Source: Lamprocystis purpurea DSM 4197
Lineage (GTDB): Bacteria; Pseudomonadota; Gammaproteobacteria; Chromatiales; Chromatiaceae
DNA: 64,000 bases
Assembly: GCF_000379525.1 (NCBI RefSeq)
Contig: NZ_KB902474.1
Span: forward strand, 70,294-134,293
Reading direction: 5' to 3'
The notes below the pieces were generated by a model. That model was not told where the DNA came from. It made no database searches and saw only the letters and a program-made list of their open reading frames with translations. A program made the translations under genes and the position numbers. Shown piece by piece: positions 1 to 64,000 of the stretch; within the stretch, counting starts at the first letter, position 1, and every line of letters begins with the position of its first letter.

Positions 1-2
1 CC

Positions 3-221
3 TTCTGCGCCATGCTCGACGAACTGCCCGCACCAGCCCCGGACCTGCGGTTGGTGCTCTATGCCAGGGGCTGGCACCTGCTGACCCGCGACTTGCAGGG
101 AGAGCGGGTGAGGAATGACATCGCCGCCTGGCTCGCCGACGCCCAGGTGCCCCTGCCGTCGGGCGAAGAGACCGCCCGCGGCAGTCCGCGGCTGCGCCGA
201 TTCTGTGCCGATGGTCCTTGA
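3..221 (+). CDS. 3' end of an unrecognised gene (5' truncated by window edge)
   Basis: An open frame enters from the left edge and stops at 221. The visible 70-odd residues (MLDELPAPAP... to ...LRRFCADGP) carry no motif that I recognise. The internal ATG at 12 is probably not the start, because the frame is open to the edge of the window. An antisense frame also covers this stretch, so coding on the plus strand rests only on the open frame and on the fact that the following gene runs the same way. No function is proposed. Confidence 0.35.
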   Translation, partial: FCAMLDELPAPAPDLRLVLYARGWHLLTRDLQGERVRNDIAAWLADAQVPLPSGEETARGSPRLRRFCADGP

Positions 222-370
222 TCCGACCGCGTGGCGATCACTGCGCTTGCGGGGCCCTGCGTTTCATCGTGCAGGTCGGTGCGTGCCATGCGGTACCATC
301 CCCGGCGATGTCCTGCCGATCTCCTGCGGGAATGCCTTTGCGCACGACACATCAACCGTCTGAGTCCTTC

Positions 371-1402
371 ATGAACCAACGCAAAACGCTCGGAATCGTC
401 TTCACCATCCTTGGCCTGATCCTCGCGGTAGCCGGACCCTTGTTGCCCGGCGGCCTCCATCTGACGCTCAATACCCCGTCCGGGGCCGGACATGTGACGG
501 CCTTCATCGCCACGGCCGGCGGCGACATCCTGGCCGGCACCCAGGCCGGTGAGGTCTGGCGTTTGCGCGACGAGCGATGGACGCGGGAGCGCCTGGATCT
601 GGGCGGTCAACCGGTGTTGGCCATGGTCGGCGATCCGGGACGCACACCGGTCGGAACCGCCGCCGGATTGGCCTTCGCACCCGCCGGTGCGGCGCCGCTC
701 GCAGGCCGGGTCAGCAGCCTGTTGCAGACCGATCAGGGGCTGCTCGCGGGCACCGCCACCGGGGTGCGCCTGCTGGTCGACGGTGCTTGGCAGGCACCGG
801 GGCCGGAGGCCATGATCTATAGCCTGGTCAGTCAGCGGCGCGGTGATGGGCAGTGGCTGCATGCCGGGACCATCGATGCGGGCGTGCTGTCCGGGTCGGC
901 GGCTGACCCCGCTGCCGCCTGGCAGCCCAACAACCAGGGGCTGCCGGACGGGGCCAAGGTCTTCAGCTTCGCCACGACCCGCGGCGGTCTGCTGCTGACT
1001 GGAACCGATCAGGGGGCCTTCTGGCAGTCACAGCCGGGCCAATCCTGGCAGTCGCTGCATCCTGCGCTCGACGGCAAACGGGTGCTGTCGCTGTTGCTCG
1101 CGGACGACGCGCCGCCCGGCCGCGCGCGTCTGTGGATCGGCAGCGACGACGGACTCTCCTCGCTGGCGGTCAGCGAGCAGGGCGCTCAACTCGCAGCCGA
1201 GGGCAGCCCACAACCCGCCGACACCGCGGACCAGCAACCGCCGCTCGGCATCAGCGGCATCCTGTCCAGCCAGGGCCGGCTGCTGGTCAGCGCCGGCATG
1301 GTGTACGAGTACGGCCCGACCGCACTGTCCGGCTGGTATTGGATCTCGTTTGCCGGCGTGCTGCTGATCCTGATCGCCGGCTGGCTGATCCCGCCGCCTT
1401 GA
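371..1402 (+). CDS. Membrane-anchored beta-propeller-like hypothetical protein
   Basis: A 343-residue protein. I chose the ATG at 371 because the residues after it form an N-terminal membrane helix (about residues 7-27), which an upstream in-frame start would bury behind 51 extra residues. A second hydrophobic helix lies at the extreme C-terminus (about 318-340). Between them are repeated short units of the type 'GxxLLAGTxxGVxxL' or 'GDILAGTQAGEVWRL', typical of two-component-regulator-like or sialidase-like beta-propeller blades. The propeller is probably periplasmic and tethered at both ends. The role is unknown and no conserved operon partner is visible. The call of a propeller is inferred from the repeat pattern only. 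Confidence 0.7.
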   Translation: MNQRKTLGIVFTILGLILAVAGPLLPGGLHLTLNTPSGAGHVTAFIATAGGDILAGTQAGEVWRLRDERWTRERLDLGGQPVLAMVGDPGRTPVGTAAGLAFAPAGAAPLAGRVSSLLQTDQGLLAGTATGVRLLVDGAWQAPGPEAMIYSLVSQRRGDGQWLHAGTIDAGVLSGSAADPAAAWQPNNQGLPDGAKVFSFATTRGGLLLTGTDQGAFWQSQPGQSWQSLHPALDGKRVLSLLLADDAPPGRARLWIGSDDGLSSLAVSEQGAQLAAEGSPQPADTADQQPPLGISGILSSQGRLLVSAGMVYEYGPTALSGWYWISFAGVLLILIAGWLIPPP

Positions 1403-1569
1403 TCATCATATCGACCGGCGCCAGGGCGTCACGCTCGTATCACGCCGGCTCGACCTTCGCCGACCGGAGGCCGACGCTTCAGCGGGCGGCGGTGCCGCGT
1501 CCGGCCGGAACGATGATCGAGGCCGGCACCCCTTAATGGACTGACTTGACTTTCAATGAAACCTTTCCT

Positions 1570-2457
1570 ATGAAGACCTACCTGGACTGTTATCCCTGTT
1601 TCCTGCGGCAGGCCTTGAGCGCGGCCCGCCGCGCCCAGGCCACGGTGGAACAGCAACGCCAAATCCTGCTGGACACCATGGACCTGCTCCAAGCCTTGTC
1701 GCCGCAGGCCACGCCACCGGTGATGGCAGAGCGTATCCACCGGATGGTCCGTGCCCGCACCAACACCCCCGACCCCTATCGGCAAAGCAAGCAAGACGCC
1801 ACGGCGCAAGCACTGGGGCTCCTTCCCGAACTGCGGGATCGCGTGCGCACCGCGTCTGATCCACTGGAGACCGCGGTGCGGATCGCCATCGCCGGCAACA
1901 TCATCGACGACGGTGCCGCGGAACAGTATGACCTGCAGGCGACCTTGGCGCGCGTGCTCGAACAGCCCTTCGCCATCGACGGCCTGCCGCAGTTGCGCCA
2001 GGCGCTCAGTACCGTGGATGCCGTTCTCTACCTGGCCGACAATGCCGGCGAGACGGTCTTCGATCGCGTTCTGATCGAGACCATCGACCGGCCGGTCACC
2101 TATGCGGTCAAGGCCGGCCCGATCATCAACGATGCAACCCTGGAGGATGCCTTGGCCGCGGGATTGGATGCGGTCAGCACCCTCATCGATACCGGTTCCG
2201 ACGCGCCCGGCACCTTGCTTGACCGTTGCTCCCCGGCGTTTCGCGCTCATTTTGCGCAAGCACCGCTCATCATCGCCAAGGGCCAGGCCAACTACGAGAC
2301 ACTCAGCGACATTCGGGCGCCGGTGTTCTTTCTCCTCCAGGCCAAGTGTCGGATCATTGCCGACGATCTGGGCGTACCCGTCGCCGGTGTCGTTCTGAAG
2401 GCGCCGGCCGACATGCGCCGATGGAACAGCGACTTAGGTGTCGAGAAGCAACCTTGA
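1570..2457 (+). CDS. DUF89 (ARMT1-like) damage-control phosphatase family protein
   Basis: A 295-residue protein of the DUF89 family, metal-dependent phosphatases thought to hydrolyse damaged or overflow phosphometabolites. Seen directly: an N-terminal CxxC (DCYPCF, Cys7 and Cys10) as in the archaeal/bacterial subfamily, a helical N-terminal half, and the family motif LADNAGE around residue 157, which supplies the Asp-Asn metal ligands, followed by GPIINDAT. The ATG at 1570 is preferred over the upstream TTG at 1546 because the conserved MKTYLDCYPCF begins there. The gene abuts the next radical SAM gene without any intergenic space, which suggests translational coupling. The physiological substrate cannot be told from sequence. 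Confidence 0.85.
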   Translation: MKTYLDCYPCFLRQALSAARRAQATVEQQRQILLDTMDLLQALSPQATPPVMAERIHRMVRARTNTPDPYRQSKQDATAQALGLLPELRDRVRTASDPLETAVRIAIAGNIIDDGAAEQYDLQATLARVLEQPFAIDGLPQLRQALSTVDAVLYLADNAGETVFDRVLIETIDRPVTYAVKAGPIINDATLEDALAAGLDAVSTLIDTGSDAPGTLLDRCSPAFRAHFAQAPLIIAKGQANYETLSDIRAPVFFLLQAKCRIIADDLGVPVAGVVLKAPADMRRWNSDLGVEKQP

Positions 2458-3372
2458 TTGGAGTTCCGACGATTGGATCATGATCCGCCTATCCGCTACG
2501 TCGAACCGGTCTATCGTCCGCCGAGCGAGGCCGAGTCGCTGATTCTGCCGGTCACCGACGGCTGTTCGTGGAATCAATGCACTTTCTGCGAAATGTACCG
2601 GGCGCCGCAGAAGCGCTTCCGTGCCCGGGATGCCGCCGAAGTGCTGGAGAGCATCCGCCGTGTCGGCGAGGATGAGGGGGATCGGGTGCGGCGCGTCTTT
2701 CTGGCCGACGGCGATGCGCTGGTGTTGCCGACGCGCCGCTTGCTGGCCTATCTGGAGGCGATTCGCACCCACTTGCCGTCCGTGCATCGCGTTTCCAGCT
2801 ATTGCCTGGCGCGCAATCTGAACAAGAAATCGGTCAGCGAACTCAAGGAGCTATGCGATGCGGGTTTGAAGCTCGCTTACCTTGGCGCGGAGTCGGGCGA
2901 CGCGACCGTGCTTGCGCGGGTGAACAAGGGTGAAAGCGTCGAATCGACCCGCAATGCACTCAATAAACTAGGCCAGGCCGGCATTCGCCGCTCGGTGATG
3001 ATCATCAATGGCCTGGGCGGCGAATCGCTGAGCGCCCAACACGCGGACAATTCCGCGCGCCTGATCAATGCCACGGCGCCTGAGTATCTGTCCACCCTGG
3101 TGCTCACGCTAAACGATGGCGGCGCCCGCTTTCGCGCGACCTGGCCCGACTGGCAACCCCTGTCGCAATCCGGGTTGTTCCGCGAAATGGAAGGTTTCTT
3201 GTCCGCGCTGGACTTGCGGCGGACCCTGTTCCGGTCCGATCACGCATCCAACTGGCTGGTGCTGAAGGGGACGCTCGGCGCCGACAAGGCGCGTCTGCTG
3301 GCGCAGGTGCGGGCGGCGATCGAACGGCCGGAGGCCGCGGCATTGCGGGCGGCAGGGATGCGGGGGTTGTAG
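2458..3372 (+). CDS. Radical SAM protein (GCSxNxCTFC family)
   Basis: A 304-residue radical SAM enzyme. The cluster motif is CSWNQCTFC near residue 36 (Cx4Cx2C spacing), followed by EMYRAPQKRF, a signature of a widespread uncharacterised radical SAM subfamily. The barrel continues with FLADGDAL and YLGAESGD strands. The start is a TTG directly after the upstream stop codon (TGATTG); a second in-frame TTG lies 15 bp further on, and no in-frame ATG exists nearby. No SPASM domain or B12 domain is present. Coupling to the DUF89 gene suggests a shared role, but the reaction catalysed is unknown. Confidence 0.8.
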   Translation: MEFRRLDHDPPIRYVEPVYRPPSEAESLILPVTDGCSWNQCTFCEMYRAPQKRFRARDAAEVLESIRRVGEDEGDRVRRVFLADGDALVLPTRRLLAYLEAIRTHLPSVHRVSSYCLARNLNKKSVSELKELCDAGLKLAYLGAESGDATVLARVNKGESVESTRNALNKLGQAGIRRSVMIINGLGGESLSAQHADNSARLINATAPEYLSTLVLTLNDGGARFRATWPDWQPLSQSGLFREMEGFLSALDLRRTLFRSDHASNWLVLKGTLGADKARLLAQVRAAIERPEAAALRAAGMRGL

Positions 3373-3508
3373 GATACGTGGTTGCGCCCCGCTCAAGCTC
3401 CTCCGCTGCCAACGGCTTTTTCAGGATCACCGGGACCGCGCCCCGTTCCCTGCTACCATTCACATTTTGGCGCGACTCTTTGCTGCCGCTGCCGGAGGCT
3501 GATGAACC

Positions 3509-3886
3509 ATGAAGATCGCCATCGCCACCAACGATTACACCCAGGTCTCCGGCCATGCCGGTCAGGCGCGGGATTGGCTGCTCTACGACAGCGACGCCGC
3601 CTCAGACGAGCCGGAACGCATCCGCCTGTCGAAAGCCCAAGTCTTCCACCATTGGGAGGGGGAGGGCACGCACCCGCTGGACGAGGTCGCGGTGATCGTC
3701 GCCGCCAGCGCCGGCGAGGGCTTCCGCCGCCGCATGGACAAGCGCGGCGTCCAGGTCCTGCTGACCGGTGAGCGGGACGCCGCCCGCGCCCTGCGTGCGG
3801 TGCTCAACGACGAGGTGCTGCCCGACCCGACCTTCGATCCCAGTCTGCTGCTGTGCGGATTGCGTGATCTGTTCTCCAGGCACTGA
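3509..3886 (+). CDS. NifX/NifB-type dinitrogenase iron-molybdenum cofactor domain protein
   Basis: A 125-residue protein with the small RNase H-like fold used by NifX, NafY and the NifB C-terminal domain to carry Fe-S or FeMo-co precursors. It begins MKIAIATNDYTQVSGHAG, the usual N-terminal strand and histidine-bearing loop, and ends with the second strand VQVLLTG. No other nif genes are in the window, so it may be one of the stand-alone family members found in many anaerobes rather than part of nitrogenase assembly. The C-terminal 30 residues are not conserved in a way I can interpret. Confidence 0.75.
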   Translation: MKIAIATNDYTQVSGHAGQARDWLLYDSDAASDEPERIRLSKAQVFHHWEGEGTHPLDEVAVIVAASAGEGFRRRMDKRGVQVLLTGERDAARALRAVLNDEVLPDPTFDPSLLLCGLRDLFSRH

Positions 3887-3964
3887 GATGTACTCCGTCC
3901 TACACGCCCGATCGCACCGAGCCGGTATCGGAACAAACCGGACGGTCGATCCGCGGCGACCCCG

Positions 3965-4512
3965 ATGAGCCTGAGCCTCGATGACCTGTGGCTGAAACAA
4001 CTTGGCCTGTGGAAAGACGCCAATCGGACCCGCAGTCGCCGTCTCTATCGTGTGATGGTGGTTGGCGCGATCGGCGTCAGCTATCTCATCGACACGCTGT
4101 TGCTGGGGCTGTTCTGGTCGACCGAGACCGTCGATGTACGGGTCCCGCTATTCTACGGATGCGTCGCCGCGGGCCACGTGCTGCTGTTCTCCGCACTGCA
4201 TTCGGCCGTTACGGCGGCGAGGAATTCATCCTGTTGCTGCCGGCGACGCGGCTCGAAGAGGGGATGACGCTGCTCGAGCGGATTCGCGAGGCGATTGCCG
4301 CGACCGCTTGGCCGGATCCCCCCGCGGGTTACCGGATCACCCTGTCCGGCGGTCTGACGGATGTTCGCCCTGGGGATATGTTCATGGATGTCATCACCCG
4401 CGCCGACCGCGCCCTGTATACGGCAAAGAACAACGGCAGGAATCGGGTCTGTCGTTATGACCGCATCACGCCGATTTCCATGACCCATAGTCGCGAGTCG
4501 GAAATAGGTTAA
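3965..4512 (+). pseudogene. GGDEF diguanylate cyclase remnant with internal deletion and frameshift
   Basis: The frame from 3965 encodes an N-terminal region with two membrane helices (GVSYLIDTLLLGLFW and FYGCVAAGHVLLFSA). At about 4206 it passes abruptly into the last part of a GGDEF domain in another frame, starting RYGGEEFILLLPATRL and ending with the conserved ADRALYTAKNNGRNRV. The linker, the N-terminal half of the GGDEF domain and any sensor are missing, and the two parts are in different frames, so this is an internal deletion rather than a sequencing slip. A functional cyclase is not expected even though the GGEEF signature survives. Confidence 0.8.
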
Positions 4513-4524
4513 ACAACCAATGCA

Positions 4525-4732
4525 ATCGTTGTCGTTGTCGTTGTCGTTGTCGGATAAGCGATTCAAGTTAGGCATGAGCACCCCGATGCCGATCGGGTTT
4601 CGATTCGCTCCGTCGCTCGGGCGTACAAGGCCGTCAAGCGTTTGAAAGGCTTCGATCGCCACGCACGGGACCAACGCATACCCGCAGGGATCATCAACTG
4701 ATCTCGATTACGACAACGACAACGACAACGAT
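4525..4732. repeat. Inverted pair of hexanucleotide microsatellites
   Basis: At 4526-4549 the unit TCGTTG is repeated four times, and at 4711-4728 its reverse complement (CGACAA) is repeated three times. Together with flanking bases the two arrays form complementary arms of about 22 bp (4525-4546 and 4711-4732) enclosing about 165 bp with no recognisable gene. The pair lies just after the GGDEF remnant and before the convergent Fe-S gene. Confidence 0.75.
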
Positions 4733-4785
4733 CGAGACGCCGCAGGCGTTCTCTTAGCGTGGCCCCCACCGGCCACTCACCCCGA

Positions 4786-6150
4786 TCAATCCACTATCAA
4801 GGCCTCGCGCAGCACGAGCGCGAGGTGCCGCGGCCGGGCATCGCCCAGCGCGCGCAGCTGTTGTCGGCACGAAAACCCGTTCGCCACCACGCGCCCCGCG
4901 GGGCTGGCCCGCAGGGCCGGCATCAGATCCTGTTCCGCCATGGCGGCGGCCATGTCCACGTGCTCGGTCTCCAAACCGAAGGTGCCCGCCATGCCGCAGC
5001 ACCCGGCCTCGATCAGCGCGAACCGGTGGTCCGGAATCAGATTCAGCACGCGACGCATCGCCTTCATGGCGCCCACTGCCTTCTGGTGACAATGGCCGTG
5101 GACCAGGGTCTCGGCGGTCCCCGGGAGTGCGCGCAGGGGCAGTTGCAACCGCTTGGCCATGCTCTCCTTGGCCAGAAACTCCTCGAACAACAGGATCTGC
5201 TTACCGACCGCGGCCACGGCCTCCCCCAGACCGAGCGCCTGGGCATCGTCCCGTAAACCGAGTACACATGACGCTTCCAAGCCGACCAGCACGCAGCCCG
5301 CGCGCACCTGCGGCAACAGGGCCGCGGCCAGCCGGCTGACCTCCACGCGGGCCTCCTCGACCATGCCCTGGGCCAGATAGGTGCGCCCGCAGCACAGGGG
5401 GCGTGCGGGTTCCCGATCGGTCGGCTCGGCGACTGCGACCTGCACCGCATAGTCGCCGGCGCGCAGCACCGCCAGCGCCGCCTCCGCGATCTCCGGCTCG
5501 AAATGGCGGGTGAAGGTGTCGACCAACAGCACGACCTCGGGTCGGCCGTCAGTCCCGCCGGTCAGCTGCTCAGCGGTCAGCCCCGCGTCGCTGAACGGCC
5601 GCGCCGCCGGCTCCGGCAAGGGCCGGTTGGCCGCGATGCCGAGCCACCGTGCGCCCAACCGGGCCAGCAGCGGGTGGCGATTGCGCCACCGTATCAGCGT
5701 CTTCAGCCAGGGCGCCCGATGCAGCCAGCGGGGCGCCTGTGCAAAGAGTCGGCTGCGCAGGCTCCACCCGTCCCGGGCAGCGCGCTGCGCCAGATATTCC
5801 ACCTTGATCAGCGCCATATCGACATTGGCCTCGCACTCGCGCTTGCAGCCCTTGCAGGCGACGCACAGATCCATCGCCTCTGCCAGCACGGGGTCCGTCA
5901 GGGCCGCGTCAACCGCATCGCTGCCGAGTGCCGCCTTGAGCAGCCGCACCCGGCCGCCGGTCGACAAGAGCGGATTGCCGCTCAACTTGAAGCTCGGGCA
6001 CATCACCAGCTTGCCCAGTGCCTCGCATTGACGGCTGTTGATGCACACCGCCACCGCTTTCGCAAAGTCGCCGCCGTGTTTGGGGATATCGGCATAGGCA
6101 TCGCCGACCCCGGCATCCTGATAGGCCGACCAATCGAGTACCGTCTTCAT
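4786..6150 (-). CDS. Fe-S oxidoreductase, C-terminal half of a D-lactate dehydrogenase-like protein
   Basis: A 454-residue protein with an N-terminal ferredoxin-like region (CINSRQCEALGKLVMCPSF and CVACKGCKRECEANVDM) and two CCG-type cysteine domains (ending near HGHCHQK and EAGCCGMAG). This is the architecture of the C-terminal half of large FAD plus Fe-S oxidoreductases (DLD/GlcD-GlpC type). The FAD-binding half is not found upstream, so this is either a split subunit working with a separate flavoprotein or a 5'-truncated gene. I chose the start at 6150 (MKTVLDWSAY) because the 19 residues encoded upstream of it are unconserved. Its substrate is unknown. Confidence 0.72.
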   Translation of the reverse strand: MKTVLDWSAYQDAGVGDAYADIPKHGGDFAKAVAVCINSRQCEALGKLVMCPSFKLSGNPLLSTGGRVRLLKAALGSDAVDAALTDPVLAEAMDLCVACKGCKRECEANVDMALIKVEYLAQRAARDGWSLRSRLFAQAPRWLHRAPWLKTLIRWRNRHPLLARLGARWLGIAANRPLPEPAARPFSDAGLTAEQLTGGTDGRPEVVLLVDTFTRHFEPEIAEAALAVLRAGDYAVQVAVAEPTDREPARPLCCGRTYLAQGMVEEARVEVSRLAAALLPQVRAGCVLVGLEASCVLGLRDDAQALGLGEAVAAVGKQILLFEEFLAKESMAKRLQLPLRALPGTAETLVHGHCHQKAVGAMKAMRRVLNLIPDHRFALIEAGCCGMAGTFGLETEHVDMAAAMAEQDLMPALRASPAGRVVANGFSCRQQLRALGDARPRHLALVLREALIVD

Positions 6151-6660
6151 ACGGCACCCGGAGGCGCGGTGCGACGGCGGTACACGAAGACGGGGGAGCG
6201 GCGGCAATGGGGCATGATGTCATCCGGGATGGGCTGAAAGCGCAACGGCGCAATCCGGTTCAGCAGCAAGACCCGCACCAGTCCGATGCCGGTTTCAAAA
6301 AAGCTTGATGCGGCGAATGCTTAGCCGGGGCGTGCGCGATGCGGCCGGACGGTCTGACGGCCTGAACACCATTGCTTTGTAAGGAATCCGACAGACACGG
6401 AATGTCCCGCTACGGCCTTTGGGTGAGTACAGAGTCATTCTGGTCTTGCGCCCGAAGCGCTATCAATGACGTTCTGGCCCAAGCGGCGGACGTTGGTCGG
6501 ATGCTCAACGGACTCGAACGCTCGCTGCGCTCCGGATCCTGAGCCCTTCGGGCATGGGCTACACTCAACAGCGATACGCCCCGTCCCTTCCGCACACCCG
6601 CCTTCGGGCGGATTGCGGTGGAGGTCATCAATCACTTGGGGGACGAGGTGATGAAGGTGT
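6151..6660. other. 510-bp stretch with no recognisable gene
   Basis: Several short overlapping frames exist on both strands, but none shows a recognisable domain, a good ribosome binding site or similarity to the neighbours. It separates the Fe-S oxidoreductase gene from the 5'-truncated ATPase remnant and is probably part of the deletion scar that removed the ATPase N-terminus. Confidence 0.4.
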
Positions 6661-7180
6661 TTCGGTACGCTCGCAGTCCAAGACTATTTTCGAGCAAGAT
6701 TCTCCAGGGGTCCTGGATCTGCTTCGAGACTTCGATGCGGATATTGAAGGCATTGATTTGGCGTCTTTCGCTGGGGACCGGCCCGCCGTCTATCTGAAGC
6801 ACCGCAGGCTGGGCATCGCGCCGCTGTCGATTTTTGGCGACGCGATGCGCCGGTCTGTGCTCTTGGCCGCGACGCTTCCGCGGCTTAAAGACGGCGGCAT
6901 CTTGCTGATCGATGAAGTCGAAACTGGAATCCATGTCCGTGCACTAGGTCGAGTCTTCGATTGGCTGGTGGCGGCGGCCCGCAGGTTGGGCGTCCAGGTG
7001 TTCGTCACGACCCACAGCCTGGAGGCGCTGGACGCACTGATTTCTGCACCGTCGGCCAGTCCCGCAGACGACGTCGTGGCATTTCATCTCACGCAGTCGG
7101 AGGCAGGGACAGCGTGCAAGCGCTTCGGCGGGGACCTGCTGCACAGACTGCGTTTCGAGCGCGGCTTGGATGTGAGATAG
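6661..7180 (+). pseudogene. AAA ATPase remnant (OLD/AAA15-like), N-terminal half missing
   Basis: Only the C-terminal half of a DNA-repair-type ABC/AAA ATPase is left. Visible are the signature-like FGDAMRRSVLLAATL, the Walker B motif GGILLIDEVETGIH and the switch-histidine motif VFVTTHSLEALDAL. The Walker A P-loop and everything before it are absent, and the open frame before about 6675 is unrelated sequence. It lies immediately upstream of a TOPRIM gene in the same direction, the usual arrangement of ATPase/TOPRIM antiviral pairs such as OLD- and PARIS-like systems. The truncation makes activity very unlikely. Confidence 0.75.
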
Positions 7181-7183
7181 ATC

Positions 7184-8059
7184 ATGCGCTACGGCTATCT
7201 TGCAGTCGAGGGTCCGCACGACCAGGAGTTGGTCTAGCGGCTGTTAAGTCCGTTTGGCCTGAAACGAGTGCGGCTATTGACTGACCTGGATTCCGCGTTG
7301 CATGTACTGGTCCCACGCAACTACCCGCCGGGCGGTGACCTGCTGAAACGGATGCCGGTCCCGCTGTTCATGCAGAGCGCAACCAATGCCATCGCCGTTC
7401 ACAGCGCGGTGGGAGACACCCGACTGGTGGAACTGGTTGAGGAGAACGCGCGTGTGCTCGCTCTGATAACGGTCGAGGGTATCGGTATTTTGCTCGATTC
7501 AGACAAGGCAATTCCCGCTGCTCAGCGCTATACCGACATTTGCAATAGCATGGCAAAAAAGAACTTTGTCCTGGACCCGCAAGCCGGCGTGATCACCGCG
7601 GGACCACCGAGACTCGGGGCCTTCGTGTTGCCGGACAATGTGGGGGCCGGGACCTTGGAGGACCTGTTGCTCGACGTCGCACCCCAGGTTTATCCGGGGC
7701 TATTGAATACTGCTCGCAGTCACGTGGCGGCAGCTTTGCAGGACCCTGGCCTCATCAAGGAGGACCTGGATGAACTCAGGAAGCCTGCGGGCGAGAACAA
7801 AGCTGTCATCGGCGCCATGGCTGCTCTCCTGCGGCCAGGCAAAGCGGTACAGGTTTCTCTCCAGGACAATCGCTGGTTGAAGGGCGCGGCCCTGGCGTCG
7901 CCACGCGTAAAGGCCGTGCAGAATTTCCTGAAGGAATTATTCGATTGCGGTGATGAAGATATTCAGGGTGCCGCAGGCGCTCCAGAGCCGCTTGGAAGCG
8001 AGCGGGCAGGACATTCGATGAACGACCCTACCGGAAGTGGACGCCGATGGATACCCTGA
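7184..8059 (+). pseudogene. DUF3226-like TOPRIM nuclease partner with an in-frame stop
   Basis: From the ATG at 7184 the product would begin MRYGYLAVEGPHDQELV, carrying the TOPRIM glutamate, and then meets TAG at 7235. The frame reopens at once as RLLSPFGLKRVRLL and continues to 8059 with the second TOPRIM motif GILLDSDKA (DxD). A single nonsense mutation therefore interrupts a gene of about 290 codons. It directly follows the truncated AAA ATPase, 3 bp after its stop. Family knowledge: ATPase plus TOPRIM pairs act as abortive antiviral effectors. Inference: this is a dead copy. Restart at an internal codon would lose the catalytic glutamate. Confidence 0.75.
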
Positions 8060-8325
8060 CCGCGCACCCCGTCGACCCGTGGTTTCGCTCCGAGATCGAG
8101 CGGCAGTTGGCGATGATCGAGGTCGACTATGGCGTTCGGGTGCTGTTCGCCTGCGAGTCGGGCAGCCGCGGCTGGGGCTTCGCCTCGCCGGACAGCGACT
8201 ACGACGTGCGCTTTCTTTACGTGCACCCGCTCGACTGGTACCTGCGGGTCAGTCCGCAACGGGACGTGATCGAACTACCCATCTCCGGGGACTTGGACTT
8301 GACCGGCTGTTGCTCGAAACCGTGA
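8047..8325 (+). pseudogene. YcgL-type nucleotidyltransferase, 3'-truncated
   Basis: The 92-residue frame starts MDTLTAHPVDPWF and contains the nucleotidyltransferase motif ACESGSRGWGFASPDSDYD, with the GS and DxD residues of the catalytic site, followed by VRFLYVHPLDWYL. Family members continue for a further 150 or more residues after DLDLTGW, but here the sequence departs at about 8309 and stops at 8325. The region that replaces the lost 3' end is the equally truncated tail of a convergent DUF4926 gene, so one deletion appears to have fused two genes tail to tail. The first 13 bp overlap the TOPRIM pseudogene. Confidence 0.75.
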
Positions 8326-8588
8326 CTCAGTGGACGGCCTTGCCCCACCCAGCCCAGCGCCAGTAACTGGTACGCATGAAGCTTTTTACCCTCGACCACG
8401 CGCCCATCCGCGGCCGACTTGAACGACTCGGCCCAACCGACTTCCTGGCGGTGCGCGATGAACTCGACCTCGTAGGCTTCATCGCCGAGGGGTTCCACCA
8501 CGGTACCGACCTGGCCGGCAACCAGACCAATCTCGGGCAGGTCGGTCGTCAGCGCCACGACGTCAAATAGCTTGATGGCTTGGTTCAT
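8217..8588 (-). pseudogene. DUF4926 protein gene with chimeric 3' end
   Basis: The frame starts at 8588 with MNQAIKLFDVVALTTDLPE and shows the compact DUF4926 fold (GLVAGQVGTVVEPLGDEAYEVEF) up to LLALGWVGQ. A good ribosome binding site (GGAGGG) lies 8 bp upstream. Family members end soon after this, at about 75-85 residues. Here the frame runs on for another 40 residues that are simply the antisense of the nucleotidyltransferase remnant, so the natural stop has been lost. The N-terminal 80 residues could still fold. DUF4926 genes are usually paired with DUF6883, as here. Confidence 0.65.
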
Positions 8589-8606
8589 TGCACCCTCCAG
8601 GCCGGG

Positions 8607-8811
8607 TTAGAGCACATAGCAACTGGTGAGTCGGGGGAAGTCCTCGCCCGTGCGCACGATCCAGGTGGTACGGACCAGCGCGGTTCCCTTGGGTCCGATG
8701 ATCAAGGTGTCCAAATGATAACGCTGGCCGTGGGCATCCGCCGCGCCGGGGGTTGCGTCGCCCGCTCGGGCGGCGCGCAGAAAGGCGGTACGCAGCCATG
8801 CAGCCTCGGGA
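8607..8811 (-). pseudogene. DUF6883 protein gene, 5' end replaced by a repeat
   Basis: Too short to stand out as an ORF. Reading the minus strand from about 8811 gives VIPEAAWLRTAFLRAARAGD, then HGQRYHLDTLIIGPKG and TTWIVRTGEDFPRLTSCYVL, the typical C-terminal part of DUF6883 proteins, with TAA at 8609-8607. The first half of the gene is missing: coding similarity ends exactly where the AATTACGGTGACAG repeat begins. It sits 18 bp upstream of its usual partner DUF4926. The function of the pair is unknown; they are often found with toxin-antitoxin genes. Confidence 0.65.
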
Positions 8812-8977
8812 ATTACGGTGACAGCTTACTAAATACAATTACGGTGACAGTTTACGAAATGCAAATAATGTGACGTTACTTCACGTACCTATTGGAGCCA
8901 ACCTTAGATCGGCAGCAAGCTGGTTGCGTTCAAGGCCTATCCGCATTCAGTGCATTTAGTAAACTGTCACCGTAATT
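8811..8977. repeat. Element with two direct and one inverted 24-bp ends
   Basis: The sequence AATTACGGTGACAG(C/T)TTAC(T/G)AAAT occurs at 8811-8834 and 8837-8860, and its reverse complement closes the element at 8954-8977. The 93 bp between them contain no coding frame. Similar inverted ends are typical of small non-autonomous elements mobilised by a transposase supplied elsewhere. The left end coincides with the truncation point of the DUF6883 gene. Confidence 0.7.
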
Positions 8978-9272
8978 CCGACAGGCTGCTAGCGCAGTCC
9001 AACGAATCCCGCGCCGCCGCTGGTGGACTGCGCTGCGCTTGTCCACCCTACGATGTCGCGTGGCCGGAACCGTGACCAAGGCCGGCGCGCGCTACCCTGC
9101 AAACGTCACAATGCCTGTGGCGCGCGCTCATTTTTGATCTCGCTTATTAGGCTTCTTATTCCTGGGGCAAAAGGCAAGATCTGACCTATTGCCCCTAATT
9201 CTTCTTGGCTTCCGAACGAGATCGAGTGAACTGGTTCCGAAACTCCCTGTCTCCGCGGCTGTTTCCGGGGGC
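8978..9272. other. Non-coding stretch with a short palindrome
   Basis: No gene is seen. At about 9023-9052 there is a copy of the GTGGA-TGCGCTGCGCTT-GTCCACCCTAC palindromic motif that also occurs near 51088. The base composition is lower in GC than in the surrounding genes. Confidence 0.4.
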
Positions 9273-9512
9273 TCAAGCAGCAAGCTTTGTAAGCGCATCA
9301 TGCAGACGCATGGCAGTCGCATCGCGTATTGCGACTAGCTCAAACCAGGATGAGGGGTAAAGATAATCTTCTCCAGACTCATCGATAATCCGCACCATTC
9401 CATTTTCCGCATCTTCGTCTACGAGCTCGTAAAGGCGACCCAACGAGATATCTTCCGTAGAAAAATCACCAAGATCATTTTTTTCTAGACAGACGACAAA
9501 TTTTATAGCCAT
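9273..9512 (-). CDS. Small acidic hypothetical protein
   Basis: A 79-residue acidic protein starting MAIKFVVCLEKNDLGDFSTE, with RLYELVDEDAENGMVRIIDE and SGEDYLYPSSWFELVAI. It resembles a family of small conserved proteins common in cyanobacteria and purple sulfur bacteria (pattern 'VCI.N..Y..SLE..K.Y...PD..A....IRVIDESGEDYLYP') with no assigned function. Its start codon overlaps the stop codon of a tiny upstream frame (ATGGCTATAA), which indicates translational coupling. It is intact, unlike most of its neighbours. Confidence 0.6.
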   Translation of the reverse strand: MAIKFVVCLEKNDLGDFSTEDISLGRLYELVDEDAENGMVRIIDESGEDYLYPSSWFELVAIRDATAMRLHDALTKLAA

Positions 9513-9604
9513 TTTTTCACCTTCAGCTTGACTTTGCCTATTCCATGAGCCTCATACCAGTGGATTTCCGCTCTTGCAATATCGCCGGAATCCAGTTCCA
9601 CCAT
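9503..9604 (-). CDS. Short conserved-looking peptide, possibly a truncated gene
   Basis: A 33-residue frame from the ATG at 9604: MVELDSGDIARAEIHWYEAH then GIGKVKLKVKKWL. The HWYEAHGIG pattern is a recognisable conserved ending of small proteins that precede the acidic protein family encoded next. In-frame codons (LEGIKKGIA) lie upstream of the ATG back to a stop, so the start is uncertain and the 5' part may have been lost. It overlaps the following gene by 10 bp. Confidence 0.4.
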   Translation of the reverse strand: MVELDSGDIARAEIHWYEAHGIGKVKLKVKKWL

Positions 9605-9631
9605 CGCGATACCTTTCTTTATGCCCTCCAG

Positions 9632-9844
9632 TCAAGCGGCTAGTTCGATGTAGTCGACCGCACTGGTTGGCTCAGGAATGGGTATTCCATCCTCACGCAG
9701 CCCATCAATGTGAAAAACGATGGCATCCCGAATCTCTGCGCGAACTTCTTCGACCGTGTCACCCGTTGCGACACATCCTGGAAGATCAGGAGCATAAGCC
9801 GAAAAATTCCCTTCAGCTTTCTCGATTACTACAGCATATTGCAT
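9632..9844 (-). CDS. hicB: HicB-family antitoxin
   Basis: A 70-residue HicB-type antitoxin. From MQYAVVIEKAEGNFSAYAPD it continues LPGCVATGDTVEEVRAEIRD and ends with a short linker, without the C-terminal ribbon-helix-helix or HTH domain seen in longer HicB proteins. The start at 9844 is chosen because the four codons upstream (MRCK) are not conserved. HicB binds and neutralises the HicA mRNA interferase. The cognate hicA lies 8 bp upstream but is frameshifted, so this antitoxin is now probably without a local target. Confidence 0.8.
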   Translation of the reverse strand: MQYAVVIEKAEGNFSAYAPDLPGCVATGDTVEEVRAEIRDAIVFHIDGLREDGIPIPEPTSAVDYIELAA

Positions 9845-9852
9845 CTTACACC

Positions 9853-10042
9853 TCACCGCTTCAGTCCGGCTTGCTTGAGGATGCTCGCCTGCGTGCCTGG
9901 GGCCAAGTCATCGCTCGGCTTTCCGGGAACAGTCACCCGGCTTTGCTTCGATGGGTGCTTATACTGCCGATGGCTACCACGTTGGGCCGCTAGCATCCAA
10001 CCATCGTCATCAAGTATATCGAAGGATTTCGGAAACCTTCAT
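9853..10042 (-). pseudogene. hicA: hicA toxin gene, frameshifted
   Basis: Reading from the ATG at 10042 gives MKVSEILRYT followed at once by TGA TGA. One frame over, the sequence continues as intact HicA: DDDGWMLAAQRGSHRQYKHP, then VTVPGKPSDDLAPGTQASIL and KQAGLKR, ending at the stop at 9855-9853. The double-stranded-RNA-binding-like fold and the catalytic histidine in GSHRQYKHP survive. An indel of one base (net shift) about 25 bp into the gene has destroyed the toxin while hicB downstream stays intact. Confidence 0.8.
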
Positions 10043-10682
10043 AGGTACTCACTAATTAAAGAGCCCTGAACCCTTTACCCTCCCAACCGAGGAACCGGAT
10101 GCGGAAAAACTGTACGCTCGTGATTACGCCGGGTAACCTGCGTTCTTATGGCGGAGGCATTTCTTGGATTAATAATTGAGCCTGGCGCCTTTTTTCTTAA
10201 ATTTTAATAACTTGGATGTCTTCCATGATGAAGGTATCTTCGTAGGGCTTTTCGTAAAATCGGCGGACAAACTACCCCATAGCGCGTCGCCTTTTTCTAA
10301 TTGGATCAGGGTTTTTCCAGGTTGTCAAGCCCTTGCGCGCCGCTCCTCGCCGCACCATTCGTGCGTTATGAGGCAAACTTGCCTCATAACGCACGAACGC
10401 GTTGAGGGTACGCCACATAAATCGGGGGATGCCCGCGTGGCTCTGACAAAAGAATGAGAGAAAGCACAATCATGTGAAATATCTTTCTCGGCGAATGCTC
10501 AGGTTGTTTAGAGGCATCGGCAGGGGGCCGCGCTTAGCCTCCCTCCGTATACGCGTTATGAGGCAATCATGCCTCGCAACGCCCAAACGGGTCGGCATAA
10601 ACCGACCGGTGCTTGTGTCGTCACGGCATCAAGCAATGGCACAGTCGCTGTCGCCCGCAGCGACCTTCAGTACACCCGCCCG
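10043..10682. other. 640-bp gene-free region with two palindromes
   Basis: This stretch between hicA and cbbR contains AT-rich sequence (10160-10320), unlike its surroundings. Open frames at 10176-10457 (+) and 10272-10469 (-) overlap the palindrome and have no recognisable domain, so I do not call genes. Two related palindromes are listed separately. Confidence 0.4.
10358..10397. repeat. 40-bp perfect palindrome
   Basis: Arms of 19 bp (TTCGTGCGTTATGAGGCAA and its exact reverse complement) are separated by two bases. There is no T-run after it on either strand, so it is not a standard terminator. A shorter, imperfect relative (GCGTTATGAGGCA... TGCCTCGCAACGC) occurs at 10553-10582. Confidence 0.75.
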
Positions 10683-11618
10683 TCACAATACAGGGCCATG
10701 GTCGCGCGCCCCCGCGGCCTGGGGGGCACCCGCGGCCGTCAGGTGTTCCAGAAAGGTCCGGGAGACGGTCGAGAGCTGTTTCCCCGTCGGATAAACCGCG
10801 TACCAGTGGCGCAGCAAGGGGAAGCCCTGCACGTCCAATATGGCAAAGGCGCCGGATGCGACGTCCAGCGCCAGGGTGTGTTCCGAGAGCACCGCCAGCC
10901 CCAGGCCGCCGGCCACCGACTGCTTCACTGCCTCATTGCTGCCGAGCGTCATGCGTACGCGCGGGCGCAGCCGGTGGGAGGCGAAAAAATCCTCGGCGGC
11001 CAGCCGGGTGCCGGAGCCCTGCTCGCGCATGATGAAGGTCTCGCCCTCCAGCCGGGCCGGGTCGACCGCGTGCACTCCGGCCAGCGGGTGGCCGGCCGGG
11101 GCCAGCATGACCAGCGGGTTGTCCATGAAGGTCTGAACGACCACGCTGAGCCCCTCGGGTACCCGCCCCATGATGTAGAGATCGTCCTGATTCCGCACGA
11201 GCCGGTCCAGGATTTCATCCCGATTGATCACCTCGAGCGCCACCTCGATGCCGGGGTGCGCGCGGCAAAACTCCCCCAGCAGTCGCGGTACCAGGTACTT
11301 GGCCGTGCTGACCATGGACACCCGCAGGCAGCCGCGCTCCAGCCCCTGGGTCTCGGCCAGATCGGTGGCCAACTGGGCCAGACGGCTCAGGATGTCCCGG
11401 CTGGCCGCGTCCACCAGCCGCCCGGCCTCGGTCAGAAAGAGCCGCTTGCCGATCTGTTCGTGCAGGGGCAACCCGACCGCTTCCGCCAACTGCTTGACCT
11501 GAATGGACAGGGCGGCGGGCGTCAGGTGCAGTTCCTCGGCCGCCCTGGTCATGTTGAGGTGACGGGCCAGTACCGGGAAGCTTCGCAGTTGATGGAGGGT
11601 GGCGTGGCGCAGTGTCAT
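10683..11618 (-). CDS. cbbR: CbbR, LysR-type regulator of the RuBisCO operon
   Basis: A 311-residue LysR-type regulator transcribed divergently from cbbL. The N-terminal winged HTH is clear (LHQLRSFPVLARHLNMTRAA, EELHLTPAALSIQVKQLAEA), followed by a linker and a substrate-binding domain (VSMVSTAKYLVPRLLGEFCR). Family knowledge: CbbR activates cbb/cso operons in response to metabolites such as RuBP, PEP or NADPH. The call rests on the family plus the divergent position beside form IA RuBisCO. The start at 11618 is the only good N-terminus. The 138-bp spacer to cbbL probably carries its operator. Confidence 0.9.
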   Translation of the reverse strand: MTLRHATLHQLRSFPVLARHLNMTRAAEELHLTPAALSIQVKQLAEAVGLPLHEQIGKRLFLTEAGRLVDAASRDILSRLAQLATDLAETQGLERGCLRVSMVSTAKYLVPRLLGEFCRAHPGIEVALEVINRDEILDRLVRNQDDLYIMGRVPEGLSVVVQTFMDNPLVMLAPAGHPLAGVHAVDPARLEGETFIMREQGSGTRLAAEDFFASHRLRPRVRMTLGSNEAVKQSVAGGLGLAVLSEHTLALDVASGAFAILDVQGFPLLRHWYAVYPTGKQLSTVSRTFLEHLTAAGAPQAAGARDHGPVL

Positions 11619-11756
11619 CCGGGTCGATCCTCAGGTTTTTGCTAAACGTAATCTTAAGATCTATTTGCTTAACTTGAAGCATCGCGGACTCTAACCTTGC
11701 GCCATCCCGCTCCTCCCCGGCGGGCATCCGCCAGTGACCAAACTCAGGAGACCGCG
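11619..11756 (+). promoter_or_regulatory. cbbR-cbbL divergent control region
   Basis: The 138-bp intergenic region is markedly AT-rich between 11635 and 11680 in otherwise GC-rich DNA. It contains the palindrome ATCTTAAGAT at 11651-11660 and the inverted GCTTAACTTGAAGC at 11668-11681, the type of T-N11-A sites bound by LysR proteins. The cbbL ribosome binding site AGGAG lies at 11746-11750. Promoter hexamers cannot be assigned with confidence. Confidence 0.5.
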
Positions 11757-13178
11757 ATGGCTGTGAAGAAATATGAGGCCGGCGTAAAGGAATACCGGCA
11801 CACCTACTGGGCGCCGGAGTATCTACCCCTGGATTCCGACATCCTCGCCTGCTTCAAGATCACCCCCCAGCCCGGGGTGGATCGGGAGGAGGCCGCCGCG
11901 GCAGTGGCCGCCGAGTCCTCTACCGGCACCTGGACCACGGTCTGGACCGACCTGCTGACCGACATGGACTACTACAAGGGCCGCGCCTACGCCATCGAGG
12001 ATGTGCCGGGTGACGACACCTGCTTCTATGCGTTCATTGCCTATCCGATCGACCTGTTCGAAGAGGGCTCGGTCGTCAACGTGTTCACCTCGCTGGTGGG
12101 CAACGTCTTCGGCTTCAAGGCCGTGCGGGCCCTGCGGTTGGAGGACGTGCGCTTTCCGCTCGCCTATGTGAAGACCTGCAACGGCCCGCCCCATGGTATC
12201 CAGGTCGAGCGCGACAAGATGGATAAATATGGCCGGCCCCTGCTCGGCTGCACCATCAAGCCCAAGCTGGGCCTCTCCGCCAAGAACTACGGCCGGGCGG
12301 TCTACGAGTGCCTGCGCGGCGGTCTGGACTTTACCAAGGACGACGAAAACGTCAACTCCCAGCCCTTCATGCGCTGGCGTGACCGCTTCCTGTTCGTGCA
12401 GGACGCCATCGAGACCGCCGAGGCCGAGACCGGCGAGCGCAAGGGGCATTATCTGAATGTGACAGCCCCGTCGCCGGAGGAAATGTACGAGCGGGCCGAG
12501 TTCGCCAAGGAACTCAAGAGCCCGATCATCATGCACGATTTCCTCACCGGCGGCTTCTGCGCCAACACCGGACTGGCCCGTTGGTGCCGCAAGAACGGCA
12601 TGTTGCTGCACATCCACCGGGCCATGCACGCGGTGGTCGACCGCAACCCGCACCACGGCATCCATTTCCGCGTCCTGGCCAAGGCCCTGCGGCTGTCCGG
12701 CGGCGATCACCTGCACACCGGCACCGTGGTCGGCAAGCTGGAGGGCGACCGCGAGGCCACCATCGGCTGGATCGACCTGCTGCGTGAGTCCTTCGTGCCC
12801 GAGAACCGTGCCCGCGGCATCTTCTTCGATCAGGACTGGGGCTCCATGCCGGGTGTCTTCGCCGTCGCTTCCGGCGGTATCCACGTCTGGCACATGCCGG
12901 CCCTGGTTGCGATCTTCGGCGACGACGCCGTGCTCCAGTTCGGCGGCGGCACCCTGGGTCATCCCTGGGGCAACGCGGCCGGCGCCGCGGCTAACCGGGT
13001 CGCCCTCGAGGCCTGCGTTGAGGCCCGTAACCGCGGTGTCGCGGTGGAAAAGGAAGGCAAGGCGATCCTCACCAAGGCGGCGCAGAGCAGCCCGGCGCTC
13101 AAGATCGCCATGGAGACCTGGAAGGAGATCAAGTTCGAATTCGACACGGTCGATAAGCTCGACGTGCAGAACCGCTGA
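11757..13178 (+). CDS. cbbL: Form IA RuBisCO large subunit
   Basis: A 473-residue large subunit that carboxylates ribulose-1,5-bisphosphate. Seen directly: the activation-site segment [15 protein letters not shown] with the carbamylated lysine, the loop-6-like segment around [24 protein letters not shown] and [18 protein letters not shown]. The sequence is of the carboxysomal form IA type, and the gene is followed directly by cbbS and csoS2. I chose the ATG at 11757 ([20 protein letters not shown]), which has AGGAG 6 bp upstream, over the frame-open TTG/GTG positions at 11697. Packaged by CsoS2 into the alpha-carboxysome. Confidence 0.98.
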
Positions 13179-13210
13179 TTCCATTCACCACGACTGATCA
13201 GGTAACGACC

Positions 13211-13543
13211 ATGGCCGACATGCAGGACTACGAATCGACCCCAAAATACGGCACCTTCTCCTATCTGCCGGAATTCACTGCCGAGCAGACCCGGGAGCAG
13301 ATTGCTTTCATTATCAGTCAGGGCTGGAACCCGGCGATCGAGCACGTGGAGCCCCAGCGTGCGGGTAAATATTACTGGTACATGTGGAAGCTGCCCATGT
13401 TCGGTGAGCAATCGGTGGATCGGGTGCTCGGTGAAATCGAGGCCTGCCACCGTGCCCATCCCGCCAACCATGTGCGGCTGATCGGCTACGACAACTTCTC
13501 CCAGAGTCAGGGGTTGCAGTTCGTCGTCCACCGCGGCCGGTAA
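13211..13543 (+). CDS. cbbS: Form IA RuBisCO small subunit
   Basis: A 110-residue small subunit that caps the L8 core to form L8S8. It has the usual features: [20 protein letters not shown] at the N-terminus, [20 protein letters not shown] in the middle and the C-terminal [20 protein letters not shown] strand. The gene lies 32 bp after cbbL with its own ribosome binding site region and is co-transcribed. In alpha-carboxysomes the CsoS2 N-terminal repeats bind at the interface of large and small subunits, so this subunit contributes to cargo capture. Confidence 0.98.
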
Positions 13544-13618
13544 ACCCGTCGACCGCCCGTTGCGCTGCCGACCCCCTGGTTCGGCCGGCCCGCACCACAG
13601 CATGAGGGAGATTTGAAC

Positions 13619-16330
13619 ATGTCTGGTCCCACGCCCACCACCGCGCTGAGCGGCAAGGCGCTGGCGCTGGCGCGACGTCGCGACCAGGCCCAGCGCGGCG
13701 GTCGCGCCCAGTCTTCGTCCGCCGGGGCGCGCAACGCGCCAAGGACGGCGGCACCGGCGCGCCCCGAACCAGTGCCAAGGCCAAGCGGCGTCGATCCGGT
13801 CGCTGCTCCTGCTCAGGCGCAGACGTTCGACGCTCCCGCCGACCTGACCCCGGCGTCCACGACGGCGGTGCCGGCCGGAATGTCACCGGGTGGGGCGACC
13901 AACGGCCGCGATCTCGCCCGCGCACGCCGCGCGGCGCAGGCGCGGGCCGGTGCTCAGGGCCGGCCTTCCCGCCCGGCCCGGCAGCGCAGCGGCGCCACCG
14001 CCTTCGCCGGCTCCCCGGCCGCGCCCCTGGTGGCCCCGGCGGCGCAGAGCGCAGTAGTCAGCGCCGGCGCGGAACCGGTCGGCAGTGGAGAATCAGGCGC
14101 CGGGGACGCGGATCTCCTGGACGCCATCTGTTCATTGGTCGAGGCGGCCCCGTCGAATGAGGGGCTGCCGGCCTCGGTCCGCGAGCTGTGCCGCGAGCGT
14201 CGCCGTGATCTCTCCCACCGGGGTCAGGCCGCGCTGCCCGCCAGCCCGCGCGGCCTGGCCGCGGGGCGCGGGTCCGCCCGGATCCGCCCCGGTGCGGCCG
14301 GGCCTGCCGTTTCGGTCCGCGACCTGGCGCGCCAGCGGCGGGCCGAGTTGGGAAAGAACGGCCGCGGCACCCCGTCGGACTATCGGCCCAGCGGCCGGGT
14401 GCGCCCGCCCGCCCCGGCCAAGGTCGCGCTCGGCACCACCCTTTCCGGCAGCGCCGTCACCGGGACCCTGGTCGAGCGCAACCCGAAGGTCACCGGCAAT
14501 GAGCCCGGCACCTGCCGGGTGATCACCGGCACCGAATACATCGGCGCCGAGCAGTTCGACCAATTCTGCGGCACCCGGCCGCTGCCCCCTGTCCCCAAGG
14601 TCGGCGTGAGCGCGACCAGCCAGGGCCAGCGGATGACCGGTACCGAGGTCGGCCGCTCGCCGCGCGTGACCGGGGACGAGTCCGGTGCCTGCCGTTCGGT
14701 CACCGGCACCGAGTACCTGGGGAGCGAGGCCCTCGCCGACTTCTGCCCCAGCAGCCCCGGCAACACCATGCTGCCCGCGCGTCCGGCGAAGGTCGCCGTG
14801 GGTGCAACCGAGCGCAAGGGTCTGGTCGTCACCGGCACCGATGAGGCCCGTTCCGGGGCGGTGACCGGCGCCGATGCCGGCGCCCGGCGCGCCGTCACCG
14901 GGTCGCAGTACGCCGATGCCGGGCTGGCCCGTCTGACCATCAACGGCCCGCCGTCCAAGGTCGCGCTAACGCACACCCTGGCGGGCCGCCCGGTGTCGGG
15001 CACCGAGGTCGGGCGCTCGGTCAAGGTCACCGGTGACGAGGCCGGTGCCTGCCGGCCGGTGTCCGGAACCGAATATCTGTCCAACGAGCAGTTCCAGACC
15101 ATCTGCCGGACCCGTCCGGAACCGCCCCCGCCCAAGGTCGGCGAGGACAGCAGTCGTGCCGGTCAACGAATCACCGGTAACCTGGTGGATCGTTCGCCCA
15201 AGGTGACGGGGAACGAGCCCGGCGCCTGTGAGCGGGTGACCGGCTCCCAGTATGGCCAAACCAGCCTGTGCGACGGCGCCCCGGTCAAGGTGTCGGCGAT
15301 GCACACCCTGGCTGGACGGACGCTGACCGGCACCGCGGTGAGCCTCGGAGCCGATCCGATCCCAAACTTGGGCCCAAAACTGACCGGTGACGAGCACGGA
15401 GAGTGCCAGCTCGTCACCGGGACCGAGTACGTCGGTCAGGAGCAGTACCAGGCGTACTGCGAAGGCACTCCCGCCCCCCGTGCGGACAAGGTCGGCGTCA
15501 GCCGGACCGAGCGGGGACAACAGGTGTCCGGCGTCATGCTCGGGCGCAGCCCATTGGTCACCGGTAACGAGCCCGGCAGCGCCAGCGCCATCACCGGTAC
15601 GCCCTACGGCGGCGGCCCGCGTCAAGGCCAGTCGGAAGGCTGCGCCTGCGGCGGGGCCTGTGGTTGCGGCGGCCACTCGGCGACGCAGCCGCGGGTGGAG
15701 ACGGCGCCCGCGGCCCCAGCCCCGGCCGCCCGCCGCGTCCCGCGCTATCTGGCGCCGGCCGACCAGCCGTTGCCGTACGCCGAACCGCGGCCGCCGGCCG
15801 CCCCGGGCCCGGCTGACTTCAGCATCGTCTCCCCGGCGCGGGCGGCGCGCGGACGCATCACCGGCAATGCACTCGGCAGCGTCGGCAGCGGCGGCCTGAG
15901 CCGGATCACCGGTCCGGTCAATCTGGCCGCGGGCCTGGTTTCCGGCACCCCGGAGTTCCGTTATCGGGACGAACAGCCCACCGACTACCACGCGCCGGCC
16001 TTCAGTGCGCCGGCCGCGGTCGCGGCGGCACCGGCCGTGCCGATGGAAGAACCCGTCGGCCGGATCACCGGCGAGGGGCGGGACAGCGGGCGGCGCATCA
16101 CCGGCGATGACTGGGCGCGCAGCGGGCGGGTCACGGGCACCGAGGGCCATTGGGCCCAAGGCCGCAACCTGACTCTGCGCGGCGAGAACCGGCTGCCCAT
16201 GGCCGCCGGCGCTTGGGGCAACAAGGACCTGGAGCGCCCCGCGCCCCCGCCCCCGGCCCGGGTCACGGGCAGCAGCGGCGGCAATACCAAGGGGACCTGC
16301 GTCACCTACTCGGGCGGGGCTCGGGGCTAA
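13619..16330 (+). CDS. csoS2: CsoS2 carboxysome assembly scaffold
   Basis: A 903-residue disordered scaffold that links RuBisCO to the shell. N-terminal region: four basic RuBisCO-binding repeats (LALARRRDQAQRGG, DLARARRAAQARAG, VRELCRERRRDLSHRG, VRDLARQRRAELGKNG) between residues about 15 and 250. Middle region: seven M-repeats of about 50 residues, each with the triple V(T/S)G motifs and a Cys-Cys pair in most copies (for example RSPRVTGDESGACRSVTGTE). C-terminal region: further ITG motifs ending CVTYSGGARG, expected to bind the shell interior. The ATG at 13619 is used; a TTG two codons earlier is unlikely. Several species make two isoforms by ribosomal frameshifting; I could not identify a slippery site here. 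Confidence 0.95.
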   Translation: MSGPTPTTALSGKALALARRRDQAQRGGRAQSSSAGARNAPRTAAPARPEPVPRPSGVDPVAAPAQAQTFDAPADLTPASTTAVPAGMSPGGATNGRDLARARRAAQARAGAQGRPSRPARQRSGATAFAGSPAAPLVAPAAQSAVVSAGAEPVGSGESGAGDADLLDAICSLVEAAPSNEGLPASVRELCRERRRDLSHRGQAALPASPRGLAAGRGSARIRPGAAGPAVSVRDLARQRRAELGKNGRGTPSDYRPSGRVRPPAPAKVALGTTLSGSAVTGTLVERNPKVTGNEPGTCRVITGTEYIGAEQFDQFCGTRPLPPVPKVGVSATSQGQRMTGTEVGRSPRVTGDESGACRSVTGTEYLGSEALADFCPSSPGNTMLPARPAKVAVGATERKGLVVTGTDEARSGAVTGADAGARRAVTGSQYADAGLARLTINGPPSKVALTHTLAGRPVSGTEVGRSVKVTGDEAGACRPVSGTEYLSNEQFQTICRTRPEPPPPKVGEDSSRAGQRITGNLVDRSPKVTGNEPGACERVTGSQYGQTSLCDGAPVKVSAMHTLAGRTLTGTAVSLGADPIPNLGPKLTGDEHGECQLVTGTEYVGQEQYQAYCEGTPAPRADKVGVSRTERGQQVSGVMLGRSPLVTGNEPGSASAITGTPYGGGPRQGQSEGCACGGACGCGGHSATQPRVETAPAAPAPAARRVPRYLAPADQPLPYAEPRPPAAPGPADFSIVSPARAARGRITGNALGSVGSGGLSRITGPVNLAAGLVSGTPEFRYRDEQPTDYHAPAFSAPAAVAAAPAVPMEEPVGRITGEGRDSGRRITGDDWARSGRVTGTEGHWAQGRNLTLRGENRLPMAAGAWGNKDLERPAPPPPARVTGSSGGNTKGTCVTYSGGARG

Positions 16331-16348
16331 GCGGGAGTCGGATGGACC

Positions 16349-17905
16349 ATGAATACCCGTAATGCCTATGCACTGCGCGCCCGCAAGGCCACTGGGACCC
16401 GCCCGGCAGCGGCCGCCGCGGTCGCCTCCAGCGCGCCGCCCGCCCGGTCTGTGCCGGTCGTCGACGCCGGCGCTTCGGCGTCGGTCGGCGGGTCGTCGGC
16501 GCTGGGGTCCCATGCCCTGACCGACCGGGCCGCCAACGCCCGGCTGGCCTATTGCGAGGAATCGGTGAAGGGCCGCTTCGACGCCATCGTCCCGGCCCTG
16601 CAGGCCATCGCCGGCCTGCCGCGTGATGCCGACTTCCCGGAGCGGGCCCAGGCCTTGGCCCAGGCGCGGCTTGGCTACGCCCTGCCCGCGGCGGTGCTGG
16701 CCTCGGCCTGGATCGCCGGGCCCGATCTCAGGGCGCTGTTCGCGCACTGCACCTTCGGCGCCTTGCGGGCGGCCATCGCACAGTTCACCCAGGATCTCCT
16801 GGCCCAGCGCGAGACCGCCCGCGACGCCAGCAATTTCTTTCTGGAGTGCGGCTTCCACGCGGTCGACATCAGTCCTTGCGCGGATGGCCGACTCAAGGGC
16901 CTGTTGCGCTACATCCTGCGCCTGCCGCTGTCCTCGTTCACCTGGCACAAGGCCTACGCCGGCGCCCTGTTCGACATCGAGACCGACGTGCGCCACTGGA
17001 TGGCGGCCGAGTTGCGGCGCTACCGCGAGGGCGTGCCCAGCACCGCCGACGCCAACACCCGCTATCTCAAGGTCGCGGTCTATCACATCAGCAGCTCGGC
17101 CCCCGGCCACGAGGGCTGTGCGGCCCACGGCAGCAACGAACACCGGGCGATCGATGCGGCGCTGGAGCGTTTGAATCAGTTCCGGCAGGCGATCGAGAAC
17201 TCCTTTTGCTGCGGCGCCGGCACCGATCTGCTGCTGATCGGGGTGGATACCGATACCGATGCCATCCGCATCCATACCCCGGATGCCCAGGGCGCGCTGA
17301 ATGCCTATCGCTATGTGGATAACGCCCAGGTCTTTCGGGACACCCAGGGCCTCTCGGCCGATCAGGCCCGACTGGCGGTCCATGAGGCGATCCGCGCCGC
17401 CGCCGCGACCACCGGCTGGGGGGCAGGCACCGGCGAACCCCACGAGGGGATGCGCCGACTGATTGCCAATCTGCTGATCAACAACCTGTCCCAGATCGAC
17501 TATGTGCAGGAGTTGTACGACGGCTGCTACCCGGATGTGGGCCACGCGGAGCGCTACATCAGCGTCGGCGACGGCTTCGAGGAGGTGCAGTTGCGCAACA
17601 TCTCCTACTACTCGCATTTGCATACGGTGGAGGAGGGCGCGGCCCATCTGGACGTCGGCATCAAGATCTTCAAAGGGCTGAACCTCAAACGGGGCCTGCC
17701 GATCCCGGTCGCGGTGCATTACCGCTACGACAGCCAGGTGCCCGGTGCCCGCGAGCGCACCATCGAGAAGGTGCGGCGGGTCGCGGCGGCGATCGGCGCG
17801 CGCTATCCGGACCTGTCCGGCCAGGGCCTGCTGATCTGCCAGTTGTCGGTGCAGGACCGGCCCGCGGGCAGCCCGCTCGAATTGGTTGACGGAGGGACGC
17901 TATGA
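16349..17905 (+). CDS. csoS3: Carboxysomal carbonic anhydrase CsoSCA (CsoS3)
   Basis: A 518-residue epsilon-class beta-type carbonic anhydrase that converts bicarbonate to CO2 inside the carboxysome. Zinc-site candidates seen: Cys in SPCADGRLKG, with the Asp and Arg of the Cys-x-Asp-x-Arg dyad region, the histidine-rich GHEGCAAHGSNE, and CCGAGTD. The disordered N-terminal 70 residues (RNAYALRARKATGTRPA) resemble the RuBisCO-docking peptide of characterised homologues. The gene lies 18 bp after csoS2, and its stop codon overlaps the csoS4A start (ATGA). Confidence 0.95.
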   Translation: MNTRNAYALRARKATGTRPAAAAAVASSAPPARSVPVVDAGASASVGGSSALGSHALTDRAANARLAYCEESVKGRFDAIVPALQAIAGLPRDADFPERAQALAQARLGYALPAAVLASAWIAGPDLRALFAHCTFGALRAAIAQFTQDLLAQRETARDASNFFLECGFHAVDISPCADGRLKGLLRYILRLPLSSFTWHKAYAGALFDIETDVRHWMAAELRRYREGVPSTADANTRYLKVAVYHISSSAPGHEGCAAHGSNEHRAIDAALERLNQFRQAIENSFCCGAGTDLLLIGVDTDTDAIRIHTPDAQGALNAYRYVDNAQVFRDTQGLSADQARLAVHEAIRAAAATTGWGAGTGEPHEGMRRLIANLLINNLSQIDYVQELYDGCYPDVGHAERYISVGDGFEEVQLRNISYYSHLHTVEEGAAHLDVGIKIFKGLNLKRGLPIPVAVHYRYDSQVPGARERTIEKVRRVAAAIGARYPDLSGQGLLICQLSVQDRPAGSPLELVDGGTL

Positions 17906-18153
17906 AAATCATGCAGGTGGAAAAGACCCTGGTCTCCACCAACCGCATCGCCGAACTGGGCCATCGGCCCTTGCTGGTGGTGCGCGAGAAGGCCGGCGGC
18001 GCCCGCCAGGTGGCGGTGGATGCCATCGGCTGCATGCCCGGCGACTGGGTGATCTGTGTCGGATCCTCCGCCGCCCGCGAGGCGGCCGGCAGCAAGGAGT
18101 ATCCATCGGACCTCACCATCGTCGGCATCATCGACCACTGGAAAGGAGAATGA
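17902..18153 (+). CDS. csoS4A: Pentameric shell vertex protein CsoS4A
   Basis: An 83-residue BMC-P (EutN/CcmL) vertex protein that caps the shell icosahedron's corners. It opens MKIMQVEKTLVSTNRIAELG and has the characteristic DAIGCMPGDWVICVGSSAAR core and DLTIVGIIDHW end. The ATG start overlaps the csoSCA stop by four bases and the first residues are well conserved, which supports the choice over the longer frame at 17886. Confidence 0.95.
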   Translation: MKIMQVEKTLVSTNRIAELGHRPLLVVREKAGGARQVAVDAIGCMPGDWVICVGSSAAREAAGSKEYPSDLTIVGIIDHWKGE

Positions 18154-18154
18154 G

Positions 18155-18412
18155 ATGGAAATCATGCAAGTGACCTCCGAGCTGGTCGCCACGCGCCGCG
18201 CGCCGGGTCTGAAGAATCTGTCCTTGCGGGTGCTCACGGACGCGCGCGGCGCGCTCAGTGTCGCCTGCGATCCGGTCGGGGTCCCGCCGGGCAAATGGGT
18301 CTTCACCGTCAGCGGCTCCGCCGCCCGGTACGCTGTCGGGGATGTCCAGGTCCTAACGGACCTAACCATCGCCGGCATCATCGACCGGTGGGAGGAGGGC
18401 AGCGGCCAATGA
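18155..18412 (+). CDS. csoS4B: Pentameric shell vertex protein CsoS4B
   Basis: An 85-residue second BMC-P vertex protein, paralogous to CsoS4A and separated from it by one base, with GGAG in the end of csoS4A serving as ribosome binding site. Core features are MEIMQVTSELVATRRAPGLK, PVGVPPGKWVFTVSGSAARY and DLTIAGIIDRWEEG. Most alpha-carboxysome operons carry both paralogues. Confidence 0.95.
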   Translation: MEIMQVTSELVATRRAPGLKNLSLRVLTDARGALSVACDPVGVPPGKWVFTVSGSAARYAVGDVQVLTDLTIAGIIDRWEEGSGQ

Positions 18413-18536
18413 GCTGAGTCACAGTCTGGAACATTCCCGAATCGAGTCGTGTGGCATCTGAGTGACCCGTTCTTAATCAAACACCACTAACCACTAACCA
18501 CTATCCACTTCCCCCCCACAACGTCAGGAGAAAGAA

Positions 18537-18833
18537 ATGGCTGAAGTATCAGGTATCGCGCTCGGCATGATCGAGACCCGTGGGTTGGTTCCCGCCATTG
18601 AGGCGGCGGACGCCATGACCAAGGCCGCGGAGGTCCGTCTCATCGGCCGGCAGTTCGTCGGCGGCGGCTATGTCACCGTGCTGGTGCGCGGGGAGACCGG
18701 CGCCGTCAACGCCGCCGTGCGCGCCGGGGCAGACGCCTGCGAGCGGGTCGGCGACGGCCTGGTGGCCGCTCACATCATCGCCCGCGTCCACAGCGAGGTG
18801 GAGCACATCCTGCCCAAGGCTCCCGAGGCTTGA
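18537..18833 (+). CDS. csoS1: Hexameric shell protein CsoS1 (copy 1)
   Basis: A 98-residue BMC-H protein that tiles the shell facets. It has the canonical [20 protein letters not shown] start, the [20 protein letters not shown] strand pair and [20 protein letters not shown] with the hexamer pore loop. It ends HSEVEHILPKAPEA. A ribosome binding site (AGGAG) lies 8 bp upstream. The 124-bp gap before it contains a CCACTAACCACTAACCACT short tandem repeat and may allow separate control of shell dosage. Confidence 0.96.
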   Translation: MAEVSGIALGMIETRGLVPAIEAADAMTKAAEVRLIGRQFVGGGYVTVLVRGETGAVNAAVRAGADACERVGDGLVAAHIIARVHSEVEHILPKAPEA

Positions 18834-18924
18834 TATGCCCCGGCTGCCTGTCGGGCCGAGCGGCGGCGGTTCACCCGCCGCCGGGACTTAAGCGGACTCT
18901 GACGCACACTGATCGAGGAAGCAC

Positions 18925-19263
18925 ATGGCTGACGTGACTGGAATTGCTTTGGGGATGATCGAGACCCGTGGTCTGGTGCCCGCCATCGAGGCGGCGGATG
19001 CCATGACCAAGGCCGCGGAGGTGCGGTTGATCGGCCGCGAATTCGTCGGCGGCGGCTACGTGACGGTGCTGGTGCGCGGGGAGACCGGCGCCGTGAATGC
19101 CGCGGTGCGGGCCGGGGCGGACGCCTGCGAGCGGGTGGGCGACGGCCTGGTGGCCGCCCACATCATCGCCCGCGTGCATGGCGAGGTGGAAGGCATCCTG
19201 CCCAAATCGCCGCGCGCCGGCGGCAGCGGTCGCGATGGCGACATCGCGCCGGCCCGCAGCTAA
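18925..19263 (+). CDS. csoS1: Hexameric shell protein CsoS1 (copy 2)
   Basis: A 112-residue BMC-H paralogue that is nearly identical to copy 1 through residue 96 (the differences in the aligned part include Q/E after IGR and S/G before EVE). It carries a C-terminal extension of about 15 residues rich in Gly, Arg and Asp ([15 protein letters not shown]), as found in CsoS1B-like proteins. Nucleotide differences from copy 1 are mostly synonymous, which suggests an older duplication under strong protein-level constraint. Confidence 0.96.
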
Positions 19264-19274
19264 GGCCCGGCGCC

Positions 19275-19715
19275 ATGCTGGCAAACCCGCGCGTGGTCGG
19301 CTACCTGAACCAGGCTCTGGGGCATGAGCTGAGTGCCGTCCAGCACTATCTCACCCAGGCCTGTCTGTGCGACCTGTGGGGGCTGCCGGAGGCGGCCGCG
19401 GGGCTGCGCCGCGAGGCGGACGAGGAGCGTGAACACGTCGAACGGATCATCGGACGACTGCTGCTCCTGGGGCTGACACCCCAGGCCACCCAGGTGGCCC
19501 CGGCGCGGCCGGGCCGCGACCGCGGCGAGATGCTCCGTTCCAGTCACGCGCTGGAGACGGCCGCGGTCCGTCTCTATGCCGATGCTGAGGCGGCTTGTGT
19601 GCGCCTGCGCGATGTCGCGACGGCGCAGTTGTTCGCCGACCTGCGGCGGGACGAGGAGCGCCACTTGGCGACACTGAACCGGATCCTGGCGGCACCCCTG
19701 CCGCCGTCGGCCTGA
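19275..19715 (+). CDS. Carboxysome-operon bacterioferritin-like protein
   Basis: A 146-residue four-helix ferritin-like protein located where alpha-carboxysome operons usually carry a bacterioferritin-domain gene. All six diiron ferroxidase ligands of bacterioferritin are at the canonical positions: Glu18, Glu51, His54, Glu94, Glu127 and His130. The haem-ligating Met52 is replaced by Arg, so haem binding between subunits is unlikely. It lies 11 bp after the second csoS1. Its role in carboxysome biology is not established; iron or redox control is a guess. Confidence 0.85.
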   Translation: MLANPRVVGYLNQALGHELSAVQHYLTQACLCDLWGLPEAAAGLRREADEEREHVERIIGRLLLLGLTPQATQVAPARPGRDRGEMLRSSHALETAAVRLYADAEAACVRLRDVATAQLFADLRRDEERHLATLNRILAAPLPPSA

Positions 19716-19766
19716 GGCGGCGGCCGGCGTCCATGACCCCGAATGAATACGAAGGAGAGATCTGCG

Positions 19767-20048
19767 ATGACCGAGACTGAACCGACGCTGGCGCCGGGTT
19801 GGCAGGCCCAGCAACGTCCGCCGCTGCTGACCCGGCGGTTCGAGTTCGGATCCTATGCCGAGACCCGGGCCTGGCTCGACACCCTGGCCGGCTGGTCCGA
19901 GCGCAGCGGCGTCTATCCGGACCTGAATTTCGGCCGGACCTACGTCAACGTCACCCTTGGCGCCCAGGGCTCCGCTCTGCAACCGGACGATCTGCGGTTG
20001 GCGGCGGAGGTGACGGCCCTCGCCGCCCCCTCCCCGGTCGGGGCTTGA
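19767..20048 (+). CDS. acRAF, PCD-like RuBisCO assembly factor
   Basis: A 93-residue protein with the pterin-4a-carbinolamine dehydratase fold (PLLTRRFEFGSYAETRAWLD, VYPDLNFGRTYVNVTLGAQG). The catalytic His-His-Pro of true PCD enzymes is missing (GVYPDL in its place), as in the alpha-carboxysome RuBisCO assembly factor. The ATG at 19767 is chosen because AAGGAGA lies 9 bp upstream; the alternative ATG at 19743 precedes that site. The position after the bacterioferritin-like gene is the usual one. Confidence 0.88.
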   Translation: MTETEPTLAPGWQAQQRPPLLTRRFEFGSYAETRAWLDTLAGWSERSGVYPDLNFGRTYVNVTLGAQGSALQPDDLRLAAEVTALAAPSPVGA

Positions 20049-20100
20049 AACCGCAATCCCCGTCGCTGCGCACAGGCACCACGCACGAGGTACCGCGATC

Positions 20101-20295
20101 ATGAGCACACCGGACGAACCACAGGGTGCGGCGCCGACCGCCGCGTCGATCGCGCCGCCGATCCCGGCGATCATCAGGCCGACCAAGGCCGCCGCCCGCC
20201 CCAAGGCACCGCCGCCCCCGGCGGCGCCCGCACGGCTGCCGGACCTCAACGACCCCGCCCGACCGCTGCATCCGCGGCGCATCTGGCCCGACTGA
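20101..20295 (+). CDS. Small disordered peptide, candidate orphan McdB carboxysome-positioning protein
   Basis: A 64-residue Pro/Ala-rich protein with no predicted fold: after STPDEPQGAAPTAASIAPP comes KAAARPKAPPPPAAPAR, and it ends DLNDPARPLHPRRIWPD. In alpha-carboxysome operons the ParA-type ATPase McdA and the small disordered McdB are encoded in this position, and McdB proteins are known for a tryptophan close to the C-terminus. Here Trp62 is third from the end and basic residues precede it. No parA/mcdA gene is adjacent, so this would be an orphan McdB. The assignment is inferred from position, size, disorder and the terminal Trp; the sequence itself is too short and biased for a family match by eye. 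Confidence 0.5.
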   Translation: MSTPDEPQGAAPTAASIAPPIPAIIRPTKAAARPKAPPPPAAPARLPDLNDPARPLHPRRIWPD

Positions 20296-20324
20296 ATCCG
20301 GCGACGGCGTACGGCGAGGCGAGC

Positions 20325-22661
20325 ATGGCAATTCAACTGGCCGAGTATCAGGACGTTCTCGACGAGCTGGGCGAACATGCCGGCGCGGTGCTGGAGGGCG
20401 CCTGGCACGAGGCCGCCCGCGTCTTTTCGCCGCGCGGACTGGACGCCTATATCCGCGGCGCCGCGGGGCTCAAGGCGCTGGGCCGCGGTACCGACCTGGT
20501 CGTTTCGTTCATCGAGGGCGCACCCCTGGTCGCCCGCGAGATCGGTGAGCAGGCCGTGGCGGAACTGCTCTCCGCGGCCATCAAGATGTATTCCAAGACC
20601 AGTGCCGGGGTCTTGGCGCTGCTCTTCTCCACCGCCCCGACCGCGGCGGCCCGACTGGGTGAGCTCGAGCTCTTCAAGGGCTATCTGAGCCTGCTGGACC
20701 AGTTACTGGCGCAGGCCCCGCGGGCGATCCGTCCGCTGTTGGAAAACCTGGATGTCCTGTTCGGCCACCTGACCTTGGGGGGCCTGCGCCGCTGGGCCCT
20801 CTGGGGGATCTCGGCCCATCGCCATGACTTTGCCGCCCAGGCCCGGTACTTCGCCTTGCAGAGCGATGACGCCCTGGCGGTGATGAAGAAAGAGCAGCGC
20901 GGCGTGCTCTTCGTCGACGTGCAGCGCCGGCTGGTTTTGTACCTGCGCTCGCTCTGGGCGCGGGATTTTTTCCTGCGCCCCACCTCCGGCGACTTCGAGA
21001 CCCGCGAGGGCTACCAGCCCTATATCGAGCAGCCATTCATCCACCTCCCGGATGCCTTCGACGACCTGACCCTGCCCGCCGGCGAGCGGATCGCGGGTTT
21101 GGCCATCTACCGCGCCGCTGCGGCCCATGCCGCCGCCCATCAGGTCTATTCCCGCCGGGATCCGGGGGCCGCCGATCGCAGTCCACTGGAGCGGGCGCTG
21201 ATCGGGGCCTTCGAGGACGCCCGGGTGGAAGCCCTGGCCGTGCGTGCCTTCCCCGGACTGCGGCTGATCTGGCAGCCCCTGCTGTGCGTCGATGCGGAGC
21301 GCGGCGATGGCTGGGGCGGCTTGCTGGACCGGATCGCCCGCGCTCTGCTGGACCCGGACTATCGGGACAGCCATCCATTGGTGGAGCAGGCGCGCACCGC
21401 GTTCAGCGCCGCCGCCGGGCGTTTGGAGGAAACCGACCTGGCCCAGGCACTGGGACTCGCGCTGGCCGAATCGGCTCGGGCCCTGGAACTGCCGTTCAAT
21501 CCCCGGACCGATCAGCCGTCCTGCCTCTACCGGGACGACAATCGCCATCTGTGGGCGGACCCGGACGACGCGCAGGACCTGGTGCTGTTGCCCGGCCAGT
21601 CCCGGCAGGTGCGCAAGTACGTCAGTCTGATGGAGATGCTCAACACCCTGGACGTGGAGACGGCCGGCGACGATGCCGAGGAGGTCTGGGTGCTCGCAAG
21701 CGAGCTGTTCGACGATGACGGCGTGAGCTTCAACGAACGCGAGGGCAAGGAGCCGATTTCCTCCCCTTTTCACTACCACGAGTGGGACTACCAGACCCAA
21801 CTGGAGCGGCCGAACTGGGCCACCTTGCTCGAAAAGCGGCCCAAGCGGGGCGATCCGGCCCGGATCGACGCGGTGGTGGAGCAGCACCAGCCATTGATTC
21901 GGCGCCTGAAATTCCTGATCGAGGCGGTCCAGCCCCAGGGCGTGATCCGCCAGCGCCGGGTAGAGGACGGCGACGAGATCGATCTCAACGCCGCGGTCCG
22001 CGCCCTGGTGGACATCCGCCTGGGTTTGCAGCCGGACACCCGCATCGGCATCCGCACCCGCCTGCAGGTGCGGGACTTGTCGGTGCTGCTCCTGATCGAC
22101 CTGTCGGAGTCCACCAACGATCCGGTCCGCGAGTCGGCCGACGCGCGCACCGTGCTCGACCTGGCGCGCGAAGCCGCGGCCCTGCTGGCCGACGCCCTGG
22201 GCAAGATCGGCGACCCCTTCGCCATCCACGGCTTCGATTCCAACGGACGGCACGACGTGGAGTATTTCCGCTTCAAGGACTTCGATGCGCCCTATGACGA
22301 CACGGCGCGGGCGCGTCTGGCCGGTATGACCGGCCAACTGTCGACCCGCATGGGCACGGCGCTGCGCCACGCGGGCACGCTGCTTGCGCGACGGCCGAGC
22401 CACCAGCGACTGCTCCTGGTGCTCACCGACGGCGAGCCCGCCGACAACGACGTGCGCGACCCGCAATACCTGCGCCAGGACGCCCGCAAGGCGGTGGAGG
22501 AGCTGCATCGGCGCGGCATCCAGACCTTCTGCGTCAGCCTGGACCCGGCAGCCGACGACTATGTCTCGCGCATCTTCGGCGCCCGCAATTACATGGTGCT
22601 CGACCAGGTCGCCCGGCTGCCCGAAAAGCTTCCCGCCCTGTACTTGAGCCTGACGCGGTGA
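20325..22661 (+). CDS. cbbO: CbbO, vWA-domain component of the RuBisCO activase
   Basis: A 778-residue CbbO protein. The large N-terminal helical region (AEYQDVLDELGEHAGAVLEG onward) is typical of CbbO/NorD, and the C-terminal von Willebrand factor A domain has an intact MIDAS: LLIDLSESTND (DxSxS), the mid-domain Thr region and VLTDGEPADND. Family knowledge: CbbO binds RuBisCO through the MIDAS and works with the hexameric AAA motor CbbQ to remove inhibitory sugar phosphates. cbbQ normally precedes cbbO, but here the small McdB-like gene does, and no cbbQ is present in this operon. Confidence 0.92.
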   Translation: MAIQLAEYQDVLDELGEHAGAVLEGAWHEAARVFSPRGLDAYIRGAAGLKALGRGTDLVVSFIEGAPLVAREIGEQAVAELLSAAIKMYSKTSAGVLALLFSTAPTAAARLGELELFKGYLSLLDQLLAQAPRAIRPLLENLDVLFGHLTLGGLRRWALWGISAHRHDFAAQARYFALQSDDALAVMKKEQRGVLFVDVQRRLVLYLRSLWARDFFLRPTSGDFETREGYQPYIEQPFIHLPDAFDDLTLPAGERIAGLAIYRAAAAHAAAHQVYSRRDPGAADRSPLERALIGAFEDARVEALAVRAFPGLRLIWQPLLCVDAERGDGWGGLLDRIARALLDPDYRDSHPLVEQARTAFSAAAGRLEETDLAQALGLALAESARALELPFNPRTDQPSCLYRDDNRHLWADPDDAQDLVLLPGQSRQVRKYVSLMEMLNTLDVETAGDDAEEVWVLASELFDDDGVSFNEREGKEPISSPFHYHEWDYQTQLERPNWATLLEKRPKRGDPARIDAVVEQHQPLIRRLKFLIEAVQPQGVIRQRRVEDGDEIDLNAAVRALVDIRLGLQPDTRIGIRTRLQVRDLSVLLLIDLSESTNDPVRESADARTVLDLAREAAALLADALGKIGDPFAIHGFDSNGRHDVEYFRFKDFDAPYDDTARARLAGMTGQLSTRMGTALRHAGTLLARRPSHQRLLLVLTDGEPADNDVRDPQYLRQDARKAVEELHRRGIQTFCVSLDPAADDYVSRIFGARNYMVLDQVARLPEKLPALYLSLTR

Positions 22662-22705
22662 TCAACAAAATCCATCAAGGAATGCCAGGCGCACCATTGG
22701 CCTTA

Positions 22706-22850
22706 GTTGTCGTCCCGGCCGCCGGAAGACCGGAGGCCGAGGCTTTAGCCGGTGGCGGTTCCCGACATAGCCAACAGAAATCAATTTAGCCTGCACGCCG
22801 GACCGGCTAAAGCCTCGACCTCCAATGGCCGAAACGACGATCAAGGCCGA
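22706..22850. repeat. MITE-like inverted element, family A
   Basis: Between cbbO and sbtA. The left end reads CCGGAGGCCGAGGCTTTAGC and the right end GGCTAAAGCCTCGACCTCC, that is, inverted ends, followed by GGCCGAAACGACGATCAAGG. Related ends occur at about 1465-1530, 62370-62672 and 63545-63597. No coding content. Confidence 0.65.
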
Positions 22851-22929
22851 GAACGAAAATGGGAACGCTGATGTTCATGTTTAACCTGTTCTTGATTCGC
22901 TTCTAGCCACCCGGTGGGATGTCAAGCCG

Positions 22930-23883
22930 ATGCCATTCGAGCCAGTCGTCTTCTTCTTCGTATTGGGTGCGGCAGCCGGTCTGCTGCGCTCGGACCTCAA
23001 GATCCCGGGCAGCATCTACGAATTCCTGTCCATCTATCTGCTGCTGGCCATCGGGCTCAAGGGCGGCGTGAAGCTGGCCGAATACCCGCTCGGCGAGATC
23101 GCCCTGGTCAGTCTGGTGGTTATGGTGGCGGCGGCCGCCATCCCGCTCATCGCCTTTCCCGTGCTGCGCACGGTGGGCGGCCTGTCGCGGGCCGATGCCG
23201 GCTCCATCGCCGGTCACTATGGTTCGGTCAGCGTGGTGACCTTCTCGGTGGCCGTGGCCTTTCTCAGCAAGCGCGCCATCCCTTACGAGGGCTATCTGAT
23301 CGTCTTTCTGGTCCTGCTGGAGATGCCGGCCCTGATCATCGGCGTGATCCTGGCGAAACACGGCAGCGGTCCGGTGCGCTGGGGCAAGATGCTGCACGAG
23401 GTCTTTTTCGGCAAGAGCATCCTGCTCCTGAGCGGGGGTCTGATCATCGGTCTGATCGCCGGGCCGGAGGGGATCAAGCCGCTCGATGCCCTGTTTTTCG
23501 ACCTGTTCAAGGGCATGCTCGCTCTGTTCCTGCTGGAGATGGGGCTGGTCGCCTCCACCCGCATCGCCGAACTCAAGACCTACGGCGCCTTCCTGCTGGG
23601 ATTCGCCGTGGTCATGCCCCTGGTGGCCGCCGTGATCGGTGCCCTGACCGGCACGCTGGTCGGTCTGTCCGTGGGCGGCACGCTGCTGCTTGCCACCCTG
23701 TACGCCAGCGCCTCCTATATCGCCGCGCCCGCCGCCATGCGTATCGCGGTACCTGAGGCCAATCCGGCGCTGTCCATTGGCGCGGCCCTGGGCGTGACCT
23801 TTCCATTCAACATTTTCATTGGCCTGCCCATCTATTATTGGCTGGCCGAGTTTTTCCATGGCCTGGGAGTATCCGTACCATGA
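22930..23883 (+). CDS. sbtA: SbtA-type sodium-dependent bicarbonate transporter
   Basis: A 317-residue membrane protein with about ten helices in two inverted repeats, of the SbtA (DUF897) family. Seen: the N-terminal VVFFFVLGAAAGLLRSDLKI with PGSIYEFLSIYLLLAIGLKG, the conserved GSIAGHYGSVSVVTFSVAVA loop that forms the bicarbonate/sodium site, and the repeat-two ATLYASASYIAAPAAMR. Its stop overlaps the start of an SbtB-like gene (ATGA). Bicarbonate uptake feeding the adjacent carboxysome genes is the obvious role. Confidence 0.92.
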   Translation: MPFEPVVFFFVLGAAAGLLRSDLKIPGSIYEFLSIYLLLAIGLKGGVKLAEYPLGEIALVSLVVMVAAAAIPLIAFPVLRTVGGLSRADAGSIAGHYGSVSVVTFSVAVAFLSKRAIPYEGYLIVFLVLLEMPALIIGVILAKHGSGPVRWGKMLHEVFFGKSILLLSGGLIIGLIAGPEGIKPLDALFFDLFKGMLALFLLEMGLVASTRIAELKTYGAFLLGFAVVMPLVAAVIGALTGTLVGLSVGGTLLLATLYASASYIAAPAAMRIAVPEANPALSIGAALGVTFPFNIFIGLPIYYWLAEFFHGLGVSVP

Positions 23884-24170
23884 CGTCCCAACCAAAAACA
23901 CTGCTGACCATCATTACCGAGGGGGTACTGGAGAACAGCCTGATCGATGACTTCAAGCGGCTCGGTGTCATCGGCTACACCATTTCCGAGGCCCGCGGCC
24001 TCGGCACCCACGGACTGCGCACCGGCAACTGGCGCAAGGATGGAAACATCCGGGTCGATATCGTCGCCGACAGCGATCAGTGCGCGCGGATCGTCGACCA
24101 ACTTCGGGCGGACTATGACCGCGATTATGGTCTGCTCATGTATAGCTGCCCAGTCGATCTGCACGGGTGA
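23880..24170 (+). CDS. sbtB: SbtB-like PII-family regulator
   Basis: A 96-residue PII-superfamily protein translationally coupled to sbtA. It begins MTSQPKTLLTIITEGVLENS and carries the T-loop region EARGLGTHGLRTGNWRKDGN followed by IRVDIVADSDQCARI. SbtB binds cAMP and adenine nucleotides and plugs SbtA in cyanobacteria. The C-terminal CGPxGC redox loop of cyanobacterial SbtB is not present (the end is YSCPVDLHG). I chose ATG 23880 over the upstream 23838 frame because of the four-base overlap. Confidence 0.85.
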   Translation: MTSQPKTLLTIITEGVLENSLIDDFKRLGVIGYTISEARGLGTHGLRTGNWRKDGNIRVDIVADSDQCARIVDQLRADYDRDYGLLMYSCPVDLHG

Positions 24171-24176
24171 GTCCGG

Positions 24177-25865
24177 ATGAAGATTCTGAATGAAATCCGC
24201 TTCGACAATCTGCGCGGCGACCTCTTCGGCGGGGTCACCGCCGCGGTCATCGCTCTGCCCATGGCGCTGGCCTTCGGTGTCGCCTCCGGCGCCGGCCCGG
24301 AGGCGGGGCTCTACGGCGCGGTGCTGATCGGGCTCTTCGCTGCCCTATTCGGCGGCACCCCGACCCTGATCTCCGAACCGACCGGACCCATGACGGTCGT
24401 CTTTACCGCGGTGGTCACCAACCTGGTAGCCGCCGACCCCGAGCAAGGGCTGGCCATGGCCTTCACGGTGGTCATGCTGGCGGGCCTGTTTCAGATCGCC
24501 TTTGGGGCCATGAAGCTGGGGCGCTACATCACGATGATGCCCTACATCGTCATCTCGGGTTTCATGTCCGGGATCGGCTTCATCCTGATTATTTTGCAAC
24601 TGCCGGGCCTGCTCGGGCACGCCGCCCCGGGCGGCGGCGTCCTGGGCGCCCTGCAGGCGCTGCCGGACCTGGTCCGCGCCATCGACCCGCAGGAGGCCGC
24701 CCTCGCCGGCCTCACGCTCGCGATTCTCTTCCTGCTGCCGCGTCAGGTGAAGCGCTACCTGCCCCCGCAACTGCTGGCCCTGGTCGCCGGCACCCTGCTC
24801 GCGGTGCTGTGGCTGGGAGACCAGGACATCCGGCGCATCGGGGCCATCCCCAGTGGACTGCCGTCGCTGCACCTGCCGGTGTTCACGCTGGCTCAATGGC
24901 AGACCATCGTGGTCGATGCCGCGGTGCTCGGCCTGCTCGGCTGCGTCGACGCCCTGCTGACCGCCGTGATCGCCGGCAGCCTGACCCGCAAACCGGTGGC
25001 GGCGGACAAGGAATTGATGGGTCAGGGCATCGGCAACCTGGTCTCCGGGCTCTTCGGCGGCCTGCCCGGAGCCGGCGCGACCATGGGCACCGTGGTCAAC
25101 ATCCAGGCCGGCGGACGCACCGCGCTCTCGGGCCTGACCCGCGCTGCCATCCTCGCCGTGGTGGTGATCTGGGCCAGTGGACTCACCGCCCAGATCCCGC
25201 TGGCCGTCCTGGCCGGCATCGCCGTCAAGGTCGGCATCGACATCATCGACTGGCGTTTCCTGAGCCGGGCGCATCGGGTGTCGATCAAGGGCGCCGCGAT
25301 CATGTACGGCGTCATCGCCCTGACCGTTTTCGTCGACCTGATCGCCGCCGTCGGCATCGGCCTCTTCGTCGCCAACATGCTCACCATCCGGCGCCTGGCG
25401 GACACCCAGGCCGAGTCCGTCTGCACCCTGCCGGCCCGGCGCAAGGCCGACGAGATCCCCTGCGCCGGCCTCACCTGCGAGGAGCGCTCACTGCTGGCCC
25501 AGGGCCGCGGCCGTCTCAAGCTCCTGTATCTGAGCGGCCCCCTGATCTTCGGTGCCGCCGTCGCCATCGACCGCCAGGCGACCAAGCTCATCGGTGCGCA
25601 GGCAGTAGTGATCGACCTGCGCCAGGTGCCGCACCTGGGCGTGACCACCGCCGTGGCGATCGAGTCGACGGTGCGCGACGCGCTCGCCCAAGGGGCCCAG
25701 GTCTATCTCGCCGTCGGCCACGGCCAACCCAGGCAGCGGCTCGAACACCTGGGCCTGGGCAAGGTCCTGCCCGCGGAGCGCTGGGTGGCGGAACGCGAGG
25801 CCGCACTCGGGCAGGCCCTGGCGCAGCTTGGGCCGCGCGCTGGGCGCGAGGCGGTTGCCGCCTGA
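24177..25865 (+). CDS. SulP-family anion (probable bicarbonate) transporter with STAS domain
   Basis: A 562-residue SulP transporter, six bases after sbtB. The transport domain (residues about 10-400) has the signature VTAAVIALPMALAFGVASGA and TLISEPTGPMTVVFTAVVTN, and the C-terminal part (about 430-550) is a STAS domain (LKLLYLSGPLIFGAAVAIDR ... VVIDLRQVPHLGVTTAVAIE). SulP members include BicA bicarbonate transporters and sulfate or molybdate carriers; substrate cannot be told from sequence, but co-location with sbtAB and the cso operon favours bicarbonate. Confidence 0.85.
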   Translation: MKILNEIRFDNLRGDLFGGVTAAVIALPMALAFGVASGAGPEAGLYGAVLIGLFAALFGGTPTLISEPTGPMTVVFTAVVTNLVAADPEQGLAMAFTVVMLAGLFQIAFGAMKLGRYITMMPYIVISGFMSGIGFILIILQLPGLLGHAAPGGGVLGALQALPDLVRAIDPQEAALAGLTLAILFLLPRQVKRYLPPQLLALVAGTLLAVLWLGDQDIRRIGAIPSGLPSLHLPVFTLAQWQTIVVDAAVLGLLGCVDALLTAVIAGSLTRKPVAADKELMGQGIGNLVSGLFGGLPGAGATMGTVVNIQAGGRTALSGLTRAAILAVVVIWASGLTAQIPLAVLAGIAVKVGIDIIDWRFLSRAHRVSIKGAAIMYGVIALTVFVDLIAAVGIGLFVANMLTIRRLADTQAESVCTLPARRKADEIPCAGLTCEERSLLAQGRGRLKLLYLSGPLIFGAAVAIDRQATKLIGAQAVVIDLRQVPHLGVTTAVAIESTVRDALAQGAQVYLAVGHGQPRQRLEHLGLGKVLPAERWVAEREAALGQALAQLGPRAGREAVAA

Positions 25866-25923
25866 CGGGTCGGTGAGGGGCTACAATGAACAGACCTCCC
25901 GTCCACCGCTCCCGGGCGCCGCC

Positions 25924-26049
25924 ATGATCGAAGCCACCTACAGCCAGGCGCGCGAGCAAGTGACGACGCTGATGGATCGCGCCGTGGTTCGGCGGATATC
26001 GGTTCAGCGATCCTCCACCCGGCACACCCCATGCAACACCGCCATCTGA
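25924..26049 (+). pseudogene. 5' fragment of a Phd/YefM antitoxin gene (partial duplication)
   Basis: The first 22 codons (MIEATYSQAREQVTTLMDRA) match the intact antitoxin at 26604, and the similarity also includes about 40 bp upstream (TACAATG... CCATGATCGA). After about 25988 the frame runs into unrelated sequence and stops at 26049. This is a partial duplication of promoter plus gene start, not a functional antitoxin. Confidence 0.7.
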
Positions 26050-26258
26050 ACCATCAGCGCCTGACCCTGGCCGCCATCGACGACCTGATCGCCCGCGGGC
26101 GCTGGGATGACTGGGCGGCGTTGCGCCGGGCGGTGCTTGCGGACCCCGCGCTGCTCGACAAGGTGGAGCAGGTCTGCCGGGCGCGGGTCGCGGACCCCTA
26201 TGCCCAGCGCCACCATTTCTGGTTGCACTATGCCCAAGCCCACCGCACCGCTGCCTGA
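26031..26258 (+). CDS. Small protein preceding an AbiEii-like gene
   Basis: A 75-residue protein (HLNHQRLTLAAIDDLIARGR WDDWAALRRAV...), helical and rich in Arg and Ala, ending HHFWLHYAQAHRTAA. It overlaps the start of a truncated AbiEii-type nucleotidyltransferase gene by 29 bp, and in related genomes I recall a similar small gene coupled to that toxin gene, so it may be the antitoxin-like partner. There is no recognised domain. Intact itself, but its partner is broken. Confidence 0.5.
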   Translation: MQHRHLNHQRLTLAAIDDLIARGRWDDWAALRRAVLADPALLDKVEQVCRARVADPYAQRHHFWLHYAQAHRTAA

Positions 26259-26385
26259 CTGGGAGCGGGTGCTCGCCGCCGCCGCGCACTTGCAGACCAT
26301 TTTGCCGGGCGCGGTGCTGGTCGGCGGTACCGCCTCCGCGCTGCATGCGGGGCATCGTTGTTCCCTGCAGAGCCGGCAACGCTAA
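26230..26385 (+). pseudogene. Truncated AbiEii-like nucleotidyltransferase toxin
   Basis: The frame starts MPKPTAPLPDWERVLAAAAH and reaches LPGAVLVGGTASALHAGHR, the beginning of the AbiEii/nucleotidyltransferase fold with its VGGTA motif, then leaves the family and stops at 26385. The catalytic DxD and the C-terminal domain are absent, so more than three quarters of the gene is lost. Confidence 0.65.
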
Positions 26386-26603
26386 ATCGGGGCGGCTGTT
26401 GTGCGGAGAATCGATCGCGCACTTTCGGGACGCTGCGCCGCGCTGGGTGTCAGCCGAGTCGGGACCGCCGTCCTCACACCGACCCGATCCGGCTCATGGT
26501 CCGGCAATAAATCCGTTCGTTCGCGCGAGACTGCCAAGCCGCACTGTCCCCGGAATTCGCTATAATGTACAGACTTCCTGTCCAACTCTCCTCGGGCTTC
26601 GCC

Positions 26604-26882
26604 ATGATCGAAACCACCTACAGCCAGGCGCGCGGGCAACTGAAGACGCTGATGGATCGCGCCGTGGACGACCGCGAGGTGATTATGGTCCGACGCCGCA
26701 GCGGCGATGCCGTCGCCATCATCGCGGCCGACGAGTTGGAGAGCCTGATGGAGACGGCGCACCTGCTGCGCTCGCCGCGGAATGCCGAGCGCCTGCTCGC
26801 CGCGCTGGCCAGTGCCCGCCACGGCGCCGGCGAGCCCATGTCGGTCGAGGCGCTTGCTCAGGCGGTGGGCCTTGAAGATTGA
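26604..26882 (+). CDS. yefM: YefM/Phd-family antitoxin
   Basis: A 92-residue antitoxin: MIETTYSQARGQLKTLMDRA, then the Phd/YefM DNA-binding fold REVIMVRRRSGDAVAIIAAD and a helical toxin-neutralising tail ending AVGLED. A TATAATG promoter-like element lies about 40 bp upstream (26561-26567). The stop overlaps the toxin start. It represses its own operon together with YoeB in characterised homologues. Confidence 0.85.
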   Translation: MIETTYSQARGQLKTLMDRAVDDREVIMVRRRSGDAVAIIAADELESLMETAHLLRSPRNAERLLAALASARHGAGEPMSVEALAQAVGLED

Positions 26883-27225
26883 GCCGCCGCGGCTCGCCGT
26901 CTTTCAGCCGGGTTTCATTGAGGATTTACAGTACTGGGTCACCACCGATCGCCGCACGGCAAAACGCCTGCTGGATCTGGTGCAGGCGGTGTTACGAGAG
27001 CCCTACTCGGGTATCGGCAAACCGGAGCCGCTGAAATATCTGGGCGGGGACGTCTGGTCGCGCCGCATCACCGCGGAGCACCGCTGCGTCTACCTGGTCA
27101 AGCATGACCGCGTCGAGTTTCTTCAAGGGCGATTCCACTACGAGTGCAGCACCGCGGATTCTTCAACCAGGCCCAACGGAGACCGGATCGATGTCCGACA
27201 CCGCGCCGATCAATACCCCGATTGA
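26872..27225 (+). CDS. yoeB: YoeB-family mRNA interferase toxin with C-terminal extension
   Basis: A 117-residue RelE-superfamily ribosome-dependent mRNA interferase. From the TTG at 26872 (inside the antitoxin's last codons) it reads MKIEPPRLAVFQPGFIEDLQ, with YSGIGKPEPLKYLGGDVWSR RITAEHRCVYLV and QGRFHYE. The catalytic Glu, Arg, His and Tyr (equivalents of E46, R65, H83, Y84) are all present. Homologues end at the HY(E) motif; here 26 extra residues follow because the frame is not closed there, overlapping the next gene start. The tail next to the catalytic His-Tyr may impair activity. Confidence 0.75.
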   Translation: MKIEPPRLAVFQPGFIEDLQYWVTTDRRTAKRLLDLVQAVLREPYSGIGKPEPLKYLGGDVWSRRITAEHRCVYLVKHDRVEFLQGRFHYECSTADSSTRPNGDRIDVRHRADQYPD

Positions 27226-27360
27226 ACGTTACTGTCTCGACGATTACCGGCGCTGGGAGGGCGACTGGGAGCTGATTCGGGGCATGCCGCTGGCGATGGC
27301 GCCCTCGCCCGGTGTCGAACACCAGCGGGTCGCACGGCGTCTGCTGCGCCAGTTCGTTGT
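27191..27360 (+). pseudogene. Uma2-family (DUF820) endonuclease, 5' fragment
   Basis: The first 55 codons (MSDTAPINTPIERYCLDDYR, WELIRGMPLAMAPSPGVEHQ, RVARRLLRQ) match the N-terminus of Uma2-type PD-(D/E)XK endonucleases. Family similarity then ends; the open frame continues to 27622 only as the shadow of the following S1 gene. The catalytic core is missing. Confidence 0.65.
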
Positions 27361-27500
27361 GGTCGCGCTGACCGCACCCCAAGCCCCCCAAAAGGCGCAT
27401 CCGCCGGATACCGGGGTATACTGCGGCATAGCCGCGAGTCCCGCGGCACAGTCCGGGGCCTGTCGCCCCCTACCCGGTCCCCGCGTTTTAGAGCACAGTG

Positions 27501-28736
27501 ATGTCCAGTTCCGAGAGCTTCGAAGACCTCCTCAAACAACACGACCAGTCCCGGCCCGCCAAACAGGGCGAGCCGAAGGTGGGCGAGATGGTGCGCGGCA
27601 CCATCGTCTCCATCGGCGATGACTTTGCGTTCATCGACCTAGGCGGTAAGACCGAGGGGCGGATGGAGGTGTCGGTGTTGCGCAACCCCGAGGGCGAGAT
27701 CACCGCCGCGGTGGGTGATGCGGTCGAGGCGGCGGTCACCGGCAAGGACCCGGACAGCGGCTTTCTGCTGCTCGGCAGTCAGCATGGGCACAAGTATCAC
27801 GGTCTGGAGGAGGTGCGGCAGGCCTACAGCCAGGGCCTGCCGGTCTCGGGTCAGGTGACCGGATCGATCAAGGGCGGGGTGGAAGTCCAGATCGCCGGGA
27901 TGCGGGCGTTCTGCCCGGCCTCGCAGATCGACATCCGCTTCGTCGAGGATCTGTCGGAGTTCATCGGCCAGAAGCTCGACTTTCGCGTTACCAAGATCGA
28001 GGGTGGCCGGCATCCGAATCTGGTGGTCTCGCGTCGCGCCATCCTGGAAGAGGAGCAGCGGATTCGCGCCGAGCAGACACGTGCCAACCTCAAAGAAGGC
28101 GCGATCCTGCCGGGCACGGTCACGACCCTCAAAGACTACGGTGCCTTCGTGGACATCGGCGGCATCGAGGGCATGATCCATATCAGCGAACTCGCCTTCG
28201 GCCACATCAAACACCCGAGCGAGGTGCTGCACCCCGGTCAGGCGGTCGAGGTCGCGGTGCTGCGGATCGAGCCCGCCACCGACGGCAAGGGCCGCCCCAA
28301 GATTGCCCTGTCGATCCGTGCCCTGTCGCGCGACCCTTGGGCGGATGCGGCGGAGAGCTTCCCGGTCGGCACCCGGGTGCGCGGCACGGTGAGCCGCCTG
28401 CAGCCCTTCGGCGCCTTCATCGAGTTGGCCGCGGGCGTGGATGGCCTGGTGCATATCAGTGAATTGGGCGCCGGTCGGCGGGTCAATCACCCGAGCGAGG
28501 TGCTGACTGTCGGCGACAGCGTCGAGGCGACGGTGCTCGGGGTGGACCTGGAGCGCAAGCGCATCAGCCTGACCCTGGATGCCGACAAGCAGACCGAGGG
28601 GGTACCCGACGCGCGTCAATACGCCCCGCCGAAAGCCCAGGCCAAGGGCGGCGCCAAGCCGGCCGAGCCGGCGCCGGAAAAGACCATGGGCAGCTTCGGC
28701 GCGCTTTTGCAGGAGAGCCTGAACAAGCGGCGGTGA
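27501..28736 (+). CDS. S1-domain RNA-binding protein (RpsA-like)
   Basis: A 411-residue protein with four S1 OB-fold repeats at about residues 27-95, 110-180, 195-270 and 285-355. The last two are most typical (LPGTVTTLKDYGAFVDIGGI EGMIHISEL and GTVSRLQPFGAFIELAAGVD GLVHISELG). It is shorter than ribosomal S1 (six domains) and resembles the family of S1-like proteins in proteobacteria and cyanobacteria that bind RNA with unknown targets. The C-terminal 50 residues are disordered and Ala/Lys/Pro-rich. The ATG at 27501 directly follows a GTG; MSSSESFEDLL is the conserved start. Confidence 0.85.
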   Translation: MSSSESFEDLLKQHDQSRPAKQGEPKVGEMVRGTIVSIGDDFAFIDLGGKTEGRMEVSVLRNPEGEITAAVGDAVEAAVTGKDPDSGFLLLGSQHGHKYHGLEEVRQAYSQGLPVSGQVTGSIKGGVEVQIAGMRAFCPASQIDIRFVEDLSEFIGQKLDFRVTKIEGGRHPNLVVSRRAILEEEQRIRAEQTRANLKEGAILPGTVTTLKDYGAFVDIGGIEGMIHISELAFGHIKHPSEVLHPGQAVEVAVLRIEPATDGKGRPKIALSIRALSRDPWADAAESFPVGTRVRGTVSRLQPFGAFIELAAGVDGLVHISELGAGRRVNHPSEVLTVGDSVEATVLGVDLERKRISLTLDADKQTEGVPDARQYAPPKAQAKGGAKPAEPAPEKTMGSFGALLQESLNKRR

Positions 28737-28778
28737 GTGTCGGCGCGGTGCGTCCATCGAACACGGGGAATCGTTTCC

Positions 28779-29225
28779 ATGTCTGCCTCCTTGTACGATC
28801 AAGACCTCTATTCCTGGGCGATGCAGACCGCCCGGCAGGTGCGCGAGCACCGGTTCGCTGAGATCGACTGTGTTCACCTTGCCGAAGAGCTGGAGTCTAT
28901 GGGCAAGACCGAACTGCGCGCGCTGGAGAGTCGGCTCGTCGTATTGTTGGCGCATCTGCTGATATGGGAACATCAGCCGGGCAACAGGACCAAGAGTCGG
29001 CGGTGGACCTTGATCGAGCAACGCAAACGTATCGGCCGGCTACTGGACGACAGCCCCAGTCTGAGGTCAAAGCTTCCCGATCTGATCGCGGATGCCTACG
29101 ACAGCGCGCTGCGCTGGGCAGCGGATGAGACCGGCATGGAGGAGGGCGATTTTCCGCCTGCTTGTCGGTATTCGATCGAACAGGTGATGGATACGGGATT
29201 TTATCCGGACACGGTCATCAGCTAA
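28779..29225 (+). CDS. DUF29 family protein
   Basis: A 148-residue helical DUF29 protein: SASLYDQDLYSWAMQTARQV, then IDCVHLAEELESMGKTELRA and LLIWEHQPGNRTKSRRWTLI. These proteins are abundant in cyanobacteria and purple bacteria, often in many copies, with no established function. The ATG at 28779 is the natural start. About 190 bp without features separate it from the convergent large ATPase gene. Confidence 0.85.
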   Translation: MSASLYDQDLYSWAMQTARQVREHRFAEIDCVHLAEELESMGKTELRALESRLVVLLAHLLIWEHQPGNRTKSRRWTLIEQRKRIGRLLDDSPSLRSKLPDLIADAYDSALRWAADETGMEEGDFPPACRYSIEQVMDTGFYPDTVIS

Positions 29226-29418
29226 ACGGGCCTGGCCATCTCATTCGAGTCGTGCTAATGGCGCACGGATGTACCGACCCTCGCTCATGCACTGCGGCCG
29301 CGGCGTGGTGTCGGCCCTGAGTAGAGCCGCGCCGGAATCTCATTAAGCGCGCTCAACAGCCGCCCTTGAAGGCGAACGCCGGTGTCTGCTCCCGCATGAC
29401 CGTCCTGATTGAGATCGC

Positions 29419-32400
29419 CTACTCCGCCGCTGGGCTTGGGGTACGCACCACCAGGCTGGTCCGGCTTTGCTGCAGGAGCTTGCGATGTCGCGCCACCAGC
29501 GGAGTTTCGATGCGGTACTGGGAGGGCCGATTGGTCCTCCGCGCAATCAGGCTGGGCGCCTGGCGGCGCATTGAGTCGAGGCGCCGGACCAGTTCCTCCT
29601 CCGACCACTCCACGCCCTTTCGCCGCAGGTGCCGGTGGATGTCCTTGACGCACACGAACGCCGTACCCGTCTGAAGCGCCGCGAGGGCATCCAATACCGC
29701 CAAGTCGTTGCGATCCCGGATGGTCTCCACGATGTAACTAAACGGTTGGGCTTTAGGGATGACCTTCTGTTCCATGACGTGCACAACGTCCGCCTCGGTG
29801 GCCACCAGTTCTCCCTCCTGGACGATCTGCTCGAACAGTTCAAAGCAGACGAGTTGCAGCAGGTAGGGATGACCGCCAGTCTCCGCGATGATCCGCTTTT
29901 GGGCCAACGTGGTGACCTCGTAATGGGGATCCGCGAGATCGGCGATCAGGCGTTTCGCGGCGTTAGGACCTAAACGTCCAAGCTCGACAAGCAAGGCGAG
30001 ACTGAACAAGCGGTTGTCTGGCCCCTCAATGTGGCGCCGTACGACGTCGGTGACTCCGGCCAGCACGAAACTCACCGAGCGCGAGGCAAGCAAGACCGCC
30101 CGGATAGCCGCGATCACATCATCCGGCAGTTCGACATCCGACTGCTCGCGCCGGCGCTCCTCGGCCACCAGAACTTTTTCCAGCTCGTCCAGCAGTACGA
30201 GAAGACGCTTCCCAGATCCACCGACAGCCTTGTCGACTGTCGCCATGAATGCCTCGAATGCCTTGTGCGGAGCAGCGGACAGCGCCGCCGCGCTCGGCGC
30301 CTGGATTTCCCGAAGACCCTTGTCTCTGAGGCCGCAGAGGATCGGATCGATCAGATAAGCGCGATAGAAGGCCCCGATATCGCGGAAATCCCCCGCCGAC
30401 TGGAGGTCGGAGAATACGCAGACATAACGGTCCTTGATTGCGGGGTGCTCCCGTAGGTGGTTCAGTACCGTGGTCTTGCCGATGCGCCGCTCGCCCAGCA
30501 CCAGGACAATGTTGTCTTGGCGCTCCCCAATGAGTCGGCGCACGATCTCCTCCACCTTCTCCTGGCGCCCGAAGATCCGGTCGATATCCGTGATTGCCCC
30601 GCCAACCACATAGGGGTTCACGGGCTTATCTTTCAGCGGTGTCTGCGGGGCGACCGCGAAGCGCGCACGCTCGCCATGCACCTCGACCGGCAGGGTGACG
30701 CCCTCGGTGGCGTCCCACTGATTCACGGTGATCAACAAGGTCACGGGTCCGCCCAGGTCCGGAATGCGTGTATAGCGAACCGCGATCTCGGCCGTGTTGT
30801 CGGGCTTGAGTCGACCGATTGCAGCGGGCCGCTCGAACAGGCCGACGGCCTGGTTGTCCTGTTGGTCCACCCCCGGCTGGACCCGGACCCGGCGCAAGAT
30901 GTCTGCCCCCCTGAGATAATGCAGGCGCAGCACCACCCGCTTGCGCGACGACAGCCCTTGTTTGCCCGCCACCAGTTGCACCGCGACGCGCGGTACGGGC
31001 GAATCGGTGAGGGCGGTAACCCGCGACTCCAGCCCGTCTCGGGCCGCTTCCGCCAGACCCGATTCGTCGCTCTGAGGGTGCAGTACCCGCAACGCCTCTT
31101 CGCAAAGGCGTCGCGTCTGGCGTCGATCGCGTCCGGCGGTTTCCCCTCGCCGGGATAGGTCCCTGAGCGCCTCGCCCGCCACACTGTCCGTGCCCTCGCC
31201 AAGTCCCGACATCAGGGTGGCGATCACCGCGAGCACCCGGCCCGGCAGCTCCGGAAAGTCGGACGCAAAACCGCGCACCAGGTCTTGGAGGGCGACGGGA
31301 TGCGACCCAAGATAGTCCCAAAGGTGCTCGCGCAGAAAGAGGTCCATGGCCTCGGTGGTCATGGAAAGAAGAATGTGGGCAAGGTCGGGGAACAACTCCC
31401 GGTCGTCCATCACGCCGAGGGCTAGGCGCCCGAGGTCGCTTTGAAACAGCGCCGCGAGATTCCGCGGGAAGATGACTGCCTCGCGGTCTTCCTTTGGGCT
31501 GAAGGCTAATGCGGTGCAAAGCAGCAGGCCCCAGGCACAGTCCTGACGCCACCGCCCACGCTCAGGCTCCAGCAAGCCCCGTACCGGGCGCATGGCCCAG
31601 GTGTAGGCATCTCTAAAGAACACCAGGGCATCGTGCGATTCGCCCGCCATCAAGCGCTGCTTGGCACTGATCGCCAGATAGGCGCCCCTCGCGACTTCCG
31701 CATCCGCGGTTTGAGTCTGTTCCGGCCCAACTTTGACGAAGGCCAAGGCTTGCGCGGCCAAGTCGGCTAACCGCTCCGGATTCCAATCCCACCCTGGCGG
31801 ATCGCCCAATTCTTTCGGGAAGGACTCCGGCGCCGCTTGGGTACTCGGCGCATCGAGCGCCAACTGCGCAATGGTCGATAACCGGACGGGCGGAGCTTGG
31901 GCCGGGGCCGGACTCGCGGACGTCGGCGTCGGTCTCGGCTCGACGACTCCCCCCTGGGCCAATTGCTCCAGTTCTTCCAACGCGTTCTCGGCCGGGCCAA
32001 CGGCCCGCTGCTCCAGGTGCTTTCGGATCTCGCCTTGCAGGCACAGCGCACGCGCTTCGATCCCAGCGCTCAGCGATTCCATGCTGAGGACCTTGCCGAT
32101 GGCCTGGGCGCTACGATGACGGACGACGCCAAGCCGCTGGTCCAGATCCCTGTCCCTCTCGCGGGCGGAGTGCTCCGCCTCCTCCAGCCAAAGAGTGAGG
32201 TACTCGCGTTGCTCGTTTACCGTGGCGTGATCGGAGGGGTCAATGCCCGCGAGGCGATCAAGATTGGCCCTGGTCAATTCTTCCAAGCGGCCGGGTAGAC
32301 GCCGAAGTCCTGCCTCGATATCGGCGAGCGCCTTGTCGATCTCCTCCATGAGTTCTGGGTTGCAATCTTGGTCAGCGAAGCGCTGCCTATCCTGCGTTGC

Positions 32401-32733
32401 CCGACCGATATCTTTCTCGATTTGTTCTCGCCACTCCGACCAAAGGCGCGGAAAGCGTAAAGCGACGTCCAAACCTTCGACTTGTGCAGAGGAAAGCGTG
32501 GAGGAAAGGTTGACGAGACACCGCGCCGCCTCGGAGAAGGATCGCCGTTCCAGAAATCCGTCAGCCGCAGAGACGTAGTCGCGGATACCGGCGCTCCATG
32601 CGACGAGGTCGTCGAGAAACGTCTGGAGGTCTTGTCGCGCCGTCCCGCCTAACCTGACCAGGAGTGGATCGATACGCAGTAGGCTCAGGGGCGGCGGGGC
32701 CGCTTCAAGCCAGTTGGGACAGTCGCTGCTCAT
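29419..32733 (-). CDS. Large STAND-like AAA ATPase, fourth gene of an unknown NTPase operon
   Basis: A 1104-residue protein. Residues 1-270 are helical and probably coiled; residues 300-720 form an alpha/beta region with no recognised domain. From about 725 there is an ATPase module: DIDRIFGRQEKVEEIVRRLI, P-loop GERRIGKTT (about 745-753), Walker B LLVLLDELEKV (about 840-850) and a sensor region with RHIEGPDNRLFSLALL. A winged-HTH-like tail (FVCVKDIHRHLRRKGVEWSE EEL) follows. This is the STAND/AAA_14-like layout used by signal-transducing and antiphage NTPases. Its ATG overlaps the upstream gene's stop by four bases. No effector domain is evident by eye. Confidence 0.8.
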   Translation of the reverse strand: MSSDCPNWLEAAPPPLSLLRIDPLLVRLGGTARQDLQTFLDDLVAWSAGIRDYVSAADGFLERRSFSEAARCLVNLSSTLSSAQVEGLDVALRFPRLWSEWREQIEKDIGRATQDRQRFADQDCNPELMEEIDKALADIEAGLRRLPGRLEELTRANLDRLAGIDPSDHATVNEQREYLTLWLEEAEHSARERDRDLDQRLGVVRHRSAQAIGKVLSMESLSAGIEARALCLQGEIRKHLEQRAVGPAENALEELEQLAQGGVVEPRPTPTSASPAPAQAPPVRLSTIAQLALDAPSTQAAPESFPKELGDPPGWDWNPERLADLAAQALAFVKVGPEQTQTADAEVARGAYLAISAKQRLMAGESHDALVFFRDAYTWAMRPVRGLLEPERGRWRQDCAWGLLLCTALAFSPKEDREAVIFPRNLAALFQSDLGRLALGVMDDRELFPDLAHILLSMTTEAMDLFLREHLWDYLGSHPVALQDLVRGFASDFPELPGRVLAVIATLMSGLGEGTDSVAGEALRDLSRRGETAGRDRRQTRRLCEEALRVLHPQSDESGLAEAARDGLESRVTALTDSPVPRVAVQLVAGKQGLSSRKRVVLRLHYLRGADILRRVRVQPGVDQQDNQAVGLFERPAAIGRLKPDNTAEIAVRYTRIPDLGGPVTLLITVNQWDATEGVTLPVEVHGERARFAVAPQTPLKDKPVNPYVVGGAITDIDRIFGRQEKVEEIVRRLIGERQDNIVLVLGERRIGKTTVLNHLREHPAIKDRYVCVFSDLQSAGDFRDIGAFYRAYLIDPILCGLRDKGLREIQAPSAAALSAAPHKAFEAFMATVDKAVGGSGKRLLVLLDELEKVLVAEERRREQSDVELPDDVIAAIRAVLLASRSVSFVLAGVTDVVRRHIEGPDNRLFSLALLVELGRLGPNAAKRLIADLADPHYEVTTLAQKRIIAETGGHPYLLQLVCFELFEQIVQEGELVATEADVVHVMEQKVIPKAQPFSYIVETIRDRNDLAVLDALAALQTGTAFVCVKDIHRHLRRKGVEWSEEELVRRLDSMRRQAPSLIARRTNRPSQYRIETPLVARHRKLLQQSRTSLVVRTPSPAAE

Positions 32734-35690
32734 GGCTCACCTAGGCCGAACGCCTCGGAGACATGCCGATAGGCGCCGTTGGCACCTCCGGCGGCATCGC
32801 TCGCGAACCAGGCCGCCAGCTCGCGAAATGCCTCCTGCCGCTGGCGCTCCTGCTCCAGGACAGTGCGAATCGATGCCCCGGAGGGCGCCGCGGCCGCAAG
32901 TTCCTCCATCGCCTCCGTCATATTTCGAAAGCCCGCAATCAAATTGGTTGCGGCGGCCCCATCGGGCTGTTTGAGGTGTTTGCCGTTGGTCCGGAGTGTT
33001 TTACCGGTCGCACGGATCCAGCCCTCGGCCTCCGGGGCCGCGGAAACGAGGGCGAGTTGACCTGGCTTTCCCGGCTCGTCGAGCAACGCCTCGTACCGAG
33101 GCTCCCATTCGTCTCTGAACGCCTGGGCGAAATGAGGGCTGCCGTCCCATGCGCCATAAACGCTGACGTTCATCAGTCCTTCCACGCGCTCGCTGAGGCC
33201 TGCAAGGCTGGTTGCCAGGGCCTCCTGGTGTGTTTCCCCACGCTCCACGCGCTGCAGCCAGTCGTAAACCGACTCCGGGAGGTCACTGGGGCGTCGGTTG
33301 TGCAACAGGTCGGTGACCACCACCCGTCGCGCGTCCTCACCGATCGGTGCGCCGCGCTCGAATCCGGCCAGCAGCGCCGCTACCGCGAGGCCCGGGCGGC
33401 TTTGACACAGGGCGCCAAGGAAGTCAGGTTGCACGATCAGCGCTTCGATGTCCGAGATCAGCCCGTTACTGGCCAGTAAGGCGATATAGCGCGCTGCCAG
33501 GTCCGCCAACCAGTCTTCAGTTGCTGCATCGGGATTGCGTTGCCGGAACGCGCAGGCGGCGATGAACGCCTCCGCCACGTACCCCTCGTCGGCCAGTCCG
33601 CGCAGAAAGGACCCCATCAGGTCCGGCGGCGACTTGGCGGCTCGGACATAGAGCCATTTTGCCAACAGGTCGCGACTGGCGCCGGGCGTCGGGTCCCCGG
33701 CCAATCGCTCCATCGCCCCCGCGACGACCGGGTCATCGCCCCGCTGCTCAAGCAAGCGCCGCAGCGCCGCGTGGGATTGTTGACCAGCCCTGAAGTCATC
33801 GGCGACCACATCGACCAGCTCATTGAATTTATCTGTTCCCACTTCGGCGACGCGCCGGAGCTGACCCCGCGCGTCGAGATCGCAAGGCCATTCCGGAGTG
33901 CGGGTGCCGTCGCTGCACAACAGGGCGTGCCAATCACGAGCCCATAGCTCGAATCCGATTTCGACGAAGCAATGAAGCTCCTCCTCGCGTCGCTCCGCTC
34001 GCTGCTCCGCAGAGGTCAACATACAGAGTAGGTCGTAGGCATTCCAATGGATCGGCTCTGGGTAGCCGTCGGGCCGATCGCCGAGGAGGGGCAGGAGCAA
34101 CCTGAGTGCGTTCCAGAGCTGATTCGGAAGGCTCGGGTCTACAAGATCGCCATCCTCCTGCAAGCGGGCGAGCCGATCCTCAAGCCATTGCCGCCGGCTG
34201 GCCGGCTCCGGTATAACCCGCTCAAAGTCCTTGGGGCGCAGGCGGCGTTCCCGAAGCAGATGGTCCAACGAGTCGCGCCGCAGATGCGACTCGATAGCCC
34301 CGAGTTGGGCCTCGATCTCTTCGAAGGTCTCGCTCCGGGCTGCAGTGGTCAGCGCCGCCAAGTGCCCCGTGATCGTCTCAGGGTCGGCAACACTGGCGGC
34401 GGTCAGGCGCCCGGTCGCCTGCTCGAACCAGCGGTCAATCCAAGCGTCGGCGCACACTTCGGCCTGGCGCCGAACCTCATGAAGGAACGAGTCGAGGTCC
34501 GTCAGGCGCTCCGGGAGGGGAGGGAACGGGACTGAATCGCCATCCTCAGCCAGACGACCGAATAGATCGCACGCTTTGTGATAGGCGGCATGTGCGCCCC
34601 GAAGGAGGTCGGCAAGCGCATGGGCCTGGGGTAGGAAATCCCCAATGATACCGTTCCGGATTTTCCCCCAGGGGTCGAGCAGTTGCCGAATCTCGCCAGC
34701 TAAGCGGTCGACAGCGGCGAACAATTGCCCTGGGGCCAGGCCTTGCTCCGCGGCGGGCGGCCCCAGTGCCTCGTCCTGGGTACCTTTGGCAATCGCGAGC
34801 TTTTCCAGGCGATCCACGAAGCGTTCGTAGGCCCGAGAAAGGTAAGTAGACTGCGCCGTGGTCGAACCGACGACGATGGGTTCGCCGTAGGCAATTTCAG
34901 GGTCATAGGGCACGCGGTCGAACAGGTCGATCAACAATTCGCCGAATCCCGTGAGCTGACGAGTTGCATACTCCAACATTCGGTTGCGCTCGTCTCGGGA
35001 ACCGACCTCTTCTACCCGCGACGGAAGCAAGAAAACCTTTTGTAAGCGGGCGTCCTGGCCGGCCTTAGAGCGGTAGGCATCGACGGCGCGTGCAATGCGC
35101 TTGGCGCCATCGATCCCCTGGGCGTGGAGGGCGAACAGCACGACCAGGACGTCGGGCAGTTGGGCGGTACAGATGCTCCCGATGTCCGTGAGGCCGGTAC
35201 GGCTGTCGATCAATACAAAGTCAGGCCGCGGAGTGCTGTCGTCCTCGCCAACGAGCGCTTCGCGCACGTACTCCATGAAGGCGTAGCCCTGGCGGTCGGC
35301 ATAGAACTCCTCCCAGGGGAAACTGGCTACCCGTTGCGGATAGCCCTCGTCCAGGCACCCGGCGGGGAGAAGCCGCAACGAGCCGCAGTGTCGCTCGCGG
35401 GCAGAGTGGTCCACGGGCATCAGCAGGCCCCGTATGTCGGGTGGGATGCTGCCGTCCTGCCATTGCTCTGTGAGGATATCGATCAGGCCGGGGCGACTCG
35501 CGAGATCCTGGTCGGAGAGAGCCACTCCTCCCGCGTTGGACTCCGTGAAATAGGTGTGCAATCCCGGGCTCTCGAGGTCCATGTCGACCATGACGACATC
35601 GCGACCTCGGTTCGCCAGGGCGACGGCAGCGTTGGCAAGCAGTTGCGTCCGGCCGACCCCGCCCTTGTATGAATAGAAGGTGATGACCAT
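32730..35690 (-). CDS. KGGVGR-variant ParA/MinD-like ATPase with large helical C-terminus
   Basis: A 986-residue protein. The start is placed at 35690 because the SIMIBI ATPase begins there: MVITFYSYKGGVGRTQLLAN, where residues 9-15 form a deviant Walker A motif with Arg in place of the usual Lys, then VVMVDMDLESPGLHTYF and FVLIDSRTGLTDIG (A' and B motifs). The ATPase covers about 260 residues; the remaining 700 are helical and resemble repeat or sensor scaffolds in large conflict proteins. KGGVGR variants are recurrent in bacterial NTP-dependent conflict cassettes. It is translationally coupled to the STAND gene and lies 28 bp after the 242-residue gene. Confidence 0.8.
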   Translation of the reverse strand: MVITFYSYKGGVGRTQLLANAAVALANRGRDVVMVDMDLESPGLHTYFTESNAGGVALSDQDLASRPGLIDILTEQWQDGSIPPDIRGLLMPVDHSARERHCGSLRLLPAGCLDEGYPQRVASFPWEEFYADRQGYAFMEYVREALVGEDDSTPRPDFVLIDSRTGLTDIGSICTAQLPDVLVVLFALHAQGIDGAKRIARAVDAYRSKAGQDARLQKVFLLPSRVEEVGSRDERNRMLEYATRQLTGFGELLIDLFDRVPYDPEIAYGEPIVVGSTTAQSTYLSRAYERFVDRLEKLAIAKGTQDEALGPPAAEQGLAPGQLFAAVDRLAGEIRQLLDPWGKIRNGIIGDFLPQAHALADLLRGAHAAYHKACDLFGRLAEDGDSVPFPPLPERLTDLDSFLHEVRRQAEVCADAWIDRWFEQATGRLTAASVADPETITGHLAALTTAARSETFEEIEAQLGAIESHLRRDSLDHLLRERRLRPKDFERVIPEPASRRQWLEDRLARLQEDGDLVDPSLPNQLWNALRLLLPLLGDRPDGYPEPIHWNAYDLLCMLTSAEQRAERREEELHCFVEIGFELWARDWHALLCSDGTRTPEWPCDLDARGQLRRVAEVGTDKFNELVDVVADDFRAGQQSHAALRRLLEQRGDDPVVAGAMERLAGDPTPGASRDLLAKWLYVRAAKSPPDLMGSFLRGLADEGYVAEAFIAACAFRQRNPDAATEDWLADLAARYIALLASNGLISDIEALIVQPDFLGALCQSRPGLAVAALLAGFERGAPIGEDARRVVVTDLLHNRRPSDLPESVYDWLQRVERGETHQEALATSLAGLSERVEGLMNVSVYGAWDGSPHFAQAFRDEWEPRYEALLDEPGKPGQLALVSAAPEAEGWIRATGKTLRTNGKHLKQPDGAAATNLIAGFRNMTEAMEELAAAAPSGASIRTVLEQERQRQEAFRELAAWFASDAAGGANGAYRHVSEAFGLGEP

Positions 35691-35718
35691 GGGATAGGGT
35701 GAAGGCGCAGGTGTGGCG

Positions 35719-36447
35719 CTACCTAAACCCGAACTCCTGCTGCATGGTCGGCAAGAAAACGGGAACGTCCTGAAACCTTTCCAGCCATGACTTGCGCTTA
35801 GGGCCCGAGTCGCCGACAGTAGTAATGAATCGCGCGCCAACCGGATCTTCGCGTATCCTCTGGAGCAACACTCCCCAATGATGTTCCTGAGCGTGCCGGT
35901 GCAGGGGCGAAGGACCTCTGTATTCCACTGGCAGCTCGGATTCAAACTCTTTGAGCAGGCTCGGAGACAGGTGGCCCCGCATCAGTGCAACAAAGGCTAG
36001 CAAGGGAAACGGATCTTTCGGGAGTGCGCGAATGGCATACCAGATGCGTTCGTCCATTTTATCGGTTGTTATGCTTCGCTCCAGATCCTCGGCGACGGCG
36101 GCGAGGGCCTCCTTGCCGCGGCTCCACAGAACCGAAGCGGCGTCGCGAGCCGGGAGATAAATGGGGGGCACTTCGGCATCCATGGCCACCAGGTGGTAGT
36201 CCCAAGCAAAGGAGAATCCCGGCTCCAGACGTTGCCAATACCCAGCTTCGCATTCCTCATCGAAAGATAGCCGCGGTACGGGGGAAAACCCTTGTTCCGA
36301 TCCGTCCCAAGGTTCTACGTTCGCGACGAAATAGATCTCGTCTTGGTCCGGGGCCCGGCAAACGGGGTCGAGAAACTGTGGGAGTTCGTCCCTGCCCGGA
36401 GCTGCAGTAGCGCCGATGACGACGTAGCCCTTGCCCGACTCGATCAT
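35719..36447 (-). CDS. Unknown 242-residue protein, second gene of the NTPase operon
   Basis: Start at 36447 (MIESGKGYVVIGATAAPGRD), overlapping the upstream stop codon by four bases. The first 130 residues are alpha/beta, with an acidic stretch (PDQDEIYFVANVEPWDGSEQ) and WDYHLVAMDAEVPPIYLPAR. The C-terminal part is helical and basic, ending TMQQEFGFR. I do not recognise a family. Tight coupling implies it works with the two ATPases; it could be a sensor or effector. Confidence 0.65.
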   Translation of the reverse strand: MIESGKGYVVIGATAAPGRDELPQFLDPVCRAPDQDEIYFVANVEPWDGSEQGFSPVPRLSFDEECEAGYWQRLEPGFSFAWDYHLVAMDAEVPPIYLPARDAASVLWSRGKEALAAVAEDLERSITTDKMDERIWYAIRALPKDPFPLLAFVALMRGHLSPSLLKEFESELPVEYRGPSPLHRHAQEHHWGVLLQRIREDPVGARFITTVGDSGPKRKSWLERFQDVPVFLPTMQQEFGFR

Positions 36448-37019
36448 GGTTTGGCCTCCCGCTGAATCCGATTGCACATCCAGGCGGTGACATAGCGTCT
36501 CAAATCGTCTGGGGTGGGGTTGGTCTTGACACCGTGCCGCGGGGGGCGGCCGTAGTATTCGATGCGGACCCCGGAACCTTCGATCACCGGGCACAGGTGC
36601 TCGGCAATAGACGGTGTTAAGTAGCGAGGCGATGGAAGAAAAAGAGCGAGGATACACCGTGATTCCAGGGGCAGTCTGGGACGGACTCTCACCTCGAACA
36701 CGCGCAGCAGGAAGTCGTTAGGGCGCGAAGACATGACTTGCGCGGGGTCTGGCTGTGCATAGGCCCCGCTACGCAGATAATCGGCCGCGCAGGCGAAACA
36801 GGTCGCAACATAGGCGACCAGGTAGTCACGATACCAGGGCGCTCCAAGGGTGTGGGCATGGAATACGCTCGATTTGGCTTCATCCGTATCGAGGCGCAGG
36901 AGTGGTGCGACGTGCCGGAAAAAGGCGCCGGTGTCCCAGGGCGATCCATCAATCTGCAGCTCAGCGTCCTGCTCAATGCTGCGGGAAAAGGCAAAGGCGA
37001 CCTGGCGTTGCGGGTACAT
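36444..37019 (-). CDS. Unknown 191-residue protein, first gene of the NTPase operon
   Basis: Product begins MYPQRQVAFAFSRSIEQDAE and contains FRHVAPLLRLDTDEAKSSVF and LGAPWYRDYLVAYVATCFAC, then a more polar region with PSPRYLTPSIAEHLCPVIEG. No domain is recognised. The start lies 42 bp after the stop of the Ehr small-subunit gene in the same direction, so transcription may read through from that operon. The four genes overlap or nearly overlap throughout, as expected for a single complex or pathway. Confidence 0.65.
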   Translation of the reverse strand: MYPQRQVAFAFSRSIEQDAELQIDGSPWDTGAFFRHVAPLLRLDTDEAKSSVFHAHTLGAPWYRDYLVAYVATCFACAADYLRSGAYAQPDPAQVMSSRPNDFLLRVFEVRVRPRLPLESRCILALFLPSPRYLTPSIAEHLCPVIEGSGVRIEYYGRPPRHGVKTNPTPDDLRRYVTAWMCNRIQREAKP

Positions 37020-37061
37020 GACGCCGGCGGATGCTCTTTCTGGTCTTGCCTCGGCCCAAGG

Positions 37062-37586
37062 TTAGCTTAATTTCCGCGGCGCCGCGAGCGCCGCCAACAG
37101 CCCCCGCAGCAGGTCCAGCGGTGCCGGCGGACAGCCGGGGATCTTCACATCGACCGGAATGACGTTCTCGACCGCGCCGCAACTCGCGTAGGAGACGCCG
37201 AATTCGCCGCCGTCGCAGGCGCAGGTGCCGGCGGCGATGATGATCTTCGGCACCGGAGTCGCCTGCCAGGTCCGACGCAGCGCCGTTTCCATGTGGCGCG
37301 AGACCGGTCCGGTGATGAGCAGGGCATCGGCATGGCGCGGAGAGGCAACGAAATGCAGGCCGAAGCGTTCAAGGTCGTAATAGGGATTACTCAGCGCATG
37401 GATTTCCAGCTCGCAGCCGTTGCATGAGCCGGCATCGACCTGGCGAATGGACAGACTGCGCCCCAGCCGGGCATGGACATGGCGCAGCACCTCTACCCCG
37501 AGCCGTTCGAGTTCCTCATCCTCGATGCCGGGTGCGGCCTCGGTGATGACGCCGATCCCCAGGGATTGCTTGAGTATGCGAATCAT
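37062..37586 (-). CDS. Small (NuoB/HyfI-like) subunit of an energy-converting hydrogenase-related complex
   Basis: A 174-residue NuoB-family subunit. The four cysteines that would bind the proximal N2-type [4Fe-4S] cluster are present: Cys55 and Cys58 in GSCNGCELE, one in GTCACDGG and one in PGCPPAPLD. It follows the large subunit gene by three bases. In group 4 hydrogenases and complex I this subunit passes electrons to or from the catalytic site at the interface with the large subunit. Here the large subunit lacks [NiFe] ligands, so the electron path ends elsewhere. Confidence 0.88.
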   Translation of the reverse strand: MIRILKQSLGIGVITEAAPGIEDEELERLGVEVLRHVHARLGRSLSIRQVDAGSCNGCELEIHALSNPYYDLERFGLHFVASPRHADALLITGPVSRHMETALRRTWQATPVPKIIIAAGTCACDGGEFGVSYASCGAVENVIPVDVKIPGCPPAPLDLLRGLLAALAAPRKLS

Positions 37587-37589
37587 GGT

Positions 37590-39260
37590 CTACAGGTCCT
37601 GGCCCGAATAGGACCCATTGACCGATTTGTTGCAGACCGGAAAATCCGGGACGATGTTACCCAGGATCAGCCGTTCCAGTGCCGGCCAGGTGAACCAGCT
37701 CGGATCACGCGGAAAATAGCGCGCGACGCGTCCGTCCGTACCGAAACGGACGAAGGTCAGGATCTCCCCGCGCCAGCCGTCCACCAGCCCGAGACCGACG
37801 GCACCCGACGCCGCCGTTGGCACCGGCGCGGTGACCGCGCCCTCCGGCAGGGTCGCCAGCAGCACATCCAGCAGATCCAGGCTGCCGAGCACCTCGGTCA
37901 TGCGCACCCGCACCCGCGCGGCCACGTCGCCGTCGCTCTCCGCCGACGGCTTGACCTCCAGGGTATCGTAGGGCGGATAGGGGCAGTCGCGGCGCACGTC
38001 GAAGGGCAGGCCGCTGGCTTTGCCCACATAACCGGTGCAGCCCAGCGACCGGGCATCCGTTGCCGACAGCCGCCCGGTGGTCACCAGCCGGTCGTCCAGC
38101 GAGGGGTGATCGTCGATGATGTCGAACAGCGGCAGGACCGCCTTGCGCAGGGCGGCCTGATCATCACCCAGGGTGCGGGGCGCCGCGGGCGTCAGATCGC
38201 CGGCGACACCGCCGGGGATGACGGCGTCCATCATCAGGCGATGTCCGAAGAGTTCGCGGCTGCGCCGCTGCCAGCGCTCGCGCAGGCGGCCGCATTGGAT
38301 CAGGGCGAAGGTGAAAGCGACGTCATTACAGATGGCGCCGAGATCGCCCAAATGGTTGGCGATGCGCTCGCGCTCGGCCATGATTGCCCGCAGCCACAGG
38401 GCGCGCGGTGGCACCGCGCAGCCGGCGGCGCGCTCCATGGCCTGGCAGGCGGCCCAGGCGTAGGCGACCGTGGAGTCGCCGGAGACCCGCCCGGCGAGGC
38501 GCGCAAGCCCCGCCGGATCGCGGCCGACGGCAATCTTTTCGATCCCCTTATGGACATAGCCCAGCCGCTCTTCCAGTCGCAGCACCTCTTCGCCCATGGC
38601 GTGGAAGCGGAAGTGACCGGGCTCGATGATGCCGGCATGCACCGGGCCGACCGGGATCTCGTAGACCCCGCTGCCGTGGATGGTCGTGAACGGATAGTCC
38701 GCGTCGGCCGGGATCTGGCAGGTCACGTGCCCGGCCGCCGGGAAGTCCGCGCGCAGCGGAAACACATCGGCTGGCCAGGCCTGATGGCGGGTCCAGCGGC
38801 GCGTGTCCGGATGGCCGGTGAACACCACGCCGGTCAGGTCATGGCAGTGCCGCTCCAGACGGTCGAGTCCAGGGAAGCGCGGCGTCTGGGAGGGCAGCTT
38901 GGGTCGCTCCAGCGGGACACGCGCTTCCAGCACCACATAGTCGCCCTCTTTCTCAAGACAGGCGTACACGGCGATGCTGCTGGGTGGCCGGCTGCCGGCC
39001 GGCTCGTTCTGGTGCCGACGGCCGACCGGCTGACCATCATCCTCACTGTCGGCCGGCTGATGGTCGGCACCGCAATCGGCCCAGACCCCCGCGTGCCGCA
39101 TCCCCAGGCTGGCCGCGACCTTGGCCACGTTGCCCCAATCCTCGGCATCCAGCACCAACCGGTGGGCCGGGGCCAGCAGCCGGGCGTTGCCGGAGTGCGC
39201 GAGCAAGTGCTCGTCCTCCAGCCGCGCCAGGAATTCGGACAGCCAGTCGAAGCGATTCAT
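37590..39260 (-). CDS. Large subunit (NuoC-NuoD/HyfG-like) without [NiFe] ligands
   Basis: A 556-residue fusion of a 30-kDa (NuoC-like) domain, about residues 1-180, and a 49-kDa (NuoD/HycE-like) domain. The N-terminal L1 motif that would read RxCGxC in [NiFe] hydrogenases is AGRVSGDSTVAYAWA here, and the C-terminal DPCxxC motif is replaced by DFPVCNKSVNGSYSGQDL. Hence no NiFe site can form. HFRFHAMGEEVLRLEERLGY VHKGIEK and LGDLGAICNDVAF are well conserved with HyfG. This matches energy-converting hydrogenase-related (Ehr) complexes. A Gln/Asp-rich insertion (ADHQPADSEDDGQPVG) near residue 65 is unusual. Confidence 0.85.
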   Translation of the reverse strand: MNRFDWLSEFLARLEDEHLLAHSGNARLLAPAHRLVLDAEDWGNVAKVAASLGMRHAGVWADCGADHQPADSEDDGQPVGRRHQNEPAGSRPPSSIAVYACLEKEGDYVVLEARVPLERPKLPSQTPRFPGLDRLERHCHDLTGVVFTGHPDTRRWTRHQAWPADVFPLRADFPAAGHVTCQIPADADYPFTTIHGSGVYEIPVGPVHAGIIEPGHFRFHAMGEEVLRLEERLGYVHKGIEKIAVGRDPAGLARLAGRVSGDSTVAYAWAACQAMERAAGCAVPPRALWLRAIMAERERIANHLGDLGAICNDVAFTFALIQCGRLRERWQRRSRELFGHRLMMDAVIPGGVAGDLTPAAPRTLGDDQAALRKAVLPLFDIIDDHPSLDDRLVTTGRLSATDARSLGCTGYVGKASGLPFDVRRDCPYPPYDTLEVKPSAESDGDVAARVRVRMTEVLGSLDLLDVLLATLPEGAVTAPVPTAASGAVGLGLVDGWRGEILTFVRFGTDGRVARYFPRDPSWFTWPALERLILGNIVPDFPVCNKSVNGSYSGQDL

Positions 39261-39278
39261 GATGGACTCATAATTGGC

Positions 39279-40787
39279 TCATAGCAGATGCGCGCCCGTG
39301 ATCAGCAAGGTCGCCCGATCCAGCCAGCCGGCGAGGAATCCGGGGATCGCCAACCCCAGCCAGAGCACCAGACTCAGGTGCACCGCGACCGGGATCATGT
39401 TGGCTTCCACCGGCTGCTGACCCTCGGGCGGGACCCCGTAGACCATTGGATGGATGTGCCGGAACAGTCCGGCAAAGGCGACCGCGAGCCCGGACAGCAG
39501 GGCCAATGTGAACCAGGGGGCTGATTTCATGGTCGCCGTCAGCAACAGAAACTCGCTCATGAAGACGCCAAAGGGCGGGAAGCCGGCGATGGCCGCCACC
39601 CCGATCAACAGCGACCAGCCCACCGCGGGCTGGGTGCGGATCAGGCCGCGGATCTGGTCGATCGACTGGGTGCCGGCGATATGTGTGGCGTGGCCGACGG
39701 TGATGAAGATCGCCGACTTGGTGAGCGAGTGCACCAGCATGTGCAGCAAGGCGCCGAAGGTCGCGAGCGGCCCGCCCAATCCAAAGGCAAAGGTCATGAG
39801 CCCCATATGCTCGATCGATGAGTAGCTGAACATCCGTTTGATGTCGCGCTGCCGATGCAGAAAGAGCCCGGCGACCAGGAATGACACCAGCCCGAAACCC
39901 ATCAGCAAATGGCCCGCCAACTGCGGCGAGGCCGTCTCCGCGAGCGACCCGTCGACCAGCATCTTGAGCCGCACCACCGCGTACAGGGCGACATTGAGCA
40001 AGAGCCCGGAAAGCACGGCCGACATCGGGGTCGGGCCTTCCGAGTGCGCATCGGGCAGCCATTGGTGCATGGGCACCAGACCGACCTTGGTCCCGTAACC
40101 GACCAGCAGGAAGACGAAGGCGAGCCGCATCACCGCCGGTTCCAGGCCGCCGGCATTGGCATACAAGGTGCTCCAGGTCAGGCCGGCGGCGGGGTCGGCG
40201 ATCACCTGCTGGGCGGCGAAGTAGGTCAGTACGGTCCCGAACAGGGCCAGCGCGATCCCCACGCCGCACAGGATGAAATACTTCCAGGCCGCTTCCACCG
40301 CCTCCGGGGTCCGATAAAGCGACACCAGCAGCACGGTGGCGAGGGTCGCGCCCTCGACCGCCACCCACATCACCCCCAGGTTATCGGTGGTGAGCGCCAG
40401 CAGCATGGTGAACATGAAGAGCTGGTACATGGAGTGGTAGGTGCGCATGCGGCGCGGGCCGATCCGGCCGATCTCCAGCACATAGCGCATATAGGGCCGG
40501 GAGAAGATGCTGGTCGTCACCCCAACGAAGGCGGTCAGCACCACCAGATAGACATTGAAGGCATCGACCCGGAAGCCCAGGCCGGCGCTCGGGCCGAACA
40601 GTTGCGCGCCGAGCGTACCGGACACCTCGCCGGTCACCGCGACCGCGGCGCCGAGCCACAGGGCACCGCCCAGCGAGATCACCGAGACGCCCAGATTGAA
40701 CCACCCGGCCACCACCGGCCGGCGCACCAGCCCCAGCGCCAGGGCACCCAGCAGCGGGGTCAGCAGGACGAGCAGCAGCGGGGTCAC
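39279..40787 (-). CDS. Antiporter-like membrane subunit (HyfF/ND4-type)
   Basis: A 502-residue antiporter-like subunit of the NuoL/M/N class with about 14 helices. GTG at 40787 is the start: it overlaps the preceding stop codon by four bases. Seen: YHSMYQLFMFTMLLALTTDN, the lysine-bearing GYGTKVGLVPMHQWLPDAHS and the FSYSSIEHMGLM segment, that is, the proton-channel residues (Glu/Lys) typical of the family. Likely translocates H+ or Na+ as part of the complex. Confidence 0.85.
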   Translation of the reverse strand: MTPLLLVLLTPLLGALALGLVRRPVVAGWFNLGVSVISLGGALWLGAAVAVTGEVSGTLGAQLFGPSAGLGFRVDAFNVYLVVLTAFVGVTTSIFSRPYMRYVLEIGRIGPRRMRTYHSMYQLFMFTMLLALTTDNLGVMWVAVEGATLATVLLVSLYRTPEAVEAAWKYFILCGVGIALALFGTVLTYFAAQQVIADPAAGLTWSTLYANAGGLEPAVMRLAFVFLLVGYGTKVGLVPMHQWLPDAHSEGPTPMSAVLSGLLLNVALYAVVRLKMLVDGSLAETASPQLAGHLLMGFGLVSFLVAGLFLHRQRDIKRMFSYSSIEHMGLMTFAFGLGGPLATFGALLHMLVHSLTKSAIFITVGHATHIAGTQSIDQIRGLIRTQPAVGWSLLIGVAAIAGFPPFGVFMSEFLLLTATMKSAPWFTLALLSGLAVAFAGLFRHIHPMVYGVPPEGQQPVEANMIPVAVHLSLVLWLGLAIPGFLAGWLDRATLLITGAHLL

Positions 40788-41470
40788 TGGCTGTCTCCCC
40801 CGGTCTCGCGCAGTCGGTTCAGCCGGTCGACATCCAGCGAATCGATGCTGTCGCGCAGTTGCAGGAAGAAGACACCGAACAGCACCATGGCGACCAGCAC
40901 GTCGAAGGCGACCCCCAGTTCGACCACCAACGGCATCCCGTCGGTGGCCGAAACGGCGGCCAGGAAGAGCCCGTTCTCCATCGACATGAAGCCGAGCACC
41001 TGGGCCACCGCCTGCGTCCGGAACACCATCATCAGCAGCCCGATCAGCACCACCGACAGGCTGATGGCGATGATGTTGCGGGTGAAGGTCATCTCGGCAT
41101 GGATCATCGGCAGCACCAGCCAATAACTGAAGATCACCAGCGCCACCGCACCCATGGTCACCAGCGCCGGACTCTGCAGGGATTCGGTGTGACGCTCCAG
41201 GTTCAGCCGGCGGGTCAGGCGGTGCAGCATCCAGGGGATCAGCAGCGCCTTCAGCGCCAGTGTCAGCGCGGCCGAGAAATACAGGTGATGGACCTGCCCG
41301 GTCGCCGCGACCACCGCGGTCACGGCCGCCACCAGCGCGCCCTGCCAGGCGAAGGCATGGATCGCCGAGATCAGCCGGACCTGCGCCAGCAGCACGAACG
41401 ACAGGAACAGCACGATGGCCGCCAGCACCAGCAACAACTGCTGGAGGAGCGGCAGCAGGGTCAAATTCAT
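40784..41470 (-). CDS. HyfE-like membrane subunit
   Basis: A 228-residue protein with about six membrane helices; LVLAAIVLFLSFVLLAQVRL at the N-terminus, LGFMSMENGLFLAAVSATDG in the middle and DVLVAMVLFGVFFLQLRDSI at the end. This is the HyfE/MrpC-NuoK-like layout with the conserved glutamate in FMSMENG. Both ends overlap their neighbours by four bases. Confidence 0.85.
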   Translation of the reverse strand: MNLTLLPLLQQLLLVLAAIVLFLSFVLLAQVRLISAIHAFAWQGALVAAVTAVVAATGQVHHLYFSAALTLALKALLIPWMLHRLTRRLNLERHTESLQSPALVTMGAVALVIFSYWLVLPMIHAEMTFTRNIIAISLSVVLIGLLMMVFRTQAVAQVLGFMSMENGLFLAAVSATDGMPLVVELGVAFDVLVAMVLFGVFFLQLRDSIDSLDVDRLNRLRETGGDSQ

Positions 41471-42432
41471 GCGCCGACCTCCAGAATCACGTGGCTGAGC
41501 AAGCCGAGCAGCGACAGGAGCAGGGCCAGATTGAGAAAGGCCGGGGCGCGAAACAGCCGCATCTTCGCCAGCACCGTTTCCCCCACCGCCAGCACCGCGG
41601 CGAGCACGGCGAGCTTGCCCACCACCGCGGCCAACCCCAGACCCAGGGCGGCCGGGCTCAACCCCTGGCCGATCCCCCAGGGGAAAAAGACATTGACGAT
41701 CAGGGTTCCGTACAACAGCAGCTTGAGTTGTGCGGCCCATTCCATCAGCGCCAGATGCCGGCCCGAATACTCGAGCAGCATGGCCTCATGAACCATGGTC
41801 AACTCCAGATGGGTCGTCGGGTTGTCCACCGGAATCCGGCCGGTCTCGGCAATGGCCACCAGGACCAGGCCGCCCAGGGCGAACAGATAGGACGGACGCA
41901 ACACGAAGCCGTCGCTCAGATGGTGATCGATCACGCTGGAGAGGTTGGTGGAATGGGCGGTCATCGCGAGCGTGAAGACCGCCATCAGCATGGCCGGCTC
42001 GGCCAGTGCGCCGATCAGCATCTCACGCGAGGCCCCCATGCCGCCGAAGGCCGTGCCCACGTCCATGCCCGCCAGGGCTAGAAAGACCCGCGCCAAGGCC
42101 AGCAGACCCACCAGCACGATGATGTCGGCGATGGCCGCGGTGGGCAGGTCCACCACCAACAGCGGCACGGTCGCCGCCGCCATCCAGGTGGCCGTGAAGA
42201 CGATATAGGGCGCGGCACGGAATAGCGGCGAGGTGGTATGGGCGACCCGCGCCTCCTTGGCCAGCAGCTTGTACAGATCCCGATAGGGCTGGAGCAGGGA
42301 CGGCCCGCGGCGGTTCTGCAGGCGCGCCTTGACCTTGCGCAGCCAGCCCACCAGCAGCGGCGCGAGTGCGACGTAGAGCAATGACTGGAGGGCCGCGATC
42401 CCCCAACCGGACCCGGTCAGGAAGTTACCCAT
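41467..42432 (-). CDS. HyfC/NuoH-like membrane subunit
   Basis: A 321-residue NuoH/HycD-family membrane subunit that forms the base of the quinone- or hydrogenase-module interface. Seen: KARLQNRRGPSLLQPYRDLYKLLAKE, the conserved loop after helix one, and ETGRIPVDNPTTHLELTMVHEAM, the acidic E-channel motif. The gap to hyfB-like gene upstream is 126 bp; the other junctions are overlaps. Confidence 0.88.
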   Translation of the reverse strand: MGNFLTGSGWGIAALQSLLYVALAPLLVGWLRKVKARLQNRRGPSLLQPYRDLYKLLAKEARVAHTTSPLFRAAPYIVFTATWMAAATVPLLVVDLPTAAIADIIVLVGLLALARVFLALAGMDVGTAFGGMGASREMLIGALAEPAMLMAVFTLAMTAHSTNLSSVIDHHLSDGFVLRPSYLFALGGLVLVAIAETGRIPVDNPTTHLELTMVHEAMLLEYSGRHLALMEWAAQLKLLLYGTLIVNVFFPWGIGQGLSPAALGLGLAAVVGKLAVLAAVLAVGETVLAKMRLFRAPAFLNLALLLSLLGLLSHVILEVGA

Positions 42433-42558
42433 GTCGCCACCCCGGACCGACTGTCAGGAAAAACCGCTCACGGCACCATGCAGATCCGGATGCTTGAACG
42501 GACGCCGGTTGCCGTTGTGCGCCGGGCCCGCGGGTCCGTGTGAGCACGCGTCTTGCGT

Positions 42559-44616
42559 TCATGTGATGATCCACAGGAGCCCCACCAGGGTCGCGAGCGT
42601 CCAGCCGAGATAGACCCGGACATTGCCCGATTGCAGCCGCACCACCCGGCGCGCCGAAGATTCGACCGCGCGGGCGATCGGCAGGTAGAGCAGACCCCAG
42701 AAACGGTCGCGGATGCGCAGCCGATGGCGCGTGCTGCCGTCCTCCTGGATGGTGACCGACTCCTCGATCTGGAACAGCAGGCCGAACACACGCCGTATCG
42801 GCTGGGCGAAGGAGGTGGCGGTGTACTGCATCCGCGGCGAGGGCGGCGCGAAACCGCAGTCCCAGGCATCGCCGCGGTGGACCCAGCGCACCGCCGCGCC
42901 CTTCGCCCACAGGTGGTTCAGTCCCCAGAAAGCGGTCAAGCCGATCCCGGCCAGCATCAGTACCACCAGCGGGCCGCTGTAGCTCGCGGTCTGTGGCGAG
43001 ACCGGGGTCAGCCACAGCCAGCCGTAGGCACCGGCCTGCGGCAGACCGTCGCCCAGCACCTGTCGCGGCACCGCGTCGATCAGCCCGATCACCCAGGTCG
43101 GCAGCACCCCGAGCGCCAGGCACAGCACCGCCAGCAAGCCCTGGCCCGCGAGCATCCCCCAGGGTCCCCGGCGGGCCCGGCGCACATGACGCGACCGGGC
43201 CTGACCCAGGAAGGCGATGCCGTAGACCTTCACGAAGGTCACCGCCACCAGTGCCCCGGTCAGGGCCAACACCGCCGAGGCGATCGGAATCAGGCTGCGC
43301 AGCACGCCGCTGTCGAGTTGCCAGGCCTGGAGTGCCGCCTGAAAGGTCAGCCACTCGGAGACGAAACCGTTGAACGGCGGCAGGGCGGAGATCGACAGCA
43401 CCCCGACCAGGAAAAAGAGCCCGGTCCAGGGCATCCGCCGCAAGAGTCCGCCCATCTGATCCAGGTCGCGCTCGTGGGTCCCGTGCAGGATGGCCCCGGC
43501 ACCCAGGAACAGCAGACCCTTGAAGAGCGCGTGGTTCAAACAGTGATACAGGGCGGCGACGAAGGCGAGCGCACCCAGTTCGGTGAAGTCCGCGCTCAGG
43601 AACACCAGGCTCAGACCCAGGGCAATGAAAATGATGCCCAGATTCTCGACCGATGAGTAGGCGAGCAGCCGCTTGAGGTCGGTCTGCATCAGCGCCGAGA
43701 GCACGCCGAACAAAGCCGAGAGGCAGCCGATCGCCAGTACGACCACGCCCCACTGCCACTGGATTTGCCCGATCAGATCGAAGCACACGCGGATGAAGCC
43801 GTAGACCGCGACTTTGAGCATCACCCCGGACATCAGCGCCGAGATATGCGAGGGCGCGACCGGATGCGCCTCCGGCAGCCAGGCGTGCAGCGGCACCAGA
43901 CCGGCCTTCATTCCGAAACCCACGAAGGCCAGCGCGAAGGCCACCCCGGCCCAGACCGCGGGCACCGGCGCGGCGCGCAGATCGACGAAGGCAAAGCTGT
44001 CGCCGAAGGCGGCCAACACGCCATAGGCGAGCAGGATCATCAGCCCGCCCACATGGGCCATCAGCAGATAAAGGAAGGCGGCGCGGCGGTTCTCGGCGTG
44101 TTCATGATGGAAGGCAACCAGGAAATAAGACGAGAGTGACATCAACTCCCAGGCGACCATGAACAGGAAGGCGTCATCGGCCAGCACCACCAGCAGCATC
44201 CCGGTGAGAAAGAGCCCGCTGAATCCGCCCAGGGCCGTGAGCGAATCCTTACCGTGCTCGAAACTCCGGACATAGGACGGACCATAGATCCCGACGGCAC
44301 AGGTCACGACCCCGATCACGGCCAGGAAGAACCCGGACAGGGCATCGAGCCGGATGTGCCAGGGCAGCCAGGGCAACCCGAGCGGCAGGGTCACCGACAC
44401 CACCTCGCCGACCAAAAGCGCCATCACCCCGGCCGCCAGGGCCGCGAGTCCGACGAAACCGAGCAGCGGCGTCGCGACCCGGCGCAGCACCCAGGGCGCT
44501 CGCCGGGCGGCCAGCGACACGATTGAAGAGAGCAGGGCCAGGACCACCGCGAGTCCGGCCAGGTGCAGGGCCGTGTCCATCGACAGCGCCGGCGTCAGGA
44601 GCGCGGTCAGGCTCAT
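42559..44616 (-). CDS. HyfB/NuoL-type antiporter-like subunit
   Basis: A 685-residue large antiporter-like subunit. The core of 14 helices carries the conserved LLVVLADDAFLFMVAWELMS (acidic residue on helix 5), KAGLVPLHAWLPEAHPVAPSHISALMSGVMLKVAVYG (split around the channel lysine) and FKGLLFLGAGAILHGTHERD. The C-terminal extension ends VYLGWTLATLVGLLWIIT. It is the first structural gene of the operon and starts 10 bp after the XRE regulator. No ferredoxin subunit (HyfA) gene is nearby. Confidence 0.88.
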   Translation of the reverse strand: MSLTALLTPALSMDTALHLAGLAVVLALLSSIVSLAARRAPWVLRRVATPLLGFVGLAALAAGVMALLVGEVVSVTLPLGLPWLPWHIRLDALSGFFLAVIGVVTCAVGIYGPSYVRSFEHGKDSLTALGGFSGLFLTGMLLVVLADDAFLFMVAWELMSLSSYFLVAFHHEHAENRRAAFLYLLMAHVGGLMILLAYGVLAAFGDSFAFVDLRAAPVPAVWAGVAFALAFVGFGMKAGLVPLHAWLPEAHPVAPSHISALMSGVMLKVAVYGFIRVCFDLIGQIQWQWGVVVLAIGCLSALFGVLSALMQTDLKRLLAYSSVENLGIIFIALGLSLVFLSADFTELGALAFVAALYHCLNHALFKGLLFLGAGAILHGTHERDLDQMGGLLRRMPWTGLFFLVGVLSISALPPFNGFVSEWLTFQAALQAWQLDSGVLRSLIPIASAVLALTGALVAVTFVKVYGIAFLGQARSRHVRRARRGPWGMLAGQGLLAVLCLALGVLPTWVIGLIDAVPRQVLGDGLPQAGAYGWLWLTPVSPQTASYSGPLVVLMLAGIGLTAFWGLNHLWAKGAAVRWVHRGDAWDCGFAPPSPRMQYTATSFAQPIRRVFGLLFQIEESVTIQEDGSTRHRLRIRDRFWGLLYLPIARAVESSARRVVRLQSGNVRVYLGWTLATLVGLLWIIT

Positions 44617-44626
44617 GGGGTTTGGC

Positions 44627-44917
44627 TCATGATTTCGCTCCGGGTGTTGAGATGCGCCCCGTTCTGTTCGGCACGGTTTTCAGCCGCACCCCGCGCCCGC
44701 CGCCGCTGCTCACCGCACCCTCGCCGATCAGCTCGACACCGCACCGTTCCAGCGCTTCGACCAGCTTCATCAGCGAGTCCACATTGCCGCGCACCTGCCC
44801 ATCGCTCGCCTCCATCCGCTGTATGGTCGGCAGCGACAACCCCGCCGCCTCGGCCAGACGGCGCTGGTCGAGCCCGAGCAGGGCGCGTGCGGCACGAACT
44901 TGAGCGGCAGTGAGCAT
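44627..44917 (-). CDS. XRE-family HTH regulator
   Basis: A 96-residue regulator with an N-terminal Cro/C1-type HTH (AAQVRAARALLGLDQRRLAE, AAGLSLPTIQRMEASDGQVR) followed by a short C-terminal strand region. I start it at 44917, because the HTH begins there; 21 in-frame codons upstream are unconserved. It lies immediately upstream of the six membrane-complex genes in the same direction and may control them, although such small XRE proteins are also common as orphan antitoxins. Confidence 0.8.
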   Translation of the reverse strand: MLTAAQVRAARALLGLDQRRLAEAAGLSLPTIQRMEASDGQVRGNVDSLMKLVEALERCGVELIGEGAVSSGGGRGVRLKTVPNRTGRISTPGAKS

Positions 44918-45345
44918 GTTCCGGACATCGGTTGTGATGTGTAGCGCCTTAGAGTAGCCAGTTTGGGCTTGACCTGGCAAGGGCTAAACCGCGCCCAGCG
45001 CGGTATGCGATGTTGTTGGATGGGATCGGCCCCGGCAGACGCGACGATTGCTGGAGTTGGCGCGGTTTAAAGTGATTTCCGAGAAAGGATCTGCCGCCGC
45101 ACATGTACGCGCGGCTTCAGTCGCCCCACGTGTAGAATTCAGAACATCACGGTTTCACAGCTTCCGGAGGTTGCCAATGCGGCCTGCAGCGCCCCCAGCC
45201 GAGTACGAACAAGACCTCCAAGATTCCGGCCACTTGGACTCGCCGGGTGCGTAGTCAGGCCATCCTGGCCTGACACCGTCAGGGCTGGAAGCCCTGACTA
45301 CGCAAGCCGCTGGCCGGGATTACGATCAAGGCCCCGCGTACCGCA
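44918..45345. other. Intergenic region with REP-like palindrome
   Basis: No gene is supported. The frame at 45048-45254 is made of repeat-like sequence: GTGATTTCCGAGAAAGGATC at 45071 recurs, slightly altered, near 63345. At 45248-45303 a compound palindrome (GCGTAGTCAGG ... CCCTGACTACGC with an inner GGCCATCCTGGCC) forms a REP-like hairpin. Confidence 0.5.
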
Positions 45346-47022
45346 TCACGGCGGCACCGTGTCCGTCCAATTCATCCCGCCGCCGGATGGACGCTCGGGG
45401 AGCTGAAGATAGCGGCCGGAGGCCGGCGGCGGGGTGACACCTGCTCCGGCCGCCTGCCGTTGCTGCTTGTGCGCGGCGACTTGCCGCTCGATCAGCGTAC
45501 GGGTCGCGGCCGTCAGGTAGCCGGTCTCCTCAAGGTCTTGCCGACGTTGAAAGGCGCCCAGGACACGGCGAAAGTCCCGTCCGAACTTGCCTTGAGTCAA
45601 ACGGCAGAGATAGCCGAGTTCGCCAAGCTGATCCACGATCAACTGCCGATCGGCCGGCGACAGTCCCAGGAGTTCCTCGGCCCGCTCCGGCGTCGGCTCC
45701 AGATGCAAGCTGAGCTCGACCGGCGCCTCCCCGGTGACCTCGACCCACTCCTCGGCATCCGGGTAACCCGCGGCCCGTACCTCGACCCGATGGGGGCCGC
45801 GCGACAGGCCGCTCACCTCCATCGGTCGATCCATGCCCGCCGCGCCCTTGATTTCGCCGTCGACGAAGACAAGCGCGGAGGTGTCCACCTGGATGCGCAG
45901 GCGTCCATCAAGAACAGACGCCGACTCGGGTTCGGCGCTCGGCACCGGATCGGTCGCCGTCTCGTCGGCCCCCTCGGGTCCAGCCGCAAGATTCGCCGCC
46001 GATGTTCCGGCCTCTGACCCGCCGACCGCTCCCGATGCAGCGAGCCGCTTCGCCATCGAAGTCACCACCGGCGCCGCCAGCACCACCCGAAAACCGGTAT
46101 CCGCCGTCCGTACATCGCCCGCTGCATCATAGGGCTGCACCTCGACCTGCCGATCCGCCCGCAGATCCTCGTCGGTGCTGTGGATGCCCCCGCCGCGCAG
46201 CACATCGCCGCCGACCTGGCCGGGAAACTGCTCGGAACGATAGGGGTCGTTCATGCATTCCCAGGCATTGCCGTACAGGTCGTGCAGCCCCAGGGGATTC
46301 GGCAAGCGCAGTCCGATGGGTGCGATCGTTCCATCCGCGTTGCGGTTGTACCAGGCATGACGGTCGAGTCCCTCCGGCATGGGATAGCGGGATCGCGCAA
46401 AGTCCTCCGCGGAGACCAGAGCACCGCCGCGTGCCGCGTACTCCCATTCCAGGTCCAGCGGCAGCCTGACGAAGGCCGGCTTGCCGTCGACTCGCGGCAG
46501 ACAGGGTGTCGCAGCAGCGGTGCACGGCGGAATCCGCTCCGCATTGGCGGCCAGCCAGCGCGACAGTTGCGCGGCGAAGTTGATCGCGTCGATCCGACTC
46601 ACGCCGACCTGCGCGGTCACCGCCGCCGCCCCGGTCAGTGCCGGTGCCGGCGGGCAGGCCCCGCCCGCCGCCTGCGCCGTGACCGTCAGATATTGCAGCG
46701 TCGTGACCTCGTACTTGCCGATCAGCAGGTGCTGCTCCGCTGTCCCGCCCATGCTCGTGAAGGCGCCGACCAACGCCGTGCGCGTGCTGCCGGCCGGTGT
46801 CGCCACCGGCCGGAAGGCGAGCGCACCCCCGCACGGCAGCGGTACGATCAGGTCGTCAGGCAGCGGTTTGGGATTATAAAGCGTCGCCGGCCAAGCCGCC
46901 GGGACCGCGCCGGGGTCAGCCCTGGCCGTGACCAGGACCAGGCTCGCACCAGCGCAAAGGAGCGCCGACAGGAGCACCGGTATGTTGCGCACGAGGCCGG
47001 AAAGCGAGAGTTGTGGCGGCAT
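45346..47022 (-). CDS. Secreted FGE-sulfatase/PEGA protein
   Basis: A 558-residue exported protein. A signal peptide (PVLLSALLCAGASLVLVTARA) is followed by an FGE-sulfatase domain at about residues 60-320 (LLIGKYEVTTLQYLTVTAQA, LPLDLEWEYAARGGALVSAE, LHDLYGNAWECMNDPY, DTGFRVVLAAP). The PEGA domain lies at about 370-440 (VDTSALVFVDGEIKGAAGMD), and the last part resembles a peptidoglycan-binding segment (LGAFQRRQDLEETGYLTAAT). No formylglycine-type catalytic pair is obvious. Its ending is not of the diversified type seen near 60 kb. Upstream ribosome binding is GC-rich and unremarkable. Confidence 0.8.
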   Translation of the reverse strand: MPPQLSLSGLVRNIPVLLSALLCAGASLVLVTARADPGAVPAAWPATLYNPKPLPDDLIVPLPCGGALAFRPVATPAGSTRTALVGAFTSMGGTAEQHLLIGKYEVTTLQYLTVTAQAAGGACPPAPALTGAAAVTAQVGVSRIDAINFAAQLSRWLAANAERIPPCTAAATPCLPRVDGKPAFVRLPLDLEWEYAARGGALVSAEDFARSRYPMPEGLDRHAWYNRNADGTIAPIGLRLPNPLGLHDLYGNAWECMNDPYRSEQFPGQVGGDVLRGGGIHSTDEDLRADRQVEVQPYDAAGDVRTADTGFRVVLAAPVVTSMAKRLAASGAVGGSEAGTSAANLAAGPEGADETATDPVPSAEPESASVLDGRLRIQVDTSALVFVDGEIKGAAGMDRPMEVSGLSRGPHRVEVRAAGYPDAEEWVEVTGEAPVELSLHLEPTPERAEELLGLSPADRQLIVDQLGELGYLCRLTQGKFGRDFRRVLGAFQRRQDLEETGYLTAATRTLIERQVAAHKQQRQAAGAGVTPPPASGRYLQLPERPSGGGMNWTDTVPP

Positions 47023-47103
47023 GGCGATCAGGTCCGGATCGAGGACAGAGCACGAATGACCAGGGCGTGAAGGATGCGATCCAGTGACGCCCTCGCCTGG
47101 ATT

Positions 47104-48171
47104 CTAACCGAAGCTCACCGGCAGGCGGCGCGGCCCCCAGGTGCCCGGCCGCGCCTCGAAGACACCGGGCAGCGGCGTGCCGCACGAACGGCAGCGGCCC
47201 TGGTCGTCGAGGCCCCAGGCGCCGAGCTGGTACCAATCCCGCTCGATCAGCAGGGCGCCGCAGTGGCGGCACCAGGTGCTGTCGCCGGCGCTGTCGTGGA
47301 CGTTGCCGGTATAGGCATAGCGCACGCCGTTGCGCCGTGCGATCTCACAGGCATGGCGCAGGGTCGCGGGCGGGGTCGGCGGGGCATCGCGCAGCTTCCA
47401 GTCGGGATGGTAGGCGGTGAAATGCATCGGCACGTCCACCCCGAGGTTGTCCACCACCCAGCAGGTCATGGCGTCCAGTTCCTGGTCGCTGTCGTTATAG
47501 CCGGGGATGAGCAGCGTGGTCAGTTCGACCCAGACTTGGGTCTCGTGGTGCAGGTAGCGCAGGGTGTCCAACACCGGCGCCAGATGCGCGCCGCAGACCC
47601 GGTGATAGAAGTCCTCGGTGAAGGCCTTCAGATCCACGTTGGCCGCATCCATCGCGGCAAAAAACACCTCGCGGGCACCCGGACTCACATAGCCCGCGGT
47701 GACCGCCACGTTACGGATGCCGAGTGCGCGGCAGGCCGCCGCGGTATCCACCGCATACTCCAGGAAGATGACCGGATCGTTGTAGGTGTAGGCGACGCTG
47801 CGGCAGCCGAGCTGCGCCGCGCGTCGGGCAATGGCCTCCGGGGTCGCCGCCGCGGCCAGGGTGTCCTGCTCCCGTGACTTGCTCATGTCCCAGTTCTGAC
47901 AGAAGCGACAGGCCAGATTGCACCCGGCGGTGCCGAAGGAAAGCACCGGTGTACCGGGCAGGAAGTGGTTGAGCGGTTTCTTTTCGATGGGGTCGACACA
48001 GAAGCCGCTGGAACGTCCGTAGCCGTCCAGGACCAGGGCGCCGTCGCGGCAGCCGCGCATGAAGCAGAACCCTTGCTGGCCCTCGTGCAGTTGGCAGGCC
48101 CGCGGACAGACGTCGCACTGCACCCGGCCGTCCGGGAGCGCGTGCCAGAATTGGGTAGGATGCTTGGACAT
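47104..48171 (-). CDS. amrS: AmmeMemoRadiSam system radical SAM enzyme
   Basis: A 355-residue radical SAM protein of the AmrS family: N-terminal zinc-type CDVCPRACQLHEGQQGFCF, cluster motif TAGCNLACRFCQNWD (CxxxCxxC), and a C-terminal zinc-knuckle-like CRHCGALLIERDW ... CRSCGTPLPG. It is encoded divergently from the genes for the MEMO1-like protein and the AMMECR1 protein, which together make the AmmeMemoRadiSam set. The modification carried out is unknown, although the family is thought to act on a small molecule or macromolecule. Confidence 0.92.
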   Translation of the reverse strand: MSKHPTQFWHALPDGRVQCDVCPRACQLHEGQQGFCFMRGCRDGALVLDGYGRSSGFCVDPIEKKPLNHFLPGTPVLSFGTAGCNLACRFCQNWDMSKSREQDTLAAAATPEAIARRAAQLGCRSVAYTYNDPVIFLEYAVDTAAACRALGIRNVAVTAGYVSPGAREVFFAAMDAANVDLKAFTEDFYHRVCGAHLAPVLDTLRYLHHETQVWVELTTLLIPGYNDSDQELDAMTCWVVDNLGVDVPMHFTAYHPDWKLRDAPPTPPATLRHACEIARRNGVRYAYTGNVHDSAGDSTWCRHCGALLIERDWYQLGAWGLDDQGRCRSCGTPLPGVFEARPGTWGPRRLPVSFG

Positions 48172-48354
48172 GGGTTAGAACTCCTGACACTGTCGGCGAT
48201 GACGGCGCGAAAGCGCACGCCGGTCGATCTGAAAGATGCGCGGTGCGGGTGGTCCGGGGCCGGCCCGGTCGGTCCGACTCGCCCCGCGGCGGCACTTTCA
48301 CTACACTTAATAGTAGTCGGCCCACATCGACGGGCCTGTAAAAGGGGGTTGCAT

Positions 48355-49143
48355 ATGATGATCGATCGTCAACCGGCCGTGGCCGGGCGCTTCTACCCGG
48401 CCGATCCCATGACGCTGCGCCGTCAGGTCGACGCCTTGCTGGCGGCCGTCGCGCCGACTGTGCAGACCCATCCCAAGGCGCTGATCGCGCCCCACGCGGG
48501 ATATCCGTACTCCGGGCCGATCGCCGCCTCGGCCTATGCCCAGCTCGCCCCGATCGCCGCCCGCATCAGCCGGGTGGTGCTGCTCGGTCCGGCCCACCGG
48601 CTGCCGTTTCGCGGCATCGCCTATCCGACGGCGGAGCGTCTGATCACCCCGCTGGGTGCGGTCGAGCTGGATCTCGCGGCGCTCGATGACCTCGCGGACC
48701 TGCCGCAGGTCGAGCCGCTGGATGCGGCCTTCGACGGCGAACATTGCCTGGAGGTGCAGTTGCCTTTCCTCCAAACCCTGCTCGCTGATTTTCGGGTCGT
48801 TCCGCTGATCGTGGGCGCCGTGGCGCCCGAGGCGGTGGCACAGCTTCTGGAGCGGATTTGGGGCGGGGGTGAGACCCTGATCGTCGTCAGTTCCGACCTG
48901 AGTCACTATCTGGACTATACCAGCGCGCAACGGGCCGACCGGGCCACCAGCAGCGCCATCGAGCGGCTCGCACCCGAGGCGCTGCACCACGACAGCGCCT
49001 GCGGCGCCACCCCGGTGGCCGGGCTCTTGCTCGCGGCGCGCGGCCACGGGCTGTCGGTGCGCACCCTGGACCTGCGTAACTCCGGCGATACGGCCGGCCC
49101 TCGTGACCAGGTGGTCGGGTACGGTGCCTATGCCCTCTTCTGA
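48355..49143 (+). CDS. amrB: AmmeMemoRadiSam system protein B (MEMO1-like)
   Basis: A 262- or 263-residue MEMO1-family protein (related to class III extradiol dioxygenases). Start at 48355 (MMIDRQPAVAGRFYPADPMT) with AAAGGGGG upstream; the next ATG is only one codon further. Seen: IAPHAGYPYSGPIAASAYAQ, VVLLGPAHRLPF, FDGEHCLEVQLPFLQTLL and VVSSDLSHYLDY. Overlaps the AMMECR1 gene by 14 bp. Confidence 0.93.
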   Translation: MMIDRQPAVAGRFYPADPMTLRRQVDALLAAVAPTVQTHPKALIAPHAGYPYSGPIAASAYAQLAPIAARISRVVLLGPAHRLPFRGIAYPTAERLITPLGAVELDLAALDDLADLPQVEPLDAAFDGEHCLEVQLPFLQTLLADFRVVPLIVGAVAPEAVAQLLERIWGGGETLIVVSSDLSHYLDYTSAQRADRATSSAIERLAPEALHHDSACGATPVAGLLLAARGHGLSVRTLDLRNSGDTAGPRDQVVGYGAYALF

Positions 49144-49714
49144 AGCACATACCCTGGATGCGGCCGCGCGCGGACTGCTGCTCGAGGTCGCCTGGGAGTC
49201 GATCCGCCACGGCCTCGCCGTCGGCGCGCCCTTGCAGCCGAATCCCGCGGATTATCCCGACGTCCTGCGCGCAGCCCGTGCCGCCTTCGTCACGCTGCAT
49301 CGCCGGGGGGCCTTGCGCGGCTGCATCGGTCATCTGGAGGCCCGCCAGCCGCTGGTCCTGGACGTCGCCGACAATGCCTTCGCCGCGGCCTTCCGCGACC
49401 CCAGGTTCGGACGGCTGGAGCCCTGGGAACTGGAGGATCTGGAACTGGACTGCTCGGTTTTGACGCCGCCGCGGCCGATGACCTTCCGGGACGAACCGGA
49501 CCTCCTGCGCCAGTTGCGGCCCCACGTCGACGGCCTGATCCTGGAAGACGGCTGGGCGCGCGGAACCTTCCTGCCGGCGGTCTGGGAGTCACTGCCTGAG
49601 CCGCGGCAGTTCCTGAACGAACTCAAACGCAAGGCCGGGCTCCCGGCCAACTATTGGAGTGAGACGCTGAAGGTCTCATGCTATCAAACCGAGTCCTTCG
49701 GCGGCCGATCGTGA
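49130..49714 (+). CDS. amrA: AmmeMemoRadiSam system protein A (AMMECR1-like)
   Basis: A 194-residue AMMECR1-domain protein: FVTLHRRGALRGCIGHLEAR carries the conserved LRGCIG motif, and PEPRQFLNELKRKAGLPANY WSETLKVSCYQTESF is the typical end. I prefer ATG 49130 to GTG 49103, since the latter codes residues read from the overlapping gene. Its last codons overlap a GTG start of the CNNM gene. The three genes of the set are together but the radical SAM one is on the other strand. Confidence 0.92.
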   Translation: MPSSEAHTLDAAARGLLLEVAWESIRHGLAVGAPLQPNPADYPDVLRAARAAFVTLHRRGALRGCIGHLEARQPLVLDVADNAFAAAFRDPRFGRLEPWELEDLELDCSVLTPPRPMTFRDEPDLLRQLRPHVDGLILEDGWARGTFLPAVWESLPEPRQFLNELKRKAGLPANYWSETLKVSCYQTESFGGRS

Positions 49715-51000
49715 ACGACATCCCGCTGACCGGACTCTTACTCCTGCTGCTGATCCTGATCCTGCTCTCCGCCTTCTTCTCGGGCTCCGAGACGGCCCTG
49801 CTGACCATCAACCGCTACCGGCTGCGCCACCGGGCCGAGCAGGGTCACCGCGGTGCCCGCCTCGCCCGCAAATTGCTGGAACGGCCGGACCGACTGATCG
49901 GTCTGATCCTGCTCGGCAACAACTTCGTCAACATTCTGGCCTCATCGATTGCGACCGTCATCGCCCTGCGACTCGGCGGCGATGCGGCCATCGGTATCGC
50001 CGCCGGACTCCTGACCTTCGTGATCCTGATCTTCGGCGAGGTCACCCCCAAGACCCTGGCCACCCTGGATCCGGAGCGCCTCGCCTACCCGGCCGCCTAT
50101 GTTTATGGCCCCTTGCTCAAACTGCTGTATCCCCTGGTCTGGTTGGTCAATCTGATCGCCAACGGCCTGTTGCGCATGATCGGCGTGCCCCTGTCATCCG
50201 GACCCGGTACGGCCTTGAGCCGGGAGGAACTGCGCACCGTCGTCACCGAGGCCGGCGCCATGATCCCGGAACGCAGCCGCTCCATGCTGCTCGCCATCCT
50301 CGACCTGGAGCACGCCACCGTGGAGGACATCATGATCCCCCGCAACGAAGTTGAAGGCATCGACATCCAGGACCCGGCGGATGAGATCAGCCAGGCCATC
50401 CGCAATGCCGGCTACACCCGCCTGCCGCTGTTCGACGGCGGTATCGACAATGTGATCGGAGTCGTGCACGCACGTCATGCGCTGCATGCCATGCTCGATC
50501 AAGGACTCGGCAAGGAGCACCTGCGCGCTATCGCCCAGCCGCCCTATTTCGTTCCCGAGGGAACGCCGCTCTACCAGCAGCTGCTGAACTTTCAGCGCGA
50601 GAAACAGCGGATCGCACTGGTCGTCGACGAATACGGCGACTTCATGGGTCTGATCACCCTGGTGGACCTGCTGGAGGAGATCGTCGGCGAATTCACCACC
50701 GACCCCTCGGATAGCATCCCTGAAATCCATCGGACCGCGGACGGCAGCATCCTGGTGGACTGCGGCATCGGTGTGCGCGACCTCAACCGGGCCTTGCGCT
50801 GGGAGTTGCCGACCGATGGTCCCAAGACACTCAACGGGCTGGTCCTGGACTACCTGGAAACCATTCCGGAATCCGGCACCAGCCTCAAACTGCATGGTCA
50901 TCCGCTCGAAATCGTGCAGACCACGGAAAACGCCGTCAAGACCGTCAAAGTTCCGCCCCGCGCGACACGCAAGGGATGGCGTCAGGAGCGGCCGGGGTAA
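49711..51000 (+). CDS. CNNM/CorC (HlyC/CorC) family transporter
   Basis: A 429-residue membrane protein with DUF21 (CNNM) domain of four helices (residues about 5-190, LLILILLSAFFSGSETALLT), a CBS pair (about 205-330, EDIMIPRNEVEGIDIQDPAD) and a CorC_HlyC domain (about 345-425). Members mediate Mg2+/Co2+ efflux or homeostasis. The GTG at 49711 overlaps the upstream stop (GTGA); the ATG at 49678 would add eleven residues encoded in the AMMECR1 reading region and is less likely. Confidence 0.85.
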   Translation: MNDIPLTGLLLLLLILILLSAFFSGSETALLTINRYRLRHRAEQGHRGARLARKLLERPDRLIGLILLGNNFVNILASSIATVIALRLGGDAAIGIAAGLLTFVILIFGEVTPKTLATLDPERLAYPAAYVYGPLLKLLYPLVWLVNLIANGLLRMIGVPLSSGPGTALSREELRTVVTEAGAMIPERSRSMLLAILDLEHATVEDIMIPRNEVEGIDIQDPADEISQAIRNAGYTRLPLFDGGIDNVIGVVHARHALHAMLDQGLGKEHLRAIAQPPYFVPEGTPLYQQLLNFQREKQRIALVVDEYGDFMGLITLVDLLEEIVGEFTTDPSDSIPEIHRTADGSILVDCGIGVRDLNRALRWELPTDGPKTLNGLVLDYLETIPESGTSLKLHGHPLEIVQTTENAVKTVKVPPRATRKGWRQERPG

Positions 51001-51363
51001 GGCGGGGGGCGGGCAGGCTGCTTGCCCGGCCCCGCGGCAGTTCCAAATCTGGACGGGAGCCGCCGGCACGGAGCCGTCGGCGTGGCTGATGGTGGATGCG
51101 CTGCGCTTATCCACCCTACAAAACCGGCGCTGTTGTAGGGTGGATAAGGCGCGCGGCACAAGGTTCGGGACGCGGCACGCCGGTTGTGCGCGCCGCATCC
51201 ACCAGGGGTCGCACGAGACCCTCAAATTTGGAATTGCTGCTGGCCCCCGGTTGAGGATATCGCCGCCTCGCAGTTGCTATATACTTCCTGCCCCGTAGCC
51301 TAGGCTTCCTGGGTTGCCCGTATCCGTCGGCAACGTCGTTCATCCACTCGTGCAGGAAACCGC
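51001..51363. other. Intergenic region occupied by repeats
   Basis: A 363-bp gap with a palindromic GTGGATGCGCTGCGCTTATC CACCCTAC motif (51090-51119), one direct copy of the ~105-bp repeat B (51135-51239) and a possible promoter for the FHA gene (TATATACTT near 51278-51286). No coding frame is supported. Confidence 0.6.
51135..51239 (+). repeat. Repeat B, copy 1
   Basis: Starts GTAGGGTGGATAAGGCGCG and ends AATTTGGAATTGCTG. Copy 2 (53901-54006, same orientation) and copy 3 (61037-61140, inverted) share the two ends and the core CGCGCCGCATCCACCA. This copy is the most divergent in the middle. Immediately upstream is CCACCCTAC, the inverse of the repeat start. Confidence 0.8.
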
Positions 51364-52026
51364 ATGGCCAAACTTACCCTGACGTTCAAGGGTCGTCTGC
51401 TTGCGGTTTACCGCCTGGAAGCGGTGTCCTCGATCATCGGGCGGGATCCTGACTGCGCGATATGCATCGATAGTCTGGCCGTCGCCCCCCGGCATGCGCG
51501 GATCGAACAGGCCGAGGAGAGCCTGACTTTGACCGCGCTGGACCCGGCGCACCCCGTGTTTCGCAACGGCACGCGAGTCGATTACAGTCCGCTGGCGGAC
51601 GGCGATTTGATTCTGGTCGGCAAGCACACCCTGAGCGTCTCGCTGACCGATGAGGACGCACCGCAATTGACGCTGCCGGCCCGGCCAACCACGCAGCGCG
51701 ATGATTCGTCGGAAGTGCCGGACCTGTTGCCGGCCTATCTGCAGGTCCAAAGCGGCTCGCACCTCGGGCAGGTGATTCCCATCTGGCGGGCGGTCACCCG
51801 CCTGAATCGCATCGGCGGCCACGAGGTCATCATCGCCCATCGCGACACGCACTACATCCTCAGCCGCATCGGGGAAGCCAACCAGGTCCAGGTAGGTCAG
51901 CGCTTCCTGCGGGGCGACGACGCGGTGCAACTCACCGACGGGGATCAGATCGAGATCGACGGCATCCGCTGCCGGTTCTTTTGTGTCGTCGACGGCGAGG
52001 AGGCGCGGGGTGACCAAAAACCCTAG
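51364..52026 (+). CDS. FHA-domain protein
   Basis: A 220-residue protein with an N-terminal FHA domain (residues about 15-95): VSSIIGRDPDCAICIDSLAV APRHARIEQ, with the phosphothreonine-binding GR and H residues. The C-terminal half (about 125-210) has a second FHA-like strand pattern (PIWRAVTRLNRIGGHEVIIA HRDTHYILSRIGE). FHA proteins read phosphothreonine, so a Ser/Thr kinase partner is expected, but none is in the window. The gene ends a few bases before repeat elements. Confidence 0.82.
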   Translation: MAKLTLTFKGRLLAVYRLEAVSSIIGRDPDCAICIDSLAVAPRHARIEQAEESLTLTALDPAHPVFRNGTRVDYSPLADGDLILVGKHTLSVSLTDEDAPQLTLPARPTTQRDDSSEVPDLLPAYLQVQSGSHLGQVIPIWRAVTRLNRIGGHEVIIAHRDTHYILSRIGEANQVQVGQRFLRGDDAVQLTDGDQIEIDGIRCRFFCVVDGEEARGDQKP

Positions 52027-52061
52027 CCCGTCATCCGTTCCGCGCCCCACGAATCGCGGCC

Positions 52062-52127
52062 TGACCGTAGGGTCCGCTGCGCGGACCAGGCACTTGACCG
52101 TAGGGTCCGCTGTGCGGACCAGGCACC
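52062..52127. repeat. Tandem duplication of a 33-bp REP-like arm (repeat C)
   Basis: TGACCGTAGGGTCCGCTGCG CGGACCAGGCACT occurs at 52062-52094 and again, with few changes, at 52095-52127. The core GTAGGGTCCGCT..GCGGACC recurs as a full palindrome at 57908-57957 and as one arm at 60903-60925. Confidence 0.85.
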
Positions 52128-53846
52128 TCACCCAAGCTGCGCAATACGCCAGATCGCCGTGGCCTGGTTGGCCATCCACAGTTGCCGGGCCGCGATGCGC
52201 TCCGGCGTCCATTCCGCGAAGTCCTGAGCCAACTGACGGGTCATCGCAAAGCCGCTGTGCGCATAGGCGTCGCGTTTGACGGCGTAGGTGGCATTGCCCA
52301 GATTCCGATTGGTACCGGTCTGCATCAGCGTCATATTGCCCAACCGGTAGACCAGTGCCTCCGTCTCTTCGTCGGTGAACCTGTCCCAGCCCTCCTGGGG
52401 GTTCTGGGGCAAGACATGCTCCAGGGTGAAGGCGTCGCTGGTGAAGTCGAGCCCATGCTCGGGCGCCAGGTGCCGCTCCAAGTTGCAGAGGATATAGCGG
52501 GCCACGCGATTGTTGCGGGACTGGGTGGTGCGGATGGTTTTATCGGCGAAGGCGGCGCGGAATGGCGCATCGTCCGGGTAGATGCCCGCCATTGCACCGA
52601 GGGCCGCGCCGAGGGCGACAATGCCGCCGCTGGCGATCTGCGCGGCGACCTTGTTATAGATGCGTTCCTGCTCGGCGGGGCTATAGCCGCAGATGACATT
52701 GTAGCGTAGCGAAATGACGACGCAGGCGCGCACCAGTCCCGCGAAATCGGTGTCGGTGAAGGCGCGTCGACCCGCGAGCAGTAACGGAAACGGCTGGCGC
52801 ACATTGAACGTGCGCAGCGTGCCGGCCAGGCCTTTGAGGTCCCTTGACCAGTCCGACACTTCCGGGGACGTCAGCGCCAGGTAAGCATCGAGATCCTCGT
52901 CCATGTCGCGCAGGAGTTGGAACACGGCCTCACGGGTCTTGATGTGTCCGCGAATGGTCTTGAACAGCTCCGCCTGACGGGCGAAATCGCGGCGGCTGTT
53001 CCAGTGCATGCGCAGAAAATCCGGAAAGCTCTCCGCGCCTAGGCGCCCGAGCATGGACTCCCAACGCCCTTCGAGGCTGCGCAGTTCGTGGTCGTTTTGG
53101 CCGCCGCGATCCAGCACCGAGAACAGATAGTTCTTGAGCAGATCGGTAGCGGAGAGTCGCACACCGCGGGCGTTGAGCGTCTCGAAGACCTTGTAGGCGT
53201 TGAGTTCGTCAGTGACGGTGATCACGGTGAAGAAGAGTCGGTCACTCAAGTCTTCCACCAGTTGGGCGAGGCGGCGGCCCTGGTCTCCGGTTTCTTGTTT
53301 GAGGATCTCACCGATCCGCTTGTCGAACCACTCGAACGCCTTGCGCAACAGATGTTCCGAGGCGCGAAAGCCGCGTCGCGGCAGGTGTCCCAACGGGACC
53401 AGATAGTCTTGAAAGTAGCTGTTGTTGTTGCGGTTGAGGACGAGCTTGGGGCGCGAGACCAGGGTGACCGGGTCAAGATAGCCGATGTAAGTCTGACGGA
53501 TCTGCGTGACGCGCTGCGCGTTGGCGACGGGCTCCTTGCCAGCATCCACCAGACGTTGCAGGTGCTTCAGAATAGCCAGAATGACGATGGTGACGGTGGT
53601 CAGGCGCTGCTGACCATCAATAACCTCGAAGAATTTATCGTCTGGCGATTGCAGGACGAGATACCCCATGTAATGAGCCGGTTCGCCGCCGGGTTGCAGG
53701 GTACCCAGCAGGTCGAGCCACAGATCCTCCCACTCCTCGTCCGTCCAACTGTAATCACGTTGAAACCGCGGGATGCGGTAGGTCAGACCGTTGCCGATGA
53801 GCTTGCGAAAGGTGGTGTTCTCGGTTTTGAAGTTGGTAGCGGCCAT
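52128..53846 (-). CDS. DUF262/DUF1524 (GmrSD-like) protein
   Basis: A 572-residue protein. DUF262 N-terminal domain: IPRFQRDYSWTDEEWEDLWL and the ParB-like FEVIDGQQRLTTVTIVILAI NTPase motif. C-terminal DUF1524 HNH-like nuclease: FTLEHVLPQNPQEGWDRF and YRLGNMTLMQTGTNRNLGN. GmrSD/BrxU-type proteins cut modified phage DNA in a nucleotide-dependent way, though many family members have untested functions. The start at 53846 (MAATNFKTENTTFRKLIGNG) excludes a repeat-derived 100-codon extension. It stands just upstream, divergently, of the trypsin-MoxR cassette. Confidence 0.85.
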   Translation of the reverse strand: MAATNFKTENTTFRKLIGNGLTYRIPRFQRDYSWTDEEWEDLWLDLLGTLQPGGEPAHYMGYLVLQSPDDKFFEVIDGQQRLTTVTIVILAILKHLQRLVDAGKEPVANAQRVTQIRQTYIGYLDPVTLVSRPKLVLNRNNNSYFQDYLVPLGHLPRRGFRASEHLLRKAFEWFDKRIGEILKQETGDQGRRLAQLVEDLSDRLFFTVITVTDELNAYKVFETLNARGVRLSATDLLKNYLFSVLDRGGQNDHELRSLEGRWESMLGRLGAESFPDFLRMHWNSRRDFARQAELFKTIRGHIKTREAVFQLLRDMDEDLDAYLALTSPEVSDWSRDLKGLAGTLRTFNVRQPFPLLLAGRRAFTDTDFAGLVRACVVISLRYNVICGYSPAEQERIYNKVAAQIASGGIVALGAALGAMAGIYPDDAPFRAAFADKTIRTTQSRNNRVARYILCNLERHLAPEHGLDFTSDAFTLEHVLPQNPQEGWDRFTDEETEALVYRLGNMTLMQTGTNRNLGNATYAVKRDAYAHSGFAMTRQLAQDFAEWTPERIAARQLWMANQATAIWRIAQLG

Positions 53847-53900
53847 GATGTCTCCGCGCGGCTTTTCAGCATAATCCACCCTACGAAAACGGGCTCCGTT

Positions 53901-54006
53901 GTAGGGTGGATAAGGCGCGCCGCTCGGTGTCAGGGACCCGGCACGGTGGTCGCGCGCGCCGCATCCACCAGGGGTCACGCGATGCCGCCAAAATTTGGAA
54001 TTGCTG
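53901..54006 (+). repeat. Repeat B, copy 2 (left flank of conflict cassette)
   Basis: 106 bp, starts GTAGGGTGGATAAGGCGCGC and ends TTTGGAATTGCTG. It is nearly identical to copy 3 at 61037-61140, which is inverted. It is also preceded by the inverse CCACCCTAC (53877-53885). The cassette begins 78 bp further on. Confidence 0.85.
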
Positions 54007-54083
54007 GTGATCTTGCAGGTATTGGAAGAAAGCCGCGGCGCGCGGTATTCTGGCACAGACCGAACAGCAACAGGAGAGTAGAC

Positions 54084-54377
54084 ATGGCGGAGATCGAGCT
54101 CGCGGACGTGCTGGTGGGGTTGCGCAGAGAACTGGCGCGGGCGCAAAAAGAGGCGGCAGCGGAGTCCTTACGGTTTCGTGTCGATGCCGTTGACCTCGAA
54201 ATCAAGGTCGGTGTCACCAGTAAAGGCGGCGTCAAAGCCGGTCTTAAATTCTGCGTGGGCGAATTCGGAGTGGATGCCGGGCGCGAACTGGAGAATGTCC
54301 AGACCCTGCGTCTCAAGCTCGCCCCGATCAACCCCGATGGCAGCGACACCCTGGTCTCGGATCGCGACAAGAAATAG
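54084..54377 (+). CDS. Trypco2-domain protein
   Basis: A 97-residue protein: MAEIELADVLVGLRRELARA, LRFRVDAVDLEIKVGVTSKG GVKAGLKF and a short acidic end. This matches the trypsin-co-occurring domain 2 (trypco2) family, small alpha/beta proteins found next to trypsin-like proteases in biological-conflict cassettes. AGGAG lies 9 bp upstream of the ATG. The protease gene starts 34 bp later. Its role in the system is unknown; a substrate or regulator of the protease is likely. Confidence 0.85.
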   Translation: MAEIELADVLVGLRRELARAQKEAAAESLRFRVDAVDLEIKVGVTSKGGVKAGLKFCVGEFGVDAGRELENVQTLRLKLAPINPDGSDTLVSDRDKK

Positions 54378-54410
54378 CCTCCAGCCCACGAAGCCTGCGC
54401 AGGTGCCGCG

Positions 54411-55944
54411 GTGATCCAGGACCTGGTAGTCGAGATCTTCGTGCCCGAGTGCGGAACCAATGGCGAGGAGGGCCAATTCGCGACCGGCTATCCGATCGCC
54501 CGCGACCGCATCCTCACCGCCCGCCATCCGTTGTTTCCTGCCCCCGGTCGTGACCCGAAACACCCCATCGAAATCCGCTGGCGCTGCCGGGACGTTGATC
54601 CGTGCTGGCGCCCGGTTGGGGACATTGTCTGGGAAGACCAGGGCTGGGACCTGGCCCTGCTCGCCTGCACCCTGCCGGAGCACATCGACCACTGGGGCGC
54701 CTTCCTCAGTGAAGAACGCCCGGTGCCCAATGCGCAGTGGTACAGCGTCGGCTTTCCGCGGGTCGGCGGCAAGCGCGACGGAGTGCGCGAGTCGTTCGGT
54801 ACGGGCGGCTCAATCAAGGCCGACATCGACCGCGCGGATCGGTTCGACGTGGACGAGACCGCGGGTCCCGAGGACGCCGACGCCTGGAAGGGCGTCTCCG
54901 GCAGTCCGGTGTTCGTCGACTCGCGCATCTTCGGCGTGATCGTCTCTGTGCCGAAGGACGTCAAGGCGCGGCGTCTGTCCGCGGTGCCCATTTGGCGGCT
55001 GCTGCGTGAAGCGCCGGACTTTTGCGAGCAGATTGGTTATCAGCAGCGCAAGGACCGGCGGGAGGCCTTGGAGCATGCCGTATGCGCCGCGCTAGGGCCG
55101 GCCCCTGACGCCGTGCGGGCCGTCGCGAAGGAAATCCCTGGGCTCGCCGCGGATCTGGAAGGCCTGAGCGGCCCCGAGCGCGCGGCGACACTGGCCCGGC
55201 GCCTGCTGGGTTTGGAGATCGATCAGGTCGTCGTGGTCGCCGATCGCGCCTATCGCAAGCGCGCCGCCGCCCAGCCCGAGGCGGCCCAGGCCATCGCCGA
55301 CGCGGTCCGCGCCATCTTGCCCGCGGTCTATGATCACGGGGTCGTGGAGACCGTGCGCAGCGCGTGCGGCGATGTCCAGGCCGGGCTGCTCGCACTCCCC
55401 GCTTATCACCATACGGTGGCCGAGATCATCATGGCCGGCGCCGACCGGCGTCCGTTGGAGCTGTGCGCACGCCGCGACGACAACCATTTCCCGAAGGGCC
55501 GGCTGCGTCTGCCAGAGCCCCCGGAGTGCGGCTTCGACGAGGACGGGCGGCAGGCTATGGCGGCCATCGAGGAGCACCTGGCACGCAAGCTCACGCTGGA
55601 TCCGGATCAGGCCCAGGCGTTGGAGCGCGCGGTCGACGGCTTCATGATCGCGCGCTTTGCCGCGCGCTCGATGGCCGATGCCAAACGCAGTGACGCCAAG
55701 CCCTTGCCGCCCGCGAAATCAAGCACCAGGCCGACACGGGCAGGACGCATTACCTGATCCTCCGCGCTCCGGAGGAGGCTGATGACCACGAACGCCTGCG
55801 CACGGTCGCCCGGACGCTGTGTGCGCGTTATCTTGGGCTCATGTGTATCGAGCTTAGCAGCGCCTTCGAGCATGAGCTGAGCGAGATCGACCGCTTCCGG
55901 CCTTTCCTCGATCTGCTCCCCAAACAGCGACCGCAGCGCCCATG
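54411..55944 (+). pseudogene. Trypsin-like serine protease of a VMAP-type conflict cassette, apparent 3' frameshift
   Basis: GTG at 54411 starts a 448-residue frame with a trypsin-fold protease at residues 1-200: His39 in LTARHPLF, Asp80 in WDLALL, Ser163 in GVSGSPVF, so the triad is complete. Residues 230-420 are helical (effector-associated plus VMAP-like). The frame ends at 55757, but from 55692 on, the +1 frame encodes QALAAREIKHQADTGRTHYL and SAFEHELSEIDRFRPFLDLL, ending TGA at 55942-55944 exactly on the MoxR start (ATGA). Hence either a single-base slip has cut the last 75 residues, or a frameshift is programmed; a sequencing error cannot be excluded. The protease domain itself is intact. 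Confidence 0.75.
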
Positions 55945-57012
55945 AGCTACCTCGACGCCCAACCCGGAACCATCGTCCGCTTGACCCGTTCGGCCACCGT
56001 ACCCGAGCAAGTCCATGTCCTGGCCGCGGAGGAAATCGACGCCATCAATGCCGCCCTGGCGGCCAGGCGTCCGCTCCTGGTGCGCGGCGAGCCTGGCATC
56101 GGCAAGAGCCAGTTGGCACGGGCGGCAGCCAAGGCACTGGGCCGCGTCTTTCTCTCCCAGGTGGTGGATTCGCGCACCGAATCGCGCGATTTGCTGTGGC
56201 ATTTCGACGCCGTGGCCCGGCTGGCCGACGCCCAGCTCTTCGGCGCCCTGGGCGCCTTCGGTGTGCGCCGGGCGCCGCACCCGGACCCCGGCCAAGCGGC
56301 GGATGCCTGCACCGCGGATTGGGCGGCATTGGAGGCGGCGGCGCGTGTCCGGCTGGCGGTCTCTCGCTATGTCCAGCCCCGCGCACTCTGGTGGGCCTTC
56401 GACTGGAACAGCGCCCTGGCGCAGGCCGGCGCGTTGGGGATCGAGTCCCCGCCCCAGCCCGATGGGGGCGATCCCCGGCAGGGTGCCCTGGTCCTCATCG
56501 ACGAGATCGACAAGGCCGAGAGCGACGTGCCCAACGGGCTGCTCGAAGCACTGGGCGCCGGCAGCTTCACCCCGTTCGGCCGCCAGACCCCGGTGACCGC
56601 GGTGGGCGAACCGCCGCTGGTGGTCATCACCACCAACGAGGAGCGCACCTTGCCGGATGCCTTCCTGCGCCGCTGCCTGGTCCTGCACCTGCGTCTCCCG
56701 CGCGAGCGCGAGCCGCTCATCGCCCAGCTCGTGGGGCGCGCCGCCGCGCACTTCCCCGGGGCGGACCCGGAGATCCTGCGCCGCGCCGCGGGCCTCCTGG
56801 TCGAGGATCGCGAGACCGCCCGGCGCGAACACTGGCTGCCGCTGCCCGGCCAGGCTGAATATCTGGACCTGGTGCGCGCCGTGCTCGCGTTGGCCGGGGC
56901 GGGCCCCGGGGCCGCCGGGCTCACCGCCGCGGAAATCCTGGACCAGGTGGCGGGTTTCGTGCTTAGGAAGCACCCCGAAGCGGTCGCCGGGGTCGACCCG
57001 GAGGGGACGTGA
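55942..57012 (+). CDS. MoxR-type AAA ATPase of the conflict cassette
   Basis: A 356-residue MoxR-family AAA+ ATPase. P-loop GEPGIGKSQ (residues 49-57), a Walker B region ALVLIDEIDKAESDVPNGLL around residue 180, the sensor segment VVITTNEERTLPDAFLRRCL. It overlaps the protease gene by ATGA and the next gene by GTGA. MoxR/vWA pairs act as chaperone-like switches; in conflict systems the pair is thought to process a signal toward effectors. It is not CbbQ: the insertions and neighbours differ. Confidence 0.9.
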   Translation: MSYLDAQPGTIVRLTRSATVPEQVHVLAAEEIDAINAALAARRPLLVRGEPGIGKSQLARAAAKALGRVFLSQVVDSRTESRDLLWHFDAVARLADAQLFGALGAFGVRRAPHPDPGQAADACTADWAALEAAARVRLAVSRYVQPRALWWAFDWNSALAQAGALGIESPPQPDGGDPRQGALVLIDEIDKAESDVPNGLLEALGAGSFTPFGRQTPVTAVGEPPLVVITTNEERTLPDAFLRRCLVLHLRLPREREPLIAQLVGRAAAHFPGADPEILRRAAGLLVEDRETARREHWLPLPGQAEYLDLVRAVLALAGAGPGAAGLTAAEILDQVAGFVLRKHPEAVAGVDPEGT

Positions 57013-57907
57013 CGCCACTGGCCGCCGGCGGGCGCGCCGACCTGGTGCGAGCGCTCGCCGCCGCGGACCCGCGGCTGCTCGACATCACCGCGGCGCTGCT
57101 CGGCTATGTGCCCCGGGCGCGTCCGGAGACGAGTCAGGGTAGTTGCGTCCTTCGGCTGGTTGCGTTCGGGGCCGAGGCCCCCACGACGGCGCCGACGCCC
57201 CAAGCTAGCACACTGCTCCCCGCTCGCTTCTGGCAGGCGACCGAGTACCGGCCCCTGACCGATCCGGCCGCGCCTGAAACGCCGCTGCCGATCGCCGAGG
57301 TGCGTTGGACCGGGCGTCCCGGCGAAGACCCGGCGATCCGCCTGCTCTGCCCCTGGCGGCTGCTTCAACCGCGCCTGCGCACCCGCGCCGCCGCCAGGGT
57401 CGCGACCCGCACGCCCGACGTGGCGCGGATCGTCGCCCTGGTCAGTCGCGGGCGCCAACTCGCCCGCGTGCCCTACGAGCGGCGTCTGCGCTGGAGTCCG
57501 CGCGTGCAGCTCATCGTCGACCGCAGCGAGCGCCTGGTACCCATTTGGACTGATCAGGATGTCGTCGCCCGGCGCCTGGCGTCATTGCTGCCGATCCACG
57601 CGCTGGAGCGCGGCATCCTGTGGGAGGACCTGGACCGGCCGCGGCTGCTCGGGCGCGATGGCCACACCCTGGCCTACCGGATGCCGCCGCCCGGGTCCCT
57701 GGTGCTGGTGCTCGGGGACCTGGGCGGTGCGCAACGAGGCGATCCGGCGGTGTCGCGACACTGGCTGCGCCTGGGTGCCGCACTGCGCGCGGCCGGTTGT
57801 CGTGCGGTCGCGCTGACCCCGCTGCCGCTGTCGCGCTACGGACCTGGGCTGCGCGATGCCTGGGAGTTGATTCCTTGGGAGCGGGCGGGGGGAGCGGTAC
57901 GGGGAGC
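57009..57907 (+). CDS. vWA-like domain protein, 5' part of a repeat-interrupted vWA-FGE gene
   Basis: GTG at 57009 overlaps the MoxR stop. The open frame codes about 300 residues: a Pro/Ala-rich N-terminus, then a region typical of the SAV_2336-type vWA-like domain (SPRVQLIVDRSERLVPIWTD, with a degenerate MIDAS, and PPPGSLVLVLGDLGGAQRGD). At 57908 a 50-bp palindrome begins; the frame continues through it to 58733 in unrelated sequence, while the natural continuation (LDARAERLLRLVSPAV...) sits in another frame from 57949. Originally one gene, 57009-60906; translated now as a truncated product unless a frameshift occurs. Confidence 0.7.
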
Positions 57908-57957
57908 GGTCCGCGCAGCGGACCCTACGGGGGGCCGTAGGGTCCGCTGTGCGGACC
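57908..57957. repeat. Full palindrome of repeat C inserted in the vWA-FGE gene
   Basis: GGTCCGCGCAGCGGACCCTA CGG, four G bases, and the near-perfect reverse complement CCGTAGGGTCCGCTGTGCGG ACC (23-bp arms, one mismatch). It separates two coding parts that lie in different frames and contains an in-frame TAG for the downstream part. Flanking short repeats (GGAGCGGT twice upstream, GCACCCCCCGAC twice downstream) may be duplicated target sequence. Confidence 0.85.
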
Positions 57958-60906
57958 GGCGCACCCCCCGACAACAATGCACCCCCCGACAGCCTCGACG
58001 CCCGCGCGGAACGCCTGCTGCGCCTGGTCTCGCCCGCCGTGCGCATCGAGCCCGGATTCCTGCGCGCCGTGCGCCTGCTGCTGCCCGCCGCCGAGGCCGA
58101 CGCCGGCACCGAGCTGGATGCCTGGCAGCACCCCGCGGTGATCAGTGCCGCTGCTGCCGGCGCGACGCTGGACCCTCAGTCTGCCGCGCGGCTGCGCGCC
58201 GACTTTGCCGACGAGTCCCCCGAACTCCAGCGGCAGGTGCTCGCCTTGCTGCGCGTCTGGCGCAAGCACGCCCCCCAGGAACTGTGGTTCGAGGAGATCC
58301 TGTCGCTCGCCCCGCCCTCGCGCGCCTTGCTGCCCGAGGCCGGCGATCTCGAACTGGCCGAACGCTTCTTTCGCCAGCTCAGCCAACGGGCGCGCGCCGT
58401 CCTGCCGGGTGGGGTGCCGGGTGCGGCGCTTGCCTGGTACCGCCGGTGCGAGCGGCGCCTGCCCGAGCACGCCTGGTCCGCGGGGGTCGTCGGGGAAGCG
58501 CTGCAACGCCTGTCCTGGGCGGTGCACGCGCAGGATCCCGGCTACCGGCCGCCGTCCGGGTTCGACCCCGCCTTTGCCCCCGTGGGTGCCGTCCGCCACT
58601 TGGAACTCTGCCAATTCGCAGACTGCCTGGAGGTCACCGTGGTTGGCGGCACGACCGCGGGCCGCGCTGGGCGCAGCCCGCTTGGACGCATCGAGAGCGG
58701 CAGCGGACTGATTCAGATCGTGCCCCTGGATGACCTGCCCCCCTGGGCGGATCGCCGCGGCACCGACGCGTACGGCGACTGGATCGAATTTTCGGTACCG
58801 GACCCGAGCGGCGGGCGCGTCACGCAGCGCCTGCGCTGGATCGCGCCTGGCACCTTCCTGATGGGCTCGCCGGAGGACGAGCCGGGGCGTTGGAAGGACG
58901 AAGGGCCGCGGCACCAGGTGACGATCGCGGACGGCTTCTGGCTCTTCGACACCCCCTGCACCCAAGCGCTGTGGGCGGCCGTGATGGGCGCCAATCCGAG
59001 CCGGCTTCAAAGTCCCGATCGGCCGGTGGAGCAGGTGAATTGGGAGGATGTCCGGGGATTCCTTGACCGCCTCAATGGGCTGATCCCCGGACTCGATTTG
59101 ACCCTGCCGACTGAGGCCCAGTGGGAACATGCCTGTCGGGCCGGGACCGACAGCGCACTCTATACCGGCCCCATCGACATTCTGAGCGAGCTCAACGCTC
59201 CGGCCCTGGACCCGATCGCCTGGTACGGCGGCAACAGCGGGGTTGGCTTTGAGCTGGCAAACGGGTACGACTCGTCAGATTGGAAGGAGCAGCAGTATCC
59301 CAACCCCAAGTCCGGCACCCACCCGGTGGGCGAGAAGCAGCCGAACCCCTGGGGCCTCTACGATATGTTGGGCAATGTCAGGGAGTGGGTCGAAGACCAT
59401 TGGCACGCCGACTATTCCGGTGCGCCGACCGATGGTTCGGCGTGGCTTGCTGCCACTGGCGCGAGCCGGGTTATCCGCAGCGGTGCCTCGGACGACCGCG
59501 CGCGCAACTGCCGTTGCGCCTTCCGCCAAAGGTTCGCGCCCGCTGTCCGTTTCGACTTCCTCGGCTTCCGTTGCGCCCGAGTTCAGGTTTGTGAGCCAGG
59601 CGGGCCGGCAGGGGCCGGAGGCAGCGGAGCGCCCGGATCGGGTGCTGCCCGGCCCGCGGAGCGGAACAGGCCGGGCGGCACCCGATCCGGTCGCGGAGCG
59701 GACTTTGGCAGGTCGGAGCCTTTGCGCCTGGACAGCGCCGCGCCTGCGGCGGTGACGCTGCCCGATGCCCCCGCGGTCGAGGTGCGCACCGAGCGCGCCA
59801 TCCTCACCCTGCGCCGGACCACGCGCCCCGCCTGGGCCAGTGCCATGGGCCGTGACCGCTACGGCCTGTGGGCCGAGATCGCCATTGAGCCCGACACGGG
59901 CGGCGGCCAGCCGGTCATCCAGCGCCTGCGCTGGTGCCCGCCGGGGCGCTTTCTCATGGGGTCGCCGGACGACGAGCCGGGCCGTTTGAGCTGGGAAGGT
60001 CCGCGCCATCCGGTGACGCTGGGCGCGGGCTATTGGCTCTTCGATACCCCCTGCACCCAGGCCCTGTGGGCGGCGCTGATGGGCGAGAATCCAAGCACCT
60101 TCAAGACGCCGGACCGGCCGGTCGATGGGGTGAGTTGGGACGAGGCACAAAGCTTCGTCGCCGCGCTGAATCGGCGTCTTGCCGGCGCTGACGCCGCCGA
60201 CGCGCGCTTCGTGCTGCCGAGCGAGTCGCAATGGGAATACGCCTGTCGTGCCGGCAGCGAGTCCGCACTCTATACCGGCCCGATCACGATCCTGGGCGAG
60301 GCCAATGCCCCGGCGCTGGACCCGATCGCCTGGTACGGCGGCAACAGCAATGTCGGGTTTGAACTGGATAGCGGGCTTGAGCTGTCGTGGCTGAAGGATT
60401 TGCAATACCCTGTGGGCACCGCCGGAAGTCATCCGGTCAAAGGCAAACTGCCCAATGACTGGGGTTTTTACGACATGCTCGGCAACGTTTTTGAATGGAT
60501 GCAAGATGCCTGGCATGACGGGTACGATGGCGCACCGTCAGATGGTTCTGCTTGGCCCTCCGATGCCGATGCCGATGCCGATGCCGATGCCGATGCCGAT
60601 GCCGATGCCGCTGGCGCGGACCGGGTGGTCCGCGGCGGTTCCTGGGACGGCTACGCGCGCTACTGCCGTTGCGCCGCCCGCAACGGGAACGCGCCCGGCA
60701 GCCGTAACTACGACCTCGGCTTCCGTTGCGCCCGAGTTCAGGTCAGTGAGTCGGTCGGGCCGGCCGCGGAGCGCGCCGGACCTGCCGCTGCCCGGCCCGC
60801 GGTAGCGGATCAGGCCGGGCGGCGGCAGGTCCGGCGTGCGGAGCCGGAGCAGGCGGGGCTGTGGGGTCGGCTGAAAGGTTTCTTTGGCGGATCGGGATCC
60901 CCGTAG
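57949..60906 (+). CDS. Tandem FGE-domain protein, 3' part of the vWA-FGE gene
   Basis: 985-codon frame (GTG at 57949; a natural start is doubtful, since this is the continuation of the upstream part). Residues 20-240 are helical. First FGE-like C-type-lectin domain about 265-545 (PGTFLMGSPEDEPGRWKDEG, LTLPTEAQWEHACRAG, WGLYDMLGNVREWVED), then a Gly/Ala/Arg linker and a second one about 645-930 (RWCPPGRFLMGSPDDEPGRL, WGFYDMLGNVFEWMQD). Each ends in the diversified 120-bp segment described below. In FGE enzymes GGSYMCHRSYC carries the two catalytic cysteines; here the first is missing, so ligand binding is more likely than sulfatase activation. An 8-copy GATGCC run gives (Asp-Ala)8 in domain 2. 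The stop TAG lies in a repeat C arm. Confidence 0.8.
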   Translation: MRTGAPPDNNAPPDSLDARAERLLRLVSPAVRIEPGFLRAVRLLLPAAEADAGTELDAWQHPAVISAAAAGATLDPQSAARLRADFADESPELQRQVLALLRVWRKHAPQELWFEEILSLAPPSRALLPEAGDLELAERFFRQLSQRARAVLPGGVPGAALAWYRRCERRLPEHAWSAGVVGEALQRLSWAVHAQDPGYRPPSGFDPAFAPVGAVRHLELCQFADCLEVTVVGGTTAGRAGRSPLGRIESGSGLIQIVPLDDLPPWADRRGTDAYGDWIEFSVPDPSGGRVTQRLRWIAPGTFLMGSPEDEPGRWKDEGPRHQVTIADGFWLFDTPCTQALWAAVMGANPSRLQSPDRPVEQVNWEDVRGFLDRLNGLIPGLDLTLPTEAQWEHACRAGTDSALYTGPIDILSELNAPALDPIAWYGGNSGVGFELANGYDSSDWKEQQYPNPKSGTHPVGEKQPNPWGLYDMLGNVREWVEDHWHADYSGAPTDGSAWLAATGASRVIRSGASDDRARNCRCAFRQRFAPAVRFDFLGFRCARVQVCEPGGPAGAGGSGAPGSGAARPAERNRPGGTRSGRGADFGRSEPLRLDSAAPAAVTLPDAPAVEVRTERAILTLRRTTRPAWASAMGRDRYGLWAEIAIEPDTGGGQPVIQRLRWCPPGRFLMGSPDDEPGRLSWEGPRHPVTLGAGYWLFDTPCTQALWAALMGENPSTFKTPDRPVDGVSWDEAQSFVAALNRRLAGADAADARFVLPSESQWEYACRAGSESALYTGPITILGEANAPALDPIAWYGGNSNVGFELDSGLELSWLKDLQYPVGTAGSHPVKGKLPNDWGFYDMLGNVFEWMQDAWHDGYDGAPSDGSAWPSDADADADADADADADAAGADRVVRGGSWDGYARYCRCAARNGNAPGSRNYDLGFRCARVQVSESVGPAAERAGPAAARPAVADQAGRRQVRRAEPEQAGLWGRLKGFFGGSGSP
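59467..59586 (+). other. DGR-like variable region VR1 (internal copy)
   Basis: 120 bp from CGG GTT ATC to CAG. Its variable codons read GAC GAC CGC, AAC, TTC, CAA, AGG, TTC, GCT GTC, TTC GAC TTC between the invariant blocks GCGCGC, TGCCGTTGCGCC, CGC and CGT. The 3' end GGCTTCCGTTGCGCCCGAGT TCAG is identical in all three copies, as expected for an initiation-of-mutagenic-homology site. Because a second FGE unit follows, this copy is internal to the gene. It also differs at AGC GGT GCC TCG, where the others read GGC GGT TCC TGG. Confidence 0.7.
59633..59690. repeat. 22-bp-arm hairpin after VR1
   Basis: CCGGATCGGGTGCTGCCCGG CC (59633-59654) and its complement GGCCGGGCGGCACCCGATCC GG (59669-59690), one mismatch, 14-nt loop. 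It is translated in the linker between the FGE domains. The same structure follows VR2. Hairpins just downstream of the variable region are a feature of DGR targets. Confidence 0.8.
60562..60609 (+). repeat. (GATGCC)8 tandem repeat in coding sequence
   Basis: Eight exact copies of GATGCC, in frame, encode eight Asp-Ala pairs just before the variable end of the second FGE domain. Being a multiple of three, copy-number changes alter the length of the acidic loop without breaking the frame. Confidence 0.9.
60622..60741 (+). other. DGR-like variable region VR2
   Basis: 120 bp from CGG GTG GTC to CAG. Variable codons are GAC GGC TAC, TAC, GCC, AAC, GGG, AAC, GGC AGC, AAC TAC GAC; the blocks in between are the same bases as in VR1, including synonymous positions. 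Ends with the shared 24-bp tail GGCTTCCGTTGCGCCCGAGT TCAG. VR2 keeps the most AAC codons, so it is closest to what a template with AAC at each site would give. Confidence 0.75.
60776..60834. repeat. 22-bp-arm hairpin after VR2
   Basis: CCGGACCTGCCGCTGCCCGG CC (60776-60797) pairs with GGCCGGGCGGCGGCAGGTCC GG (60813-60834), one mismatch, 15-nt loop. It occupies the same position relative to VR2 as the other hairpin to VR1, and the inner CTGCCCGGCC half is the same. Confidence 0.8.
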
Positions 60907-60925
60907 GGTCCGCTGCGCGGACCAA
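60903..60925 (+). repeat. Repeat C, single arm supplying a stop codon
   Basis: CCGTAGGGTCCGCTGCGCGG ACC. The TAG inside it (60904-60906) is the stop codon of the tandem FGE gene, so the present end of that protein is set by this repeat. Confidence 0.75.
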
Positions 60926-61366
60926 TACCCTGCGCCCATCGGCAAGTCCCGTAGTTCGGGTTAGGCGCGCGTGCCTTGACCCTGACAAACGAATACTGAC
61001 CGTTGACGCGCGCCGTAACCCGACATCCCGGCTGCCGGCAATTCCATTTTGGGCGGCATCGCGCGGCCCTTGGTGGATGCGGCGCGCGCGACCGCCGTGC
61101 CGGGTCCCTGACACCGAGCGGCGCGCCTTATCCACCCTACAATGGAGCCGGTTTTTTTCAACGCGATACGTCGGTCGCGCAAACCACCCGCGCGGCGATC
61201 GACCCGAAGCGTTCAATCATCGATCGTTCCTGGTGTTCTTTGTGCCTTTGTGCCTTTGTGAGAGTCATTTCCGGATTCAAGTTTATTGGCTGACCCGATG
61301 GGTCATCTGAATCCCCCGTACAGCGTTCCTGGCGCCTCGTCGTGAGCAATTCCCGGACTTAACTTA
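60926..61366. other. Non-coding stretch between FGE genes
   Basis: 440 bp without a gene. It holds repeat B copy 3 and, from 61225, low-complexity TTTGTGCCTTTGTGCCTTTG TGAG and two copies of a TTCCCGGA/TTCCGGATT-CAAGTTTA/CTTAACTTAA motif (about 61268-61280, 61350-61365) that also occurs near 62765. Confidence 0.5.
61037..61140 (-). repeat. Repeat B, copy 3 (right flank of conflict cassette, inverted)
   Basis: The reverse complement reads GTAGGGTGGATAAGGCGCGC ... GGAATTGCC and matches copy 2 at most positions, including the central GCTCGGTGTCAGGGACCCGG CACGG. Copies 2 and 3 face each other across about 7 kb that contain the trypco2, protease, MoxR and vWA-FGE genes. Confidence 0.85.
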
Positions 61367-62272
61367 ATGCTGCCCACCGCCCCGCCGCGCTCCATCGACC
61401 CCTCCCGACACCCCTTGGTCAAGGGCGCCGCGCCCGCCTGGGCCAGCGCCTGGGGAGAGGACCGCTTCGGCGTCTTTGCCGCCTTCAGCCTCGGCGACCT
61501 GGTGCAGCGCCTGCGCTGGATCCCGGCCGGAGTCTTCCGCATGGGCTCGCCGGAGGATGAGCCGGGCCGCGACAGCGATGAGGGTCCGCAGCATGTCGTG
61601 CAGATCGGGCGCGGCTTCTGGCTGTTCGATACCCCGTGCACCCAGGCGCTCTGGGTACGGATCATGGGCGAGAACCCCAGCCGCTTCCAAAGCCCGGATC
61701 GGCCGGTGGAGCGGGTGAGTTGGGACGACGTGCAGCGCTTTCTCGAGCGGATCGAGGTCGAGGTCCCGGGGCTGGGCCTGAGCCTGCCGACCGAAGCGCA
61801 ATGGGAACATGCCTGCCGGGCGGGGAACGGGACGGCACTCTACCAGGGACCGATTGAGATCCTGGGCAAGAACAATGCGCCGACGCTCGACCTCATCGCC
61901 TGGTATGGCGGCAACAGCGGGGTGGGGTTCGAGTTGGCGGATGGGTACAACTCCGCGACTTGGCCCGAGATGCAGTATCCCAATCCCACGTCCGGCAGCC
62001 ACCCGGTGGCCGGTAAGGAACCGAACCCCTGGGGTCTTTACGACATGCTCGGCAATGTCTGGGAATGGTGCGCCGATGGCAAACGCACCTATGACGCGCG
62101 GTGGGAGCAGGATCCGGTCGGTCCGCTCGACGCTGGCGCGAGCCGGGTGGTCCGCGGCGGTTCCTGGTACGACGTCGCGCGCTACTGCCGTTGCGCCTTC
62201 CGCGGCAGGTACGCGCCGGCTATCCGTAACCTCCCCCTGGGCTTCCGTTGCGCCCGAGTTCAGGAATCGTGA
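61367..62272 (+). CDS. Single FGE-domain protein with diversified C-terminus
   Basis: A 301-residue protein consisting of one FGE-like domain (LRWIPAGVFRMGSPEDEPGR, GFWLFDTPCTQALWVRIMGE, LSLPTEAQWEHACRAGNGTA, WGLYDMLGNVWEWCADGK). It aligns end to end with the second half of the tandem protein (compare PAWASAWGEDRFGVFA with PAWASAMGRDRYGLWA) but lacks the linker and everything before it, so it is a stand-alone duplicate, perhaps 5'-truncated. The ATG at 61367 is the first possible start. No signal peptide. The last 40 codons form VR3, ending at the stop. Confidence 0.82.
   Translation: MLPTAPPRSIDPSRHPLVKGAAPAWASAWGEDRFGVFAAFSLGDLVQRLRWIPAGVFRMGSPEDEPGRDSDEGPQHVVQIGRGFWLFDTPCTQALWVRIMGENPSRFQSPDRPVERVSWDDVQRFLERIEVEVPGLGLSLPTEAQWEHACRAGNGTALYQGPIEILGKNNAPTLDLIAWYGGNSGVGFELADGYNSATWPEMQYPNPTSGSHPVAGKEPNPWGLYDMLGNVWEWCADGKRTYDARWEQDPVGPLDAGASRVVRGGSWYDVARYCRCAFRGRYAPAIRNLPLGFRCARVQES
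62144..62263 (+). other. DGR-like variable region VR3 (gene 3' end)
   Basis: 120 bp from CGG GTG GTC to CAG, three codons before the stop, the usual location of DGR variable regions. Variable codons are TAC GAC GTC, TAC, TTC, GGC, AGG, TAC, GCT ATC, AAC CTC CCC. The shared tail GGCTTCCGTTGCGCCCGAGT TCAG follows. Outside the variable codons it differs from VR2 only at two synonymous third positions (CCG for CCC, CTG for CTC). Confidence 0.75.
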
Positions 62273-62369
62273 AGGCGGGCCGGCCTGGTGCGGGTCCCTG
62301 GGCGCCGAAAAAGACCAGATTTCACGTCAAGACGCCAATTTTTTCAATGTTTTATCTTCGTGCTTTGAC

Positions 62370-62672
62370 CATCGTTCCGGCCGCAAGAAAACCGGAGGTC
62401 GAGGCTTTAGCCGGTGGATCTCGCGTTTGGGCTGCGCTCGTCCGGCTAACGGCCATGGTCAGGAACATCAAGCCACCCCGGAAGATGAAAGTCCCTCGTG
62501 GGAGCGGCGTCCCGCCGCGATGCGGTGCCGCGGTGACCGCGAACGCTGCGGCTGTGCGCCCGGCCCCATCGCGGCGGGACGCCGCTCCCACGGGGTCGCC
62601 ACGCGACTTTCACGGTAAAGCCTCGACCTCCAGTGCGGGAGGCCCGGTCGTCGGCCGGAACGATGATCAAGA
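62370..62672. repeat. Composite MITE-like element (family A ends, nested palindrome D)
   Basis: Left end CGTTCCGGCCGC..ACCGGAGGTCGAGGCTTT AGCCGG, right end TAAAGCCTCGACCTCC ... GTCGGCCGGAACGATGATCA AG, i.e. inverted termini about 300 bp apart. Inside, 62498-62591 is palindrome D: GTGGGAGCGGCGTCCCGCCG CGATG and the reverse complement, also present at 63436-63530. No gene. Short frames on both strands are spurious. Confidence 0.75.
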
Positions 62673-62799
62673 CCTCTCTGCGTTTGGCGACTCGCCCGAT
62701 GGGTGATCTGGAGGTCTCGCACATCCCTCTATTTTTCTTGGCGCCTTAGCGTCTTGGCGTGAGTAACTACCGGATTTAGAGTGAGAGACCCGCCCAACG
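62673..62799. other. Short intergenic stretch
   Basis: Contains CTTGGCGCCTTAGCGTCTTG GCGTGAG and CCGGATTTAGAGTGAGAG, repeat-like fragments similar to those at 61225-61365. No gene. Confidence 0.4.
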
Positions 62800-63288
62800 C
62801 TACATCGCCAAATCCAAATCCTCCTGCACCTTGGCGACGCCGGCCAGCGCGCATTCCTCATCGGTTTCGCCGGCCGGTGCGCCGCTGACGCCCACCCCGC
62901 CGGCCAGGGCCGATCCGCCGACCAGGATCGGCACGCCGCCGGCGGACATCACCAAGCCGTCGATGCGGCCGATGGGGCTGTTGGCGCGGTCCTTCATGGC
63001 GGAGGTGGCGGCGTTGAAGTTGACCGCGGTGCGGGCCTTCTGCTCACTGATCGGCACCGTGATGGGTGCGGCGATGGTGTCGCGCAGCGTGACCTGCACC
63101 GTGCCGTCGCGATCCACCACGGTGACGCCGATCTGTATGCCTTTCTCGCGGCAGGCGGCGATGCTGCCCTGGGCGATCTTGAGCGCGGTATCCAGCGACA
63201 GGCGTTTGACCTGGATCACCATGGGCTCCGCGGCCAGGGCGGGGGTGCAGACGGCGATCAGGGCAAGCGGAATCAGCTTCTTGAACAT
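62800..63288 (-). CDS. Exported GlcG/HbpS-family protein
   Basis: A 162-residue protein with a signal peptide (FKKLIPLALIAVCTPALAAE; cleavage after ALA) and a full GlcG/HbpS (DUF336) domain: LSLDTALKIAQGSIAACREK, IGVTVVDRDGTVQVTLRDTI and GGVPILVGGSALAGGVGVSG. HbpS-like proteins bind haem or cobalamin and form octamers; other members are linked to glycolate use. The periplasmic location fits the haem-binding type. Single gene, with its own ribosome binding site (GGAGCACC) upstream. Confidence 0.88.
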   Translation of the reverse strand: MFKKLIPLALIAVCTPALAAEPMVIQVKRLSLDTALKIAQGSIAACREKGIQIGVTVVDRDGTVQVTLRDTIAAPITVPISEQKARTAVNFNAATSAMKDRANSPIGRIDGLVMSAGGVPILVGGSALAGGVGVSGAPAGETDEECALAGVAKVQEDLDLAM

Positions 63289-63616
63289 GGGGTGCTCCTC
63301 GGGTGACGGGGTATGACAACGATTGTATTCGTTGTTTAACTTAGGTGATTTCCAGGAAAGGATCTACCGCCGTTTAGGGGCGACTAAAGTCGCCCCTATA
63401 GTCGCCGTTTAACGTCAACGTCAGCCCGTGACCTTGTGGGAGCGGCGTCCCGCCGCGATGCGGTGCTGCGGTGATCTCTAAGGCTTGCGGCTCCGCGGCC
63501 GGCCCCGTCGCGGCGGGACGCCGCTCCCACGGGGTCGCTACGCGACTGTTGCGGTTAAGCCTTGACCCGCGGTCGTCTTGCGGCCGGAATGACGATCAGT
63601 GCCGCAACAGGCTCAC
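63289..63616. other. Intergenic region with hairpins
   Basis: 328 bp without a gene. Holds GATTTCCAGGAAAGGATCTA CCGCCG (relative of 45071), the short hairpin AGGGGCGACTAAAGTCGCCC CT (63376-63397), palindrome D (63436-63530) and a family A end (63545-63597). Confidence 0.6.
63436..63530. repeat. Palindrome D, copy 2
   Basis: GTGGGAGCGGCGTCCCGCCG CGATGCGGTG and the complementary CGTCGCGGCGGGACGCCGCT CCCAC at the other end, 22-24-bp arms with a loop of about 45 bp that differs from copy 1 (62498-62591). Confidence 0.85.
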
Positions 63617-64000
63617 TCAGCCATAGTGCCGCTCGACATAGTCATCCACCATCCGCTTGAATTGCGCGGTGATATCGTCGCCCTTGAGGGTCGCGACTTT
63701 CTCGCCGTCGACGAAGACGGGCGCCGACGGGCGCTCGCCGTTGCCCGGCAGGCTGATGCCGATGTTGGCGTGTTTGCTCTCGCCGGGGCCGTTCACCACG
63801 CAGCCCATCACCGCGACCTGGAGCGTTTCCACCCCCGGATAGCGGGAACGCCAGTGCGGCATCTGTTCGCGCAGGTAGCCCTGGATGTCCTGGGCCAGGT
63901 GCTGGAAGGTGTCGCTGGTGGTGCGTCCGCAGCCGGGGCAGGCGGTGACCATGGGGGCGAAGGAGCGCAGGCCCATGGTCTGGAGGATTTCCTGCGCCAC
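63617..64000 (-). CDS. ispG: IspG (GcpE), 3' part
   Basis: The last 127 residues of 4-hydroxy-3-methylbut-2-enyl diphosphate synthase, cut by the right edge of the window. The [4Fe-4S] cysteines are visible: [13 protein letters not shown] (two Cys) and [20 protein letters not shown] (one Cys, with the conserved NGPGE). It catalyses the penultimate step of the MEP isoprenoid pathway. The gene starts beyond 64000. Confidence 0.95.

Follow-up and report, generated by a model that had tools for sequence, protein, structure and literature searches.

Energy-converting-hydrogenase-related (Ehr) complexes have been reported from Geobacter, comammox Nitrospira, some ammonia-oxidising archaea, Methylacidiphilum and Margulisbacteria (PMC7894505, PMC10284858, PMC10432482, PMC6688271, PMC6349859). 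Compared by description, they are like the operon analysed here in their group-4-like subunits, their antiporter-like membrane part and their lack of CxxC ligands. The operon lies in a 64-kb stretch of DNA from Lamprocystis purpurea DSM 4197, here called the window, and is a member of this published family, not a new kind of complex. Antiporter-like, HyfC-like and HyfE-like membrane subunits are all present together with a NuoB-like small subunit, and the large subunit is related to those of group 4 but is without both CxxC pairs. Features of group 4 [NiFe] hydrogenases (two CxxC pairs, a C-terminal extension and a nearby ferredoxin-type subunit) were not found. For Thiodictyon syntrophicum Cad16 the hydrogenases Hyn/HydSL, Isp, Hox and Hup have been described, and the term 'hyf' occurs 0 times in the available part of that text (PMC5944118).

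The operon and its large-subunit site

The operon is intact and occupies positions 37062-44616 on the minus strand, with six genes in the order HyfB-C-E-F-(NuoC+D fusion)-NuoB-like. The reading frames are tightly packed, overlapping or at most 126 bp apart, with the largest gap between B and C. The HyfB-like antiporter-type subunit (42559-44616, 685 aa) scored 836.2 bits with the NCBIfam model for hydrogenase 4 subunit B, over its cut-off, and the HyfC/NuoH-like subunit (41467-42432, 321 aa) matched Pfam NADHdh with 146 bits. The best match of the HyfE-like subunit (40784-41470, 228 aa) was the hydrogenase 4 membrane subunit model NF008556, at 82.6 bits under the cut-off of 136 bits, and the HyfF-like antiporter-type subunit (39279-40787, 502 aa, GTG start) was over the cut-off of the NCBIfam model for hydrogenase 4 subunit F with 703.1 bits. 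The large subunit, EhrL (37590-39260, 556 aa), has a NuoC-like part fused to a NuoD/HycE-like part and matched the families Complex1_30kDa, NiFeSe_Hases and Complex1_49kDa. The NuoB-like small subunit, EhrS (37062-37586, 174 aa), matched Oxidored_q6. These family matches and coordinates bear out the six Hyf-type subunits named in a preliminary description of this DNA, and its assignment of the operon to Ehr was right. Gene order and changed site recur in more than 100 loci, which excludes chance. A promoter and terminator scan was uninformative, with one promoter-like and five terminator-like sites compared to shuffle means of 0.7 and 4.2.

The genome (6.90 Mb, 211 contigs) encodes a separate NuoD on contig C135 and, on contig C140, a group-4 large subunit with all four cysteines, which was used as an internal control for the ligand columns. 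When aligned with this protein and with E. coli HycE (7z0s_E), EhrL has RVSGDS in place of RxCGxC and NGSYSG in place of DPCxxC, and the four [NiFe] cysteine columns read S260, S263, S550 and G553. The loss of both CxxC motifs had been noticed earlier, and the alignment extends it to all four ligand columns. C543, the cysteine of DFPVC, is outside these columns and is variable (63 C and 43 I among 120 sequences). The preliminary description had named beforehand a finding that would speak against it, an alternative cysteine set able to bind NiFe; none was found, no EhrL column being at least 90 % cysteine in 120 sequences. Its claim that the complex is not a hydrogenase is strongly supported by the sequence for [NiFe] hydrogenases.

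From 120 wider loci, 119 large subunits were obtained by ORF calling, and the L gene of L199, whose frame was merged with that of F, was found by tblastn. The ligand columns read SSSG in 75 of the 119 loci and STSG in 27, and ten other patterns were seen in 17. One ligand cysteine was retained in 3 of 119 loci and more than one in 0 of 119; among the 13 close rows, L038 and L039 have a single cysteine, at column 260. D262, E298, H303, D306, D421, R423, R449, R497, D519, K545, S546 and D555 were invariant (119/119). A comparison with three NuoD rows and 12 rows that keep all four cysteines gave residues specific to Ehr, among them I212, D262, D306, N312, D345, D519, N544, K545, N548 and G553. 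Judged from these alignments, the changed site is a conserved signature of the family, with GD at 261-262 and DFP..NKS.N..Y.G.DL at the C-terminal end. The columns of the NuoD His and Tyr, which we take to be quinone-binding residues of complex I, hold I212 (119/120) and G261 (79/80). Since the ligand cysteines and the NuoD His and Tyr are all replaced, the EhrL site can, by its residues, be classed neither with hydrogenase sites nor with the usual quinone sites, but its conservation is strict.

Group 4 [NiFe] hydrogenases have a cleavable C-terminal extension after the last CxxC, though not universally. EhrL ends two residues past the last ligand-column region (...YSGQDL) and is without such an extension. 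The structure of EhrL predicted from a 24-row alignment had a mean pLDDT of 78.8 and a pTM of 0.84, and its best PDB match was HycE (7z0s_E, TM 0.79/0.82), followed by NuoCD. The model was made without the small subunit, and pLDDT falls below 50 in residues 189-238 and 544-556, where a large part of the site is located.

Distribution, selection and origin

Ehr-type large subunits were found in 18 of 55 relatives (at least 48 % identity) and in 62 of 398 sampled Pseudomonadota genomes (E≤1e-80), with the own genome counted in both sets. At least 569 relatives were confirmed in a GTDB scan, and Nitrospirae, Deltaproteobacteria and a Myxococcaceae MAG are among the 80 kept. The best named relatives among the matches listed were from Thiorhodococcus drewsii (69 % identity) and Thiocystis violacea (68 %). 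Of 72,556 plasmid records 80 matched at E≤1e-40; 25 of these 80 rows were inspected, and four Escherichia records may be true hydrogenases. A plasmid of Cupriavidus necator N-1 encodes a homologue with 50.9 % identity. Some plasmid records label Ehr-type large subunits 'nickel-dependent hydrogenase large subunit', and such labels would inflate predictions of hydrogen metabolism. All six genes were together in 80 of the 82 loci with room for them, the exceptions being L070, without S, and L100, without B and C. Two genomes, G026 and G033, keep all six genes but carry them on three contigs (51-153 kb), with B-C-E-F forming one part and L and S each lying alone (L065, L066, L067, L068, L046 and L047).

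The residues of the ion path are close to invariant. In the HyfB-like subunit E157, K237, H362, K366 and E421 were kept in 96-97 of 97 sequences, in the HyfC-like subunit E145, E196, E210, E216 and E221 in 100 of 100, and in the HyfE-like subunit E165 and E184 in 86 of 86. In the HyfF-like subunit E145 was kept in 111 of 111, K234 in 109, and K357 and E412 in 110. The earlier proposal of a redox reaction coupled to ion transport gains support from these residues for its ion half; the coupling we still infer. The dN/dS values of the six genes (Nei-Gojobori) were 0.017-0.141 against the two closest relatives (L036 and L037) and 0.10-0.26 against L040. Within EhrL, these two closest pairs gave 0.21-0.22 for the NuoC-like part and 0.09-0.11 for the remainder. 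The HTH gene upstream of the operon (0.57 and 0.32 in the two closest pairs) and the flanking dn312 gene (0.48) were less constrained. The near-invariant ion-path residues and the low dN/dS suggest that the Ehr operon is maintained by purifying selection and is no relic.

In a quick tree of 34 rows with the motif columns removed, Ehr and the more distant Ehr2 rows formed one group (SH-aLRT 100), which includes one four-cysteine protein, L134 par1. The poorly resolved base of this group fits one or two events of cysteine loss. In the same tree, made without published EhrL sequences, Ehr groups with relatives of many taxa, the Geobacteraceae MAG included. L134 par1 has kept the CCCC pattern, has I212, D306, N544 and K545 in common with Ehr and ends in ...CYSCTDR, and a second betaproteobacterial genome carries an 88 % relative of it. 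In both genomes the gene of the four-cysteine sister is part of a B-C-E-F-L-S operon that has the orientation of the Ehr operon and is separated from it by about 0.4 kb in G457 and by 5.7 kb in G459, where B is only partly inside the stretch taken. The large subunits of the Ehr group with CCCC and an NKSF motif, from two betaproteobacterial genomes, are L134:638-2419, L260, L279:14680-16203 and L280:13806-15155; no further sister protein like L134 par1 topped Ehr in the 398 genomes. The four-cysteine sister is a candidate link between hydrogenase and Ehr. Together with the replacement signature it opens two questions to test: which reaction took the place of hydrogen chemistry, and by what route a hydrogenase can remain useful after losing its metal, a change comparable to the one that led to complex I.

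Two other variants were observed. Close to the operon of the first type, a Geobacteraceae MAG, Piscinibacter and Rhodoferax carry a second, more distant Ehr type that ends in ...NKSF.LSYCG.DL (L281:2430-3950 and the operon around it, L108:2-1855 and L142:17341-19077). The own genome, on contig C176 (L002), and the loci L256 and L257 encode a NuoD-like protein with one cysteine per CxxC pair (RICVPDP, LDACPPEVDR), which has NuoB-like and NuoC-like neighbours; for the own genome this is a further metal site, lost by half.

Neighbouring genes, electron input and possible function

An XRE-type HTH gene (44627-44980, minus strand, 117 aa, Pfam HTH_3) lies 10 bp 5' of B and is probably the regulator of the operon. 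Thirteen of the 18 close loci have a homologue upstream of B. The gene is missing from L051 and L052, the sequence of L050 stops within B, and L046 and L047 are loci of the split operon. Eight wider loci have another type of regulator 5' of B, an XRE protein whose tail, judged by eye, is cupin-like. The genes at 35719-37019 were not counted in the system, because among the 18 close loci they adjoin the operon only in the window and in its nearest relative. The region 29419-37019, next to ehrS, encodes a large AAA-type protein, a ParA/CbiA-type protein that matches the PADLOC candidate PDC-M28B, and two proteins without Pfam or PADLOC match; it is perhaps a defence-like island. On the other side, 45346-47022 encodes a protein of 558 aa that combines FGE-sulfatase, PEGA and peptidoglycan-binding domains; in L046 a partial homologue of it (36 %) is found 3 kb away from the isolated ehrL. 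Adjacent radical SAM, Memo and AMMECR1 genes at 47104-49714 are presumably a set of the AmmeMemoRadiSam type.

The EhrS cluster cysteines 55, 58, 122 and 152 were kept in 111 of 111 sequences, in agreement with the four NuoB-like cysteines noted earlier. The absence of a nearby ferredoxin subunit was likewise confirmed, the sole CxxCxxCxxxC in the six frames of the window starting at 5865, about 31 kb off. There is no NuoE/F/G/I electron-input part at the locus and no NuoI-like gene nearby. That no maturation gene is nearby held for HypD, the sole maturation gene searched, which is present in a single copy on another contig (C193). No conserved gene for an electron donor was found next to the operon, either in the 18 close loci or among the 13 larger neighbour clusters of the 118 wider loci.

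At the level of sequence, six subunits, a conserved predicted ion path, one NuoB-type cluster site, the loss of the NiFe ligands and a conserved changed site are shown. We consider it somewhat probable that the intact complex is a working redox-driven ion pump with a single cluster, a changed site and a soluble donor. As no input subunit of the NuoI/HyfH type is encoded, a soluble donor (ferredoxin, flavodoxin or a dehydrogenase) would dock on the small subunit. Electrons would then pass through the [4Fe-4S] cluster of the small subunit and reach an acceptor or substrate in the altered pocket of the large subunit, where relatives carry out H2 chemistry or quinone reduction. Like group-4 hydrogenases and complex I, the complex would use this reaction to move H+ or Na+ through its HyfB/C/E/F part. 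Such a redox-driven pump agrees with published suggestions for Ehr (PMC6349859, PMC10284858, PMC10432482). Against it stands that no donor gene is conserved at the operon, so that we infer the electron input, and that one cluster remote from a partner might be unable to serve as a redox chain.

It is possible, though we regard this as tentative, that the complex is an oxidoreductase between ferredoxin (or a similar donor) and quinone, resembling complex I without the NADH arm. After HycE, the best structural match was NuoCD of complex I, and quinone has been suggested as a possible Ehr acceptor (PMC6349859), but the His and Tyr columns of NuoD are occupied by I212 and G261. It is unlikely that the complex acts as a channel or cation/H+ antiporter in which the redox state of the EhrS cluster controls gating and the large subunit catalyses nothing. 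The intact antiporter-like subunits and the lack of an input subunit and of known catalytic ligands would fit such a function, whereas the many invariant pocket residues of the large subunit go beyond the needs of a mere scaffold.

A complex linked to formate dehydrogenase (FDH-Ehr) has been proposed for Margulisbacteria and is hinted at by Geobacter proteomics: fdhA occurs with nuoE/F-like genes in Ehr genomes, and Ehr subunits were more abundant on formate (PMC6349859, PMC7894505). For the present operon we regard this as improbable. Using one model, TIGR01591, FdhA was over the cut-off in 7 of the 18 relatives with Ehr and in 11 of the 37 without it, which does not support formate dehydrogenase as a general Ehr partner in this lineage. 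The own genome has no FdhA over that cut-off, and no fdh gene is among the conserved neighbours listed.

NDH-1MS of cyanobacteria and DAB of chemoautotrophs are inorganic-carbon systems and were used as analogues. That Ehr is a comparable bicarbonate or CO2 complex is very doubtful, as is the related idea that a polar pocket on the old metal site would bind CO2/bicarbonate or a similar carboxylate, coupled to redox or ion flow. Among the 91 loci with at least 900 bp upstream of B, ten have a SulP gene there in the orientation of B, at a distance of -3 to 257 bp (eight methanotroph-group loci, the betaproteobacterial MAG L113 and the proteobacterium L211). SulP lies inside the Ehr operon in L098 and L111, at distances of 1.0 and 1.7 kb with the same orientation in L140 and L076, and on the opposite strand in L077. 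Downstream of the L135 operon there are DabA (795.6 bits) and a DabB-like gene. The 36 Ehr-bearing genomes gave 90 SulP matches, some split, an average of only about 2.5 each, and the adjacency expected by chance was estimated at less than 0.1 of 91 loci. This neighbourhood is a weak hint of a link to inorganic carbon, but eight of the ten loci are from methanotrophs, one lineage, the window's own operon has no SulP beside it, and sulfate and other anions are also SulP substrates. DabA does not track Ehr genome-wide (8 of 18 Ehr-bearing compared to 13 of 37 other relatives), and no link of SulP, DabA or carbon concentration to Hyf or Ehr was found in the titles or abstract starts of the best 20 of 302 and the best 8 of 266 papers.

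That the complex is a dead hydrogenase drifting to loss is hardly credible: the metal site is lost, and a 2026 paper describes the Geobacter Ehr as nonfunctional and under relaxed selection and reports that two of the ehr genes acquired missense changes in prolonged culture (PMC13194489), but the low dN/dS, the invariant residues and the retention of six genes largely contradict this, at least in this clade.

Comparison with known systems

Beyond the preliminary description, the NuoC-like fusion, the upstream XRE HTH gene, the second (four-cysteine) group-4 hydrogenase of the genome and the commonness of the family are described here. The analysis also adds site conservation, distribution, selection, the replaced quinone ligands, the sister operons and the SulP/DabAB adjacency.

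The Rv0082-Rv0087 locus of Mycobacterium tuberculosis may resemble Ehr. It has been described under the name 'Hyc' as six genes by a regulator gene, encoding a putative [NiFe]-hydrogenase complex (PMC6901956). Formate hydrogenlyase and hydrogenases 3 and 4 of E. coli (Hyc, Hyf) are similar to the window's complex in that HycE is the best solved match of the large subunit by both sequence and fold, and the HyfB and HyfF models are over their cut-offs in the window's subunits. They differ in having the four NiFe cysteines, a ferredoxin-type subunit and a C-terminal extension, all of which the window's complex is without. Respiratory complex I shares NuoC-, D-, B-, H- and L/M-like subunits and the ion-path residues, whereas the window's complex is without the NADH arm and NuoI and has the quinone His and Tyr columns replaced. 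The Geobacteraceae MAG L111 has a large subunit of the window's type with 48 % identity. Set against the published Ehr by description, the HTH gene and the NuoC fusion are features seen in the window's operon.
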